NCBI GenBank assembly: GCA_021234155.1
Contig: JAJEKV010000033.1
Coordinates: 7,120,635 to 7,184,634, forward strand
From: Isoetes taiwanensis
Taxonomy: Eukaryota; Streptophyta; Lycopodiopsida; Isoetales; Isoetaceae
Length of the DNA stretch: 64,000 bases
Direction of reading: 5' to 3'
The notes under the pieces were generated by a model. The model worked only from the letters and a program-made list of their open reading frames with translations. It did no database searches and had not been told where the DNA came from. Positions 1 to 64,000 of this stretch are shown one piece after another; position 1 is the stretch's first letter, and each line of letters opens with the position of its first letter. The position numbers and the translations under genes are program-made.

Positions 1-3000
1 CTACAAGGAGATCTCAGCACATGGAAAAAGAGAAGGTTATCAAAAAGAGTTGCACTCAAGGTAAAAAAGGTTCTTCAAAGTGCAAATTTTAGGGATAGAA
101 AAAAGATACTTCATGGCTTCCTGAACTTGCTGTTCCAAGCAGCAAGGAAGAGTCTGTATTGAAGAGTATTGTAGAAAATTTAAAAAAATCTTTTGCAGCT
201 CATAAGAATGAGAAGAAAACAGATATTAGGAGGGCAAGAAATGCTGCCATGGTTTATGCTGTCAATAGTGACATCAACAAATCAGCATTCTCTAGAACTC
301 TATGCTTGAACAGAAAGATTGTTACGACTGCTGTAAGAAGGAGAGTATGTGCTGAACATGGTGATGGACCATGGTCCATGTTCAAGAATAAGATTAGATG
401 TGATAAACTATCTTACAATGAGAGAAAACTAGTTGTTGACTTTTGGAGGTACAACACAAGGGTTTCTCCATGTAAGAAGCATGTCATCAAGATTAAAGCC
501 TCATCAGGAAAGAAGATCTTGCATGCACTTCACTTTCTTGAGGAGACCCAGGTAATTCTTAAGAAAATTGTTACAATGATGAAAAGTTTTATCACGACAT
601 GACATCTTTATTTGTTTTAGGGGTAGTTTTTACCAATGCTTTGTAAGACAATATCCAGAATTTCAAATATCATTTTCAGCATTCCATGCTCTGAAACCTC
701 CATATGTGAGGAAGGTAAAAGATAGAGAAACTTGCTGCTGTATCTATCATTTGAGAATTGACTTTGTGAGACAGGCCATAAACAAAGTAAGACTAGATCA
801 GAACATTCATGGTACCAATTGCACATGCAATTGTGATTTTGTGGTCGGGACCAATTTGCAATGCGTCTATATTTACATACACTTCAACCTCGAGCTTTGG
901 AGAGCTATGGTATGTTCTAAGGATGATTCGGAAAGAGTGGCATCAACATATAGCATGCGCTCTTGAAATGCAAAACATGTGGAACAAACAAGATGCCAAC
1001 TTGTCCACAAGAAAGAGATTACAAGTTGGACCATCAAGTAGAGTGGAAGACATTTGTTAAGGTGATGCACATGTTCTTGACACGTTCTTGTGAAATGTAC
1101 ATGAATTGAAACTGTTTTCTTATATGACAGGTTTATGACGACAAGGTAACATTTTGCACACTTATAATCAACTAAGAACATTTGGTATTGCAATTGCCAT
1201 TCTTATAGAAATAGTTATTATGGGGCGAGAACATAGTTGAAGAACACTGTTAAGAAGGTCTTTGAGAAGGTGAAAAATGTGAAGAAGAAAAGTGCAAACA
1301 ATAGCGGATTCCTTGAAGAGCGTAAAAAGAGAATTGGTAAGCAAACTGTTGTTGAGCAGCCTGGTCAGAAAAAAGTTTCAATAGCTACTAAGAAGGTACT
1401 ATACTGCTAATGAATTGCTTATTCCAAGAAGGTGGTAATGACATGTGTTTATTGTCATTTACAAAGAAGCTCCCAAACACGTCAACAAGCTTGTGTACAA
1501 GACAACACCCGATACGAGTTGTTCAAATTTGGTAACACTTTTCTTAATGCTTTTATTCCTCATAATTATGAAGCAAGATGGCAAGCAAAACAGTTCAGGG
1601 AGTGCTTGGCAACCTTTCCAAAGGACACTATAGTTTCGGTCATTGACTTTGCGAGAGAACTATACCTTCAAAATTCAACAAGAAATACAAAGCCCTGCAT
1701 TGGAGGAATGACCAATGCACCATTTTGGTGCATATCACTTATAGGCATGCTACCAATTCTCAGAGCAAAAAGAAAGATCGTTAAGGAAACACATTTCTAT
1801 ATAAGTGATGACAGAGAACATGATGTTACATTTTGTTCAACATTGCTTGCGAAACATGCTATTTTTCTTGTTGATAGAGGTGTCAACTACAAGAATCATG
1901 TCATGTGATCGATGGTTGTTCCCATCAATTTAAAGGTGCAAGGATGTTCTACTTCCTTGGCGATTCTTTCAAAAAACAGGAATACCAATAAACCTGGAAC
2001 TTCTTTGCATCATATCATGGCAAAGGTAAAAACTTCAACTTTACTCTATTGTTTTATCTTTGCTTTTTGTTCTTTAGATTTTTGTAATGAACAAATGCGG
2101 TGAACATGATGAATTTGGAGCTGTAATAAAAAGAGCACTCACACATGAGATGTTGAAGAGGAATTGATTACCACTAAGGAATGCACATGATGTAGTTGTA
2201 TTTTGCATTTCACATTTTAAATCAGTTGTGAGATAGAAGGAGAGGAAAAATATAGGTATGGTGCTAGTATGGAAATTAGTTGTGTTTAAAACAATATTGA
2301 ACATTATTTTTTACTGAGTTTTTGGGAGATAACTATCAATGATGTTGATAGGAGTGATAGCCATGATTGTAAGACATTAACAGGATCCAGAAAGTTCCAT
2401 TGTATCAGGCCTGTTCATGCCAATGACCCTACTCATGTAGCTCATATGGATTTCAGTTGCTTTTGTCGTCACTGCTGGGTAGGAAAGTATGGGAAGTGCA
2501 TAAACAAAAGCAGAATAGGATCTTGGGTTTATTCTGAACTAAGTCCTGGTGTTGAAGAGGTGCTGGAAACTCTGCAGGGTCCTATCTATGAAGGGGATCA
2601 TGAATGGGTATCTGATGTAGTTGATGTTGGGGATAATTTTGCAGTACCATCTGAGGCCAACAACAAAGAAAAAGTGGACTTTTATATTATCCGATGCACT
2701 AAACCTAAGCACATTGTGGAAAAGGCATTTAAAGATGCATGGGGTGCTAAATTTGCAAGAAGAGAAGTGGTTCTGTCAGGCAAGTATTACAAGTTCATGG
2801 GAGAAAATCAATATGAATTGCTTGAGGATGCACCAGAATGCCATGCATATAGCCACTTGGTCATGTCATGTTGTTTTGATGTTACATGCAAATGAGAACA
2901 TATATGAACTTCCAATGGATGTTCATGATCATCTTCTGGACCGAGTTTTGGAGCACAAGAGTAGTCTATATGCTGATAGCATAATTGATGATGATAAGGC

Positions 3001-3016
3001 TGCACCAAGTTGCTGA
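1..3016 (+). pseudogene. Unclassified transposase-like gene, decayed, multi-exon
   Basis: Successive open stretches read as one long protein broken by frameshifts and probable introns. About 159-545 is basic and ends near HALHFLEETQ. 630-850 contains RQYPEFQISFSAFHALKPPY and then RETCCCIYHLRIDFV. 966-1,060, in another frame, contains a C-x2-C...PTCPQE cysteine cluster. 1,570-1,900 contains an acidic DFARELY motif, ISDDREHDV and LVDRGVNYKNHV. 1,912-2,200 has remnants of a Gln-Phe-Lys block, a His-Gly-Lys block and IKRALTHEML. 2,341-2,895 is a long open frame with DFSCFCRHCWVGKYGKCIN and GDNFAVPSEANNKEKVDFYI. I recall similar proteins as repeated genes of unknown function in other eukaryotes. 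The spaced acidic residues resemble an RNase H-like DDE transposase, but that is inference. No terminal repeats were found and the left end is cut by the window. Confidence 0.5.
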
Positions 3017-3500
3017 AGAAAGAGTACCAAATGAATATTTTACTGACATAATCTCATTGCTCTTACAAACACCTTTGTTATTCATGTACATTCATTTGAT
3101 AATGAAATGGTTTTCATTCATTTGATAATGAAATGGTTTTCATTCATTTGCAGATTGCAGATATGAATTGGCATAATTGTGAAGTTAATTGGTTACCAAA
3201 CAATCAATCATATACAACAAATTGTAGTATATTCAAATGAATTATGGTTCTCATTCATTTGCAGATTGCATAAACGAACTGGTACCATAAATGTGAAGCT
3301 AATTGTTTAGTATATTGCTTACAAAGCATATGACATAATTAAAAAAGATTTCAAAAGTGTATCCCTTTCATTGATACATAATATGGCATCCAAAAAGTTA
3401 CGTGCCTTCAAAAGTTCATACTTAATATCAGTACATACTTGGATCAGCCGAAACATAACAAAATATAAACAAGCTTCAAACTTCAGACCTGAAGATCCTT

Positions 3501-4933
3501 TCAATATCCTGCAAATCCTTCAATATCCTTATCCAGCCTCTTTATGAACTTCTCTGCAAGAGTAAGACCTTCCTCCTCAGATTGAATATCTGAATCCACG
3601 TGTGACTTCACAGGGGTAGCAATAACATCATCACTAACAGTTGGCACAGAACTTGCTGGGATCTCATGTTCAGGAATAGTAACTTTTGTAAGATTTGGTG
3701 GACCAGGTCTTGCTTTCTTGCTGCTCCTAAGAATCTTCTTCTTACCTTTCCTCTTGGCAACAAAATTTGTAGCCATAGGTTTTGCATACTCAGTTGCACT
3801 GGAATTAGAATCCTCAGCCTTCTCAACCTTCGTCACAGGTTTTTTCTTAACCTTTGTCACTTTCACATCTTCGTCTGAAGATTCATTCTCCTTGGATATT
3901 TCATGTTCATCTGACTTGAAGTAGCCAAGTTCTTCTTGTAGCTTCTCTGGTACTTCTATGCCACAACTTGCCACTGTACAATGCATAGTGTCCAAAACAG
4001 AACCAAAGCAACACACATGGAACTTATGGTCACATGATAACTTGATAAGAAAACTATAATCTGAGCTAAAAGATAAACCACAACCTTCACATCTTTCAGC
4101 AAACTGATCTACAGGCAGATCATAAATACCCATATGAACTTTCAAATCCTTCTTACCTCGATGAGCAAACTGCAAAGCAGTAATATGTTTGCACTTTGCA
4201 TGCCAGAAAGTCATCCTATGACCATAAGCTTCTATATTAACTTCCAAACACGTTATTTCCTCCTTCAACTTCTGCTTATCGGATATACTAGCACTTCCAA
4301 TGGTGGCAGAAAGCATGGCCATCAGATTTTCTTCCTCCTTTTTCAAATACTCCACCAAAGCCGAATTGTTAGGTAAATTAGCACTGTAAAGCTTAATAGC
4401 TTTTTTCTTCTCGGATATCTGTGTGTATAACAGCTTGCATGTAGCATCAGCACAGTTCATAGCTCCTTCTAGCCTTAACAAAGCTGCTTTTTTGTAGTTA
4501 TATCTTCTTCAACTTTCTTACTCATATCTGAAAGACTTCTAATGTGATTCATAATTACATTCAAGTTAACATCAAAACAGTTAACTTCTTCCTTACTTTT
4601 TTGAACTATAGAATATCTATGAGAATCTGCAGCCAGAGATGCCCAATTCACCTTATAATTTTCTGGATCAGCCAAAGCTTTAGGGGTGTTCTGCCATACA
4701 AATGCCCTTGCAAATCGTGTCCGAACTTCATTATTAGTAGGGCCATTCTGGTAAACTTTTTGAAGCAGATCATTGAACTTCTGCTCAAAAGTCGGCTTGA
4801 TCTCTTTCACATTTATCTTCCCTGACCTTAGTGGTACCTGAAAAATGGATAGAAACTCAGCATCTGATACCTCCTTTGACTTGATTTGACTCGGTTTCCT
4901 TCCTTCACACTCCACTAAACTCAGCAAATTCAT
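3501..4933 (-). pseudogene. Coiled-coil protein with RING-like zinc cluster (one frameshift)
   Basis: Two overlapping minus-strand frames (4,933-4,475 and 4,481-3,501) make one protein of about 475 residues if a single-base slip in the run of six A/T pairs near 4,488-4,493 is allowed. The N-terminal part has RFARAFVWQNTPKALADPEN. The middle is Lys/Glu-rich and probably coiled coil. The second frame then carries CEGCGLSF, LSCDHKFHVCCFGS and CTVASCG, a C-x2-C ... C-x-H-x3-C-C ... C-x4-C arrangement resembling a RING or related treble-clef zinc finger. The C-terminal third is acidic and then basic (KRKGKKKILRSSKKARPGPP), suggesting nuclear location. It converges on the transposase-like gene at 1-3,016, so it may be the second gene of the same mobile element. 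A short upstream exon near 5,081-5,103 (ATG at 5,103, donor GAG/GTACTC) is possible, but its reading phase could not be reconciled. Confidence 0.5.
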
Positions 4934-5103
4934 ACCGTGTTCTTGCAGGCTTCAGCTGAAAAAGTAAAAAACAATAAAAAAAAGAAGCACAAACAAGATT
5001 TCTGAACAAAGGAAAAAAGAACTGAGCACAAAGAAAAACAAACATTTCTGATCAAAGGAAAAAAAGGTAATGTGAGTACCTCTACCACAGGCGTAGAACT
5101 CAT

Positions 5104-5394
5104 GGTAGCAACCTCGAATTGTGCAAGAAAAAAACAGAGCTGGGTTACTGCTCGAAACTTCGTTCGGTCGATTGCCGGAGTGCAAGAGAAAGGATTATAG
5201 CGCGAAATTGAAGCTCATGATTCCTTGAATCAGAGAGGGAATGATTCACCGTGAGAAATGAATAACCCGTCAGTACCTGTCACTTCACGACCCGTCAGCG
5301 CCCGTCCGTGTTCGCTAATGAAGGTGCTAACAAGGTGCTCGAACTCCTAAAAGTTGGGTAGGTTAACTAAAAACATACCCAATTATACTATAGG
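5104..5394. other. Intergenic DNA, no feature recognised
   Basis: It lies between the minus-strand RING-like gene and the hAT pseudogene and may include the promoter of the minus-strand gene. It contains several copies of a CCCGTCAG-type word near 5,265-5,305. No gene, RNA or terminal inverted repeat was identified. Confidence 0.4.
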
Positions 5395-7429
5395 CATGAG
5401 CATCAAATGAAGGAAAGGAAGAACCGGACAACCAGGATGCATTGCATGTTTGAAAAGGCAGAGATATTAGAGTTTGAGGCCAAATGGATTCAAATGAGAG
5501 TTGTGCTTCATTTGCTCCAGCAAGGGCGACCAATGAAAGATTTTCCAGCGCATGAGATGTTGAATGTAGCACACAGGCTGCCAAACACTCCAAGTTGCCA
5601 CTGATCTGAAAATTCAGGTTGGGAATTTGCAACACATATGTCCTTCGTTGCGCTCAAGGATCTACGTGAAGTGATTAAAGGTAATGGCTGATTGAAGATC
5701 ATTTATGTTGCAACATATTAATTGCTTGTTGTGTATTTGATTATGTTGCAGGATCCATGTTTTTAGCGTTGTCCTTGGACGAAGTTACAGCCAATGACAA
5801 TACATCATGTCTATGTATGCACCTTTATAATGTTGTAGATTTTCGCAGGAAATCTTATTTTTTGAGCATCTCAAAGCTGCGTTTAGATTCTACAGCTGAA
5901 ACCCTTTTTCGAGTTTCAGTGATTGCGCAAGAAAGATGGTTTGTTTTGGTACAGATGGAGCTAGCGTTATGACAGGTTGCAGGAATGGATTAGCAATTAA
6001 GTTGCAGACTAGTTTCATGCCTTATGTGGTGGCTATTCATTGTATGGTGCATCGCACGAATCTAGCTTTTAAAATTATTTCAGATTTTGCTTGTCTTCAA
6101 AAAGTTGAGAATCTTGTACGCGCTGTCAACCAGTTTTATTGCCGCAATCCACAAAGGTTTGCTCATTTCCAGCAACTTTCAATTGGATTAACTGAGGGAC
6201 TGAGATTGTTAAAGGATGTAGAAACTCGTTGGATCTCTATAGCCTTGCCTGTTCGTAGATTATGCAATGAATATGTGTCTGTTGTAGGAGCTTGTGCGGA
6301 GTTAGCTGATCAGAATGAAGCAGCAGCAACAGAGTTGTTTGTACTTCTTACAAATGTTGAGACATTATTATCTCTCTATGCTCTTATTCCGTTGCTTAGG
6401 GAGTTAACCTTTTTGATTAAACAGGCTCAGGATCAGACCATTTATATCCCAGAGTATTCGATTGCAAGAAAGGTAGCATGCACGAAGCTTGATAAAATGT
6501 ATGTTGGAGAAGATTGCTTTGACAAAGAAGAGGCATTTTATAGATGGCAGAATTTAGTTTCCTTGCAGGAAGGAAGGAGTTTCTTGGCATACAATGGGAG
6601 TGGAGCCTTATGCATACATGTAAATGAACAATACTATCATGTGCATTATAGGCGGAGAGGTGGACGAAATAATCATATGCAGAGGATGGAAGTGCAAGCA
6701 GAAGATTTTAATTCACTTATTTCAGCCACAAGAATAGAGATGAATTCTGTGGCAATATGTCTATCCTCTGAGTTGCGATCAAGGTTTCCACGTGATGAAC
6801 TCTTAGATGCTTTAGGTATTGTGTTTCCTAATTTCTGGAACAATATTACGACACATGAGGTACTTTTTCGCAGATTTACCACTAATTTAAGGGTCTTGCG
6901 TGATCACTTTTGTGTTAAGCATGTAGTTGAAGGAGTAGAAATTGATGGAATATTAAATCTAGAATCATTGAAAGAACAGTCAGGATTATTTGGGTCTACT
7001 ATGTATGCTCAATTTGGCCTGTTAGAAAAGCCACTGGAGCAGGGTGCAGTTACAAGATTATGGGTCAAATTAACCACTCATCAATATCTAAAGGCTGCTA
7101 TAAGCGAGTATATTAAGTTGGCAAATCTAGTTTTGACGATGATTCTTGGTAGCGTGGAAGATGAGCGAGCTTTCAGCTCACTTTCTTTTATAAAGAATAA
7201 GTTGCGCAACAGATTAGATGCAAATTTAGATGTCACCCTGCGTTTATTCAAATGTGAACACTCTTTGGAAACTTTTCCATTTGATCGAGCTTTTCAAATG
7301 TGGAAGGATGCAACGAGTAGAAGAGGAACTACCTCTGTGCATGAGATACGGCGTGATGATTATAATGTTCCAAACATTCAAGATCAGCCAGAGTTAGATG
7401 TCAATGCATGGCATGTTGGAAACTTATAG
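5395..7429 (+). pseudogene. hAT-superfamily transposase pseudogene (ZNF862-like)
   Basis: The best open frame, 5,936-7,429 (497 codons), carries hAT hallmarks. FGTDGASVMTGCRNGLA holds the Asp of the RNase H fold, HCMVHRTNLAF is the C/H-x2-H block, LKDVETRWISI follows, and near the C-terminus GSVEDERAFSSLSFIKNKLR marks the hAT dimerisation/catalytic region. Upstream pieces at 5,407-5,604, 5,620-5,690 and 5,757-5,940 (LLQQGRPMKDFPAHEML, LSLDEVTANDNTS, LDSTAETLFRV) are the N-terminal half of the same protein in shifted frames with a stop codon. The whole is therefore a frameshifted copy, although its C-terminal two thirds remain open. The DEVTAND, TDGASVMTG and HCMVHR motifs resemble the group of hAT proteins that includes zinc-finger protein 862. 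The N-terminal BED/TTF zinc finger was not found and is presumably lost. No TIR or 8-bp TSD was located. Confidence 0.8.
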
Positions 7430-7439
7430 AAAAGGTACT

Positions 7440-7865
7440 TTTCTAATTTCTGTTTTTGCATTTACTAAATGAAATTTCTAGAAAGTATTTGCAATAGTTT
7501 AATATAGTTCTTGCAAGTACACGCTGCACACTCTTGAATAGCATAATGCATTCTTCAATACTTATAATTATATTGCACTGCACAGAAAAGCTTAATGTAA
7601 CGGTTTTTTGTATTGTCACGCTACATGGCAAAAGCATATCAGCACGTATCTTTGATCTATTCTATGTTATTTTCCAGATATGCAGATAATGCGCATTCTT
7701 ACTGGACATGATATAGTTGAAGAGTGCTGCCAAACAATCATAAAGTAAGCAATTTAACATGTATATTTCAACGAGCTTTTAGTATTACATGTCGAATCTT
7801 GCTATATGATTGTCAAAATTTCTTGTAATGCTAGCATCTAGTAGTATGAGATAATATGAATCTTG
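7440..7865. other. Intergenic DNA, no gene recognised
   Basis: AT-rich sequence after the hAT pseudogene. A short open string near 7,678-7,750 could be the end of a decayed coding region but matches nothing I know. Confidence 0.3.
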
Positions 7866-7955
7866 TTTCTGATATTTCTGATATCAAATATTTCTGATAT
7901 TTCTGAGTATTTTCTGAATACTTCTGATATTTCTGAGTATTTCTGATATTTGTTT
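7866..7955 (+). repeat. Tandem TTTCTGATAT-type repeat
   Basis: Imperfect head-to-tail copies of TTTCTGATAT and TTTCTGAGTA fill this stretch with a basic period near 10 bases. It is a simple minisatellite with no coding potential. Confidence 0.8.
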
Positions 7956-8010
7956 TCTGGCATGCACTGCAGGACACATGATATTTGCATTTCTGCCATG
8001 CAGGAAACAT

Positions 8011-8621
8011 TCAACTTTTGAAAACAAGAACAAAACCAAAAATCGACATTTTTGTTGGAACCTGTTTGTCAAGATTATACTTTCTCGCTTGACCGTCCAC
8101 CATGCCCAATTGGCTGGTCGAACAAAGACACACAACCATCCCCTCATCATCCACACATAAAGTCGCCAAGGCGAATGCATCTGCAACCAATTGCGGAGTA
8201 CAAATGTTCCATGAAGGCAATGTAGAATGGCCAATGGAAGGTATTTCATTTGTAAGAAGGTCTAGAAGCACAATATCTGCTCCCCAATTGCTCTTCACCC
8301 CTCCTCGTTGGTAAACACGACCTTTCATTGCCACTTTCTTTCCTATTTCTCTGATCTTTTTGAAGGTGGTCTCACTTTTCACATGAATACTTTTTTGCAA
8401 TGCTTGTGATGTTATCAAATCAAGGAAACATTAGCGTATGTAATCTTCTGAACAAAAGTTGATGGCATATCACAATCGTCAACATATCCAACTGGAGGAG
8501 TAATCAATCCTTCATCATTTTTCTTCTCAACTTCTTCCTGATTTTTGTCCTCACTTTGTGCTTGATATTTTCTTCTCTTTTTCTTTTCTGGTAATGGGTC
8601 ATCATCCTCACTTCCAATCAC
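8011..8621 (-). pseudogene. Possible methyltransferase-like gene remnant
   Basis: Two adjoining minus-strand frames (8,621-8,415 and 8,418-8,011) give an acidic/basic N-terminal segment (EDDDPLPEKKKRRKYQ) and then a domain with KGRVYQRGG, GADIVLLDLLTNE, ADAFALATLCVDDEGMVVC and CSTSQLGMV. The pattern, a hydrophobic strand ending in Asp-x-x, a long loop, a helix, then a strand with Val-Val-Cys, resembles the Rossmann-fold end of MT-A70/N6-adenine methyltransferases. In those the first motif is DPP[WYF]; here it reads DLLT, so the enzyme would be dead or the assignment wrong. I recall similar uncharacterised repeat-associated proteins but cannot name a family. The copy is broken and short. Confidence 0.3.
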
Positions 8622-8639
8622 AAAAAGATCTGCTATAGG

Positions 8640-8873
8640 GTATACTTAATAGTGGTATTAAGCCTTCTGAGATGTGCTCCGTTGTCAATAAGGAAGTATT
8701 TAGACATGGTGTTTTCTTGCATAACACAGGAACAGGAGGAAATGATCAAATAATATTGAAGAGAAAAAACTTAGATAAAACTGCTATATTCACAGTGAGC
8801 ATGAAACACATCAACCAGACAACGAAGCAAGAAACATACCAAGAGTAGCTAAAGATGATCCTCTGGTAAGAAA
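8640..8873. other. Intergenic DNA before duplicated segment A
   Basis: No coding or repeat signal was recognised. The right edge is the breakpoint where similarity to the 34.9-kb copy begins. Confidence 0.3.
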
Positions 8874-9480
8874 GGACAGGCTCCACTAAGACCCTGAATA
8901 TGTCTGACTGATGAGCCCAGTCATACAACTTCATTCTCTGACTGTTGTTCAGCATTGCATATAGTGCCTTCCAGCCTGCTGTCACTTGCGGCCAAATGGA
9001 TGACAGAATGAAATTCCACTCCCAGGTACTTGTAACTTGGTGCCATCTCTACATTTTGTCCACGGTAACTGATGGAAAGGATCCTTGGCTGGTGTGATGA
9101 CGATATGACGACCACATTAGTCTTGGCCAGGTTGATGCACATGTCTAACACATGGCAGAATGTGTCCAAGGCATCAAGGTGGCATTGCATGTCCATCGAG
9201 GTGTGACCAGGGTTTGCCCCGTGAAGATGTGGTCAATGGTTAAGTGCCGGGAGCCTGAATCCTACCTGTGTTAGGGTCCGCACTTCTGTCGCCTCGATCC
9301 AGCCAGACAGATACTGCTCGAGAATTTGGGCTAGCAGTTTCGCGAACACTGAACTGACTATGATCATCCGATAATTGGCCAAGCAATGCGGGTCATCTGC
9401 CTTATAGATGGGCACAACCCTGCTAGCGGTCCACTGTGGGGAGAATCCTTCTTATAATGCCCTGTTGAACAAGACAGTTA
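8874..9480 (-). pseudogene. LINE reverse transcriptase fragment (copy A)
   Basis: Reading the minus strand, remnants of a non-LTR reverse transcriptase are clear. MPIYKADDPHCLANYRMI (9,415 downward) is the Pro-x-x-Lys...NYR block preceding the RT palm. SSVFAKLLAQILEQYLSGWI follows. LDTFCHVLDMCINLAKTNVV and SYKYLGVEF (about 9,150-9,010) are the thumb region downstream of the catalytic box. The YxDD-bearing core between them is missing, an internal deletion shared with the copy near 35,200. The 3' half is cut off at 8,874. This is a dead copy. Confidence 0.75.
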
Positions 9481-10137
9481 GGACTAGTGCTATGGGTGGC
9501 GAGAAACGTAGAGATTACAAAGAAATAGAGATTACAGAGATTTTGAACTCAGGTTACAGAGTTTAAAAAATCTTTCTACGACATTTGAATTCCATGTTCA
9601 TAATTGTTATAAAAAACACAGTACAACTCCGGCAGGAATCATGTTTCAGTTTAATGTTGGCTTTGGCTCATCTGCAACACATGGCATGGCTGGCGCCCAA
9701 ATAATCTATAGATCTGGGGGAATGTGGCAAGGCTTGGCAAAGAAGAAGCATCCACCACCCAAATAACATATAGATTTTCGGGCATGGCTGCCGCCCAAAT
9801 AACTCATAGATTTTCGGGCTGCGAAAGATTTGTTGTTGTAAAGAAGAAGCAGGTCGGGCAAACTTTCATTAACTGCGGTCGGGAAGAAAAACAAACGCTA
9901 TAGCTGGGCAGAAAAGTCTTCTATGAGACTAAAAAAAAATTTGTAGGCTAATCCATTAATGGCCCAAAGCAACGGGAATACTCCTAAGAATAGTTAGGGC
10001 AAATTTTCTCTCAAAGTCAATGGTGATGAAACCCCACTCTCGACCCTCTAAAGACAAAACATCTTAAGTTTATAATTGACTTATTGTTTGAAAATACTAT
10101 TTGTTTACAAATATTTGTTGACCGTGAGGTTGGATAT

Positions 10138-11033
10138 GATATGATATGAATTTATCAAGCCAATTAGGCCCTCGGGCCTCTATGGCAAAGCATTACAAAA
10201 GTTTGAGTAAAATCTAAGCGCACTAATCCAAGGCGCTATTTATATCAAAATTAAGCATTAAATTATGCAGATCAATTATGTCTGCTCTCTCCTTCCAAAC
10301 ATCTCGAATGTATGTGCTTAAAGTATGTGGTGATACTGCAAAAAGATCTCTTAAAGTGTTTACCTCTATACCATGTTTTTCCCTTATATGTTCATAGGAG
10401 GAACATTCCATAAATGTATGATGCTCTGATTCTGGCACCGGTTCAAAGCATCCAACACAATACCTTTCGTGCAAAGGCGTTCCATACCACCTACCTGTCT
10501 CAATGTGCAAATGGTGAGAAGAAAGCCTCAATTGAGAGATATACATCCGGTTCTTGCGGCTAATATGTGACATCAAATAATTTTGTTCCTTGTAATCCTG
10601 CAGAGAATTAATCTCAGCTAGGTAGAATTGTTTCTTTGTATTACCTGTATCCCCAATCTTCCATAGCTTGCTCAGTGCTCTTTCTGTCACAAAAGCTCTT
10701 ATCTCTGAATATTTTTCCGAATCTGGCCAGGTATTCAAGCCAAGCCATTTTTCTGCCCATTTCAAGGCATCAGCATACCAGCCTTTATTTTTAGATTGCT
10801 GCAATGCCATATAGGGGAGCCTATCCTGCTCCATTGCCAAAACTCTGTTTATATAAGTGATCGTTCTAATCAAAGCTTCAACTTCTAGAGGTAATAGACC
10901 TATCTCGGCAAGCAGCATGCAATATGGAGTCTGAGGCTTAACTCCAAGTTCAAGGAGCAAAAATCTTTTCTGGACCTGTTCTATTTTATTCCAACCTCTG
11001 AGAGAAAGCCCAGGGCCCCAAATTGGAGTATGA
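10138..11033 (-). mobile_element. 5'-truncated LINE insertion
   Basis: It is present in copy A and absent at the homologous site in copy B (near 36,150). On its own strand it ends in a tandem tail of CATAT units (10,138-10,155), preceded by the short palindrome AGGCCCTCGGGCCT near 10,165, and it is truncated at its 5' end inside the C-terminal coding region. That is the usual outcome of target-primed reverse transcription. Target-site duplications are not clean. The long open frame suggests it is younger than the neighbouring LINE copies. Confidence 0.75.
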
Positions 11034-11038
11034 ATCAA
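10223..11038 (-). CDS. LINE ORF C-terminal part, uninterrupted (271 aa)
   Basis: This is the C-terminal part of a non-LTR retrotransposon polyprotein downstream of the reverse transcriptase. It begins within the WGPGLSLRGWNKIEQVQKRF block and continues through an alpha-helical region to HISRKNRMYISQLRLSSHHL. It then has HIETGRWYGTP followed by CVGCFEPVPESEHHTFMEC, a C-x2-C-x8-H-x4-C zinc knuckle typical of the C-terminus of these LINEs. There are no internal stops. The protein is a truncated piece of a larger ORF and the first Met is arbitrary. Confidence 0.75.
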   Translation of the reverse strand: MIHTPIWGPGLSLRGWNKIEQVQKRFLLLELGVKPQTPYCMLLAEIGLLPLEVEALIRTITYINRVLAMEQDRLPYMALQQSKNKGWYADALKWAEKWLGLNTWPDSEKYSEIRAFVTERALSKLWKIGDTGNTKKQFYLAEINSLQDYKEQNYLMSHISRKNRMYISQLRLSSHHLHIETGRWYGTPLHERYCVGCFEPVPESEHHTFMECSSYEHIREKHGIEVNTLRDLFAVSPHTLSTYIRDVWKERADIIDLHNLMLNFDINSALD

Positions 11039-11230
11039 AGAGGACTATTTTATGAGAATACGTTATGCTGTGAAGGGTGTGACTTAGTCGTTCTTAAGGC
11101 ATTAATTGTGCCAATGCTCTAATATGGAAGTATTCTCAAAGATTGCCATTTCAACGCTATCTTTATAAGGTGAAAGTTCTAGAAGACAATTAACAAATCC
11201 GTCTCAACATTTGGAAGAGAGCTCATCCAG

Positions 11231-11515
11231 TTGTGTGAAGTCTTTGAGATGGTACTTTGTAATGGCTTAGAGCAATGGCCACACTCTAAAGGTATTACAT
11301 GCAGACAGGATAGGCAGGGTGGTGGTACTAGTGTTGTTGATTATGTCATTTCCCAAGTGCAAACCTTGGATCTCATTTCAGATTTTCGAATTGGCACAAG
11401 GCATAGAGATGAGGAGATAAAATCTGATCACTATCCACTTTATTTGTCATTAAAGTGGCAGCTTCCAACTCTTCACCCATTGCTATCCAGGCTCTTGCCC
11501 CTCGCATTCGCTTGA
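11231..11515 (+). pseudogene. LINE endonuclease domain, C-terminal part
   Basis: The frame contains GGGTSVVDYVISQ and then EIKSDHYPLYLSLKW. The Ser-Asp-His motif is the conserved final catalytic block of apurinic-type LINE endonucleases, and VVDYV is the strand just before it. The rest of the endonuclease is absent, so the LINE is 5'-truncated. Linker sequence to the reverse transcriptase continues in shifted frames to about 12,260. Confidence 0.75.
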
Positions 11516-12259
11516 TTTATTCTAGATCTTTTGAATATGAACAGACATTAGCTCCTGCGCTTGCAGGTATTTTGGATTACCCAACTCTTCAAGAGTGTAA
11601 TGCAAAGATTTGTCGATGCTTTGCTTGCTTTCATTGTCTCTTGCTTTGGTACACGCACTTCTGGTGTTGCTCATGCTAGTAGGAAATCCTTTCCTAGAAA
11701 TGCTTGGTTTGATGAAGACTGCAAGCAGCTTAAAAAACAATTGTGAACGATAGTTGAGCCAGATACGCGACATAATGCCATTCAGAATTATAAGTCTGTT
11801 TTGAAACGCAAGAAGGCACGCTTTGTTGCTGAGCATCAGAAGCAAATGTTTGGATTATTGCTACGTGAGCCTCGGACCTTCTGGCACAAAATATTATATC
11901 GACCACCTCCTACCCTTGGACATATTTCTATGCAGCAATGTGATGAGCGATTGGTCCACTTATATGATCATCCCGGGTCCTTAATTACGTGCCTCCTTTG
12001 GTAGGTGATATTCTTCAATTCGAGAGGAGGAAGTCAAAGAAGGACAAGCGGCATCTCTCTAATGGCAAGTCTCGATCTTCAAGGTTTGCAAGCAAAATTG
12101 CTTAAATGGGGAGGGGGTCCGCTATTGCTTCCAATCATCACTACTCTTTTAAATCAAGCTTTGCAAGAAGGCTTGCCGTAAACTTGGGGCGTCAGAAGGT
12201 CATACCAATTTACAAAGCGGTGATAAGCATGACCCTTCTAATTATCGCATGATCACGGT

Positions 12260-12994
12260 GAAGTTCCATATTTTCAAAGCTCTTAGCCGGTCTTCATGAG
12301 AAGCAATTGACATCATGGGCGAACAACATCTTGGTATGCGTCTTTGTAAAGACAGGCAGGCTTTCATCCATGCCATTCTACAATAGACCATATTTTCACA
12401 TTGCGCATGCTTATTGAACATAGTCGAAGTTTGAAACAAGACCTCTATACATGCTTTGTGGATTTTACTTCTGCTTTTGATACAGTACCACGCGAGCTTC
12501 TTTGGCAGCGCTTGCAGGCACTTGGGGTTCCACAAGATATTCAAAATGCAATTTATCGGCTCTATGAAAGGGTTTTTGCTAAATTTCCAGCATCAGGTAC
12601 CCAAATCACTAGCAATATTGGAGTTCGTCAGGGTTGCCCTTTATCTCCTACACTCTTTGGCTTGTACATTGATCAATTGGAAGCATGGCTTGATAATCAT
12701 GGCGGCGGAGGTCCACATTTGGCACACTATATCATTAGGCAACTTATGTATGCTGATGATGTTTCACTTCTGGCACATACCGCTGCTAGTATGCAGCAAC
12801 GTTTACATGCTCTGCACAGTTTTTGTGAGAACACAGGTCTACGTGTTAATCTCCAAAAGACCAAGCTTTTGGTAGTTCAATCTTCTCGTCACAATGTTCC
12901 CACTATGCACTATGATAGCCACGAAGTTGAAGTTATAGATAGCTACAAGTATCTTGGTGTAGAATTCTGTAAGAACACACCTTGGGAATAGTGT
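12260..12994 (+). pseudogene. LINE reverse transcriptase domain
   Basis: The main frame, 12,401-12,991, has the standard RT blocks in order: CFVDFTSAFDTVPRELLW (first catalytic Asp), GVRQGCPLSPTLFGLYIDQL, QLMYADDVSLLAHT (the YADD box), LRVNLQKTKLLV and DSYKYLGVEF. The upstream fingers, including the NYR-like block near 12,240, are in other frames. It breaks exactly at the Helentron-like insertion near 12,995. Catalytic residues are intact but the protein cannot be made as one chain. Confidence 0.85.
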
Positions 12995-13410
12995 ATTCCT
13001 AGGATGGGTCCTATGAGACAAACAAGCTGGCCGATGTGAAGTGGTGTTCTCATTGAGCTTTGTAAAACATTGAGTACAAATGGATCCCTCACTCGGGATA
13101 GATAAATTTGGAAATATGAACTTTAAATGGTCCGAAACTAGACAATCATCGAGAGCATGATGAAACTGAAGAATACAACAAAAAGATGGTATAATCCGCC
13201 ACTTGGTCGATGCAAAGTTGAGAAGACCTGGTGACTGCTTCTCATCGGGAAGAAAAACCACGGCTTCTTAGGTTTTTGAGGAAACCCAAGCAAACAGTTG
13301 AAGCACGACCCCACGCACTATGGCAACCACAAAGCCTTAAACAATCCTGCAGAATCAAGGCTGAAAGAAAAAATAACCCGTCAATGAGTTAGATGCCATA
13401 GGCAAGAAGA

Positions 13411-13703
13411 CTCGGAGGCTCCAGGGCCACGCCGAGAAAGAAACAACAGCCGACCAATCGGGAACTGTCCGCGGAATGACCATCGCGGGAAAAAACAACC
13501 GATTAGTGCTGCCTCGGAGGCCACAGCGCCACGCCGAGAAAAAACAATAAATATGAGAAACAATAGCCGACCAATCGGGAACCGTCTGCGGAAAACCATC
13601 GCGGGAAAAACCATCCGATTAGTGCTACCTCGGAGGCTACAGTGCCACGCCGAGAGGAAATGAATAACAAAAATTGTCTCGGAGGCTATGACACCGCGCC
13701 GAG
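13411..13703. repeat. Four CTCGG...CCGAG stem-loop modules
   Basis: Modules of about 26 bases lie at 13,411-13,436, 13,513-13,538, 13,629-13,654 and 13,678-13,703. Each starts CTCGGAGGC and ends CGCCGAG, so the arms pair. The first three are spaced by roughly 100-115 bases and separated by a repeated spacer containing GACCAATCGGGAAC and CATCGCGGGAAAAA. They lie inside Helentron-like copy 1. Function is unknown. Confidence 0.75.
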
Positions 13704-13900
13704 AAAAAGAAACTATGGAGGAAACTGAAGGCTACAGAGTCACATAAAAGACACAAGAGGGAGGAGCGGGAGGGAACTTGAGGAGCCAAAGAAGAGAAAA
13801 CAGAAAAGGGAAGCTCAAGAGAACGCCGATGAGTGGAAATGAGACAAGAGGATGAATAAATAGGAGATGTGAGAAAAGACGTCCCCATCCAAGGAATGTC

Positions 13901-13926
13901 GGTTCTATTGCTGTCGCAATAGAACC
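13901..13926 (+). other. 3' terminal hairpin of Helentron-like copy 1
   Basis: A perfect 11-bp stem (GGTTCTATTGC) with loop TGTC. The identical hairpin occurs at 19,364-19,389 at the end of copy 2. In rolling-circle elements such hairpins mark the end of replication and transfer. Confidence 0.8.
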
Positions 13927-14039
13927 GTGGCATTCCTAGGATGGGTCCTATGAGACAAACAAGCTGGCCGATAGAAGAGGAATCTATCCCAAAAGGATTG
14001 GACAAAATGAAGATAACTGGGGGAAAGGGCAGAGCAACC

Positions 14040-17000
14040 AAAGTGAGAAAAACGCAAAGAAGGATGACCGGAATAGAATAGACAACTGGGACAACAACAA
14101 AAGGCTAGGCAAAGCGAATCAAAACAAAAGAGTACGATAAAAGTGGCACTAAGATGGCAAAGAACTATGGCGAGACGACGAACAAATGAAGGAGAGCAAA
14201 CATCAAGATGTTTCAAGAAGGACCAAGACGTTTCAAGAGAGTAAGTGAAAGAAATACGGAGAAATTACGAATAAAGGACAAAGAGACGAATCAAACATAA
14301 TGACGAAGAAATGGGAAGATAAAGGGATCGAGAACAGAAAGAATAGAGTATATAAGGACAACATACTTAATGCCGCATGATGCAAGGCTGCATAATACAA
14401 ATGTCTGACACGCCCATAGGGACAACCATGAGAAACACTGAGGAAAAGCGAGACTAGGCCCTCAAAGACCTCCACGAGAAAGAACTGAAACAATTCTGGG
14501 GAGAAGTATGCAAAGACCTAGTGAATAACACCATAACCAAAAACATGATTCGCACAATAGAAACACTAGAACATACGAACAAAAAAGAGCATCTACCTAA
14601 TGATGGTAATGTTGGAAACAAGGGCCCCAGAATATGAAATACCAGTAAAGTAATCTCGAAACACCAGAAAAACCTAAAGCAGAACTAGAACATGCAATCA
14701 CGGAACACTAGAGGGTAACGTTTTCCAAAAGGGAAGGAAAAACTCAAAGAAAGAACATCCATGTCCAAATCGACCCTATAAAAAGGAGATACTAATATTG
14801 CAAAAACAATAGAAGAAACGATTTGCGTAAAGACAGACAAACGAGCCTGACGAACCTACGGTGGAAAAAATGAAGAAGGATGAGACTCTTAGAACAACGA
14901 AAAGATGTCATGACACAACCTCCATATCATAACAAAGATCAACATGCACCAGTAGAACCATAGTGACAATTGTAAACTGCAACAAATCAAAGAAATCCGA
15001 GGAGATAACATTTCATAAAAAAGAAAATACCAATAAAACCATAGAAATTTGATAACTAACTTCAACTCTTGAAACTAGCAAAAATAGCCCTCGAAAGGAG
15101 CATAATACTTCAAGACAGGAGTGAGAAACCAAGATGGCCATATTCACAAGAAAGACAAGATGCAGAAGACGACAAAAGGAGCACAAGACGCCTAGAGATA
15201 AATGTGGGAGCCTGTAAAGGCAATTCATGAACGAGATAAACCTGAAAACCAAAGGACCAAAGAAGAAATAAGAGAACTGCGACAGTGGCACAAAGGGGTA
15301 AGCAAGGCAATAGGTCACAAACTAACAGGATTAAAGGGCACAAAAGCGAGTCGGAGGAGTAAGAAGAGTAATATGATCTAAGATGACAAAAAAGAAGACC
15401 ATCACCATGGAGCAATAAAACAGGTGTCACGGAATCAAACGAAAAAGTACGAAATAAAGGGAGACAAGAGATAATGGAATTAAACATGCCTCGTACCATG
15501 CCAGATATCTCAAACGTGAAAAGCCAGAAACAATCGAGCAATGATTGTGAAATCATGATGTAACGAGGGAAAATGGAATGAGCGAAACTCAAGAAACAAA
15601 TCAAAATATGAACCAAAACACATAAGATACTTAAAGAAAGATAACTGTGCCAATACAACTAAAATAGACGCTGAACTATATAAACAAGTTATTCTAATAT
15701 GCTTGCAAGAGTCGACTATGAAATCCAAGAGAATATGCTCGCAAAGAAAATAAAAAATAAATCATCTAACAACATGTTGTAAACCTGCATGTGAGATGTG
15801 GATATGAGATCAAAGAAAGCATGCTTGCAAACAAACCTGACTAAGGATGCCACAAACCTGAGAAAAGTCCTTTGTATAAGCACAACACTGCTCCTAGATG
15901 GTTAGTATGAGAAACCAAAGAAAGGATGCTTCAAAAGGGTAAGTGAAAGACACGGAGGAGGATCAAGGAGTGTGGATCAAGAGGTAAGGATCAACATGCA
16001 GGACAAAGAGACAAACAAGATATGATTGTAAAAAAACAGGAAAAATAAAGGGCTCGTGAACAGAGGAACAAAGTACATAGGGACAACATAGTTAAGGTCG
16101 CAAATGTAAGGTCGAATAATGCAATATCAAACAAGCACACAAAGGTAACCATGAGAAAGAGCACGAGCAGGCCCTCAAAGACCTCCATCGCCAAGAAGAA
16201 GAGAAGTTATAGAAAGGAGCCTGCACTGATCTCGTGAATACACACGACCAACACCATAATAGAAAAAACAATTGCGCAGTCGTAAACTAGAACACAGAAA
16301 GAAAAAGAGCATATAACCTATCTACATTAATGTTGGAAACAAGAGCCATAATACTAAATAAAGTATTCACAAGGGACAAGAAAAAACCCTAACGTAAGAG
16401 AATCAAGATAGCATATTCATAAGGTAGACAAGATGTAGACGATTCGAGCGAATCTAAAGGAGCACGTGATGCCTAGAAACAAATGTGGAAGATAAACCCG
16501 AAAGCATCCAAACGAAAACAAGTTTAAGGGGATAGAAGGAAATGTAAAGCAAGAAAAGAACCCGATCACAGAAGCAAATGGGGTTAAGAGAGTAAGATGA
16601 CCATAGGAATGGCTAGAAAAAATCTATGTAACCCAGATAAATATGAATATGAGACAACCATACGGGCTAGGAAATATATATGTAAACACATAAAGATAAG
16701 AAAATCTGCGGGACACCCTGCAAGTAGGACAAACAAAATTAGAAAGGCCCACGAACCGACCCTAACAGTAAGGAGAAAAGAACAACGGCAAGGCAAAAGA
16801 TGAGATGAAGAAATGAAGGAGACGTAAGAGCTTAGAAAAAACTCAGATGAATGAGACAAAAGAAGGTAAGGAAAAATGCGAGACGAAAAAGACGACCAAG
16901 AAAGAAAATGTAATGCGTTGGACGACATAATTTGGGATCACGAAACGAGGAAGAAAGCATAAAAAGTGCGAAACATCCAAATAGAAACATGGGACAAAAG

Positions 17001-17500
17001 GTACAACGAGAAAGAAACCCAATCACATGAGCAAACAGGGTTAAATGAGTAAGAAGACCAAATGAGTGGCTAGGAAAAAATGTGTAAACCATAAAACTAG
17101 ACATATTAGTAAAACATAGGGACTAAGAAATTATGTGTAGACTGTAGCAATAAGAAAAAACATGCATATCAACGACACGAGCATCAACATGTCTAGGAAT
17201 AAGCACTCCGACCAACCCATGTAAACTGCTTTCGTGAAAGGGTTCAAATGTCCGCTACCAAACAAGATGCGTCCCAACTGAAAAAAGAAAATTTCCCTCC
17301 ATACAAACATTTGGTCAATATGCACAATAAAAACGATGGAGACAATTGCACTATCAAGCAAAAATGAGGAGATGGCATGACTGTACTAAAGAAGCATGTG
17401 CATGTGAAGGTTATAACCCATACTTAGAGCAATGAACCTATAAAAAAGGAAACCGCATAAACGCGCATGAAAGCAAGGAACTAGAGAAAAATAACTACGA
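14040..17500. repeat. Purine-skewed interior with diverged duplications
   Basis: This is T-poor, A/G-rich sequence on the given strand. All long open frames on the complement are Leu/Ser/Phe-rich by composition only. Related stretches include about 14,340-14,480 with 16,065-16,190 (both with GGGACAAC, ACCATGAGAAA and a CCTCAAAGACCTCCA end) and 16,560-16,640 with 17,005-17,095 (GGGTTAA...GAGTAAGA...TGGCTAG). This suggests ancient internal duplication. No gene is called. Confidence 0.6.
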
Positions 17501-18250
17501 TAAATGAAAATTTAAGCACTCCTGTAACTAGCATAGGAAAACAGACGAACCAGTAATGCTCAAAAATAAGGATGCAAGAAAGGTCCCATGTCAAACTTTA
17601 GCACAAGATCATGTCAAAAACTATACAATTCTTACTAAATACCGCATCAGGATATGCAATGCTCGAGAGAAACTGATATCTGATATCGAAGCATGATGAC
17701 TACCAAATTTGAAAAAAGCCACTATGCAACCCAGAGCAAGCCAAGCTATGGATATCCTACGGAAAACCTCGTTGAAGACTTAAAGGCTAGGGGCAAAGAT
17801 CACACCAAAATAATACAAACATACAAACTAGGGCCACAAGTATTAGAGCTAGGGTCACACGAATTTGATGAAAGTGCTTTAAGGCAAACATCTCATATAA
17901 CCCGCGGTAAGTGATCTCTAGGAAAGCATGAGAATGGTGAAACCTGGTCAAAAAAATTTGGAAGATCTGCCACCAATCCTAGGACAAACCATAAAGCTTG
18001 CCCCATGGCATCTCTGTCTAGCTCACAAAATACCAAAGTCAATTCAAGTATCCAATAGGGAGCTAAAGAATGTGCTATTCTAAACAAATTCACCATGGAA
18101 CTATATCAACTTGCAAAGCATATGCACCCATGCTAGACACCTATGTTGAAAAATAAATGTCACAAGGAATGAATAAGGTCAGTAAATGATAAGTAGCGAG
18201 AGTAGAAGACCCTGAATTATCATGCCAAACAAGACTAGATAGGAACTAAC

Positions 18251-18440
18251 GGAACAACATGGGCATATGCAAAAACGAACCATGTTAAATTAAAACCAAG
18301 AAATTCGTTACTAAGGGAACAACATGGGCATATGCAAAAACCAACCATGTTAAATTAAAACCAAGAAATTCGTTACTAAGGGAACAACATGGGCATATGA
18401 AAAAACGAATCATGCAAAAACGAACCATGCTAAATCAAAA
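18251..18440 (+). repeat. 65-bp tandem repeat, about three copies
   Basis: GGAACAACATGGGCATATG recurs at 18,251, 18,316 and 18,381, giving a 65-base period. The third unit is partly degenerate. It lies inside Helentron-like copy 2. Confidence 0.9.
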
Positions 18441-19422
18441 ACCAGGAAATAAAAAAAAAACTAATGGTGGGAAGCAATGGCCCGGTATCCCCTTAACTAA
18501 GCAAAGAACGCAGAGGTCGGTCGAGCGGCGCGGAGCTCTGCCGCTTCGTGCAAAACATGGGCAAAGAACTCTGGCCGCCGACAAGATCCGGACGAATCCA
18601 GCGAAAATCATCGCCTCAAGCTGGACCTTGATCATACTAGCACAGATTGATCCTGGTTATACTCTGCAAAACAGAGATTGACTCGAGCCAGAAAGGGAAC
18701 AAACCGGCCCTCATGAAGATATCAGACAGCCAAGAAAATAAACATATGCGAACCGTCAACATCCAAAAATCCGAAGCAGAGATGGCTGAGGATCTTCATC
18801 CGGGGCATGCCAACGCCGCTCAATCCAAAACCCAGATGCCCCAATACGCAGACCCAAATCCAAATCGAAGTTCCCAAGGGCAGAAACAGGCAAAGAAGTG
18901 ATCAATCCGCAGACCTGCACGAAAAACCAACAGCAACCCAACCCAAATCGAAGCTGGGCTATATGCCCCAAGGGGAGAAACTGAGGCAAAGAATGGCAAT
19001 CAGAGCTGCTTATTGCAACAGCTAAGTCGATGAAACACAAACATCAAGAACCACAATTGAAAAATTTACCGTCCCAGTGATCAAGAAATCCAAAACTTGT
19101 ATGTTTGCTGCAAACCCAGCACTGTGAACCATGGACCGCCCATCGTGGAAACCACGGGTCGCCCAACTGAAACCTTGGACGGTCAGCGCTGCATGACAAG
19201 AGAGCGGAACACGAGAAGAACACGAGAAGGCAGCAAAAACTTGAGGAGCCAAAGAAGAGAAAACAGAAAAGGGAAGCTCAAGAGAACGCCGATGAGTGGA
19301 AATGAGACAAGAGGATGAATAAATAGGAGATGTGAGAAAAGACGTCCCCATCCAAGGAATGTCGGTTCTATTGCTGTCGCAATAGAACCGTGGCATTACC
19401 AAGCGGGTGAGCACTCTATGCA

Positions 19423-20286
19423 ATGCAAAACAATTGTTTTCGCGCAGAAATTCATGATTGGCCACGGAAAGCCCACTTGTTTCGGGCTTTGGTAGAGCCT
19501 GTTTTACTGTATGGTTCTGAAGTGTGGGGGCCTGCCATTAGTGCTAGTGCTTGGGAGAGCTTGGAGCGGGTGCAAAAGTCCTTTCTCACTTACAGCCTCG
19601 GAGTTAAAACAACGGTGCCCTATGCTATTCTTTTACAAGAGACAGGTTTTTGGCCTCTTCAACATTCTGCCATGAAGCGCCATCTCCACTATATCTGCAA
19701 GGTGCACCACATGGATGATGTTAGGTATCCTGTTCTTGCACTTGCCATGGCTGAATCTCCTCAGCATTTGAAACGATGTTGGAAAGAGCATTGCACTACA
19801 TGGTTTGCCCGTTGGGCTGTGCAACCAGAGCACTGCCTGATTCTTAATGGTCGTTTTTCTCAAAAGATATGGGACGCAGTTACTTTGGCCCAAGTGAAAA
19901 CTGGTCATTATCATGCACACATAAATCCCACCTTGGCACCAGGGCCCCAAGCTTATTTGCTTGCTTCATTGTCCAGGAACAAGCTTGTAGCTATTGCATC
20001 AATTCGCACGGGGTCCCACAGGCTACGGATTGAGACAGGTAGATGGGAGCGGCCGCAATTGCCGCGAGAAGCGAGACTATATGCATGTTGCCACTTACAG
20101 GTTATTGAAGATGAAAGCCATACTCTTCTGAGTTGCCCTGCTTTTGAGATAGTTCGGAATTATTTTTTGACCTTAGCATTCCATTCCACGCTTCCACAAC
20201 TTCTCAGAGCACCATCTGTGCATGACTTGGCATTATATATACTTGAGGTTCTAGATAAACGTCTGCAATTACTGAGCCCTCAGTAG
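19423..20286 (+). pseudogene. LINE ORF C-terminal part with CCHC knuckle
   Basis: This 287-codon open frame continues the LINE after the Helentron insertion. LFRALVEPVLLYGSEVWGP is the conserved post-RT block. SLGVKTTVPYAILLQETGFW follows, then SIRTGSHRLRIETGRWERPQ, and finally a knuckle with Cys-Cys and EDESHTLLSCPAF. It ends at 20,286, just before the 3' UTR. It is intact over this stretch but separated from its own RT by about 6.4 kb. Confidence 0.85.
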
Positions 20287-20322
20287 TCATTATCTCCGCT
20301 TGTCTAGTATCATCATTACTGC

Positions 20323-20347
20323 AAAGGTTTTTCCCTTGAAAACCTTT
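20323..20347 (+). other. LINE 3' UTR hairpin
   Basis: Perfect 9-bp arms AAAGGTTTT / AAAACCTTT around a 7-base loop, about 110 bases upstream of the (CTATT)n tail. Its position suits an RNA element recognised by the reverse transcriptase during target-primed integration, but function is inferred. Confidence 0.55.
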
Positions 20348-20460
20348 CGAGGCAGGGGTTTTTTAATCCTAGTAGTAATGATTGTACTAGCCCATTGTAT
20401 GGGTCCCATGACCTATTGGTCTCTGTGGACGTTAAAAAATCTATTCTATTCTATTCTATT

Positions 20461-20772
20461 GTAAGATTAAGTCGGTCGTGGTAGTTTAGATGGATGGACT
20501 TGTTCAATGAGTTGAAAATACAGGCACAAAAGGTATAAAAGTATTATTTTTGGTCAGAGTTTTGAATTGAATTGATTGTTAACGTCGAGGAAGAAAAAGA
20601 CGACGACGCTAACGAGATATGGACAAAGGCAAAGATAGCATTACTGACTTCAATGTGCGTGAAAGAAGGCACATTAATTGAATTTTAGGAGATATGGACA
20701 AAAGAATTACTTGTTGTTGAATGTTAGGATAGATAGGTAGTACTTTGATACTATCAAATTGTAGGAGATAGG
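20461..20772. repeat. Right part of duplicated segment A
   Basis: It matches 36,318-36,630 with few differences and is the DNA that lay immediately right of the LINE insertion point. It holds no gene. Confidence 0.85.
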
Positions 20773-20934
20773 GTGATATAGGCAATAAAAGAATGGTAGA
20801 TTCCATAAAAGGATGTCTAGATATGCGTCCCATTAACGGTCTCATCTTTATCATAATAACTCATATTGCTTTTGTTTGTACTTTCCTTTATTGTTATCAT
20901 TATTTTTGAACATTATACATGAAAAGGCAGGGGC

Positions 20935-22520
20935 TTGCTCTTCCTGGAGCAGAAAATACTCACGGCAATTGATAGGCTACAAAAGTCCATGGGTGCCATC
21001 ATACGTCTACACCACAGTTGTGGTATTGGTAACAAATTGTTCGTGAAGGTGTGCCGTTTATATTCACTCCACTTAGCGTTTTTGTATATCTTGTCTTACG
21101 GGGTAGTGTGGAGAGGGTATCTTTTAATCAAAAGGTCAACTAGGCATAAAATAAGGGCATATACAAGCATCAACATTATGACTTCGAAAAGCTTACACGT
21201 GTTGCCCTATGCTTTTAAAGCTCATATAGACATCCTTGCAGACTATGATGGACCAGAACATCCTGCTCATGCATTACTTATAAAGCCTAAAAACTATATT
21301 CTACATGCTTTTCCCTACATTAATTGATATTTTTTATGGATTCATTAGAGACATATGGATTGAGAAAAAAGGATAGGATGGCACAAGTTTATATGGATAT
21401 ATTATTTCACTACCACTTTATGTAGATGTAGTACTACTTTCCAGGAGTCAGGAGGAGACGTAGAGTCATTTAGATGTGTTAGATGCTTTTTGTGACTCGA
21501 CGTGTATAAAAGTGTTAAAAGGGCTAAATTGGTAATATTTGATATGCTAAAAAATCCCAAACTTCCATTTTACATACAAAGGGGAAGAAATAGAAGTGGC
21601 TTCTAGTTATAAATATTTAGGTTTGATAAAGAACAAAAATTACAGATGGAATGATATTGTAATAAGCAGGCTAAATAATGGCTTGAAATCTTTTTTTTTG
21701 CCATGCAGAGGAAATATAAACTTGCTAAGATATTCTACTTTCATTTGAAGGAACTCTTATTTAAAACACTAGTTCAAGCAGTGGTTCTATACGGTTGTGA
21801 AGCTTGGAGGTCAAGGTTGTCGTAATGCATGTGGAAAAGAGTAGAGAACACACATAAAAACTTTTGCTAGCTGAACTTGGGGCAAAATGCAGACAACATA
21901 TGCTATTATGTTTGTAGAGTGTGGGACAATACCATTAGAAGGGAAAGTACTGTACCAGCTCATGACTTATGTAAGAAAAATATTGAATATGGGGGATGAT
22001 GCTCTACCAAAGGTAGCTCTTGAGGAAACCACTTATAAGAAATGGTTCGTAAACACGAAGGACTAGTTGAAGAAGCGGGGGATGAACATAGAAGATTTAC
22101 CTTTTTCTAATGACAGTCTCCGAGAGTGGGTGCATACAAATGTACAGTAAAAGATGTGGCAACAATCACGGGAGAGGCTATATTTTATATGGAAGTGATG
22201 AATCCTAAAATGCAGGAGATGTCCTATCTATCAGAAAAACTATCTCTTAAATTGCGATAGGTGATATTTAGATTATGCCTAAGCTCTCATCATTTGGAGA
22301 TCGAGGTAGGAAGGCAAGGGTATGCATAGTGAAATTGTAGACGAAACTCATATCATTGTACATTGTCTAGCTTATCAGGGTATCCGAATGAAGCATGATA
22401 TAACTATAGAGTCACTTGCATCGTTTTTTTACCTTCCATCTACCAAAGTAGTGAGGCTTTTAATAGAAATGCTGCAAACTAGAGAGATATCAATTAAACT
22501 ATTATTTTTTGGATGATATA
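20935..22520 (+). pseudogene. Decayed LINE 3' half
   Basis: Pieces of a third LINE lineage are readable in several frames. 20,935-21,327 is an open frame with VCRLYSLHLAF and GVVWRGYLL. 21,600-21,700 has SYKYLGL and ISRLNNGLKSFF. 21,750-21,800 has LFKTLVQAVVLYGCEAW. 21,890-22,060 has ECGTIPLEGKVLYQLMTYV. 22,250-22,400 has a remnant of LSSHHLEIE...GR plus ETHIIVHCLAY. Multiple frameshifts and stops make it old. It ends shortly before the (CT)n tract. Confidence 0.6.
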
Positions 22521-22579
22521 AAAGTAATGAGAGAATAGAATATTACGTAATAAATACAACAACATTTCATTTTCATTTC

Positions 22580-22828
<249 letters not shown>

Positions 22829-22861
22829 AAATACTATCTATCTATCTCTCTTAGGTTGGCC

Positions 22862-23453
22862 ACATGACCCCCCCCTTTTTTTGTGTTTCTCACGCTATAC
22901 GGCGAGAGACAAGTTTTGTATGCATATCAAGAAGAGAACACAAGCGATAATCTCTCATGGAAAAACACGGCCCATTAGACCAAAGAAAAAAGTTTCTGTC
23001 AGATTTTTGTATACGTGCTTTTCCGGTTCCTTTCCGGTTCTTCTATTCTTCCTTTCTTCCCATTTCCCTTGTTCTTCCTATTCCTCAATGCTTTTACAAT
23101 CCTCTACCCTATCCTTTTAGTCCCAGTCCTTTTAGAATACAATAGGTCCGGCCTGTTGTTTTAACCTATATGTCCAGCCCTTGTTTTTTAGCCCTTGCAA
23201 ATTTGAGCTTCTTATCTCTTTGCATGTATAACACAAAATAGAATCAATTTTTTTGTGCAACGCAGGTGCAAGATTTGCCATAGCAGATCAAATCCTTACT
23301 TTGGGTAAACAATGATGATGCCTTGCCTGCATTTTGTTCTTGTAGCTGCGGCCTTGTTCCGGCATACGCTGACCCACAAATGAGATATTATATGCCACAA
23401 AGTCTAAGAATTGAAATTATACGAAATGTTCAGAAAAGTAGAACCAATTTTAT
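22862..23453. other. Intergenic DNA, no gene recognised
   Basis: Pyrimidine-rich then AT-rich DNA between the microsatellite and a LINE 3' end. Short frames here are compositional. Confidence 0.35.
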
Positions 23454-23620
23454 AAGAATAGAATAGAAGGATTTTTATAGCATGTTGTGAAACAGTACAC
23501 ATGTACAAAATTTATAAAACGCATTACTATGCATCATAAGATGCATGTCAGGTGAGTAATGTTGGACATAGCTGATCCTACACGTCCATGTCCTCCTGGA
23601 GGTACGATGCCAATGTCCGT
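23454..23620 (-). mobile_element. LINE 3' end (copy B), split off by LTR retrotransposon
   Basis: On the minus strand this is the 3' UTR of the LINE whose body continues at 34,125. It resembles the LINE end at 46,250-46,340 (shared GACATAG...TCCATG..CTCCTG/CGCCTG pattern), and a short CTATT-type tail lies at its outer edge near 23,454-23,466. The LTR retrotransposon insertion at 23,621 separated it from the body. Confidence 0.65.
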
Positions 23621-23939
23621 TGATATGGTGGTGCTCGGGGGAGCGGTCCAGGCCAACACATCCAAAAATTAATATTAGGGATTAATTTGTCAAGGATAGT
23701 TTAGGTCCTCAATTATGGTCTTAAGTTATGATTTGAGATTATATGGGTAGATTAATATTCAAAGTTATGGGTCAATGGTATAAGTTAAAAGGTTAATGTT
23801 GGCACTTGGGTTAATGTTTTAAAGTTTAGACCAATGGTTCCAAAATTAAAAAAAGAGAGATAAAATTGGCGCGGCTGATAACGGGCCGCGTGCCTTTATA
23901 CAGAAACAACGGAGACACTACAAGAGAATGATAGCTAAA

Positions 23940-24330
23940 CGTCAGGAAAATCGTCAGAGGGTCTAAAACAGTTTGTCAAATGCGTATTTGACTATTAATA
24001 TGACGCTTGATCTGACTAACAAACTGACGTTTAGATCTGACGAAAACTCTGACTAATAAACTGACTAATAAGCATCTGACGAATTACCTGACATTTAGAC
24101 TAACGTTTAGCTTGACTAATTAGTTGTCTAATAATCTGACTAATGAGGTGACGAGTAGTCGGACGAATCATTTCTGACGATTTTGCTGACTAAGAGTCTG
24201 ACTTGTAGCCTGACTATTTGTCTGTCCAAATGTTTGACTAAATATCTGACTAATTAGATGACTTACAAGTTGACGATTACACTGATTAATTTTGTGACTA
24301 TTATGCTGACTATCTTCCTATATTCGTCAG
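23940..24330. repeat. Left subterminal TGACTAAT/TGACGA repeats
   Basis: Many short copies of CTGACTAAT, CTGACGA and CTGACGTTTAG occur at intervals of roughly 14-18 bases, matched by a shorter array at 27,660-27,900. In CACTA elements such arrays bind the TNPA-type protein. Confidence 0.8.
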
Positions 24331-24334
24331 AATA

Positions 24335-25400
24335 ATGGTCATGCATAATATCTATTGTAGTTGCTGCTATTCCCTAGTTGTAAATGATATATTAAGCATC
24401 TAGACTTTCTCATTTATCGAATAACATCTCTATTTAATTGACTCCAAATGTTTTGTAATTTGAGGAGATCATGTTTCACCAACTCCATTGCAATGGGGAA
24501 ATAGGAGTTGGTAGTAAATTCTGTGTTTGTTTAGGTGTTGTTTACTACAATTTCTTTCTCCTATCACGTACCTTCAAACTTAAAAGCAATTAGGAATATA
24601 TATCACACGAGATCCACTTTTAGACATTTAACAGCAACCAAATACTTTAGCCCATCAGCTTGCCCGCTTGAGGAAGTTCTTTTAGAAAAATTTTCACACC
24701 TACAATTTATAATGATGAACTTCTTGCTTAACAACATATCCAGCACCATGATGCATGGTGAGTTTAGAGAGGTTTTATCCAGCACCAGCAAGTTATGCTC
24801 CTGCGAAATGTTTTATAACTATCATTACAAGCACCGCCTTGAAATATTCCACTAACATTTGTGAACAAAAGTTTGCTATATTTACAGACACGATATTTCC
24901 ATATAAGGGGAGCACCAAGCAGACATCTTAAGGTAACGGAATTTGTATTCTTCTGCCACAGGAATCTTCTTAAGGAATCTGTATTCTTCTGCCACAGGAT
25001 TATGGAATTTATTTAACATGTCTTGGATGCCTATGTAGTATGGTATACTAACACATAAGATATGGTTTTGAAAAAATACCAATAAGCAGGGGATCTTATT
25101 GATACTAAAGGCAAAAGGAAAAAATTCTAAGGTAATTAAAATACAATAGATATACAGAAAGCAAATTTAGGGCAAACTGTGGCAAAACGTGGCACTCAAA
25201 CCCTAGTTTGGGTCGAAGACATACCTCTGCCGGATGGCTCGAATATGGCCTATTCGGATCATGATAGCAGATGCGGTACCAGAATATTTGAAGCACGGCC
25301 AGTTCCCGGAAAAAGGATGGCAAGAAATAGATGCAAAAGGTATGGCTTCCTCTGCCGGAAATCCACATCTTGAAAATTCGTGCTCCCTTGTGAAGATTTG
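24335..25400. other. Interior of CACTA-like element, unassigned
   Basis: AT-rich DNA. Open frames at 24,535-24,855 and around 25,180-25,430 on either strand show no family I recognise. They could be captured exon or intron sequence. Confidence 0.3.
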
Positions 25401-25436
25401 TCCTTTTGATTCTATCTGCAACAACTATCTTTAGCT

Positions 25437-25970
25437 TGAAATCTGCTCTGCCTGCTACACCCGCAATGGGAAAGCCTGAAGGCGCTCTTAACAAGGGCGC
25501 TACCAGGGCAAAACTCCTGGATGTAATTGATAGAGCTGGCCTGGATCTTAAGTCCTTATGCAGAATGGAAGGGGAATCTATAACCCAGCCGAGTAAGCAG
25601 TTTCTTGGTCAAGAGATGTATTTGGTTCAACGCAAGATAGCCCAGTTATGTTTTTCATTGTTCCACCTTCATTTGTCAGGTGAGGTGTATATTCAGTCTT
25701 GGTTTAGTTAATTCGGTGACAATTTTATTGGGTTTTAGCTCCATTCAAACGGCTCCCTCTGAGGTTGTAAGCCAAGGACTCTTACATTGTGTGCTTTTGT
25801 ATTTATGCAGAGGATTGGGCTTGTGGCATGTCTTTTGACACCAGCTCAAGGAAGCCTTTACAAACCTATTAACGCACCTTCGTTTATTGATGGAGAGGAT
25901 GATGTTGAGGCCTCAGATCTAGTTGAGGAGATAATTCAACAGCTTTTTGCTGGCTTTACAGACAAGGTAA
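25437..25970 (+). pseudogene. Captured exons of an unidentified host gene
   Basis: Two open stretches look like exons of one protein. About 25,437-25,650 includes PATPAMGKPEGALNKGATRA, LLDVIDRAGLDLKSLCRMEG and QEMYLVQRKIAQ. About 25,807-25,964 includes GSLYKPINAPSFIDGEDDVE and DLVEEIIQQLFAGFTDK, ending at a donor-like AAG/GTAAAC. The acidic/basic balance and splice-like borders argue for real coding origin. I cannot assign a family. It lies beside the FGAM synthase exons but does not look like part of that enzyme. Confidence 0.4.
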
Positions 25971-26568
25971 ACAGCTCTTTTAGTTATTCAGTAATTGTCT
26001 TTGAAGCTACCTCAAGTTCCAATCTGTGCCTCAGATATTAAAAAACTGTATGTCAATGTGTGAGCTTTGGAACTCAGCAGTTATAGTCAGATAGAACACT
26101 TTTTGACTCAAAAGACCAGTCTTTAAGGGATCAAACCATAGGCAATATGTTTGAGTTCGTGTGGTCACTTTATATGTGTTAATGATTGTTTGCCCATTTC
26201 AGCCACCTTTTCAGAGTATGCTATGATCCATCCCGGAACCAGATGCAGAAATGGCATATATAATTCTTGGGTTCCTTTTCACCTATATTCAAGTCTAGCT
26301 TATGTTGAATGCAGGTCAAAGTAGTACGTTTGGTCCATCCTCTCCTTTATAGCCTTATCGATTTGCCATCCTTCCTGCCTAGCTGCCTAGACTGATTGCT
26401 CTATTTGTTACACACATTCTTCATTATTTCAAATTTTCTTTATTCCATAATTGAAAGGGGGGTTGTAAAGTTTCCTATACGTGTTAGATGAATAATATTG
26501 GGGACTGCAATTGGTATTTTTTAACTGGAATATGCAAAAGCTTTGAAATCATTACTGGTGGTTTCAGG

Positions 26569-26870
26569 TAGCTCGTTTCCCTGGTGCAGAAACTGGTGCA
26601 GATGGATGTATTCGTGATACCCATGCAACTATTCGTGATACCCATGCAACTGGTATTGGATCCATTGTGGTGGCATCTACTGCTGGATCTTCAGGTACAT
26701 TAATTTGGTAGATATTGTCTTGTGGTACATTTTAAACTTCTTATATTCTTTTGCTTTTAGTTGGATGGCTCATTTGCTCCATGGGAGGATACCAGCTTTG
26801 ACTATCCACCAAACTTGGTTGCACCTTTGAAGATCTATCAACAGCTGATTGAAGCTTCGCTGATTGACAG
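26569..26870 (+). pseudogene. Captured exons of phosphoribosylformylglycinamidine synthase
   Basis: After an acceptor TTTCAG the exon at 26,569-26,694 reads VARFPGAETGADGCIRDTHA ... GSIVVASTAG and ends at a donor TCAG/GTACAT. A second exon begins after TTTTAG at 26,762 with LDGSFAPWEDTSFDYPPNL. PGAETG..G.IRDTHAT and SFAPWED are signature blocks of large FGAM synthase (PurL), the fourth step of purine synthesis, in plants plastid- and mitochondrion-targeted. A 21-base direct duplication (26,610-26,651) repeats IRDTHAT, and the exon phases no longer match. This is a dead fragment carried by the CACTA-like element. Confidence 0.85.
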
Positions 26871-26879
26871 CTGATCTGC

Positions 26880-27655
26880 ATTCTTATAGGGTCCCTTAAG
26901 TACTGCAGAAAATACTTGCATAAGCTTTTTAAAATGTATTTTTGTTTAGTTTATGCATAACAGTTGGGGTCAAAGCAAGCTGCGCAGTGTAGGGATGAAG
27001 AAAAACATAGTATGAATTCTAAAAGAAGTTGCACCAGTGTTTCTTGCCGTTTTTTTCTTATTTTCCTTTCTCATTTCGTAGCATTGTTGCCTTTCTACGC
27101 AGCATCCCTAAATTCTGACTGGCAGTTGATTGGAATGCAGAAAAGAGTGAGCCACAGTGACAACAGGTTTGTTGGGTGCTTTAATTATTTTATGTTATTC
27201 TTACGATTTGTGCAACTTGATTTGGTGAAAATGTGTATTAGGTACATTCTAGCTCTGAAAATCTCTCTCTGTCATATACAGAATTACAACAAGATCCTCT
27301 TACATGCGAAAATGAGTATACGCATATTGGAGATCAACAAGGTAATCATAATTATTTAAAGATTGATCTTGTTAATTCTCTTTTCTAGCAAAGTTCTGAG
27401 CGATTGAAAAATTCATTCTTTTGTAGACTGAAAAAATGATTTGAAAAATTCATTCTTTTGTAGACTGAAAAAATGATTCTTTTATACACATCAGTTGTTG
27501 TTGGCTTACTTGATTGCTATTTATATATCTATTTGAATAACTGGAGATAATGGTTTAACCAAGGTTCGATTCCTTGGAGCTCCTTTCATTTATTTGCAGT
27601 ATGAAAAACACCAATTTTTATGTATTGGCAATATTTTCAATAAAATCACCAATAT
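26880..27655. other. Right interior of CACTA-like element, unassigned
   Basis: AT-rich sequence with a 131-codon open frame (26,964-27,359) that includes a hydrophobic stretch but no recognised domain. A short direct repeat (AAAAATTCATTCTTTTGTAG) occurs at about 27,407 and 27,446. Confidence 0.3.
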
Positions 27656-28361
27656 TCTAACTATTGCATTGACTAATAAACTGACTTATCTGACTAACAA
27701 AATGACGAATTGCGTGACTATTTAAATGACTAATTCTCTGACTATTGAACTGACTAATCCTCTGACTATGTCTGACTAATAATCTGACGATTATGCTGAC
27801 GTTAAATCGTCAGATAAAACTCGTCAGTATATTCGTCAGGATTAAGGCCTGGGCAGTTGTCTATTTTGTGAAGGCTCTCTGACGATTATTCTGACGTTTA
27901 ACCATCATTCTCTTGTCATCATACCAGACCTTTCGGAATTGGAAAAAAGGCCAGAACCGGCCCTGCCATAAGGCGAATCCCTTGATATTTTTAGCTGAAA
28001 CTCTGATTATACTGAATCTTGACCTTTGTGGAGATATTTCGGAATGGAAAAAGGTCTTCCAGGAAAAGGTCGAGTTGTGTCTAAATAAGCATCTGTTCCT
28101 CTTGTTTCTGCCGGAGAACTCTCGATTGAGTCTTAGCAAAGTCTTATATCTTGCCTGCAGTTAGTGTTGTTGAACTTAAGTTTTGGGTTGAATCTGTGCT
28201 TAAATTAAGTTCTTGGTTGCGATTGGGAATGCAAGATAACGGCTTCTTGCAGAGCCTGGACCCGATTGGGTGGAGAGCTTTGGGCTTAAGGCCTGGTTTT
28301 AGAGTAGTTAAGGATTCTTGTTTGATTTCTGTTTATTGGCTAACTCATGAACTGTATCAAG

Positions 28362-28373
28362 TGGTATCAGAGC
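28362..28373 (+). other. Primer-binding site (initiator Met-tRNA)
   Basis: TGGTATCAGAGC, complementary to the 3' end of plant initiator Met-tRNA, lies two bases after the 5' LTR end at 28,359. Confidence 0.95.
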
Positions 28374-28544
28374 TGCGTTTCTTTCACATGGAGCTTGTGG
28401 GTAGAGGTGGATATAGCAAATAGGCTGCTTAGTCCTTGAATAAAATTGCTAGGACCTGTTGAACCGGAGCAAGAAAGAAGTATCTGGAAAGGATCCATTA
28501 TGGTAGGATCAGCCTCGCAATGTGCCGAATTAAGGATGATAAGG

Positions 28545-29480
28545 GTACCTACACACCATGGGGTTAATTTTGTTAAGTTAAGAAAAATTACACATAATTT
28601 TTGTTAGGAAAATTATTAAGTCTAGGGGGTTGACGTTTAACAAATTGTTAGAGTTAAATAAAGCATTTAACCCCCTTTCACATCCGTCTTTGTTATATTA
28701 AGCCTTAACATTTCGTTAACAATCAAACAATTCGTCGAAGAAAAGTTATTCGATGCCGGAGACCCCCTTTTAATTTTGTTAACTGGAGAGAGGCTGCCGT
28801 CGAAACGATCAGGGGCTCATCGCCGGAGCTCATTGCCAGGGCTCCAGATTGCGAAGAATCACCAAACTGATATCGCTTCCCTGTAAGTGTTCCTTCCATC
28901 ATCCTGGAGTTCTTTCTTCAAGAAACTTGTAGGGTACATTCTCTGCCTTTTTTTGCTCTACAGACCTGAGCCTCTTTTAACTAGATGGAAATCTGGAGGG
29001 AAATGTGACTATGGCAGTTGGGACCTGGGATATGGTCTCCATATCCTTGGAGGAAAGCACAAACAATTCTTGTTCTGAGCTCTTGAAGATTTACACAGAG
29101 GTATGTGAACTTGCAATTTTGCACTTGATTCTTGTTATTTAACTCCATTTCATAGAAGCAACTAAGAGCTACAGACTGTCCTTGGAAACTATCCAAACTC
29201 ATCTCTTGTTTGTATTATCATATTCTTCATTGCCTGTTAGAATCAAACGAGTTTGTAGCAGACATATGGGGAATCAAATGAGTTTGTAGCAGTCAAAGTG
29301 GCTTATGCTTCAGGCCAAGGTCTAAAGTTATTGCATGTGTTGATAAACCCTTGAACACAGAAAGACAATGACTGTTATTGTTGAACAGTCAGTCAGAAAA
29401 TAATCTAACAATGATTATTATTGCTAAATAGTTAGTCAGGGAAAATAATCAGACAAAGACTGTTATTGCTGAGCAGACAA
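28545..29480. other. Left part of Harbinger-like element, unassigned
   Basis: TTAAC/GTTAA-rich subterminal DNA to about 28,740, then sequence resembling an exon-intron mix (28,870-29,200) and a short direct repeat around 29,245-29,300 (GAGTTTGTAGCAG). No product is assigned. Confidence 0.3.
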
Positions 29481-29574
29481 TACCAAATTTCCCTCAATTC
29501 AGATTTAAGCGTAATTTCAATTCAGATATTGCTGATATGTACTGAAAATGGGCAGCATTTGAAAAGCTTGCGGT

Positions 29575-30171
29575 ATTGTTGGAGCAATAGAAAGAGGTAG
29601 GCATATTCATGAGCAGATCACAGGAGATGGACTTCATTTTGACGTTTTTGTTGGAAGCACACTTGTGGATATGTATGTCAATTGCGGTAGTCTGGAAGAG
29701 GCATGTGAAGTTTTTGATAAGATGCCAAACCAAGATGTAGTGCTATGGGATGCAATGATTGCTGGATATGCTCAATATGGCCAAGGGCTTCTGGATGTTG
29801 AATGTTTTAAGACCATGCAGTAAAAGAGGACAAAACCTGATAATACAACATTTACTGTGCTTCTTAACGCATGGAGTCGTGTAGGCCTGGAGGATCAGGG
29901 TCGCGAGTATTTTAAGTTGATGAAACAATGCTATGATATAACGCCAGATGTACTTCATTACAATTGTATGGTTGATCTCCTTGCCCGTGCAAAGTGCTTT
30001 GAGGAAGCAGAAACCCTGCTTCAGTGTACTGTGAATTCAAATTTTATTGGCTGGATGGCCCTTCTTAGTGCCTGCAAGATGCATAATAATGTTGAGTTGG
30101 GAAAGCGATCTTTTGAGCAAATTATTCGTTTGAATTCCTCATATAGTCATATCTTGGAAGTCCTAACGTGA
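29575..30171 (+). pseudogene. PPR (PLS-class) gene fragment
   Basis: One continuous frame with a single stop at 29,821 gives the C-terminal repeats of a plant pentatricopeptide protein: GRHIHEQITGDGLHFDVFVG, STLVDMYVNCGSLEEACEVF, DVVLWDAMIAGYAQ, then KPDNTTFTVLLNAWSRVGLE, LHYNCMVDLLARAKCFEEAE and GWMALLSACKMHNNVELGKR. Such proteins bind organellar RNA. The fragment has no start, no transit peptide and no E/DYW domain. It is carried by the Harbinger-like element. Confidence 0.9.
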
Positions 30172-31565
30172 CATTGAGAAGGGAACCAAATAAACTTATA
30201 TTGGCTTATTTCATTTTGCGGATGCAGAAATCTAACTTGAACATTGTCAATGTACTCCAACTTGGCTTCTGGGCTTCCATTTCCACAAGCACGGAGATGG
30301 TAGTCGCAATGTACCGGTCTTACAGCAAGTTATGTATGCATGATAGAACACCTAGCTGGCATATTAGTTTTCAGGTGCGGCAAAATGTTTTGGATGTTTT
30401 ATATGAGTATGCCTGGAAGGTTGTTGTACCATCTGCAAAGACAAAGCTTCTAGGAGTCCCCTTTGGTCTAGATATTGACATGAATGAAGCATGGGATGAA
30501 ATTATCTTAAATTTACAAAGGCAACTGATTTGGTGGAGAGGTTCAAAGTTATCCTTGGCAGGTAGAATTCAAGTAGCTAAGTCAGTATTGAACAATACGC
30601 ATATTTATTTGGTTTCGGTTCTATTGGCTCCAGCTTCTAAGTTTTGCGAGAGAAAAAAGATTGTAAGAGATTTTGTGCGGTGTCTTGATCAAGGAGGCAG
30701 CCTTTGTGAAGGTGGCGTGGAAGAAATGTATATTGTTTAAACAACAAGGAGGACTTGGTATGTTGGATCTTTCTTTCTGAGGGGTAAGGTCTTAGCTTCT
30801 AAGCTATTGTTCAGTTTGTTGAAAGATGATTGCGCATCACCAGGTATGAAGTTACTTAAACAATCAGTAAAGAAGTGTATGGTTTTTCATAAGCGAGGTG
30901 TGAGAATTGAGCTCCCTTGGGCATTGTTATATCCATTGAAAGCTTATTCCCATGCCTCTCCAGTACAAAGGCTTGCTTCGGGCCTGGAAGGTAGTCCAGC
31001 AGGTGATTACATTTGATTGGGAAGCTTGTCTCCAGGCATCTTCCCTTTTTCTGTGGTTGCCTTTGTATACTCATGGACAACTACACCCAGTTGTAGAATT
31101 TATGCATGCGCATTCCCAAGCGAGGTGGAGGAGAGCAGGTATTATTTCTATTGAACAGTGGTATTTTGGTATTGACATTGCTCCTTGGCAATGGTTTGAG
31201 GAGACATATGGGTTGTTGGATAAATATATCAGTATATGGGCTTATGTAGCAAGTGCTCTTCCTCTAATTAAGAAGGTGGGTCCTTCACTAGACATCCAGA
31301 AAATCAAGTAAGCAATCACAACCATTCGTATTAAAGATTGTTAAGTAACGTGGTGTATGTCTCGTGCAGATTAGAAATGAAATCACATTATGGAATAAAG
31401 TTATTGATCCAAAAGCTGCAAGTAACCATTTGTCTGTTAGCAGGAGGATATTCTATTATTTGCTTGCAGTTCTGTTAGCAGTTACGTGCAGTACTCTTAA
31501 TGGAAGGTTTGGGTCCACCATTAAGACATCCATTAGATCTTTGCTTTTACCACAACATGCTGCAA
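30172..31565 (+). pseudogene. Plant-type LINE coding debris (post-RT region)
   Basis: Frames around 30,400-30,740 contain KLLGVPFGLDIDMNEAWDEI, QRQLIWWRGSKLSLAGRIQV and AKSVLNNTHIYLVSVLL, the standard stretch downstream of the RT catalytic box in plant LINEs. 30,740-31,300 continues in other frames with GGLGMLDLSF, AWKVVQQVITFDWEACLQ and ISIWAYVASALPLI. The RT core itself is absent. This lineage differs from the LINEs at 9, 11 and 46 kb. Confidence 0.7.
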
Positions 31566-31569
31566 AATG

Positions 31570-32145
31570 AAAGGAAGTTCCTCCAACTGTGTCATAACAA
31601 AGTTTTTTTATCTGCATGATTATCAAGAAGGAATTTGACGGCATCTAATTTTCCTTTATAAGCAGCATGATGCAAAAGCTTATAACCTCCAATACTGGGA
31701 TAATCTAGCGGATTTTGTTATGTCTTCTTGCTTGAATACATACTCTTGATTATTTATAGCCCTGTTGGACTCTTGTACATGTTCTTCTTGTAACTGTTAG
31801 TAAATTCTTGGAGCCAAACTACCACTAACAGATTGTTCAGATTATGAAATGACCATTAACAGATTGACTTTTTATTTTGCAATGTGAAATGCTTATTAAC
31901 AGATTTTATTATGTTAAAAACTAACATAATAACTCAAGTGCGAAAATGTTATTAACAAATTCTGTTATGTTAGTAGATAACATAACAAATCCCATGTGCG
32001 AAACGCTTTTTACCAGAATTTGTAACGTTAGTAATTGACATAACAGGTGGTGTGAAAGCTCGACAAAATAACCTTAATTTATCATAACAAACAATTGGTT
32101 AACTTAAAATTTAGTTTAATTTAACCCCATGGTCTGAAGGTACCC
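31570..32145. other. Right part of Harbinger-like element
   Basis: AT-rich, with several ATTAACAGATT and TAACATAACA words (31,800-32,100) that may be subterminal repeats paired with the GTTAA-rich left end. No gene. Confidence 0.4.
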
Positions 32146-32148
32146 TAA

Positions 32149-33090
32149 GTCAAACTAGGATCCTTGTTGAAGTAGAATCTGAAAAATTTCAGTTGTAGCA
32201 GAATAGTCTTGAGTATGGTTTAGATAAAGTAGAAATTACTCTGCCGTTTTACCCTGGCTAGCTTCAATCGATGCCATCAAGCTTTGTAGCTAGATGTATC
32301 TTTGCCGATTTTCCCTGTTGAGCTAAGCTTGTCCTTAAAGACCCGATTCTTCAAAACATTTGTAAAAGCTATAACTGAATCCTAAAGTAAACTGCAGACT
32401 GATTTCCGCAGAATTGTGACGCACGTAGATCAGTTATTTTGTTGTCCAAGACTTTACTTTTAAACGAAAAAGGGATGCCTTTATTAATCGTTAAAAACTA
32501 ACTCTAACATATGCCTTAAAGGTCCCGTAATTAACCCATAATTGTAATCTCGAGTTCTGCTTAAGGTCCCAAAACTGAACTTTGAGTTTTGCTTTTACGT
32601 TTGAGTTTTATTTAAAAGGGTATAGGGTAATGAATCTCTTGGCCAAACAAGCCGGCTTTAATATTTCAATTTTTAAAGGTTTCGAAGATTTTCATACCTT
32701 AAAGGATAATGTTAAAGATATTGCCTTAGAAGAAAATTCAAGATACGTTGTTGTAGAACTTTGAAAAAAAGGTTACCATCAGGGTACATTGGATACTAAT
32801 AAAATCTTTAAATTGGCATAACCCAAAGAACCAAACCATTTGATTAGGCTTACTGGATCTAATGTCGTGATTGAGTTATTGCAGGACATGGACATTACGA
32901 TGTAAATGAATATCTTATGGAGGAGTATGAGCGAACTTTGCAAGTTATCTGCAATCCTTTATCTATGAAAATATATAAAGGTGTCAAGTCCTCTAAATGA
33001 ATTGAGGCCATTTCTAATATAATTGAAATGAAAGACCTTGAGGCAATTTTTAGCCTAAAGGGCTGGACTTGGATATTTCTGATTGTGGAC
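32149..33090 (+). other. Internal region of LTR retrotransposon
   Basis: Unassigned. A 60-codon open frame at 32,582-32,764 has no recognised motif. No reverse transcriptase, integrase or protease signature was found. Confidence 0.4.
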
Positions 33091-33345
33091 TCAATCAGGG
33101 TTGCAACCATGGATTTGGTTGTGGTCTATATTTTTAGTTGAGAAATCAACTAGGGTTGCAACCATGGATTTGGTTGTGGTATATATTACTAGTTGAGAAA
33201 TCAACTAGGGTTGCAGCCATGGATTTGGTTGTGGTATATATTTCTAGTTAAATCAACTAGAGTTGCAGCCATGGATTTGGTTGTGGTATAAATTTCTAGT
33301 TGAGAAATCAACTAGGGTTGCAACCATGGACTTGGTTGTGGTAAA
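33091..33345 (+). repeat. About 54-bp tandem repeat, five copies
   Basis: The word GGTTGCARCCATGGAYTTGG recurs with starts near 33,098, 33,154, 33,208, 33,259 and 33,315 (spacing 51-56). The array lies just upstream of the polypurine tract. Confidence 0.9.
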
Positions 33346-33383
33346 TTTGCCATATGATTCCTTGATCGAGGACGATCAATCCC

Positions 33384-33398
33384 GGGAAGGGGAGGAAT
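33384..33398 (+). other. Polypurine tract
   Basis: GGGAAGGGGAGGAAT immediately precedes the 3' LTR, as required for plus-strand priming. Confidence 0.88.
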
Positions 33399-34119
33399 TG
33401 ATATGGTGGTGCTCGGGGGAGCAGTTCAGGCTAACGCATCCAAAATTTAATATTAGGGATTAATTTGTCAAGGATAGTTTAGGTCCTCAATTATGGTCTT
33501 AAGTTATGATTTGAGATTATATGGGTAGATTAATATTCAAAGTTATGGGTCAATGGTATAAGTTAAAATTGGGTTAATGTTTTAAAGTTTAGACCAATGG
33601 TTCCAAAATTAAAAAAAGAGAGATAAAATTGGCGCGGCTGATAACAGGCCACGAGCCTTTATATAGAAACAACGGAGATCATACCAGACCTTCCGGAATT
33701 GGAAAAAAGGCCAGAACCGGCCCTGCCATAAGGCGAATCCCCTGATATTTTTAGCTGAAACTCTGATTATACTGATTCTTGACCTTTGTGGAGATATTTT
33801 GGAATGGAAAAAGGTCTTCCAGGAAAAGGTCGAGTTGTGTCTAAATAAGCATCTGTTCCTCTTGTTTCTACCGGAGAACTCTCGATTGAGTCTTAGCAAA
33901 GTCTTATATCTTGCCTGTAGTTAGTGTTGTTGAACTTAAGTTTTGGGTTGAATCTGTTCTTAAATTATGTTCTTGGTTGCGATTGGGAATGCAAGATAAC
34001 GGCTTCTTGCAGAGCCTGGACCCGGTTGGGTGGAGAGCTTTGGGCTTAAGGCCTGGTTTTAGAGTAGTTAAGGATTCTTGTTTGATTTTTGTTTATTGGC
34101 TAACTCATGAACTGTATCA
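33399..34119 (+). repeat. 3' LTR
   Basis: A 721-base LTR, TGATATGG to GTATCA, uninterrupted. It shows the pre-insertion state of the 5' LTR at the CACTA site. Confidence 0.95.
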
Positions 34120-34124
34120 TCCGT

Positions 34125-35480
34125 ATTGAAACCGTGCCAAATATCATATGTAGGGGCTGGCCGTGCCTGATCAACTCAACATAACGTGTCCGGATCTGTC
34201 ATATGCTGAGCAGCTCTAAAGGATGTGGTCTCAATGGCTCCTGCTTGGCAACATTGATAAAGCATGTCCTAGCATGGTTCTCCAGTCCAGTGAACTGTCT
34301 TAATTCGGAGATGGTGTGCCCTTGTGCGGATCGAGGCAATGAGTCTGCGCTTTTTCATCGGCAGATGGGTCCGCAGGTAACGTTGCGAGCCCCTTTCCAA
34401 TATGGGGTTGATGTGGTGCTTGTAATATGATGGCTTGACCAGTTCAAGGGTGTCGACATCCCAGAGCTTGCTGGAGAAGAAGGCGTCAAGATATTGCTTC
34501 AAGCTATGGCGATCCGCATATGTTTGCACATGTATGCACCTGTGCTCCTGAACATTCCATCTGGCTAACCACTGAGCTCTCTTGTCTTTCAAGCAGGTCT
34601 TCAAGCATTGCGGTCCCATTGGCACTGTGTAGGCCAGGTGGGGGAGGCAAGAATCATCCATACTGACCACTTTTTGAAAGTAGACGATGTGGCAGTCAAG
34701 GACTGCCTTCTAAAGAGGCAAGAAGCATGTCTCCTGCAGCGGGATTTGATATGGGACCGTGGACTTCACCTCTACGCCCGTGTCAAGAAGGCTTTTTGCA
34801 CTTGCTCCAATTCATTCCAGGTGGCGAGGGACACCATTGTGCCCCATCTTCAACCCCATACAAAAGAACAGGCTCCACTAAGACCCTGAACATGTGTGAC
34901 TGATGAGTCCAGTCATATAGCTTCACTCTATGATTGTTGTTCTGCATTGCATATAGTGCCTTCCAACCCGTTGTCACCCGCAGCGAAATGGATGGCAGAA
35001 GGAAACTCCACTCCTAGGTACTTGTAACTTGGTGCCACCTCTACATTTTGTCCACGGTAACTGATGGAAGGGATCCTTGGCTGATGTGATGACGATATGA
35101 CGACCACAATATTAGTCTTGGCCAGGTTGACACACATGTCTAACGCATGGCAGAATGTTTCCAAGGCATCATGGTGGCATTGCATGTCCATCAAGGTGTG
35201 ATCAGGGTTCGTCGCGTGAAGATGTGGTCAATGGTTGAGTGCCAGGGGCCTGAATCGTGCCTGTGTTAGGGTCCGCACTTCTGTCGCCTTGATCAAGCCG
35301 GTCAGCTACTGCTCGAGAATTTGGGCTAGTAGTTTGGTGAACACCGAACTGACCATGATTGTCTGGTAATTGGCCAAGTAATGCAGGCCATCTGCCTTGT
35401 AGATGGGCACAACTCTGCTAGCGGTCCACTGTGGGGAGAATCCTTCTTATAATGCCCTGTTGAACAAGGCAGTTAGGACT
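34125..35480 (-). pseudogene. LINE reverse transcriptase and C-terminal fragment (copy B)
   Basis: On the minus strand, from 35,420 down, there are the NYR-type block, LETFCHALDMCVNLAKTNI and SYKYLGVEFPSAIHFAAGDN near 35,040. FRVLVEPVLLYG lies near 34,870. The 34,670-34,269 frame has LPHLAYTVPMGP, AQWLARWNVQEHRC and RLIASIRTRAHHLRIKTVHW. The catalytic YxDD segment is missing, as in copy A. The LTR retrotransposon cut off its 3' UTR (23,454-23,620). It is dead, with frameshifts. Confidence 0.75.
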
Positions 35481-36630
35481 AGTGCTATAGATGGCGAGAA
35501 ACGTAGAGATTACAAAGAAATAGGGATTACAGAGATTTTGAACTCAGATTACAGAGTTCAAAAAATCTTTCTACGACATCTGAATTCCATGTTCATAATT
35601 GCTTTAGCAGAGGATAAAAAACACAATACAACTCTCGCAGGAATCATGTTTCAGTTCAATGTTGGCTTTGGCTCATCTGCAACACATGGCACGGCTGGCG
35701 CCCAAATAATCTATAGATTTGGATGTGGCAAGGCTTGACAAAGAAGAAGCATCCACCGCCCAAAATAACATACAGATTTTTGGGCATGGCTGCCGCCCAA
35801 GTAACCTATAGATTTTCGGGCTGCGAAAGAAATAGCTTTGTTGTTGTAAAGAAGAAGCAGCGGTCGGGCAGATCTTCATTAGTTGCGGTCAGGAAGAAAA
35901 GCAAACGCTATAGCTGGGCAGAAAAGTCTTTTATGAGACTAAAATTTTTTTTGATAGGCTAATCCCTTAACGGCCCAAAGCAATGCGAATACTCCTAAGA
36001 ACAGTCAGGGCGAATTTTCTCTCAAAGTCAATAGTGATGAAACCCCACTCTCGACCCTCTAAATACAAAACATCTTAAGTTCATAATTGACTTATTGTTT
36101 GAAAATACTATTTGTTTACAAATATTTGTTGATCGTGAGGTTGGATATATGAGTGTGAATCAAAGAGGACTATTTTATGAGAATACGTCATGAAGGGTGT
36201 GACTTAGTCTTTCTCAAGGTATTAATTGTGCCAACGCTCTAATATGGAAGTATTCTCAAAGATTGCCATTTCAACGCTATCTTTATAAGGTGAAAGTTCT
36301 AGAAGACAATTAAGTTTGTAAGATTAAGTCGGTCGTGGTAGTTTAGATGGATGGACTTGTTCAATGAGTTGAAAATACAGGCACAAAAGGTATAAAAGTA
36401 TTATTTTTGGTCAAAGTTTTGAATTGAATTAATTTTTAGCATTGAGGAAGGAAAAGACGACGACGCTAACGAGATATGGACAAAGGCAAAGATAGCATTA
36501 CTGACTTCAATGTGCGTGAAAGAAGGCACATTAATTGAATTTTAGGAGATATGGACAAAAGTATTACTTGCTGTTGAATGTTAGGATAGATAGATAGTAC
36601 TTTGATACTATTAAATTGTAGGAGATAGGG
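34868..36630. repeat. Segmental duplication copy B (uninterrupted)
   Basis: It is collinear with 8,874-10,137, about 11,034-11,193 and 20,461-20,772. It contains the LINE end, an anonymous region with three short CCCAAATAA...TTTCGGGC units (35,695-35,825), and AT-rich DNA. No host gene is apparent. Confidence 0.85.
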
Positions 36631-36713
36631 ACAATTTCAACTCGAAGAAGAATGTTGTTGCTAAAAATAGGGCGGTAAGAGAAAGCTCAATGGAAGATGG
36701 GTTTAAAGACCAA

Positions 36714-36829
36714 GACCAACAAGTGTGTAAATATGATTTTGGCAGAGACACCAAGTTGGAAACGCAATACTTAGGTGGCAGGTGGCTGATACAGGGGTGC
36801 CACGTGGGCTGATGTCTCATATATAAATA
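36714..36829 (+). promoter_or_regulatory. Laccase promoter elements
   Basis: A TATA box TATATAAATA lies at 36,820-36,829, about 70 bases before the ATG. A G-box CACGTG is at 36,801-36,806, and an AC-element-like GACCAAC at 36,714-36,720. AC elements bind MYB factors of lignin genes; functional relevance is inferred. Confidence 0.6.
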
Positions 36830-36900
36830 CACCTCTTGATGCTAAAATATTACAAACACTAGAAGAAGCAATTTTTACGTGAAGAAGTGCCATTCTAAGA

Positions 36901-39387
36901 ATGGCTTGTCACCTCTGCATCCTCCAAAATGCAACAGCACCCATGCTCAAATCTGCTCCTCAGATTTTCCTCTTGCTCATTCTTCTTATCTTAGCTTCCA
37001 TCAGCCCTTCTTCTGCCTCTTCTATTACACGGAATTATCAGTTCAAGGTTTGTACCTATATCACAATTCACACCCATTTCTTCACTTTGTTTCTTATCCA
37101 TACAATTTTTTATTTTCTAGATTGCGTACAAGACTGTAAATCGGCTCTGCTTCTCCAAAACAATCCTTGCAGTGAATGATCAATATCCTGGGCCAACTAT
37201 TTATGCTAATGAAGGAGATAGAGTGGTCATAAATGTCACAAATCTCACTCCTCACAACATTAGCATTCACTGGTATAACTTATTCAGATTTTTCTTAAAG
37301 ATTCTATTGTTCTGCATAGATCAAAGTTTGACGCTGACTATATAATATGCTATGCTTTATGATGGAACCCAAGTTTGATTGACATAAGTATAACCAAGTT
37401 GTTTTTCTATGTGTGTGTGATACAGGCATGGAATAAGACAATTTTTCTCAGCCTGGCATGATGGTCCAGCATACGTAACGCAGTGTCCCATTCAAGAAGG
37501 AAGATCTTTCTCATATAACTTTACAATTACGAAGCAAAGTGGAACTTTGTTCTGGCACGCTCACAATGCATGGCTGAGGGGCACAGTGTATGGAGCCATT
37601 GTCATATATCCAGAAAACAGCCTATCTGGATATCCCTTTAGACAGTATAATCAAGAGAACACATTAATACTAGGTATTTTACTTAATTCCATAGCTGGAC
37701 CAACCAAACGTACTTGTGTACAAGTCTCATCTTGACTCTCGCGTTTGCATTTATTTTCATTTATTTATTTCTGCTGACTTAGTTTAAAGCTTAGCATCAG
37801 CATGCTTTTACTAAGTTGATTTGATTTATCAGGTGAATGGTGGAACAAAGATGTATTAAATGTGGAAAGTGATGCTGTGATGTCAGGCGCAATTGCGCAG
37901 ATAGCAGATGCTTATACTATTAATGGTTTACCAGGACCACTGTATGACAACTGTTCTTCAGGTATCTACTAACAATGTAATAATGGTACTGCTCATATAT
38001 TTTTTTTACCCCTGATACTCATCCTTGAATTGTTTTATCTCTTTGCAGATACGTATGAATTGGATGTGATTCAAAACCGCACCTACCTGATCAGACTGAT
38101 AAACGGAGCTCTAAATACAGAACTGTTCTTCAAGATTGCAGGCCACAACATGACAGTGGTAGAGATTGATGGAGATTATACAAAGGAGTTTGTGACAGAT
38201 ACAATTTTTATAACTCCAGGACAGACAACAACGTTTCTGTTAGAAACAAACCAAGCAAATGGAAAATATTACATGGGGGCAAGTCCATATTCAACAACTA
38301 CAGCACCCTACCAACAGACAGCCACACTTGGAATTCTAGCATATTCAGGATCAAGCAATTACATCCCTTTGAAGCCCTCATTTCCATCTCCGAAAGACAA
38401 CAAGCTTGCTACTTCATTTTCTACGTCCCTAAGATCTCTGGCAGATTCAGGCCATCCTGAACCTGTGCCTCAGACAGTAGACACAGATCTACTTATAACT
38501 GTAGGCCTTGGTTCAAAGCCTTGTGATGAGAGCTTTCCATGCACTGGACCAAACGGAGAAAAATTTGTTGCAGACATGAACAATGTTTCTTTTGTCCTGC
38601 CCTTCACTTCACTTCTGCAGGCTTATTACAACAACATGTCTGGAGTTTATACCCAAGATTTTCCCTCTAAGCCTGCAGTTAGTTTTGACTACACTGGAGA
38701 GACTTTTACTTTCAACACAAGAGCACAAAGAGGGACTAAGATTAACACAATTCCCTTTAATTCCAATGTTCAGATCGTGTTCCAGGGGACCAGCTTGGTA
38801 ACAGGAGAGAACCATCCCATTCATGTGCATGGTTATAGTTTTTACATTGTAGGGCAAGGATATGGCAACTTCAATGCTAAAAATGCCAGCTTTAATCTGG
38901 TGGATCCACCTAGGAGGAATACAGTTGCAGTTCCAGTTAATGGATGGGCAGCCATCAGATTCAAAGCAGATAATCCAGGTTAGTATGGGGAAGACATGAC
39001 AAAATTAATATGGGGATGTTTTTTTTTCCTGATTTTTTTTCAACTTTTTAGAAACTAAAAGACATGATGTTAGAAAGACACAATTGCTGCTGCATATCAT
39101 ATGATCATAACATAATATGCTGCATATCATGTCAGCTCATGTCATATCATATCTTCATCATAATATGATGAGAGATATGATGCAAGCATATATGGTGATT
39201 GTATTAAAACAGTATCTCTGATGAAAATAATAAATTGATGAATGGATATTTTGCAGGACTGTGGTTTGTGCACTGCCATCTGGAGCTGCATACAACATGG
39301 GGGCTTGCAACAGCTCTTTTAGTGTTAAATGGGCAATACCCAAATCAGGGCCTTCCTGCTCCTCCGCCTGATTATCCGCGCTGCTGA
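36901..39387 (+). CDS. LAC: Laccase (multicopper oxidase), six exons
   Basis: Exons are 36,901-37,047, 37,121-37,272, 37,426-37,673, 37,833-37,961, 38,049-38,978 and 39,257-39,387. All introns are GT-AG and in phase, giving 578 residues, normal for plant laccases. The N-terminus has a hydrophobic signal peptide ([20 protein letters not shown]); Met-15 could also be the start. Copper ligands are present: HWHG (split by intron 2), [25 protein letters not shown] and [15 protein letters not shown], with Leu in the axial type-1 position. It ends PPPDYPRC like other plant laccases. The secreted glycoprotein (many N-x-S/T) oxidises phenolics with O2, for example monolignols in cell walls. It is the only apparently intact host gene here, isolated among transposons. 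Confidence 0.95.
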
Positions 39388-39700
39388 CAAATACAAAATT
39401 CTTCATTCTTTGGTCCACTCAATGCAAATCTGCAGCAGAAGAAAAGCAACTTCTCGTCTATTTCATGCTCTGCTGTTTTTTCACATCCCAGTTGTATATG
39501 AATATTATTGTTCGATAGACCTTTTGGTCTTCGTGGATATAAAATTCAATTCAATTCAATTTGTTTTTTCTCAGTTTAAATCAATGCTATTTTTATCTTT
39601 GGTATGACGTAAAAAATGCTACCTACCTATTTATCTCTCTCTGTTTTTGCTGACGATAAAAACAATTCTATTCTATTCTATTCTATTCTTTATATAGAAG
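39388..39700 (+). repeat. Laccase 3' flank with LINE/SINE-like tails
   Basis: At 39,515-39,560 the sequence GACCTTTTGGTCTTCGTGG followed by (AATTC)n resembles the 3' end of the LINE at 20,405-20,460 (GACCTATTGGTCTCTGTGGA then (CTATT)n). A second short tail, (CTATT)n, lies at 39,665-39,690. They look like ends of retroelements inserted in the 3' UTR. No AATAAA poly(A) signal could be assigned firmly. Confidence 0.5.
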
Positions 39701-40395
39701 TGCATTTAATTCCCCCTTCAAAACAAAGAACAAGATCTAAAGCATTTTACATCCGCTCGGCATCAATAATTTTTATTTCTCAATTTTAGATGGGTAGTGC
39801 TTATTAGACCATTGTCAACTATATCTAAAGTGGTGACCTTGCTCCACTAAGGCTTGCACTATAAACCATATAAGGGCTAAAGCCACAAGCCACCTTTACG
39901 AGGAAATCCTGGTTGTTTACATATCTAGGTATAAGCGAACATAGTTTGCGTGTTATCCACAGAATTTTTCATTTTTAGTCCAATCAATTTAACTCCGCAA
40001 CAAAGAAAATAAACTTTTGTTGATCTATTTTTATTTTTTACTTGTTGCGTAGGGAAACCAATCATTCCTTTCCTAAATTTCCTCACAAGAATCTTTGACA
40101 CCAAGTGCAACTTGCAAACTTGTAAGTGTATCTAGCCTTTTTTGACTTTTCATATTTGCAAGTGCAACTTGGAAACTTGTAAGTGTATCTAGCTTGAGAA
40201 CGACACGTTTGACTTTTGCTTGGTAAAACAGAATCTAGACTCCCCAAATAGAATGCATTTATGTATTACAAGAAATTTATCACGATGTACTTGGTCACTG
40301 CAAACATTTCTCTGAACCTAATCACTACTAGTTTAAATTGTATCTATTCGAAATAGTGCAAAAGACATCCTTAAACACACGATATTTCACTTGTC
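39700..40395. other. Intergenic DNA
   Basis: AT-rich, with a short duplicated phrase near 40,104-40,130 and 40,158-40,195 (TGCAACTTG.AAACTTGTAAG). No gene. Confidence 0.4.
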
Positions 40396-40424
40396 TTATA
40401 TTTTTGTGATACACAGTTATAATG

Positions 40425-40830
40425 AAGATTTTCTAAAGATTCCTCTAGATTCCCTAAGATTTCTTCTGCATTCTTTAGAAATGTCCTCGATCCTTGTTAA
40501 TTTCTATCGAAGTTCTCTAAAATTCCCTTAGATTCTGAAAATCATCTCCTATTCTCCATGGTCACATTGCATCCCATCAATATTCACTTAGATTCTCTGA
40601 AATTCCTTTAGGTAGCTCCACATTCCTTGACTTCCTTTTGGATGGGACCACTCTTTTGATGTTCAAAGTCCTTTTAGATTTTCTTAGATTCCATAAATTC
40701 GATTAGATTACTCAAGATTCCCTCAAGATTCTTTGAAGATTCCTTGCTTATGCTCCCTTAAATTCCTTGAAGAAACCCCTAAGATTCCTTCATAATCTGT
40801 GAGATTCTTTTCAGACCCCCTAAGGCTCTC
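40425..40830. repeat. Degenerate AGATTC(C)-rich repeat
   Basis: Numerous loosely spaced copies of words such as AGATTCCCTAAGATTC, GATTCTCTGAAATTCC and TTAGATTC. It has decayed minisatellite character and no open frame of interest. Confidence 0.55.
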
Positions 40831-40944
40831 TTGAACACGATGGTGCAATGTTCCTGTATGATGTGAAGTGAAAAGCTCTCTATGAGTAGAATTTAATGAC
40901 ATCACTTCCGCTCAATTTTGGCACTTTTTTTTGCAAGTTACAGG

Positions 40945-41906
40945 CAGGGTTCAAGTTTGACGGCTTTCATGCCTGTTTTTGACTTTTTTGCCCGTCAAAA
41001 CAGGCTAGAAAAAAAAGTGCCCTGCATATGAAGGGTAACAAATATGAATTTGCCTGTCATAGTGAAAGGCAAAAAAAAAAAAGTGTATGGCATTTGAAAG
41101 GTCCGAAATATAAAGTTGCCTTTCATTTTTGTGTGCACTAGGGTTATTTTTATAGGTATATATTAGAGTTAATATACATACAATCCCTTAATATCCCTAT
41201 GAAAAATGAATTGGGTGGATAAACATTGAAACAACTAACAATATTAAAAATCCCAAATCCCGATCCCGATTCCCTCCTATTATTCAGCTCTGTAATCCAT
41301 CCAGGCTCCCGCTCCAGCCAGCTGCTTGCTGCCACGCATGCGGCATGGCTTTTCCGGTAGGCCAGACCAACGCCAAGGCCAAAATTCGGCCGGGTAACCT
41401 GCTGCTCTGAAATTTTCTTTGGTTCTTTCTATAACCCATTTCCCCCCTTTTACAAAAAACAGAGGTCTGCTGCGTCTGCGTCTGTGTGGAGGTCTGCGCC
41501 AAAAAAAACTCTGTTCTATGCTGCGCCAAAAAAAACTCTGTTCTGTGCTGCTGGACGGACTGGTGCTGGACTGCTGGTGGACCACATTTACTGTAGCTAT
41601 TGAAATCAGAGTAGAGACCAGAGAGAGGCCCGTTAACGTCCCTGTCATCACCAAATACCAATGCAATGGAGGACATTAACTATATGTTTATATTAGTTTT
41701 TTAACTCTATGTTCATATTAGTATTTACTACTATGTAATTTACTGTTTTGTTCTAACTTTATAACTGAAAAATGGTCTTCCGTCAATTAAAATTTTTGTG
41801 TGTCAGTTGAAAGGTTGGAATTGATCAACCTTCTGTCATGTGAAAGGCAAAAAAAAAAGTGCCTGTCATTGGAAAATTAGGGGGTGCCTGTCAAACTTGA
41901 ACCCTG
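40945..41906. mobile_element. Non-autonomous hAT-type element (962 bp)
   Basis: The terminal repeats are CAGGGTTCAAGTTTGAC at left and GTCAAACTTGAACCCTG at right, exactly inverted over 17 bases. Both sides carry the same 8-bp duplication GTTACAGG (40,937-40,944 and 41,907-41,914). CAGGG termini with 8-bp duplications define hAT elements. Subterminal (A)n-AGTG and GCCTGTCAT words recur on both sides. The middle (41,284-41,676) has long overlapping minus-strand frames with HRTEFFLAQ repeated twice; no domain was recognised. The hAT transposase at 5.4-7.4 kb has no visible termini to compare. Confidence 0.93.
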
Positions 41907-41911
41907 GTTAC

Positions 41912-42004
41912 AGGCGTTTGAAGTAGTTTGTGAGCATTTACTACAATCTTAATTACTATAAGGCGTTTGAAGTAGTTTGTGAGCATTTACTACAATCTTA
42001 ATAT
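41912..42004 (+). repeat. 49-bp tandem duplication
   Basis: AGGCGTTTGAAGTAGTTTGT and the following sequence occur at 41,912 and again at 41,961, 49 bases apart. Confidence 0.9.
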
Positions 42005-42411
42005 AACAATCAACACACAACTGCATTTAACACATTTAAATTAAAATCCCCCTTAAACCCCCTTTGGTTTGGGTGCATATTCACACGTGGGGTTACGTAG
42101 GGCAGCGAGAGCCCCAAAAATATATTTACAATACATGTACAAAATTAACACCATTAAGTACATTCTCTCAAACCTTATAGTATTTTGCAAACCTTAATAT
42201 ACAGTATACAAAAACTTGTACATGCATACCCCACAAATGAGGATCGTTATGTACGGTCCAGATCTTGGAATAAAGGAGTTATATGCCCATCCGACAGCTC
42301 TCGTTGCCCGGAGTAACCCCCCGTGTGAATATGCACCCAAACCAAAGGGGGTTTAAGGGGGATTTTAATTTAAATGTGTTAAATGCAGTTGTGTGTTGAT
42401 TGTTATATTAA
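41998..42411. mobile_element. Long-armed MITE (about 414 bp)
   Basis: The left arm 41,998-42,096 and right arm 42,313-42,411 are nearly perfect inverted copies (about 99 bases). They begin TTAATATAACAATCAACAC and include runs CCCCCTTAAACCCCCTTTGG. The interior of about 216 bases is non-coding. It resembles a Tourist- or Mutator-type MITE; the duplication cannot be fixed because the termini are themselves palindromic (TTAA). Confidence 0.9.
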
Positions 42412-43175
42412 AAAAAATTTTGGGCCCTTCGGGCCCTAACTAAAGCAAACATAGCTAAACTTTATGGGCCAGTTAGCCTGTTTATATAAGTGCATAAGTG
42501 CCAAAAAATAAACAACTGTAAGAATATGGTGATTTGCTATGCAGAATATGACCATCAAATAGTAAGAACAAAGAACAAAGGATATGTACAAAATACATGG
42601 ATATAAATATCTTATTTCAGCACTGACGAAAACACCATGTGCAACAATGTAAGAGCCAAGAAATATGGAAAGTTGAAATGATGAGTGGAAAGCACATACT
42701 GCCATCATCAAATACAATACCTCAGAGACCTTCTAGATAAGAAAAAAGGGAAATTGACATCACGAAAAATTATTGCAACTAAAGAACTGTAATTAAAGCA
42801 ATACTGATAGCAACTGCTTAAAACCAGATACATGAAATTGGGCACTTGGATAACATGATTTAATATGTAATGCGGTGCATTGCATCAGACAAACTAATAA
42901 GCATTCTTTATTGCCTTATGCAGAATCTCCGATTTTGCAAGATATTCTTATTCAAGAATTAACTTGACCAACTAAGGACCATTGCTTTTATGTTTCAGGT
43001 TCCCTCAAGTAATTGCCTTATTACTTCCAATGCAGTAGGTGAATAAACTATCAACCATCTCCTGTAAAAAAGAAAGGTTTTGCATAGAACTTTAACACTG
43101 CCTGATTTCAAATGTTTACAGGGGATTGACAGCAAGAGAAGCATCCAAGAATCTGGATAGAAAAAAAATCCAGAG
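42412..43175. other. Intergenic DNA with a short hairpin
   Basis: GGGCCCTTCGGGCCC at 42,422-42,436 forms a 6-bp GC stem beside an A-run and resembles the AGGCCCTCGGGCCT near the 3' end of the LINE at 10,165. It may mark the 3' end of a minus-strand retroelement whose body (42,440-42,720) is not recognisable. The rest holds no feature. Confidence 0.35.
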
Positions 43176-43179
43176 TATT

Positions 43180-44068
43180 TAATAGTAAGAAGATGAACAA
43201 ACCCTGAAATCTGGAGGGAGGAGATTAAAAGCAGAGAAAGGGATTAAGAAGCAATAGGAAGGCGAAGGCGAAGGCGAAGGCGGAATAATTGAAACTGTGG
43301 AAAGAAGGATAAGGAAAAAAGGGACGGAACAGAGTCCATAGATTTCTTTGGTTTCTGTTACAAATTTGACAGACCTTCCGCTTCCAGAGCTGCACATGTG
43401 TGTGGGGCCATTTCACATGCCTCCCGGACTGAAAACCCATAGCCTAAGCTGCTCCATTTGTCATCTTTCAACCTGCATTTTGGTCTACGCAAAAAGCCAT
43501 AGCCTAGGCTGTTAAAGCTCCAAAAACAAAAACCGTACCTATTTTCTGCCGGATTTAGAATTTCTTTGCTGGATTTAAGCTTTCGGCCCATAGAAGACTT
43601 TGTTTGCTCCCCGTCAGGCATGCTTATTTTATTCTCAGAACAGAGGCTTTGTGGAACTCCTCTAAATCCTCCTATGATGAAACATATTCGTCTCCTACTC
43701 CAAAATGCTCTTACCTTTGCTATCATATAAGGGAGCAAGACCATTAGCACCCTAAAACAAGAAACCCGACTTGCCAAGGCCGGATATGTATCATCTTCAA
43801 ACCACTTCTCGGGTGAAATTGCTTTTGCGGATACGGACAGGGGCATCGTATTTGTGATTTAATTTTGTGGATGCCAGAATAAAAGCAATTGCATTATCGC
43901 GATGGCCGCCACTAAACCTGGGTCGCAAACCTTTCGCCGCAACAACAAAGCCCAGAAGTAAAATAAACCATGCCAAGGCTCGGAAGCAAAGCACCGACCT
44001 CCAGGAATCCAAAGTCCATGCTCTTTGTCGGGTTGCATTATTTGGCAGAGAGTTGAAAACCTAACCAA
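43180..44068 (-). other. Cluster of unassigned open frames
   Basis: Overlapping minus-strand frames at 44,068-43,859 (69 aa), 44,012-43,797 (71 aa) and 43,846-43,358 (162 aa). The 71-residue frame starts with a signal-anchor-like stretch (ALAWFILLLGFVVAAKGLR). The 162-residue frame has a repeated NSLGYGFLRRPKCRLK / SSLGYGFSVREA unit and no known domain. They could be exons of an unknown gene or chance frames. A (GGCGAA)n hexamer run lies at about 43,259-43,285. Confidence 0.25.
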
Positions 44069-44069
44069 A

Positions 44070-46235
44070 TAACAGATTTAGGGACTCCGATGGAAAGCGA
44101 GGAAAAGGGTGGCAGGTAAAAGCATGGATCAAAAATTAGAAGCAAGGTGAAGATAGGGCATGGCCATGGAGAAGAGCATGTGCCTGAGAAAAGAGGGTGT
44201 CTTCAAAAGTCATTTACACAGAGCTTCTTTCATTTACTGCCAGAATAAAGCACCAGGCTTGCATGTTCAGCCCCTAAAATAAAAAGAGGGCTTTTGTTGT
44301 GAGCCCTTGGATGTTGGACCATTGAAAAAAAAAAGCTAAATCAACGACTAAGAAATGGTGCACTCTAGATGTACGCATTAGTACATCTATTCGAATACGC
44401 CATGAAATCTTAGGAAAACCTTTGTGAAAAGCGTACAAAAACACAAAGAAAACCCCCTGTTATTATGCTACATATTGATGTGTTGTGAATATTAATTTTG
44501 GTGCCATTAATGTTTGAATAAGATGTATCATAGAAGTGGTGCCATTAATTGCCCTTCATTAATTGCAAAAGTTTCATGGGCTAGGATTTCTCCTTACATC
44601 TTCTATCCAAAGGTAGCTAGTGGGCTACAAACTACCTCATTTGTGAATGCACCACCGCTTGTAGTGGCATGCATTGATTGATACCATTCATGAAACCAAA
44701 TGCACTTTTCTAAACTAATTTTCGTAGGATAAGGAGACAGAAGGATACTAAAAAAATTTGTGGATGTTGTTGAATTGCTCTCTAAATATATAGCAAATCG
44801 GTCTACTCTAGTTTCTCCATAGCCGTGTTAAGAGGCCTTCCAAATCGTGCTCTTCTTAAACACCCACAGGATGCCAGATGAGGTCCACATACAATGGCAA
44901 AGCCTAGCCGCCTTTGCACCTAAACCCTTGTTAGAAGGATTTTGGTTTGCATCTATTACTCTATCAAGACAACTTAAAAGCTCCTCCAGGTAACGGTATC
45001 TATAGAGGCACCTCAACCAGCAATTTTTTATTACGATTTGCTTATTTTGTGGAAGATTAATATGAATCAAGGAGTTATGTTTTCATGGACGGTGGTGATC
45101 ACATTGAGCAACTAGCCGCTGGTTGTTTCAAGATCTTTTAAAATTTCTTTCAGTTGTGTGAGGGAAATCAATGGCGAAATAAACTCCTTGAGCAACAATA
45201 GATAATTTATGCATTGCACTGTATGTGTCACTCTCTCTAGCAAATTACCTGCTTCATGATTCATTATACAAATAAAGAGTACATTCTATTCCTAAGTGCA
45301 TTGTTTTCTATGAGCCGTTGTTTGTTTCGTGAAAGATAACTACTAGGCCCATTATAAGGAAGATAATAGTTTGTCTATGCTCTAAAATATTCATGAATTC
45401 TTACAATTAGGAACCAGTAAAGATAGATGGATGGATGGATGGATGGATGGATGGTATTTTTACATCATTATACATACTAGTGTTGGTTTTTCTATTAGGT
45501 TATAAGCATGCCTTTTATGATGGTGCACCAGGTCGTAGCAGTTTCTGTAATGCTTAGCATAAGGTCTTTAGGTAGATGTAACTTAACATAGCATGCCATC
45601 AATGTATATAAACTTTGATGCTTAGCTAGAGTTTGATTTGTTTTGTTCAAAACTAGATATTTATCTCAAATTCTTTTTGACTTGCAATGCTACATAATTA
45701 GAAAAACTTTGTTGCAAAATATTTGTTATGAGTGAACATGCCATTATTGTGGCCTCTATGATGTCAATCCATCTAGTCTGGTTTTGATTTTGGCTTAAAA
45801 GATAACTTTTCTTAGTGTATATTGTTTATGAACTAGTTATGTATTTTTTTCCTCTTCAACACATGAATGATTCTTTTATCTATATCTATCTATCTTTATT
45901 TTACACGTGTCTTCATTTAGATAGATAGACAGATAGATAGGAATTTTACATCCACAGAGCAAGCATCAAACAATAATATTCTAAGGCATCATCTTAAAAG
46001 AATTATATATGTTATTATAAGATTGAAGACATAAAAAACGTCGTTTTGGGCTTTGAAGATCTTTAAGAATGGAATCGAATGGTTTTATCATCTATGGAGA
46101 CCAATCGGCCTATGGGATCCAATGGAGGAGCGCAACAAACTTATTACTATCCAGATTAAAAACACCTCGCACTGAAGGGTTTTCGAGAAAAATTATGGCA
46201 ATAATAAGAATGCTATCAAACTGTACAAATATACA
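44070..46235. other. Intergenic DNA with microsatellites
   Basis: No gene was recognised. There is a (GATG)n run at 45,425-45,455 and GATA-type runs near 45,881-45,897 (CTAT strand) and 45,918-45,940 (GATA strand) that could fold back on each other. Confidence 0.6.
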
Positions 46236-46239
46236 TCAT

Positions 46240-47415
46240 GAAATATATATACATGTCAGATGAGTGTTTGAGGACATAGTTGACCCCGAATATCCATGAC
46301 CGCCTGAAGGTGTATGACCCCGGCATCCATACTGAAGTCGTGCTCAATATCACATGTAGTGGTTGGCTGGGACTGACCAACTCAGCATAGCATGTCTGCA
46401 TTTGATCATACACTGGAGATCTCTGAAGGATATGGCATTCATCCTCAATGACTCCTATTTGGCAGCGGTGACAAACCTTGTTCTGGCTCCCCAATCCATC
46501 TACCTGTCTCAATTCGGAGACGATGCACATCTGTGCGAAGAGAGGCAATAAATCTACATTTTTTCATAAGCAAATGGATACGCAAATAGCGTTGTGGGTT
46601 CCTTCCAATGTGGGGTTTATGTGGCACTGGTAATATGCTGTCTTGGCCCGTTCAAGGGCACTGGCATGCCAAAGCTTCGTGAGGAAGCAAACGTCATGAT
46701 AGTGCTTCAAGCTAGGGGGTCTACCTCTCTTTGTACGTGTACGCACTTGTGCTTCTACACATTCCACCTAGCCAGCCATGTAGCTCTCTTGTTCCTCCAC
46801 CAGGCCTTGAGGTGCTACGGCCGCCCATTGCCATAGTATAAGCCAGGTTAGAGAGATGAGTATCATCTATATTGACTACCTTCTGAAAGTAGACAATGTG
46901 GCGATCAAGGGCCATCCTCTGAAGAGGCAAGAAACATGTCTTTTGCAATATAATTTGATATGGAACCATGGACTTCACCCCCAATGCTTGTGTTAAAAGA
47001 AGCTTTTTGCCCTTGCTCTAAGTCATTCTAGGTAGCGACGGACACAACTGGGCCCCATACTTCAACCCCATATAAAAGAACGGGGACGAATGGGCCCTAT
47101 CATACACCTTCGCTCTGTCCGGGGGGTACACGTATACATAAGGGGGGGTATGGCATCGGCGTTCAGAGCGTAGAAAAAACCCCCCTTGTATATGCAATTT
47201 TAAAAGGCAATTTGACCCCTGTGTATAGATATTGCTCCAAATTAGTGCCTAAAAACACCCCTAACTCCTAAGTATATGTACGCAAATGGTCCAAAACACA
47301 CCCCTCCGTTGAACTCTTATGGGTTATACGCTGATTAAAGGTGAATCCCTCGGGCGCTCTACATTGCATATAGTGCCTTCCAGTCCACTGTCGCTCGTAG
47401 CTGGATGGAAGTGTC
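46240..47415 (-). pseudogene. LINE C-terminal and 3' UTR fragment (copy C)
   Basis: The minus-strand order is a YAMLNN-like remnant near 47,360, GVKSMVPYQIILQKTCFLPL at 46,980, LSNLAYTMAMG near 46,850, SLRTDVHRLRIETGRW near 46,500 and a knuckle region with CHRCQIGVIEDECHILQ near 46,440, then 3' UTR to about 46,240. About 200 extra bases at 47,075-47,355, absent from the related LINE at 34,870-34,960, look like a small unclassified insertion starting after AAAAGAACGGGG. The 5' side is cut by the Copia-type LTR at about 47,418. Confidence 0.7.
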
Positions 47416-47417
47416 CA

Positions 47418-47601
47418 GTGTGTTAATGAGTCAGCATCTAGCTTACCTGGATGTATGACGTGTTATTAGAGTCATGTCCTAATAGAGCGTCGCATCCAAT
47501 GGATGCAATATATACCTTTTGTAACTGTTCTTATTACATCAATCCAACTACCTATTCTCCGCAGTTCTGTCTGTTCTTATCTTGTTGTTATATAATTAAG
47601 A
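47418..47601 (+). repeat. Copia-type LTR end (short LTR)
   Basis: Sequence between the LINE break and the primer site, starting near TGTGTTAATGAGTCAGC and ending TATATAATTAAGA. It includes a short inverted pair (GTGTTATTAGAGTCATG / CCTAATAG) and a pyrimidine-rich stretch. No second LTR is in the window, so the exact borders are uncertain. Confidence 0.5.
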
Positions 47602-47613
47602 TGGTATCAGAGC
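47602..47613 (+). other. Primer-binding site (initiator Met-tRNA)
   Basis: TGGTATCAGAGC just downstream of the LTR end and about 90 bases before the CACTA insertion. Confidence 0.9.
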
Positions 47614-47727
47614 TTGGCAGTGATGGGCAATAAGGAAAAGAAAGGGCAGATCTGGAAGGAGAAGATTAGGGTTAAACTTGCAATTAGGATAATAAACGAC
47701 CGTCACTAGTAGAGATAACCCTTGTTT

Positions 47728-48015
47728 GTCACGGTTTTTGTCACGCAAAATACACTATTTTATTATATTATTAGTATCGTGACAAATAACCTTTCTCACT
47801 CGTGACAAACATGAAACCACTTGTCACGCGTAATATTTAAATAATTTTGTCACGCGTGACAAATATAGGTTTGTCACACGTGACAACTATAGGTTTGTCA
47901 CGCGTGACATATAAATATATTTGTCACGCGTGACAAATATTGGTTTGTCACGCGTGACAAACCCTTTACTTTTGTCACGGCTGCCAATTTTAACTTTGTC
48001 ACGCATGACAAACTG
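47728..48015. repeat. Left subterminal palindromic repeats of CACTA element
   Basis: The 18-base palindrome TTTGTCACGCGTGACAAA, full or nearly so, lies at 47,846-47,863, 47,894-47,909, 47,920-47,937 and 47,944-47,961, with variants around. The mirrored array is at 57,580-57,930 (for example 57,603-57,620 and 57,653-57,670). Confidence 0.93.
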
Positions 48016-48019
48016 ATAT

Positions 48020-48640
48020 TTAATAATATTTATTTCTAATTGTTTTTTTCTACGTAATGTCTTTTATAATTTATATTAATATTATTATATATAAGTTTTG
48101 CCACCTATGGCAAATTGTTTTTGGGGGAGAAAAAAAAAGTTGGGGCAATTGATTTGGATTGTCCCTAATTAGGTGCAAATTGGCACATAAACATAAAATG
48201 AAATCGATACATTTATAAATAATATAAGGTACATACGCAGTATACAAAATACAAGTACGCAAAGTCTATCGGTAGGCACAACTACCACTGTCTCCGTCTC
48301 TGTCATCATGGCATCGAGACATGTCGTCCCGTCGAGCTTACCACCAAAGCAGGTACATCTGGTGAGCTCTCTAATATCCTAGAGCCTATAGGATATTTAA
48401 ATATTCTGACCTACAAGTCAAACATATTAGTTTATTATTTTAAATTATTATGGAAGTGTGAAAAATATTTACCTACACTTTTTCAAAGTCTATAGGTGAT
48501 GTACCCCTACCACGTCCTCCACGTCCACGCCCATGCCCTGCAACATATAGCAAAATATGTAAATAGCATATTTATAGAATAGAATAGGTTGAATTTATAC
48601 CTATAATGTGGATCTGGAGCTGTAGGTGCAAGTAGAAGTG
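48020..48640. other. Left interior of CACTA element, unassigned
   Basis: AT-rich sequence with no convincing frame. Confidence 0.35.
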
Positions 48641-48659
48641 CAAGTGGTGGAGAAAAGGT

Positions 48660-49140
48660 AATATATACAAATGATTACATTTGTTAGTGTCATGAAAGCA
48701 TGTTGGAGCCTGGCTTTACAATGGCTTTAAAATATGAAGAAAAGGGAATATGTACAAATGAAATTACATTTGTTAGTGTCATGAGAGCATGTTGGCAGCC
48801 TGGCTCTACAATAGTTTGAAAATATGGAGAAACCGGAATATGTACAAATGTAATTACATTTGTTATTGTCATGAAAGCATGTTGGCAGCCTGATCAAGAT
48901 ATTTTTTCATGAAATGTGATGATGGCATAACGTGCAGAGCATGAAAAGGGGCTTCTATTGTTATTGCTGGATTGCTTTAAGCAGATGCAAAAAGAACGCA
49001 TAGATGTAAATGAAGTCGCATTCTTGAGTGCACTCAGGGCCTTGTGCTAACATAAAAGACATTATTATGGGTCAGTTTCTCCATACAATGGTTGCCAAGA
49101 TTGGACTCGAATCGGATCTAATTGTGGGATGCACTCGCTT
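48660..49140 (+). pseudogene. PPR gene fragments, partly triplicated
   Basis: A unit of about 90 bases is repeated three times (48,665, 48,752 and 48,841 onward) and reads like a PPR helix pair (GICTNEITFVSVMRACW). It is followed by 48,940-49,110 with CFKQMQKERIDVNEVAFLSA and, after a frameshift, a GQFLHTMVAKIGLESDLIVG-like stretch, which fits a plant PPR repeat. No start or end of a gene is present. Captured fragment. Confidence 0.6.
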
Positions 49141-49441
49141 CAAATGTGGAATCCCTCTGGGAGTACAATTAGTCACAACAGGTCTGTAATTACAATGGCG
49201 CAACCTGCACCCGCTCTCCCCGAAGGAATCATGTCCCTTACAATGTGTGATACATAACGGTATTTAAATTGAAATGACTAAGAATGGCCGATGGTGTCAG
49301 AAGCCATATTATTTTGTGTTCAGCATCCTCTTGCACAATCTTGCGCTGGATTTAACTCGTATTCAAATGAACTGGGCCATGGATTATTAAGAGAGAAGTC
49401 TCAGGTTATGCAAAGAAACGGGACATGTGAGCCGCATATTT

Positions 49442-49690
49442 TCAAGCAGCCATAGCAATCAGAAACGCAGGCCATATTCTGTCAGATAAATATTTAACTG
49501 CCAATATCAAAGATCCAGATGATAAGGAGGAAAAGCAAATTACGAAAAAGAAGGTTCGGGCTATGTACAAACTTTTACTTTCATCAAGTGTCAGGCTAAG
49601 ATTCATCGCCAATAGCATGGGCTTAGAACTGGATAAAGCGAACTTGAGAAAAAAAATAAACCAGCCACATTTCTGACATAAGACAAAGAA
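49442..49690 (+). pseudogene. Unassigned coding fragment upstream of B3 domain
   Basis: A plus-strand frame around 49,442-49,675 reads AIAIRNAGHILSDKYLTANI, EEKQITKKKVRAMYKLLLSS and LDKANLRKKINQPHF before stops. It could be another exon of the B3 gene or of a different captured gene. Confidence 0.3.
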
Positions 49691-49794
49691 CAGGAGGTAT
49701 CTCAAAGCCAGCTTAAGGATTTCTAAAACTGGCCCAGCATAATATGACTCGGAATGAGATAAAGACACTAAGCCACATGCTACATCCTTAACAT

Positions 49795-50418
49795 GTGAAT
49801 TACCATTGCTTAGATGAATTTTCAGATCCAAAATTTCCTGAAAAGTCTAGGCACACCTATACAGAAATTTCAAAATCTCTTGAAATACTTACCAAATTGA
49901 CAAGTATGGTAGCTCAGAAGAATTCCAACTCCAGACCACCCCTGCTTCTGAAAGATCAGCTCCAATCGCCCAAATTCGTTAGAAAATCTGATTTTGAAAG
50001 CTTCACTTTCAATCTATGCAAAACTAAATATAGAAAACCATTAGTTGTATATATGCAAAGAGGTTTTCAGCCTATATTTGCACAACATGGCAGCATGGTG
50101 GACATAACAGTTTTTGGTGGCAAGAACAAATGGATTAGGTCGTTATCTACTTCTACATACAAAGGTCTCAGTATTGGATGGTGCCAATTCGCTCGTATGC
50201 ATGGTATCAAACTAGATGATATGGCACTGTTGGAATTAACAGGCCAAAATTTTATCACCTTTCATATCTATCAACACAGCACTTTTGCTGACCGATGCAT
50301 CTGTATTTATCTTTGCAGCATTCCTACGCATCTATGTTGGGGCACTCACGCGACCTACAGCAAGAGTAAGATCTGGCCTAGTAATAGTCAGGTTATAAGA
50401 GGTCCTACTAGTGCCTGA
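49795..50418 (+). pseudogene. B3 DNA-binding domain gene fragment
   Basis: A 207-codon open frame. Residues about 85-165 fit a plant B3 domain (REM-like): PLVVYMQRGFQPIFAQHG, VDITVFGGKNKWIRSL, KGLSIGWCQFARMHGIKLDD, MALLELTGQNFITFHIY. The order of strand, helix, GW-x-F, ...-GD and the final F-x-x-HI strand is characteristic. B3 proteins are nuclear transcription factors found only in plants and relatives. No promoter or complete gene structure is evident, and it lies inside the CACTA element, so it is most likely a captured fragment. Confidence 0.75.
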
Positions 50419-50419
50419 T

Positions 50420-51525
50420 GGGCAGTCTCAGCAGTTGGCAAGAAGTGAACAAGTCTTAATAATTCTTGTGTCTCTGTACACATGGCTCTAGGTCTGCCTC
50501 TGTTGCACGTACTCAGACTGGACTCGAATTGTTGATTCTTTATGCTATTTATCTAGCATGACTGTGTTGATTTTCCAAAGGCCAGACTGAAGGACTTCCA
50601 TTATGTGAAAAGCTTATTATGTCAGGCATAACCCAATGACCATGATATCATCAGACAAAGCTTATCAAGGTCCATGCCTCTATAGCTGTACAAGTATAGA
50701 ATATGGAGGAACTATTGGGATGTCTGAAAATTTTGCTGCAAATGCAAATTGTCTGGAAAAGGAGTAGTGGTTCCTTTACAGAATAGAACAGCCTGACCAT
50801 ATGCCTTCGTCTGTGGACTGGGATGAGCAATTCCAAACCTTAAGAAAGAACAAAGTCAAAGAGGATAAAGTGTTTCTTCTTAGGACAAGTAGGCAATGAC
50901 ATTGAACAAAACTTACCAGAAACATTAGTTACAGAATTATTTGAATCAGTAGTGAAATCAAAATGAAGCAAGTAACTACTTTCTTCTTATTGAATTGAAT
51001 TTTCTTTTTATATGCAATAAGGACAGAATGTGTCACAATGCTGGAACTGTAAGGCACCACATAGATTAGGTTAATGCACCAGAATTGGGATTTTGCAATG
51101 TATACTCAACAAATCAGAAAAATTATCAAGGCTTTAAAACTGGTTCTTCATCATTTGAGCAATGATCTTTTGAAACCACCAAGACATTCTTGACCAGTTT
51201 GCACTTACAAGAGGAAGAGGGCAGCTATACCAGCACAGACACTCATTGCTTTATGTTCCAAATTCCATGTTGGGTCAGTTGCTTTGATTGACAGAATAGA
51301 AGGAAGCCTATTCAATTAGTTGGATTTTTGTGCATATGACAGCATTCGTGTTTGCCATTGCCATGTACTACATGTATCATCTATAGGTATGCGCCCATAA
51401 AAGAAGGATCTGGTCTCTATTTAGATAAGTTTCAATAAACAATATGAAATATTCAAACCTAATCAAACCATAGAGAATATTTGTGAAGGCATTGGAAAGG
51501 AAAGGACTTACAGTTTCGCAGGAGG
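50420..51525. other. Interior of CACTA element, unassigned
   Basis: No gene or strong repeat. It may be intron or flank of the captured B3 gene. Confidence 0.35.
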
Positions 51526-51529
51526 TTGC

Positions 51530-54500
51530 ATAAGGTAAATTCATTAAGCATTAACCACATCCGTGCGGTGGGTGTTCCTTTTTTCTTTTGAGAGACGTTT
51601 CATGGGACATGACCTACCATTTGAACGGTGGGATTAGTAGATGAAGCTGTTTTGGTGCCCCGATACTTAAACCCTACTAAATTTGTAGGGTTTAGGTTTT
51701 GGAAGCCTTCCCTGCCTCTGAAGTGGTCGAGAGCTTGCATGCATAGTCCCTAAAGTAAAGTGGATGTTTTTGACTCATGCACAAAGTTAAAAGCACATTC
51801 TGAGCTTGTTAGAGTGGTCGAACTGGAGGAACACTCCATTTCTTGGTCGTGCCCCTACGTGGGAAAGGGGAAAATTTGGGAATTGGCACATCCGTCAATT
51901 GGATTTCCAACTTTTATTTTCGGAGATATTTCTTGGGACATGAACTCTTATTTGAACGATAGGATTAGCAAATGACGCGATTTTGATGCCTTGATACGTA
52001 AACCCTACTAAATTTGTAGGGTTTAGGTCTTGAGAGCCTTCCCTACCTCGAAAGTAGTGGAGAGCTTCGTGCACAGTTTCCTCAAGGGTCCAAAAAGCGG
52101 CCCCAAGAGTGAGAACAAAGAACCCCTTCCTAGGCACCGATTCCAAACTTGCGCCCTTGCGATGGCTCGTAACAAGCTAGACATTGTGCAACCGGGCATG
52201 CTAGAAGGCAGGACATGACAGTTTGGCTCCGTCCTTGCATCCGGACGGTCAGAGTCACCCTTGAACACATGTTTGAGTAGTAGACAATCGATTAAACGCC
52301 TGGCTTGCCTAGTACATCCCCTGCTTAGATTAGCGCACTAGACAAGGAGTGCATTGAATGAGAGGTCCACTAGTTGCTTATATTGAGTAGAGATTAGCTC
52401 TATTGGCCATGGAAGTTGGTCCCTAGAGTAACTTCGATGCTTTGAACTCATATACAAAGTCAAAATTAGATTTCGAGGTCGATAGAGTGGCTCAATTACG
52501 AAACCACACCATTTTCTCGTCGTATCCCTACGTCGAGAAGGGGGAAATTTGGGGTTGGCACATCCGTGCGGTAGGTGTTCATTTTTTCTTTTGAGGGATG
52601 TTTCATGGGACATGAGCTAACATTTGAACGGTGGGATGAAGCTGTTTTGGTGCCCCGATACTTAAACCCTACTAAATCTGTAGGGTTTAGGTTTTGGCAG
52701 TCTTCCCTGCCTCTGAAGGGGTCGAGGGCTTCATGCATAGTCCTTAAAGTAGATTCAATGTTTTTGACTCATGCACAAAGTTTGCTAGAGTAGTCGAACT
52801 GGAGGAACACCCCATTTCTTGGTCGTGCCCCTACGTGGGAAAGGGGGAAATTTGGGGTTGGCACATCCGTGCTGTAGGTGTTCATTTTTTCTTTTGAGAG
52901 ACGTTTCATGGGACATGACCTACCATTTGAACGGTGGGATTAGCAGATGAAGCTGTTTTGGTGCCCCGATACTTAAACCCTACTAAATTTGTAGGGTTTA
53001 GGTTTTGGAAGCCTTCCCTGCCTCTAAAGTGGTCGAGAGCTTGCAAGCATAATCCCTAAAGTAAATTGGATGTTTTTGACTCATGCACAAAGTTAAGAGT
53101 ACATTATGAGCTTGCTAGAGTGGTCGAACTGGAGGAACACTCCATTTGTTGGTCGTGCCCCTATGTGGGAAAGGGGAAAATTTGGGAATTGGCACATCCA
53201 TGCATTGGATTTCCAACTTTTATTTTCGAAGATGTTTCTTGGGACATGAACTCTTATTTGAACGATAGGATTAGCAAATGACGCGATTTTGATACCTTGA
53301 TACGTAAACCCTACTAAATTTGTAGGGTTTAGGTCTTGAGAGTCTTCCCTACCTCGAAAGTAGTGGAGAGTTTACGTGCACAGTTTCCTCAAGGGTTCGA
53401 AAAGCGGCCCCAAGAGTGAGAACAAAGAATCCCTTCCTAGGCGCTCGATCTTTTGAACTCATGTGTAAAGTCAAAATTAGATTCCGAGCTCGATAGAGTG
53501 GCTGAATTGGGAGACCACGCCATTTTCTCGTCGTGCCCCTACGTCGAGAAAGGAAAAATTTGGGGGTTGGCACATCCGTGCAGTAGGTGTTCATTTTTTC
53601 TTTTGAAAGATGTTTCATGGGATATGAGCTAACATTTGAACGGTGGGATTAGCAGATGAAGTTGTTTTGGTGCCCTGATACTTAAACCCTACTAAATCTA
53701 TAGGGTTTAGGTTTTGGCAGCCTTCCCTGCCTCTGAAGTGGTCAAGAGCTTGCATGCATAGTCCCTAAAGTAGATTCGATGTTTTTTATCTCATACACAA
53801 AGTCAAAACCACATTATGAGCTTGCTAGAGTGGTCGAACTGGAGGAACACCCCATTTCTTGGTCGTGCCCCTACGTGGAAAAGGGGGAAATTTGAGGGTT
53901 GGCACATCCGTGCAGTAAATGTTCCTTTTTTCTTTTGAGAGACGTTTCAAGGGACATGACCTACCATTTGAATGGCGGGATTAGCAGATGGAGTTGTTTT
54001 GGTGCCCCAATACTTAAACCCTACTAACTTTTTAGGGTTTAGGTTTTGGAAGCCTTCCCTGCCTCTGAAGTGGTCGAGAGCTTGCATGCATAGTCCCTAA
54101 AGTAAAGTGGATGTTTTTGACTCATGCACAAAGTTAAAAGCACATTCTGAGCTTTCTAGAGTGGTCGAACTAGAGGAACACTCCATTTCTTGGTCGTGCC
54201 CCTACGTGGGAAAAAGGGAAATTTGGGAATTGGCACATCCGTGCATTGTATTTCCAACTTTTATTTTTGGAAATATTTCTTGGGACATGAACTCTTATTT
54301 GAACGATGGGATTAGCAAACGATGCGATTTTGATGCCTTGATACGTAAACCCTACTAAATTTGTAGGGTTTTGGTCTTGAGAGCCTTCCCTACCTCGAAA
54401 GTAGTGGAGAGCTTACGTGCACAGTTTCCTCAAGGGTCCAAAAAGCGGCCGCAAGAAGGAGAACAAAGAACCCCTTCCTAGGCACCGGTTCCAAACTTGC

Positions 54501-54570
54501 GCCCTTGTGATGGCTCGTAACAAGCTAGACATTGTGCAACCGGGCATGTTAGAAGGCAGGACGTGACAAT
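51530..54570. repeat. Tandem array of about 330-bp units with telo-box palindrome
   Basis: Roughly nine units. A landmark AAACCCTACTAAAT ... GTAGGGTTT recurs near 51,669, 52,002, 52,666, 52,976, 53,307, 53,686, 54,017 and 54,347, i.e. about every 310-380 bases with one degenerate unit near 52,330. Two variants alternate: one with TTGGTCGTGCCCCTACGTGGG, the other ending in CCAAAAAGCGGCC.CAAGA. Short open frames of 60-90 codons recur because the units repeat; they are not genes. Confidence 0.92.
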
Positions 54571-54689
54571 TTGTCTCCATCCTATAGATATAAAAACAAT
54601 TTGTATTATCGATGCAATTTTCACATAAAAAATGCCCTCAAAATAAATAAAAAGAACAAGATAAGATAAGACCAGGATAAGATAAGATA

Positions 54690-55905
54690 AGATACTGTTA
54701 CATATGCTAAGACCAGGATAGTTATGCATTGTCCACATTAATATATCTTTTAGTGTAAATATTTTCTCCTTAGATATTCTCTTAGAGATATCTACCATGG
54801 GAACACCACTCCATAGAGTTTTCAAGTCGTCAATTAAGGGTGATAGATATACATCAAAATTTTTAGGTTGTGAAGGGCCTGCAATATCAAGACTTAGCAT
54901 GCTTAAAGACCCCCACTACATTTTATATAAAAAAAAGGTATTCCTAATAGGACTAAATGAATTGTACAAATCTGGAATTATCATGCTCAAGATGATATGA
55001 CCCCGTTTGATGGACTCATGTGGAGGGATGTTGTAGTTTACAACCATGACTGGCCATGTGGACCACGAGGCTGTCTGATGCAAAAAAGGATTGAAACCAT
55101 GCAAGACCAAAGTGAATATGTCTTGGTTCATTTTGAAATTCGGTCCATCTGTTATTTATAAATCTCCATGCCCCCGAATCACCAGGAATGCGCATAACTC
55201 CATCAGAACTACAGTTATTTACATGCCAACCCATCAAGGCAGCAATCCCCTTTGTCCTAGACATATGTTTAAGTCTAGAAATTATAGGAAAATACCGCAA
55301 TACCTTGCATGGAATGGTCGAGCCTTGGACACCTCGACTCGTTACATTTAAGACAATGAACTATATCTTTGGTGTCCTTATAATATAAGGTACACTCGTT
55401 TGGACATGCATAAATATTCTCATACTCAAAATCAAGCGCATTTATGAGCTTACATGCTTCAAAACGACTAGAGGGAACCTTATTTTTAGGAGGCAATATT
55501 TTGCAAATAAGTATGCATATGATTAAGCCAACAAAGATAAACAATAAAATTTTATATGTTCGAGAATTAAGAGTTAGGAAGGAAAGGAAAAACCTTAATA
55601 TTGCATCAACTGCAACATTTGATATCTTATATTGCCCTTGCAAGTTGAGGAGGCATAGGTTAAATGTCAATCTCGATATTTTGCAGCCCTCGTATAATTT
55701 TGTTTTGGCATCCTGGATTATCTGATCATCAAGGTATTCAGCTGGATCTATCTCAATGACCATCAACCTCAGATGCGTGCATATCTTGTTTGTCAATGTC
55801 ATTATCAATGCCTTGCATGAGAAACTCAAATTGAGCATGCGCGTACAACAAATCTTGAGTCATCTCATCATAAGCATGACCAGAGTTCCACATTCCCATT
55901 AACTA
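54690..55905 (-). pseudogene. CACTA transposase (TNP2-type), truncated
   Basis: On the minus strand, from 55,905: a decayed N-terminus, then LYEGCKISRLTFNLCLLNLQ, LPPKNKVPSSRFEACKLI, YENIYACPNECTLYYKD with HCLKCNESRCP (C-x4-C ... C-x2-C zinc site), YFPIISRLKHMSRTKGIAAL, MGWHVNNCSSDGVMRIPGD, then an FNPF/TWPVMVVNYNIPP block and FDVYLSPLIDDLKTLWSGV ending near 54,705. These are the N-terminal and central blocks of Transposase_21/TNP2 in order. Frameshifts separate them, and the C-terminal half is missing where the 330-bp array begins. Confidence 0.9.
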
Positions 55906-55909
55906 TCAT

Positions 55910-56340
55910 CACGGTGGAACTTTGATATACGAGGAGCATCTGGTACCTACAAAGAACTATTTATCCAATCTGTCAAGAATACCATTACTTTTAAGCCATT
56001 AACCATTTTTTTCAAGCATTATAATAATGTTTGAAATCTAACCACTAGGTATAAAGTTGCCAAGCAAGCACAACAATAAGTAGGAGCACATGAATTGAAT
56101 AAATAAAGAAAGAAAAAATGGAAGAAACATAATGCATTTTGAATAGCATTAAGTGTTGCACATAGAATCTAAGTATTACACTTGATGGTATTAAGTATGC
56201 ACAACATTAAGTATGAGTACGTGATTGAAAAAATAAAGCAAAGGGAAATGAAACAAGAACAATAATATTCATATTTAATAAGATATCATTAATATCAAGT
56301 AGCGATTTATTAAAAATAAAAGTTTGTTTTAAAAAATTAA
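55910..56340. other. AT-rich spacer between SET frame and TNP2
   Basis: Contains a short direct repeat of ATTAAGT(A/G)TGCACA-type words (56,145-56,215). No gene. Confidence 0.4.
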
Positions 56341-56346
56341 AAGTTT

Positions 56347-57421
56347 TTATCTCTCAGGTACAGTCTCATGGAATTCATAGTCCAAAAATAACTCGTCGCC
56401 CTCTTTGAGGCTCTTGATAGCAACAACCATAACAAAGTGCTTACACATTCTTGTCATGAACTCCTCGCGATCGTTACTTCTTTCTTCAAACATGCAATTG
56501 ATGATATTTTTATTGACACCACAGCTGTTGATCAACAACACTATTGCCATGTTCTTCCACATGACCATCAATGTAAGATCTCTTGTCCTCATTGTACTCT
56601 GATCTCATTTCCATAGTGCATGCATTACTGTTGCAACCGTATACCATCATAGAAAATGAATAATATGTTAATGCCTCCCATTCGGATGCACTATATGCCG
56701 GACTCCATAGATCATCAAAGGGACAACTGAATTATATCCAACACGAATATTTTGGGCAATGAATAATCCCCTTCCAGATCTAGGGAGCGTAGACTGCTTT
56801 ATTACATACCGACGACCCCAATAAATGAATATGTCACCTAAATTGGGCAATGGACCACTAAATAGACCTAATCTTAATCGATCTACAGGTTTTAATAATC
56901 TCTCAATGTGACGCGACATTGGTAAATCAAGTATGTCACACCCCACAACTTAGTAACTACTTCCACTATGTACATTTATGTGGCTTGATCCACGGGTCCT
57001 ATAGTGGGATGCACTTTGTGCAGAATCTATTTCATCATCATCTCCAACATGTCTCCAAACTCCCCTTGAAAAATTGTTTATGGCTTGTTGTGTTGGGTTC
57101 TGTTTAACCATAGAATGATCTAACTATGTATTTAACTAAAATAGAGCTATTTACCCCGACATGCTAGATAATAAAATAAACCTATAACAAATCAAATTAT
57201 TTACTAACCTGTCCATCTAGTGGTGCTGGATTGTAGGGCATGCCAAAACGCCTACAAAAGCTTTCAGGAGCGCCCCAATAAGTACCATTTGACTGCAAAT
57301 GCCGCTCAATCACCGTAGCCAACCGGTTATGCTGCCCCACACATGACTGACACCAAAAAGGTTCAAACTCACCAACATGGTGTCCTCGACTCAGCTGCGC
57401 TGGTTGGGAGCAAATCTGCAT
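56347..57421 (-). pseudogene. SET-domain gene carried by CACTA element
   Basis: Reading the minus strand: first exon 57,421-57,210 with FEPFWCQSCVGQHNRLATVI and a good donor CAG/GTTAGT. A second stretch from about 57,090 to 56,668 has an acidic GVWRHVGDDDEIDSAQS and, after one stop, GRRYVIKQSTLPRSGRGLFI (the start of a SET domain, S-x-L-x-x-x-GRGLF). A third, 56,592-56,347, has VLLINSCGVNKNIINCMFEE and AIKSLKEGDELFLDYEF, matching the SET (N-H-S-C)...N-C and KGEEL-x-x-DY blocks. SET proteins methylate lysines using S-adenosylmethionine. Stops and frameshifts make this copy inactive. It lies upstream of TNP2 in the same direction. Confidence 0.7.
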
Positions 57422-57579
57422 CTATCAACTCTTTTATCCTCCTCCTCCTCCTAGTACTAGGAAGCAGATTGTTAAAAAGGTTGGGATCCATACCAAGCGC
57501 CCGACAGAGCGCCTATGAGAAGAGAAGCATAAGAAGGGAGTTGAAATGAACAGATTTAAAATTGAAATAAACAGCTATA

Positions 57580-57930
57580 TTATTTGTCACGAGTGACAAA
57601 AATTTGTCACGCGTGACAAAAGCTATTAAAGTTTTGTCATGCATGATAAATATTTGTCACGCGTGACAAAAGCTATGAAGGTTTTGTCACGCATGATAAA
57701 TATTTGTCACGCGTGATAAGAGTTTGACATGCATGACAAAAGTTATTGTGGTTTGTCACGCATGACAATTATTTGTCACGCGTGTCAAATTTTAGTCGTT
57801 TGTCACGGTTTTTGAGTTTGAATTTTTGTCACGAGTTACAAAAAAAGATTTTCCTTTGTCACGAGTGGCAAAATTAAAATACGTGACAAACTTTATTGGC
57901 GTGACAAATTTGCCCGTGACAAAAGACCCT
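57580..57930. repeat. Right subterminal palindromic repeats of CACTA element
   Basis: Dense copies of TTTGTCACGCGTGACAAA and variants (GCATGATAAA, GAGTGACAAA), mirroring the left array. Confidence 0.93.
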
Positions 57931-58122
57931 TGTGCCTTGTAGTGCGTCTTCGGCAGCATAGGTTGAATCGATTGAGAGAAGGCAACGCGTGCTTTGAGTT
58001 TCTGCAAAATTTTAAGCAATCCAGCATCTCTCACAATAAGGACAGTTTCCAGAGAAAGCGAAGTGTCTTTCAACGTTTGAGTTTTAGGAGATAAAAAGAA
58101 ATCGAAAAATTCATTCAGAATC

Positions 58123-59111
58123 ATGGCAGGACAGACACAGGGCTTGGAAAGATTCTTGGAGACGTTTTTAGAGAAATTCACTGGAGATAATTATCATACA
58201 TGGTCCATGAAGCTACAATTAATGGACCAGAGGGATAGGAAGGCCATAACCACAATTGGCCTTGCCCTTGGAGAAGAGTGCGTTCATCTAATTGATTTGA
58301 AGCTGACATCAAAAGAGAACTGGGATACATTGGTAAAGGCTTTTGGTAGCTCCGGAAAGGCATGTGAGTTATCTCTGAAACAACAGTTCTTTGATCTGCA
58401 CATGAATTCAGGGGAGTCAATAGCAGAATATTTGAGTAGGATTCGCAGCTTGCTAGTACAACTTGCAAGAGTGAAGGCAGTGGTATCCAAAGAAGATCAA
58501 ATGGCAGTTCTATTAAAGGGAGTGGTAGCAGATTTCCGTCCGGTTGTGACAGCCTTAACAAATATTCCTGGACAATCAATGGACACCTTAGTTGCGGAAC
58601 TTCTAGAAGAAGAGAGAAAACTTAAACATGAGGGCAGTGGAAAGAACTCCGCCTTCTTTATGAGGAACAAACAGAAGTGGCTAGCCAACAAGCCTATGCA
58701 ATCTGGGAGAGCAAGCAGTGCTCCCAGAAGCCAATCATTTGGAAACTCTAATGCAGGCCCCAGTGGAATGAGACAGTATGGGAATCTCAACAGTGGCTCT
58801 AGCGGTGTGAGCAGGATGCTTAGAGGAAAGAAAGGACCATGTTACCAGTGTGGCAAGCCAGGGCACTTGGCTAAAGATTGCAGGTTGAATATGATTGACA
58901 GAAATAGAGCAAAATCCAAAGATGTTAAGAGACCAGAGAACAAGACTGGAGAAAGGCTTTTCATGGTAAGCACTTCATTGAATTTAAACAAAGCAATTTA
59001 TTTAGATTCAGGTGCATCTATTCATATGACGCCTTTCCGAAATGTCTTCTTAACCCTTGAGCCTTCTAATGAAAACCAAGTGTATGTGGGAGACAACACT
59101 GCAAGGGAACT
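58123..59111 (+). CDS. Copia-type gag-protease reading frame
   Basis: A 330-codon frame. The N-terminal UBN2-type Gag has FTGDNYHTWSMKLQLMDQRD and LKQQFFDLHMNSGESIAEYL; near residue 245 is the CCHC knuckle CYQCGKPGHLAKDC; near residue 294 the aspartic protease motif YLDSGASIHMTPFRN. It ends at a stop after VGDNTARELL-type sequence, one frameshift before the next conserved block at 59,113. The start ATG follows the leader interrupted by the CACTA element, so wild-type expression from the LTR is now blocked or very long. Confidence 0.9.
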
Positions 59112-59412
59112 ATAATAGTACAGCTTGAGGATAATGATCGCAAGATTCATGATGTGTATTTTGTTCCCGGGTTAGCACATACTCTCTTGTCAGTTGGAAA
59201 AATAGCAAATCTTGGCATGCAACTAATATTTGCACATAGCAAGTGCCATGTACTGAATGAACAGGGACAGCGAGTAGCAAGTGGAACTCGAAGGGATGGG
59301 CTTTATCATCTTGATGCCCAACTAAAGGCACCTCCACAAGCATTGTCTATGACGCAACCCAAATCTAATTTACAGCTATGGCATACAAGATTAGGCCATC
59401 CACATGTACAAA
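59112..59412 (+). pseudogene. Copia-type protease end and GAG-pre-integrase
   Basis: It continues in a shifted frame: HDVYFVPGLAHTLLSVGKIA, GTRRDGLYHLDAQLK and LWHTRLGHP, the pre-integrase zinc motif. Similarity ends at about 59,412, within the first His of the integrase region. Confidence 0.85.
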
Positions 59413-59497
59413 TATATGTACTGGCTATTTCAGGAGATAGATATCAGCAAATAAGAAGCTTGTCCTGAGGGCTTACAGTTTCTTCTATTTTAAGTTG

Positions 59498-59513
59498 GCT
59501 CTGATACCAATTT
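59498..59513 (-). other. Primer-binding site of a minus-strand LTR element
   Basis: GCTCTGATACCA (59,498-59,509) is the complement of the initiator-tRNA site. Three bases further, TGATACGCTGAC would be the LTR border. About 85 bases of leader lie to the left (59,413-59,497). Confidence 0.75.
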
Positions 59514-60655
59514 GATACGCTGACTCAATATGCAATTCAAGAACTATGAACAAAAGGAATAGATATAGATTCAACTCCAATGTTTAGAAGACGCTCATCC
59601 ACCCAACTGGGCTCAAATATCAAGAAAACTTTATCTTGCCTTCGCAACAAGAGACAAAAGAATTCTCAGGCTCTGGATATAGGTTTGAACGGCTAGTTAG
59701 AAATTTTTAATGCTAAAAATGGAATGCTTGGAACTGTATGGACTCAAATGAATTACAACGGAAGACTCGTCACATATCTATACAAGATTATGACCTTTTT
59801 TTGGAAGAATCTTTTGGCTTCAAAATATCTAGTAGAAAGGCAAATCGATATGGCAAGGCTAAATCTGGCTAAAATTAGATAGATTGCCCCTTGTAATGGC
59901 CGATTGGTTCACTTGGATCATTCTTTAGTTCATCTGAATCATTTTCAGAAATATCTATTCAGTTCCAAACTAGTTGCATTGCAACATCAGAACAACGTTA
60001 TTAGCCATTGCCAATACTTAGAATTTTGATTAAGTTAATAACCAAGAAATCCATAGTACAAGTAGATTCTGATTGTGTTTGAACCACTCACTCGAGCCGA
60101 CATAAAGCGATAGCAGTTGGATTACGGCCATGAAGGATGGAGTCTCGTAAAATTTGCTTCTTTTGGGTCTTGTGCCTTGCAATGATTAGTATTCTCTGGA
60201 TTATATTTTCCATCCTTTATACGCTACTACAAATATATACACATTTGCATGCTTATGCTCTCTCTTCTTTTTCTAGTCTTCGATTTGCCTTGACTGGCAA
60301 ATTCACAGTGCGAAAAACACATTGTTTATTTGACTCACTAGGAAGAAATGATATCTTTAATATTAGGCTCAAATACTGAATGAAATGAGATCATTGAAAA
60401 TGACACTGTACGTAAATTAATTTTTTTTTTTTGTAGCATGCTACAAAGGACATTTTATACAATGGAAGGAAAAGAATCTAGCAATATTGAAAGGTAGTAC
60501 AAAGATCCATGGGATTATACGCTGACAGAATGCAGAAGACAAAGAATGGTCGAGCTAGTAGGCAAAATACATGAGAAGATAGAAGAGCAATAGACGGGTA
60601 AATAATGGATGAAGCTCATCATCAATGAACAACAGATATTATGCCATTAATGAAT

Positions 60656-61980
<1,325 letters not shown>

Positions 61981-62689
61981 TACTAGGATGAAGTACCAAC
62001 CTCATAAGAGAGAAGAAATCCAAGTATTGGTCAAGGGACTAGTAACAATGTAAATGGAAACCTCTATTCACAAAGACAATTACAAATCCAAAGGCTTTTT
62101 ATCCAACAACGACATTTTATCACCTATGGTCACACGGATAGGTAATACTCGCGTTGAATGGATGGCTTACAATATTAGGGGGCCGAGGGGAGGTCGAGTT
62201 TATAGGCGAGGTTGAGGTCGAAGGCATAGTCGAAATTGATAAAGAGGGCAAGCGGAAAAGATCGGGTTAAAGAAGGGCTCATTGAATTGACACCAGAGAA
62301 GCGTCAGGCTCGTTCGACCATGAGAGGAGAAAAAACATAAGTTGGTGAGATGAGCATGATCGGCGAAGCTAAGCCCGTACGCGGACTGGGAGGTCAAAAT
62401 GAACACCATGGTACAAGAAGATATCAAAAGGAATAAAAACGAAAAAGTAGTAACGGCAATGATGAGAAAGAGGATATCGCCTAAAACCCAATGTAGGAAA
62501 CTATTGTTAAAGGCAGGATAGGCACCATTTAACGAAAGTTTGTCAAGGGAGGTATGATAGGCACCTGTAGCTAGAGTCAGTCAAGGGAAGGAGAATGGTA
62601 ATCGAAACAAAGTTATTATTAAGGGAAGCAATAATCATGGAGCTATACAAAATTTACACCAAAAAAACTAATGTTGTAACCCAAAAAAA

Positions 62690-62815
62690 CCTGGTCGAAC
62701 CATTTTAGGGCTGAGCAGAGTGAACAGGGGGAGTGGCTGAGCAGAGCGAACAGGGCAAGGAGGCGGTTGAGCAGAGTGAACAGGGGGAGAGCAAACCGAA
62801 CAGGGGAGGAGATCC
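62690..62815 (+). repeat. Short GAGCAGAGTGAACAGGG repeats
   Basis: Four imperfect copies of (G)CTGAGCAGAGYGAACAGGG, spaced about 30-40 bases. Confidence 0.75.
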
Positions 62816-64000
62816 GGGAGGGCAAAAGGGCAGGGCAGGAGGCCGATTTGATAGAACCAGGGAGATCGGCATGGCAAGGTAAACGATTTATAGAACAAAG
62901 TGGGATCGGGGAAGGGGGGCGATTTTAGATCAAAGCAAAGAAAACAGAAAATGGGAGCAGGAACTGAGTAAAAACCAGAAAAAGCACGGCGGTTTAACCC
63001 ATAAGCGGATAGACAGAAGCGATGGCATGCTGGGGTCAAAACAAAAAGTGGAAAGATCTGAGCAGAATGTGGAAATTGGTGAAGGGGCCGTGGAATTGTC
63101 GAACCTTATAAACTGTAAGTAAAGAATTAAATAACTTAGTACAATCGCCCTGTGAATCCATATTTTGTCATGAGGCTGCGAGATTGATCCCCTAGTGTGC
63201 TGCAGGTAAACGTCAGATGCCAATGAATGCCCTATCCTGTGCAGACGAGGTACCATATCCAGTTGATATCCGAACATTAGTCTTCAAGTAGATGGAAAGT
63301 AAACACATGCTGACATGGAAGGGATTAAAGAAGCAGCAAGGAATGCATGATATGAACTGAAATAATGACAGATTATAACTGTAAAACTGTGTCCCCAAAT
63401 GCAATCAATCATAGACAATGCTGCCATAACCACAGAACAGAAGAAGAATTCAATCCAGCCTCCAAAAGTGCACATTTCTAAAAATGCATATCCCTCTTCA
63501 AGATTGCTCCTCCTCACCATGCATGTCGTTGCCATAGACATGCATATAGGATATGAGCACATGCAGGTAGCAACAGCAATACATATCATAGCAAACCAAG
63601 ATTCGTGGTTAGAATTACTGCAATAAAGAGCCAGGAGCTAAATCCGGAACACTACAAGCATGCATATCCAGCTTACAAAATTATGCTCCTCCTAATCATA
63701 CCTGCTTCCAAAGGACACCCAAGAAAAACCTCGACATGAAGAGTGCTGAAACGACAATCTTGAGAAGCCATCCAATAGAGAAGCCAAACCAGAAATCTGC
63801 CACGAGAAGCTATCTGGGACAGGGGAAGGTATTGTGGACAAGGAAACGTAGGGAGGGAAGTAATGGACAAGGAAAGAGATGCTGTTGTGAGAAGATGCCG
63901 ATAACTAGCCACTGAGCACATATATAACTGCTCGTCCCCTTCCAGAATAACGACCCGAGGGCTCGGATCGATGCCATATAAGACAAACAAACATTGAACA
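62816..64000. other. Intergenic DNA to window end
   Basis: Purine-rich then mixed sequence. Minus-strand frames are short and compositional. No feature could be supported. Confidence 0.4.

Follow-up and report, generated by a model that had tools for sequence, protein, structure and literature searches.

A decayed CACTA/EnSpm transposon of Isoetes taiwanensis with a SET-domain-like gene, probably captured, near its 5' end

Introduction

CACTA elements are DNA transposons whose published hallmarks, as given in a report on Chenopodium, are terminal repeats, subterminal repeats, and a target-site duplication of 3 bp (PMC8978399). That report also describes elements whose 5' region contains fragments of captured genes and whose 3' region contains satellite arrays (PMC8978399). 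Gene cargo is also known from the soybean element Tgm-Express, a CACTA element described as mobilising host gene fragments (PMC1947982). Genes for enzymes that act on chromatin or DNA marks have been reported in several groups of transposons. In Phytophthora, HarbingerS and MuDR elements reportedly incorporate genes for SET histone methyltransferases (Repbase Reports 2014, cited in PMC12730594), and the citing paper places TET/JBP dioxygenase genes in numerous fungal transposons, EnSpm among them (PMC12730594).

Here, a locus from the lycopsid Isoetes taiwanensis is compared with these systems. It lies in a stretch of 64,000 nucleotides (the window, 64 kb), and we favor its interpretation as a decayed CACTA/EnSpm transposon whose cargo, near its 5' end, is a SET-domain (histone-lysine-methyltransferase-like) gene, probably a captured one. 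With the Chenopodium elements it shares the CACTA ends, subterminal repeats, 3-bp duplication and TNP2 transposase, as well as gene pieces on the 5' side and tandem arrays on the 3' side. It differs from them in its SET cargo; the word "SET" is absent from the text on Chenopodium, which lists Peptidase_C48, Transposase_24, and a few more as additional domains (PMC8978399). Tgm-Express is likened to it by description rather than by sequence, and has other cargo (PMC1947982). The elements of Phytophthora are similar in that a gene for a SET methyltransferase accompanies the transposase of a DNA transposon; however, they belong to other superfamilies and to an oomycete, whereas the present case is a CACTA element known from a single broken copy (PMC12730594). 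The fungal TET/JBP transposons likewise bear a chromatin or DNA-mark enzyme, in one lineage on EnSpm, but the enzyme class is another one and it recurs in many families, in contrast to the single SET case here (PMC12730594). No CACTA element with a SET gene was found among the literature matches listed, a set to which subscription papers and Repbase Reports mostly did not belong. The locus is of a known kind, a CACTA element with a captured gene, which is real but broken, and whose SET cargo was not found reported for CACTA.

Boundaries and insertion site of the element

The element begins with CACTA at both ends, on the plus strand at 47704 and on the minus strand at 57944 (Table 1). The terminal inverted repeat is imperfect, with 21 of the first 31 bases identical between the ends, and TTTGTCACGG is common to both ends further inward. 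Directly outside each end is the trinucleotide CGT, forming a 3-bp target-site duplication. Subterminal repeats were searched for as matches to TTGTCACGCGTGACAA in the whole 64-kb window, allowing up to 2 mismatches and using 100 shuffles as a control. The window was found to contain 16 matches, all confined to the two ends of the element, against an expectation of 0.02, and this number was reached in none of the 100 shuffles. The coordinates given to a CACTA element by the sequence-only reading (47704..57944) proved correct on the evidence of the CACTA ends, the CGT on both sides, and the 16 subterminal repeats. Terminal repeats, a 3-bp duplication, dense subterminal repeats, and a TNP2 match (PF02992) together place the element in the CACTA/EnSpm family. 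It is without the complete transposase of an autonomous element, which does not affect its family membership. Searching the rest of the window with blastn (E up to 1e-3) revealed no second copy of the element. No exact pair of the subterminal repeats was present in viral contigs, which are a poor place to look for a plant element.

Table 1. Positions of the features of the element and its surroundings, numbered within the window
Feature	Position	Strand	Basis or remark
CACTA/EnSpm element	47704..57944	. (coding direction minus)	10,241 bp; CACTA ends, CGT duplication, subterminal repeats
Target-site duplication, left copy CGT	47701..47703	.	sequence
Target-site duplication, right copy CGT	57945..57947	.	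sequence
Left terminal repeat (3' end of element)	47704..47734	+	21/31 bases match right end
Right terminal repeat (5' end of element)	57914..57944	-	21/31 bases match left end
Subterminal repeats, 7 matches to TTGTCACGCGTGACAA	47793..48011	.	pattern search
Subterminal repeats, 9 matches to TTGTCACGCGTGACAA	57584..57871	.	pattern search
Proposed first exon, SET-like gene	57209..57491	-	translation; frame change between 57381 and 57373
Proposed GT-AG intron	57100..57208	-	109 bp; exons join in frame; sequence only
Proposed second exon, SET-like gene, broken	56347..57099	-	TAA at 56952-56950; frame changes 56689/56686 and 56537/56535
SET domain, PF00856 positions 1-104 of 105, three frame pieces	56377..56775	-	25.3 bits, E 2.2e-5 when joined
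Upstream TNP2-like part	55332..55760	-	translation; resemblance by eye; no Pfam match
TNP2 remains, PF02992 positions 1-137 of 213, two frames	54700..55204	-	profile search; C-terminal part absent
Tandem repeats, unit about 332 bp	51436..54425	.	repeat analysis
Weak B3 DNA-binding domain resemblance	50167..50274	+	14.9 bits (cut-off 30.1), E 0.025
Weak PPR resemblance	48901..49047	+	14.0 bits (cut-off 30), E 0.055
TGGTATCAGAGC, primer-binding-site-like motif of surrounding copia element	47602..47613	+	sequence motif
Copia-type gag and start of pol, surrounding retrotransposon	58081..59468	+	PF14223, PF13976

The DNA surrounding the element appears to be a retrotransposon. To the right, profile searches found a copia-type gag match at 58081-59115 on the plus strand (PF14223, E 5.8e-23) and a GAG-pre-integrase match at 59073-59468 (PF13976, E 7.4e-7). 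To the left, TGGTATCAGAGC at 47602 resembles the primer site for initiator-methionine tRNA in copia elements. Because gag and pol lie on its right and TGGTATCAGAGC on its left, the CACTA element most likely interrupts the 5' leader of a retrotransposon of the Ty1-copia type. Profile searches also detected multicopper oxidase content in the window, which together with the copia and CACTA sequences fits DNA from a plant.

Coding remains within the element

On the minus strand, the SET-like gene (57491-56347) comes first and is followed by TNP2 in the same orientation. In whole-frame scans, one frame matched PF02992 at 87.5 bits (E 9.4e-25) and another at 18.5 bits, and the match extended as far as position 137 of the 213 in the profile. 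A piecewise profile search resolved the remains on the minus strand into positions 1-35 (24.5 bits, within 55315-55100), 38-79 (44.8 bits, within 55098-54970), and 80-135 (48.7 bits, within 54879-54703). The frame changes between 55100 and 55098, and probably a second time between 55332 and 55315. Further upstream, 55332-55496 and 55596-55760 (minus strand) resemble TNP2 by eye only; neither piece gave a Pfam match. In 48100-54600, none of the three frames of the minus strand matched positions 138-213 of the profile at E up to 1, and the TNP2 remains are followed by the 332-bp tandem repeats. The transposase is truncated and frame-broken.

The 3' part of the element has other contents as well. 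A stretch of about 680 bp is present twice with 94% identity (51556-52235 and 53903-54583). The B3 and PPR resemblances, the latter formed by residues 268-316 of a frame starting at 48100, scored below their cut-offs and at the level of a decoy, so that they give only a hint of captured gene debris. Taken with the 332-bp array, these weak matches on the other strand hint at further foreign DNA.

Counting inward from the innermost 5' subterminal repeat, the SET-like gene starts after approximately 90 bases, and its exon-intron model was built from sequence alone. An ATG at 57491 opens a first piece that runs to 57381, and the next piece spans 57373-57209 (minus strand); no Pfam match was found for the proposed first exon. 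A GT-AG intron of 109 bp is plausible at 57208-57100, 5' of the SET domain. Damage to the gene amounts to three frame changes and one stop. The sequence-only reading had suggested an apparent intron in the SET domain itself; this interruption was found to consist of two frame changes around 56686-56537, an interval that is SET-coding in a third frame, and an intron inside the domain was thus ruled out. Among the motifs, GRGLF and GDELFLDYEF fit SET. INSC occupies the usual place of NHSC, and this copy therefore fails to show the full NHSC motif, the histidine being missing. Loss of the histidine during decay is possible, since the break at 56537/56535 is only about 5 bases away.

Competing explanations of the SET-like gene

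The SET gene might belong regularly to this CACTA family as an accessory gene, expressed from the element to set or remove silencing marks at the element's copies, a role that has been proposed for other chromatin enzymes borne by transposons. We consider this rather unlikely, and several observations bear on it from both sides. The SET gene is the first gene past the 5' subterminal repeats and has the direction of TNP2, its SET domain is nearly whole, and its proposed intron is plausible. Precedents exist in the SET genes of HarbingerS and MuDR and in the TET/JBP genes of fungal transposons including EnSpm (PMC12730594). Moreover, decay of the SET gene does not clearly exceed that of the transposase. 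Breaks counted by hand were 4 in 342 codons for SET and 2 in 284 codons for TNP2 (Fisher p 0.69), a small count with a subjective choice of pieces that leaves out both the possible-intron interruptions and the truncation of TNP2. A resident gene and recent cargo are indistinguishable by this comparison.

Against an accessory role, only one broken copy was found, with no second in the 64-kb window, and the NHSC histidine is missing from it. No relative was identified in viral contigs (8 pattern matches), or in prokaryote genomes with the last 85-aa frame as query (15 pattern matches), both of which are poor places to search and unlikely homes for plant elements. That there is a CACTA lineage with a SET methyltransferase gene regularly in first position after the 5' subterminal repeats, where it would alter chromatin at the lineage's own copies, is unlikely.

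The SET resemblance could also be due to chance, with short frames selected by eye and combined until a score was reached. This is very unlikely, as can be judged from the profile scores. The curated cut-off of PF00856 is 22.4 bits, and the search was carried out across 24,736 models. When the pieces of the gene were joined with X at the breaks, they scored 25.3 bits (E 2.2e-5) and covered, in correct order, positions 1-104 of 105; with shorter pieces the join scored 24.7 bits, still above the cut-off. The claim that a SET-domain gene lies on the TNP2 strand just upstream of the transposase was upheld in this way, and the profile check did not refute the SET identity. No single frame passes the cut-off, however: the last 85-aa frame by itself reached 14.8 bits (E 0.038) and the upstream frame by itself gave no PF00856 match.

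The contribution of each piece was examined with a control of nine joined sequences, in which correct pieces were set against wrong-frame pieces and one reversal was typed by hand. With the middle piece (56686-56537) added, 15.0 bits became 24.7 bits behind the correct first piece, and 15.1 bits became 22.7 bits behind a wrong-frame first piece, so that this piece is worth about 8 to 10 bits. The first piece, which holds GRGLF, contributed only about 2 bits (22.7 to 24.7). Five of the nine joins, four without the correct last piece and the hand-typed reversal, showed no SET match at E up to 1, which argues against chance. On the other side, a family unrelated to SET was matched by one wrong-frame decoy with 14.9 bits (E 0.015), so that the last SET piece, with 14.8 to 15.1 bits by itself, does not rise above chance. 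It is the combination of the middle piece with the last one that makes the case for SET. In addition, no sequence in the PDB matched the SET-like protein at E up to 1, a wider search returned one unrelated match at 0.75, and no NCBIfam model matched it. On these scores the SET match appears real yet moderate.

It is most improbable that a SET pseudogene or a gene-bearing element was inserted late, inside this single copy: other foreign-looking DNA does occur within the element, but the SET part is not bordered by long repeats in direct or inverted orientation, the only inverted pairs in 54600-57580 being one of 26 nt (77%) and one of 14 nt (86%), and a repeat-less capture would leave no flanking-repeat trace.

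Capture as the favored origin

Capture of a host gene is the origin that we prefer for the SET-like gene. In this scenario, an ancestral element would have taken up the SET cargo from a host gene on its 5' side, perhaps via interrupted gap-repair, a route discussed for CACTA capture. The cargo was probably transcribed in the direction of TNP2. A copy would then have moved into the copia leader and decayed there; alternatively, the copy may already have been defective at insertion and mobilised by transposase made elsewhere. The element ends and the 3-bp duplication, the co-directional SET-like and TNP2 remains, and the breaks in both were observed directly. The parent host gene was not found, and the capture itself we infer. 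The gene's own plausible intron, its start position at about 90 bases, and the lack of excess breaks also fit an old resident gene. Our view is that the SET gene is lineage-limited cargo, a routine role in the family being unproven.

No complete transposase is made from the present copy, and a working SET enzyme is almost surely absent too; the copy is most likely inert today. Modification of chromatin by this copy is in doubt, given the breaks in both genes and the missing NHSC histidine.

Significance

Chromatin enzymes borne by transposons bear on how mobile DNA copes with silencing by the host. The single broken copy described here is a reason to look for intact sister copies rather than evidence of function. 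If the SET gene were an accessory gene after all, CACTA would have its own counterpart to the SET genes in HarbingerS and MuDR and to the fungal TET/JBP genes. If sister copies have kept the SET gene under selection, they would provide a CACTA case for addressing this question directly.

Other Features of the Window

Coding stretches and repeats in the window
Feature	Position (strand)	Detail
Open frame	5900-7429 (+)	509 aa
Reverse transcriptase stretch	12350-12991 (+)	PF00078, E 1.6e-28
Repeat pair, first part	34118-34872	
Multicopper oxidase (laccase-like) coding stretch	37973-38983 (+)	PF00394, E 3.7e-32; PF07731, E 1.1e-28
Left flank of the CACTA element	44001-47703	
Repeat pair, second part	46324-47084	73% over 768 bp to first part
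Tandem array	48648-48892 (+)	90-bp unit, 2.8 copies
AG dinucleotide tract	61085-61214	2-bp unit, 65 copies

Comparison within the window revealed that part of the left flank matches a second stretch of the window, and the two parts are perhaps copies of one non-LTR retrotransposon. The tandem array lies within the CACTA element, close to its weak match to the PPR profile; the AG tract is long. By eye the open frame resembles a transposase, perhaps of the hAT type, although no Pfam profile matched it at an E-value of 0.01 or less. Pfam profile matches identified two further coding stretches, of which the reverse transcriptase probably belongs to a non-LTR retrotransposon and the multicopper oxidase is possibly a host gene.
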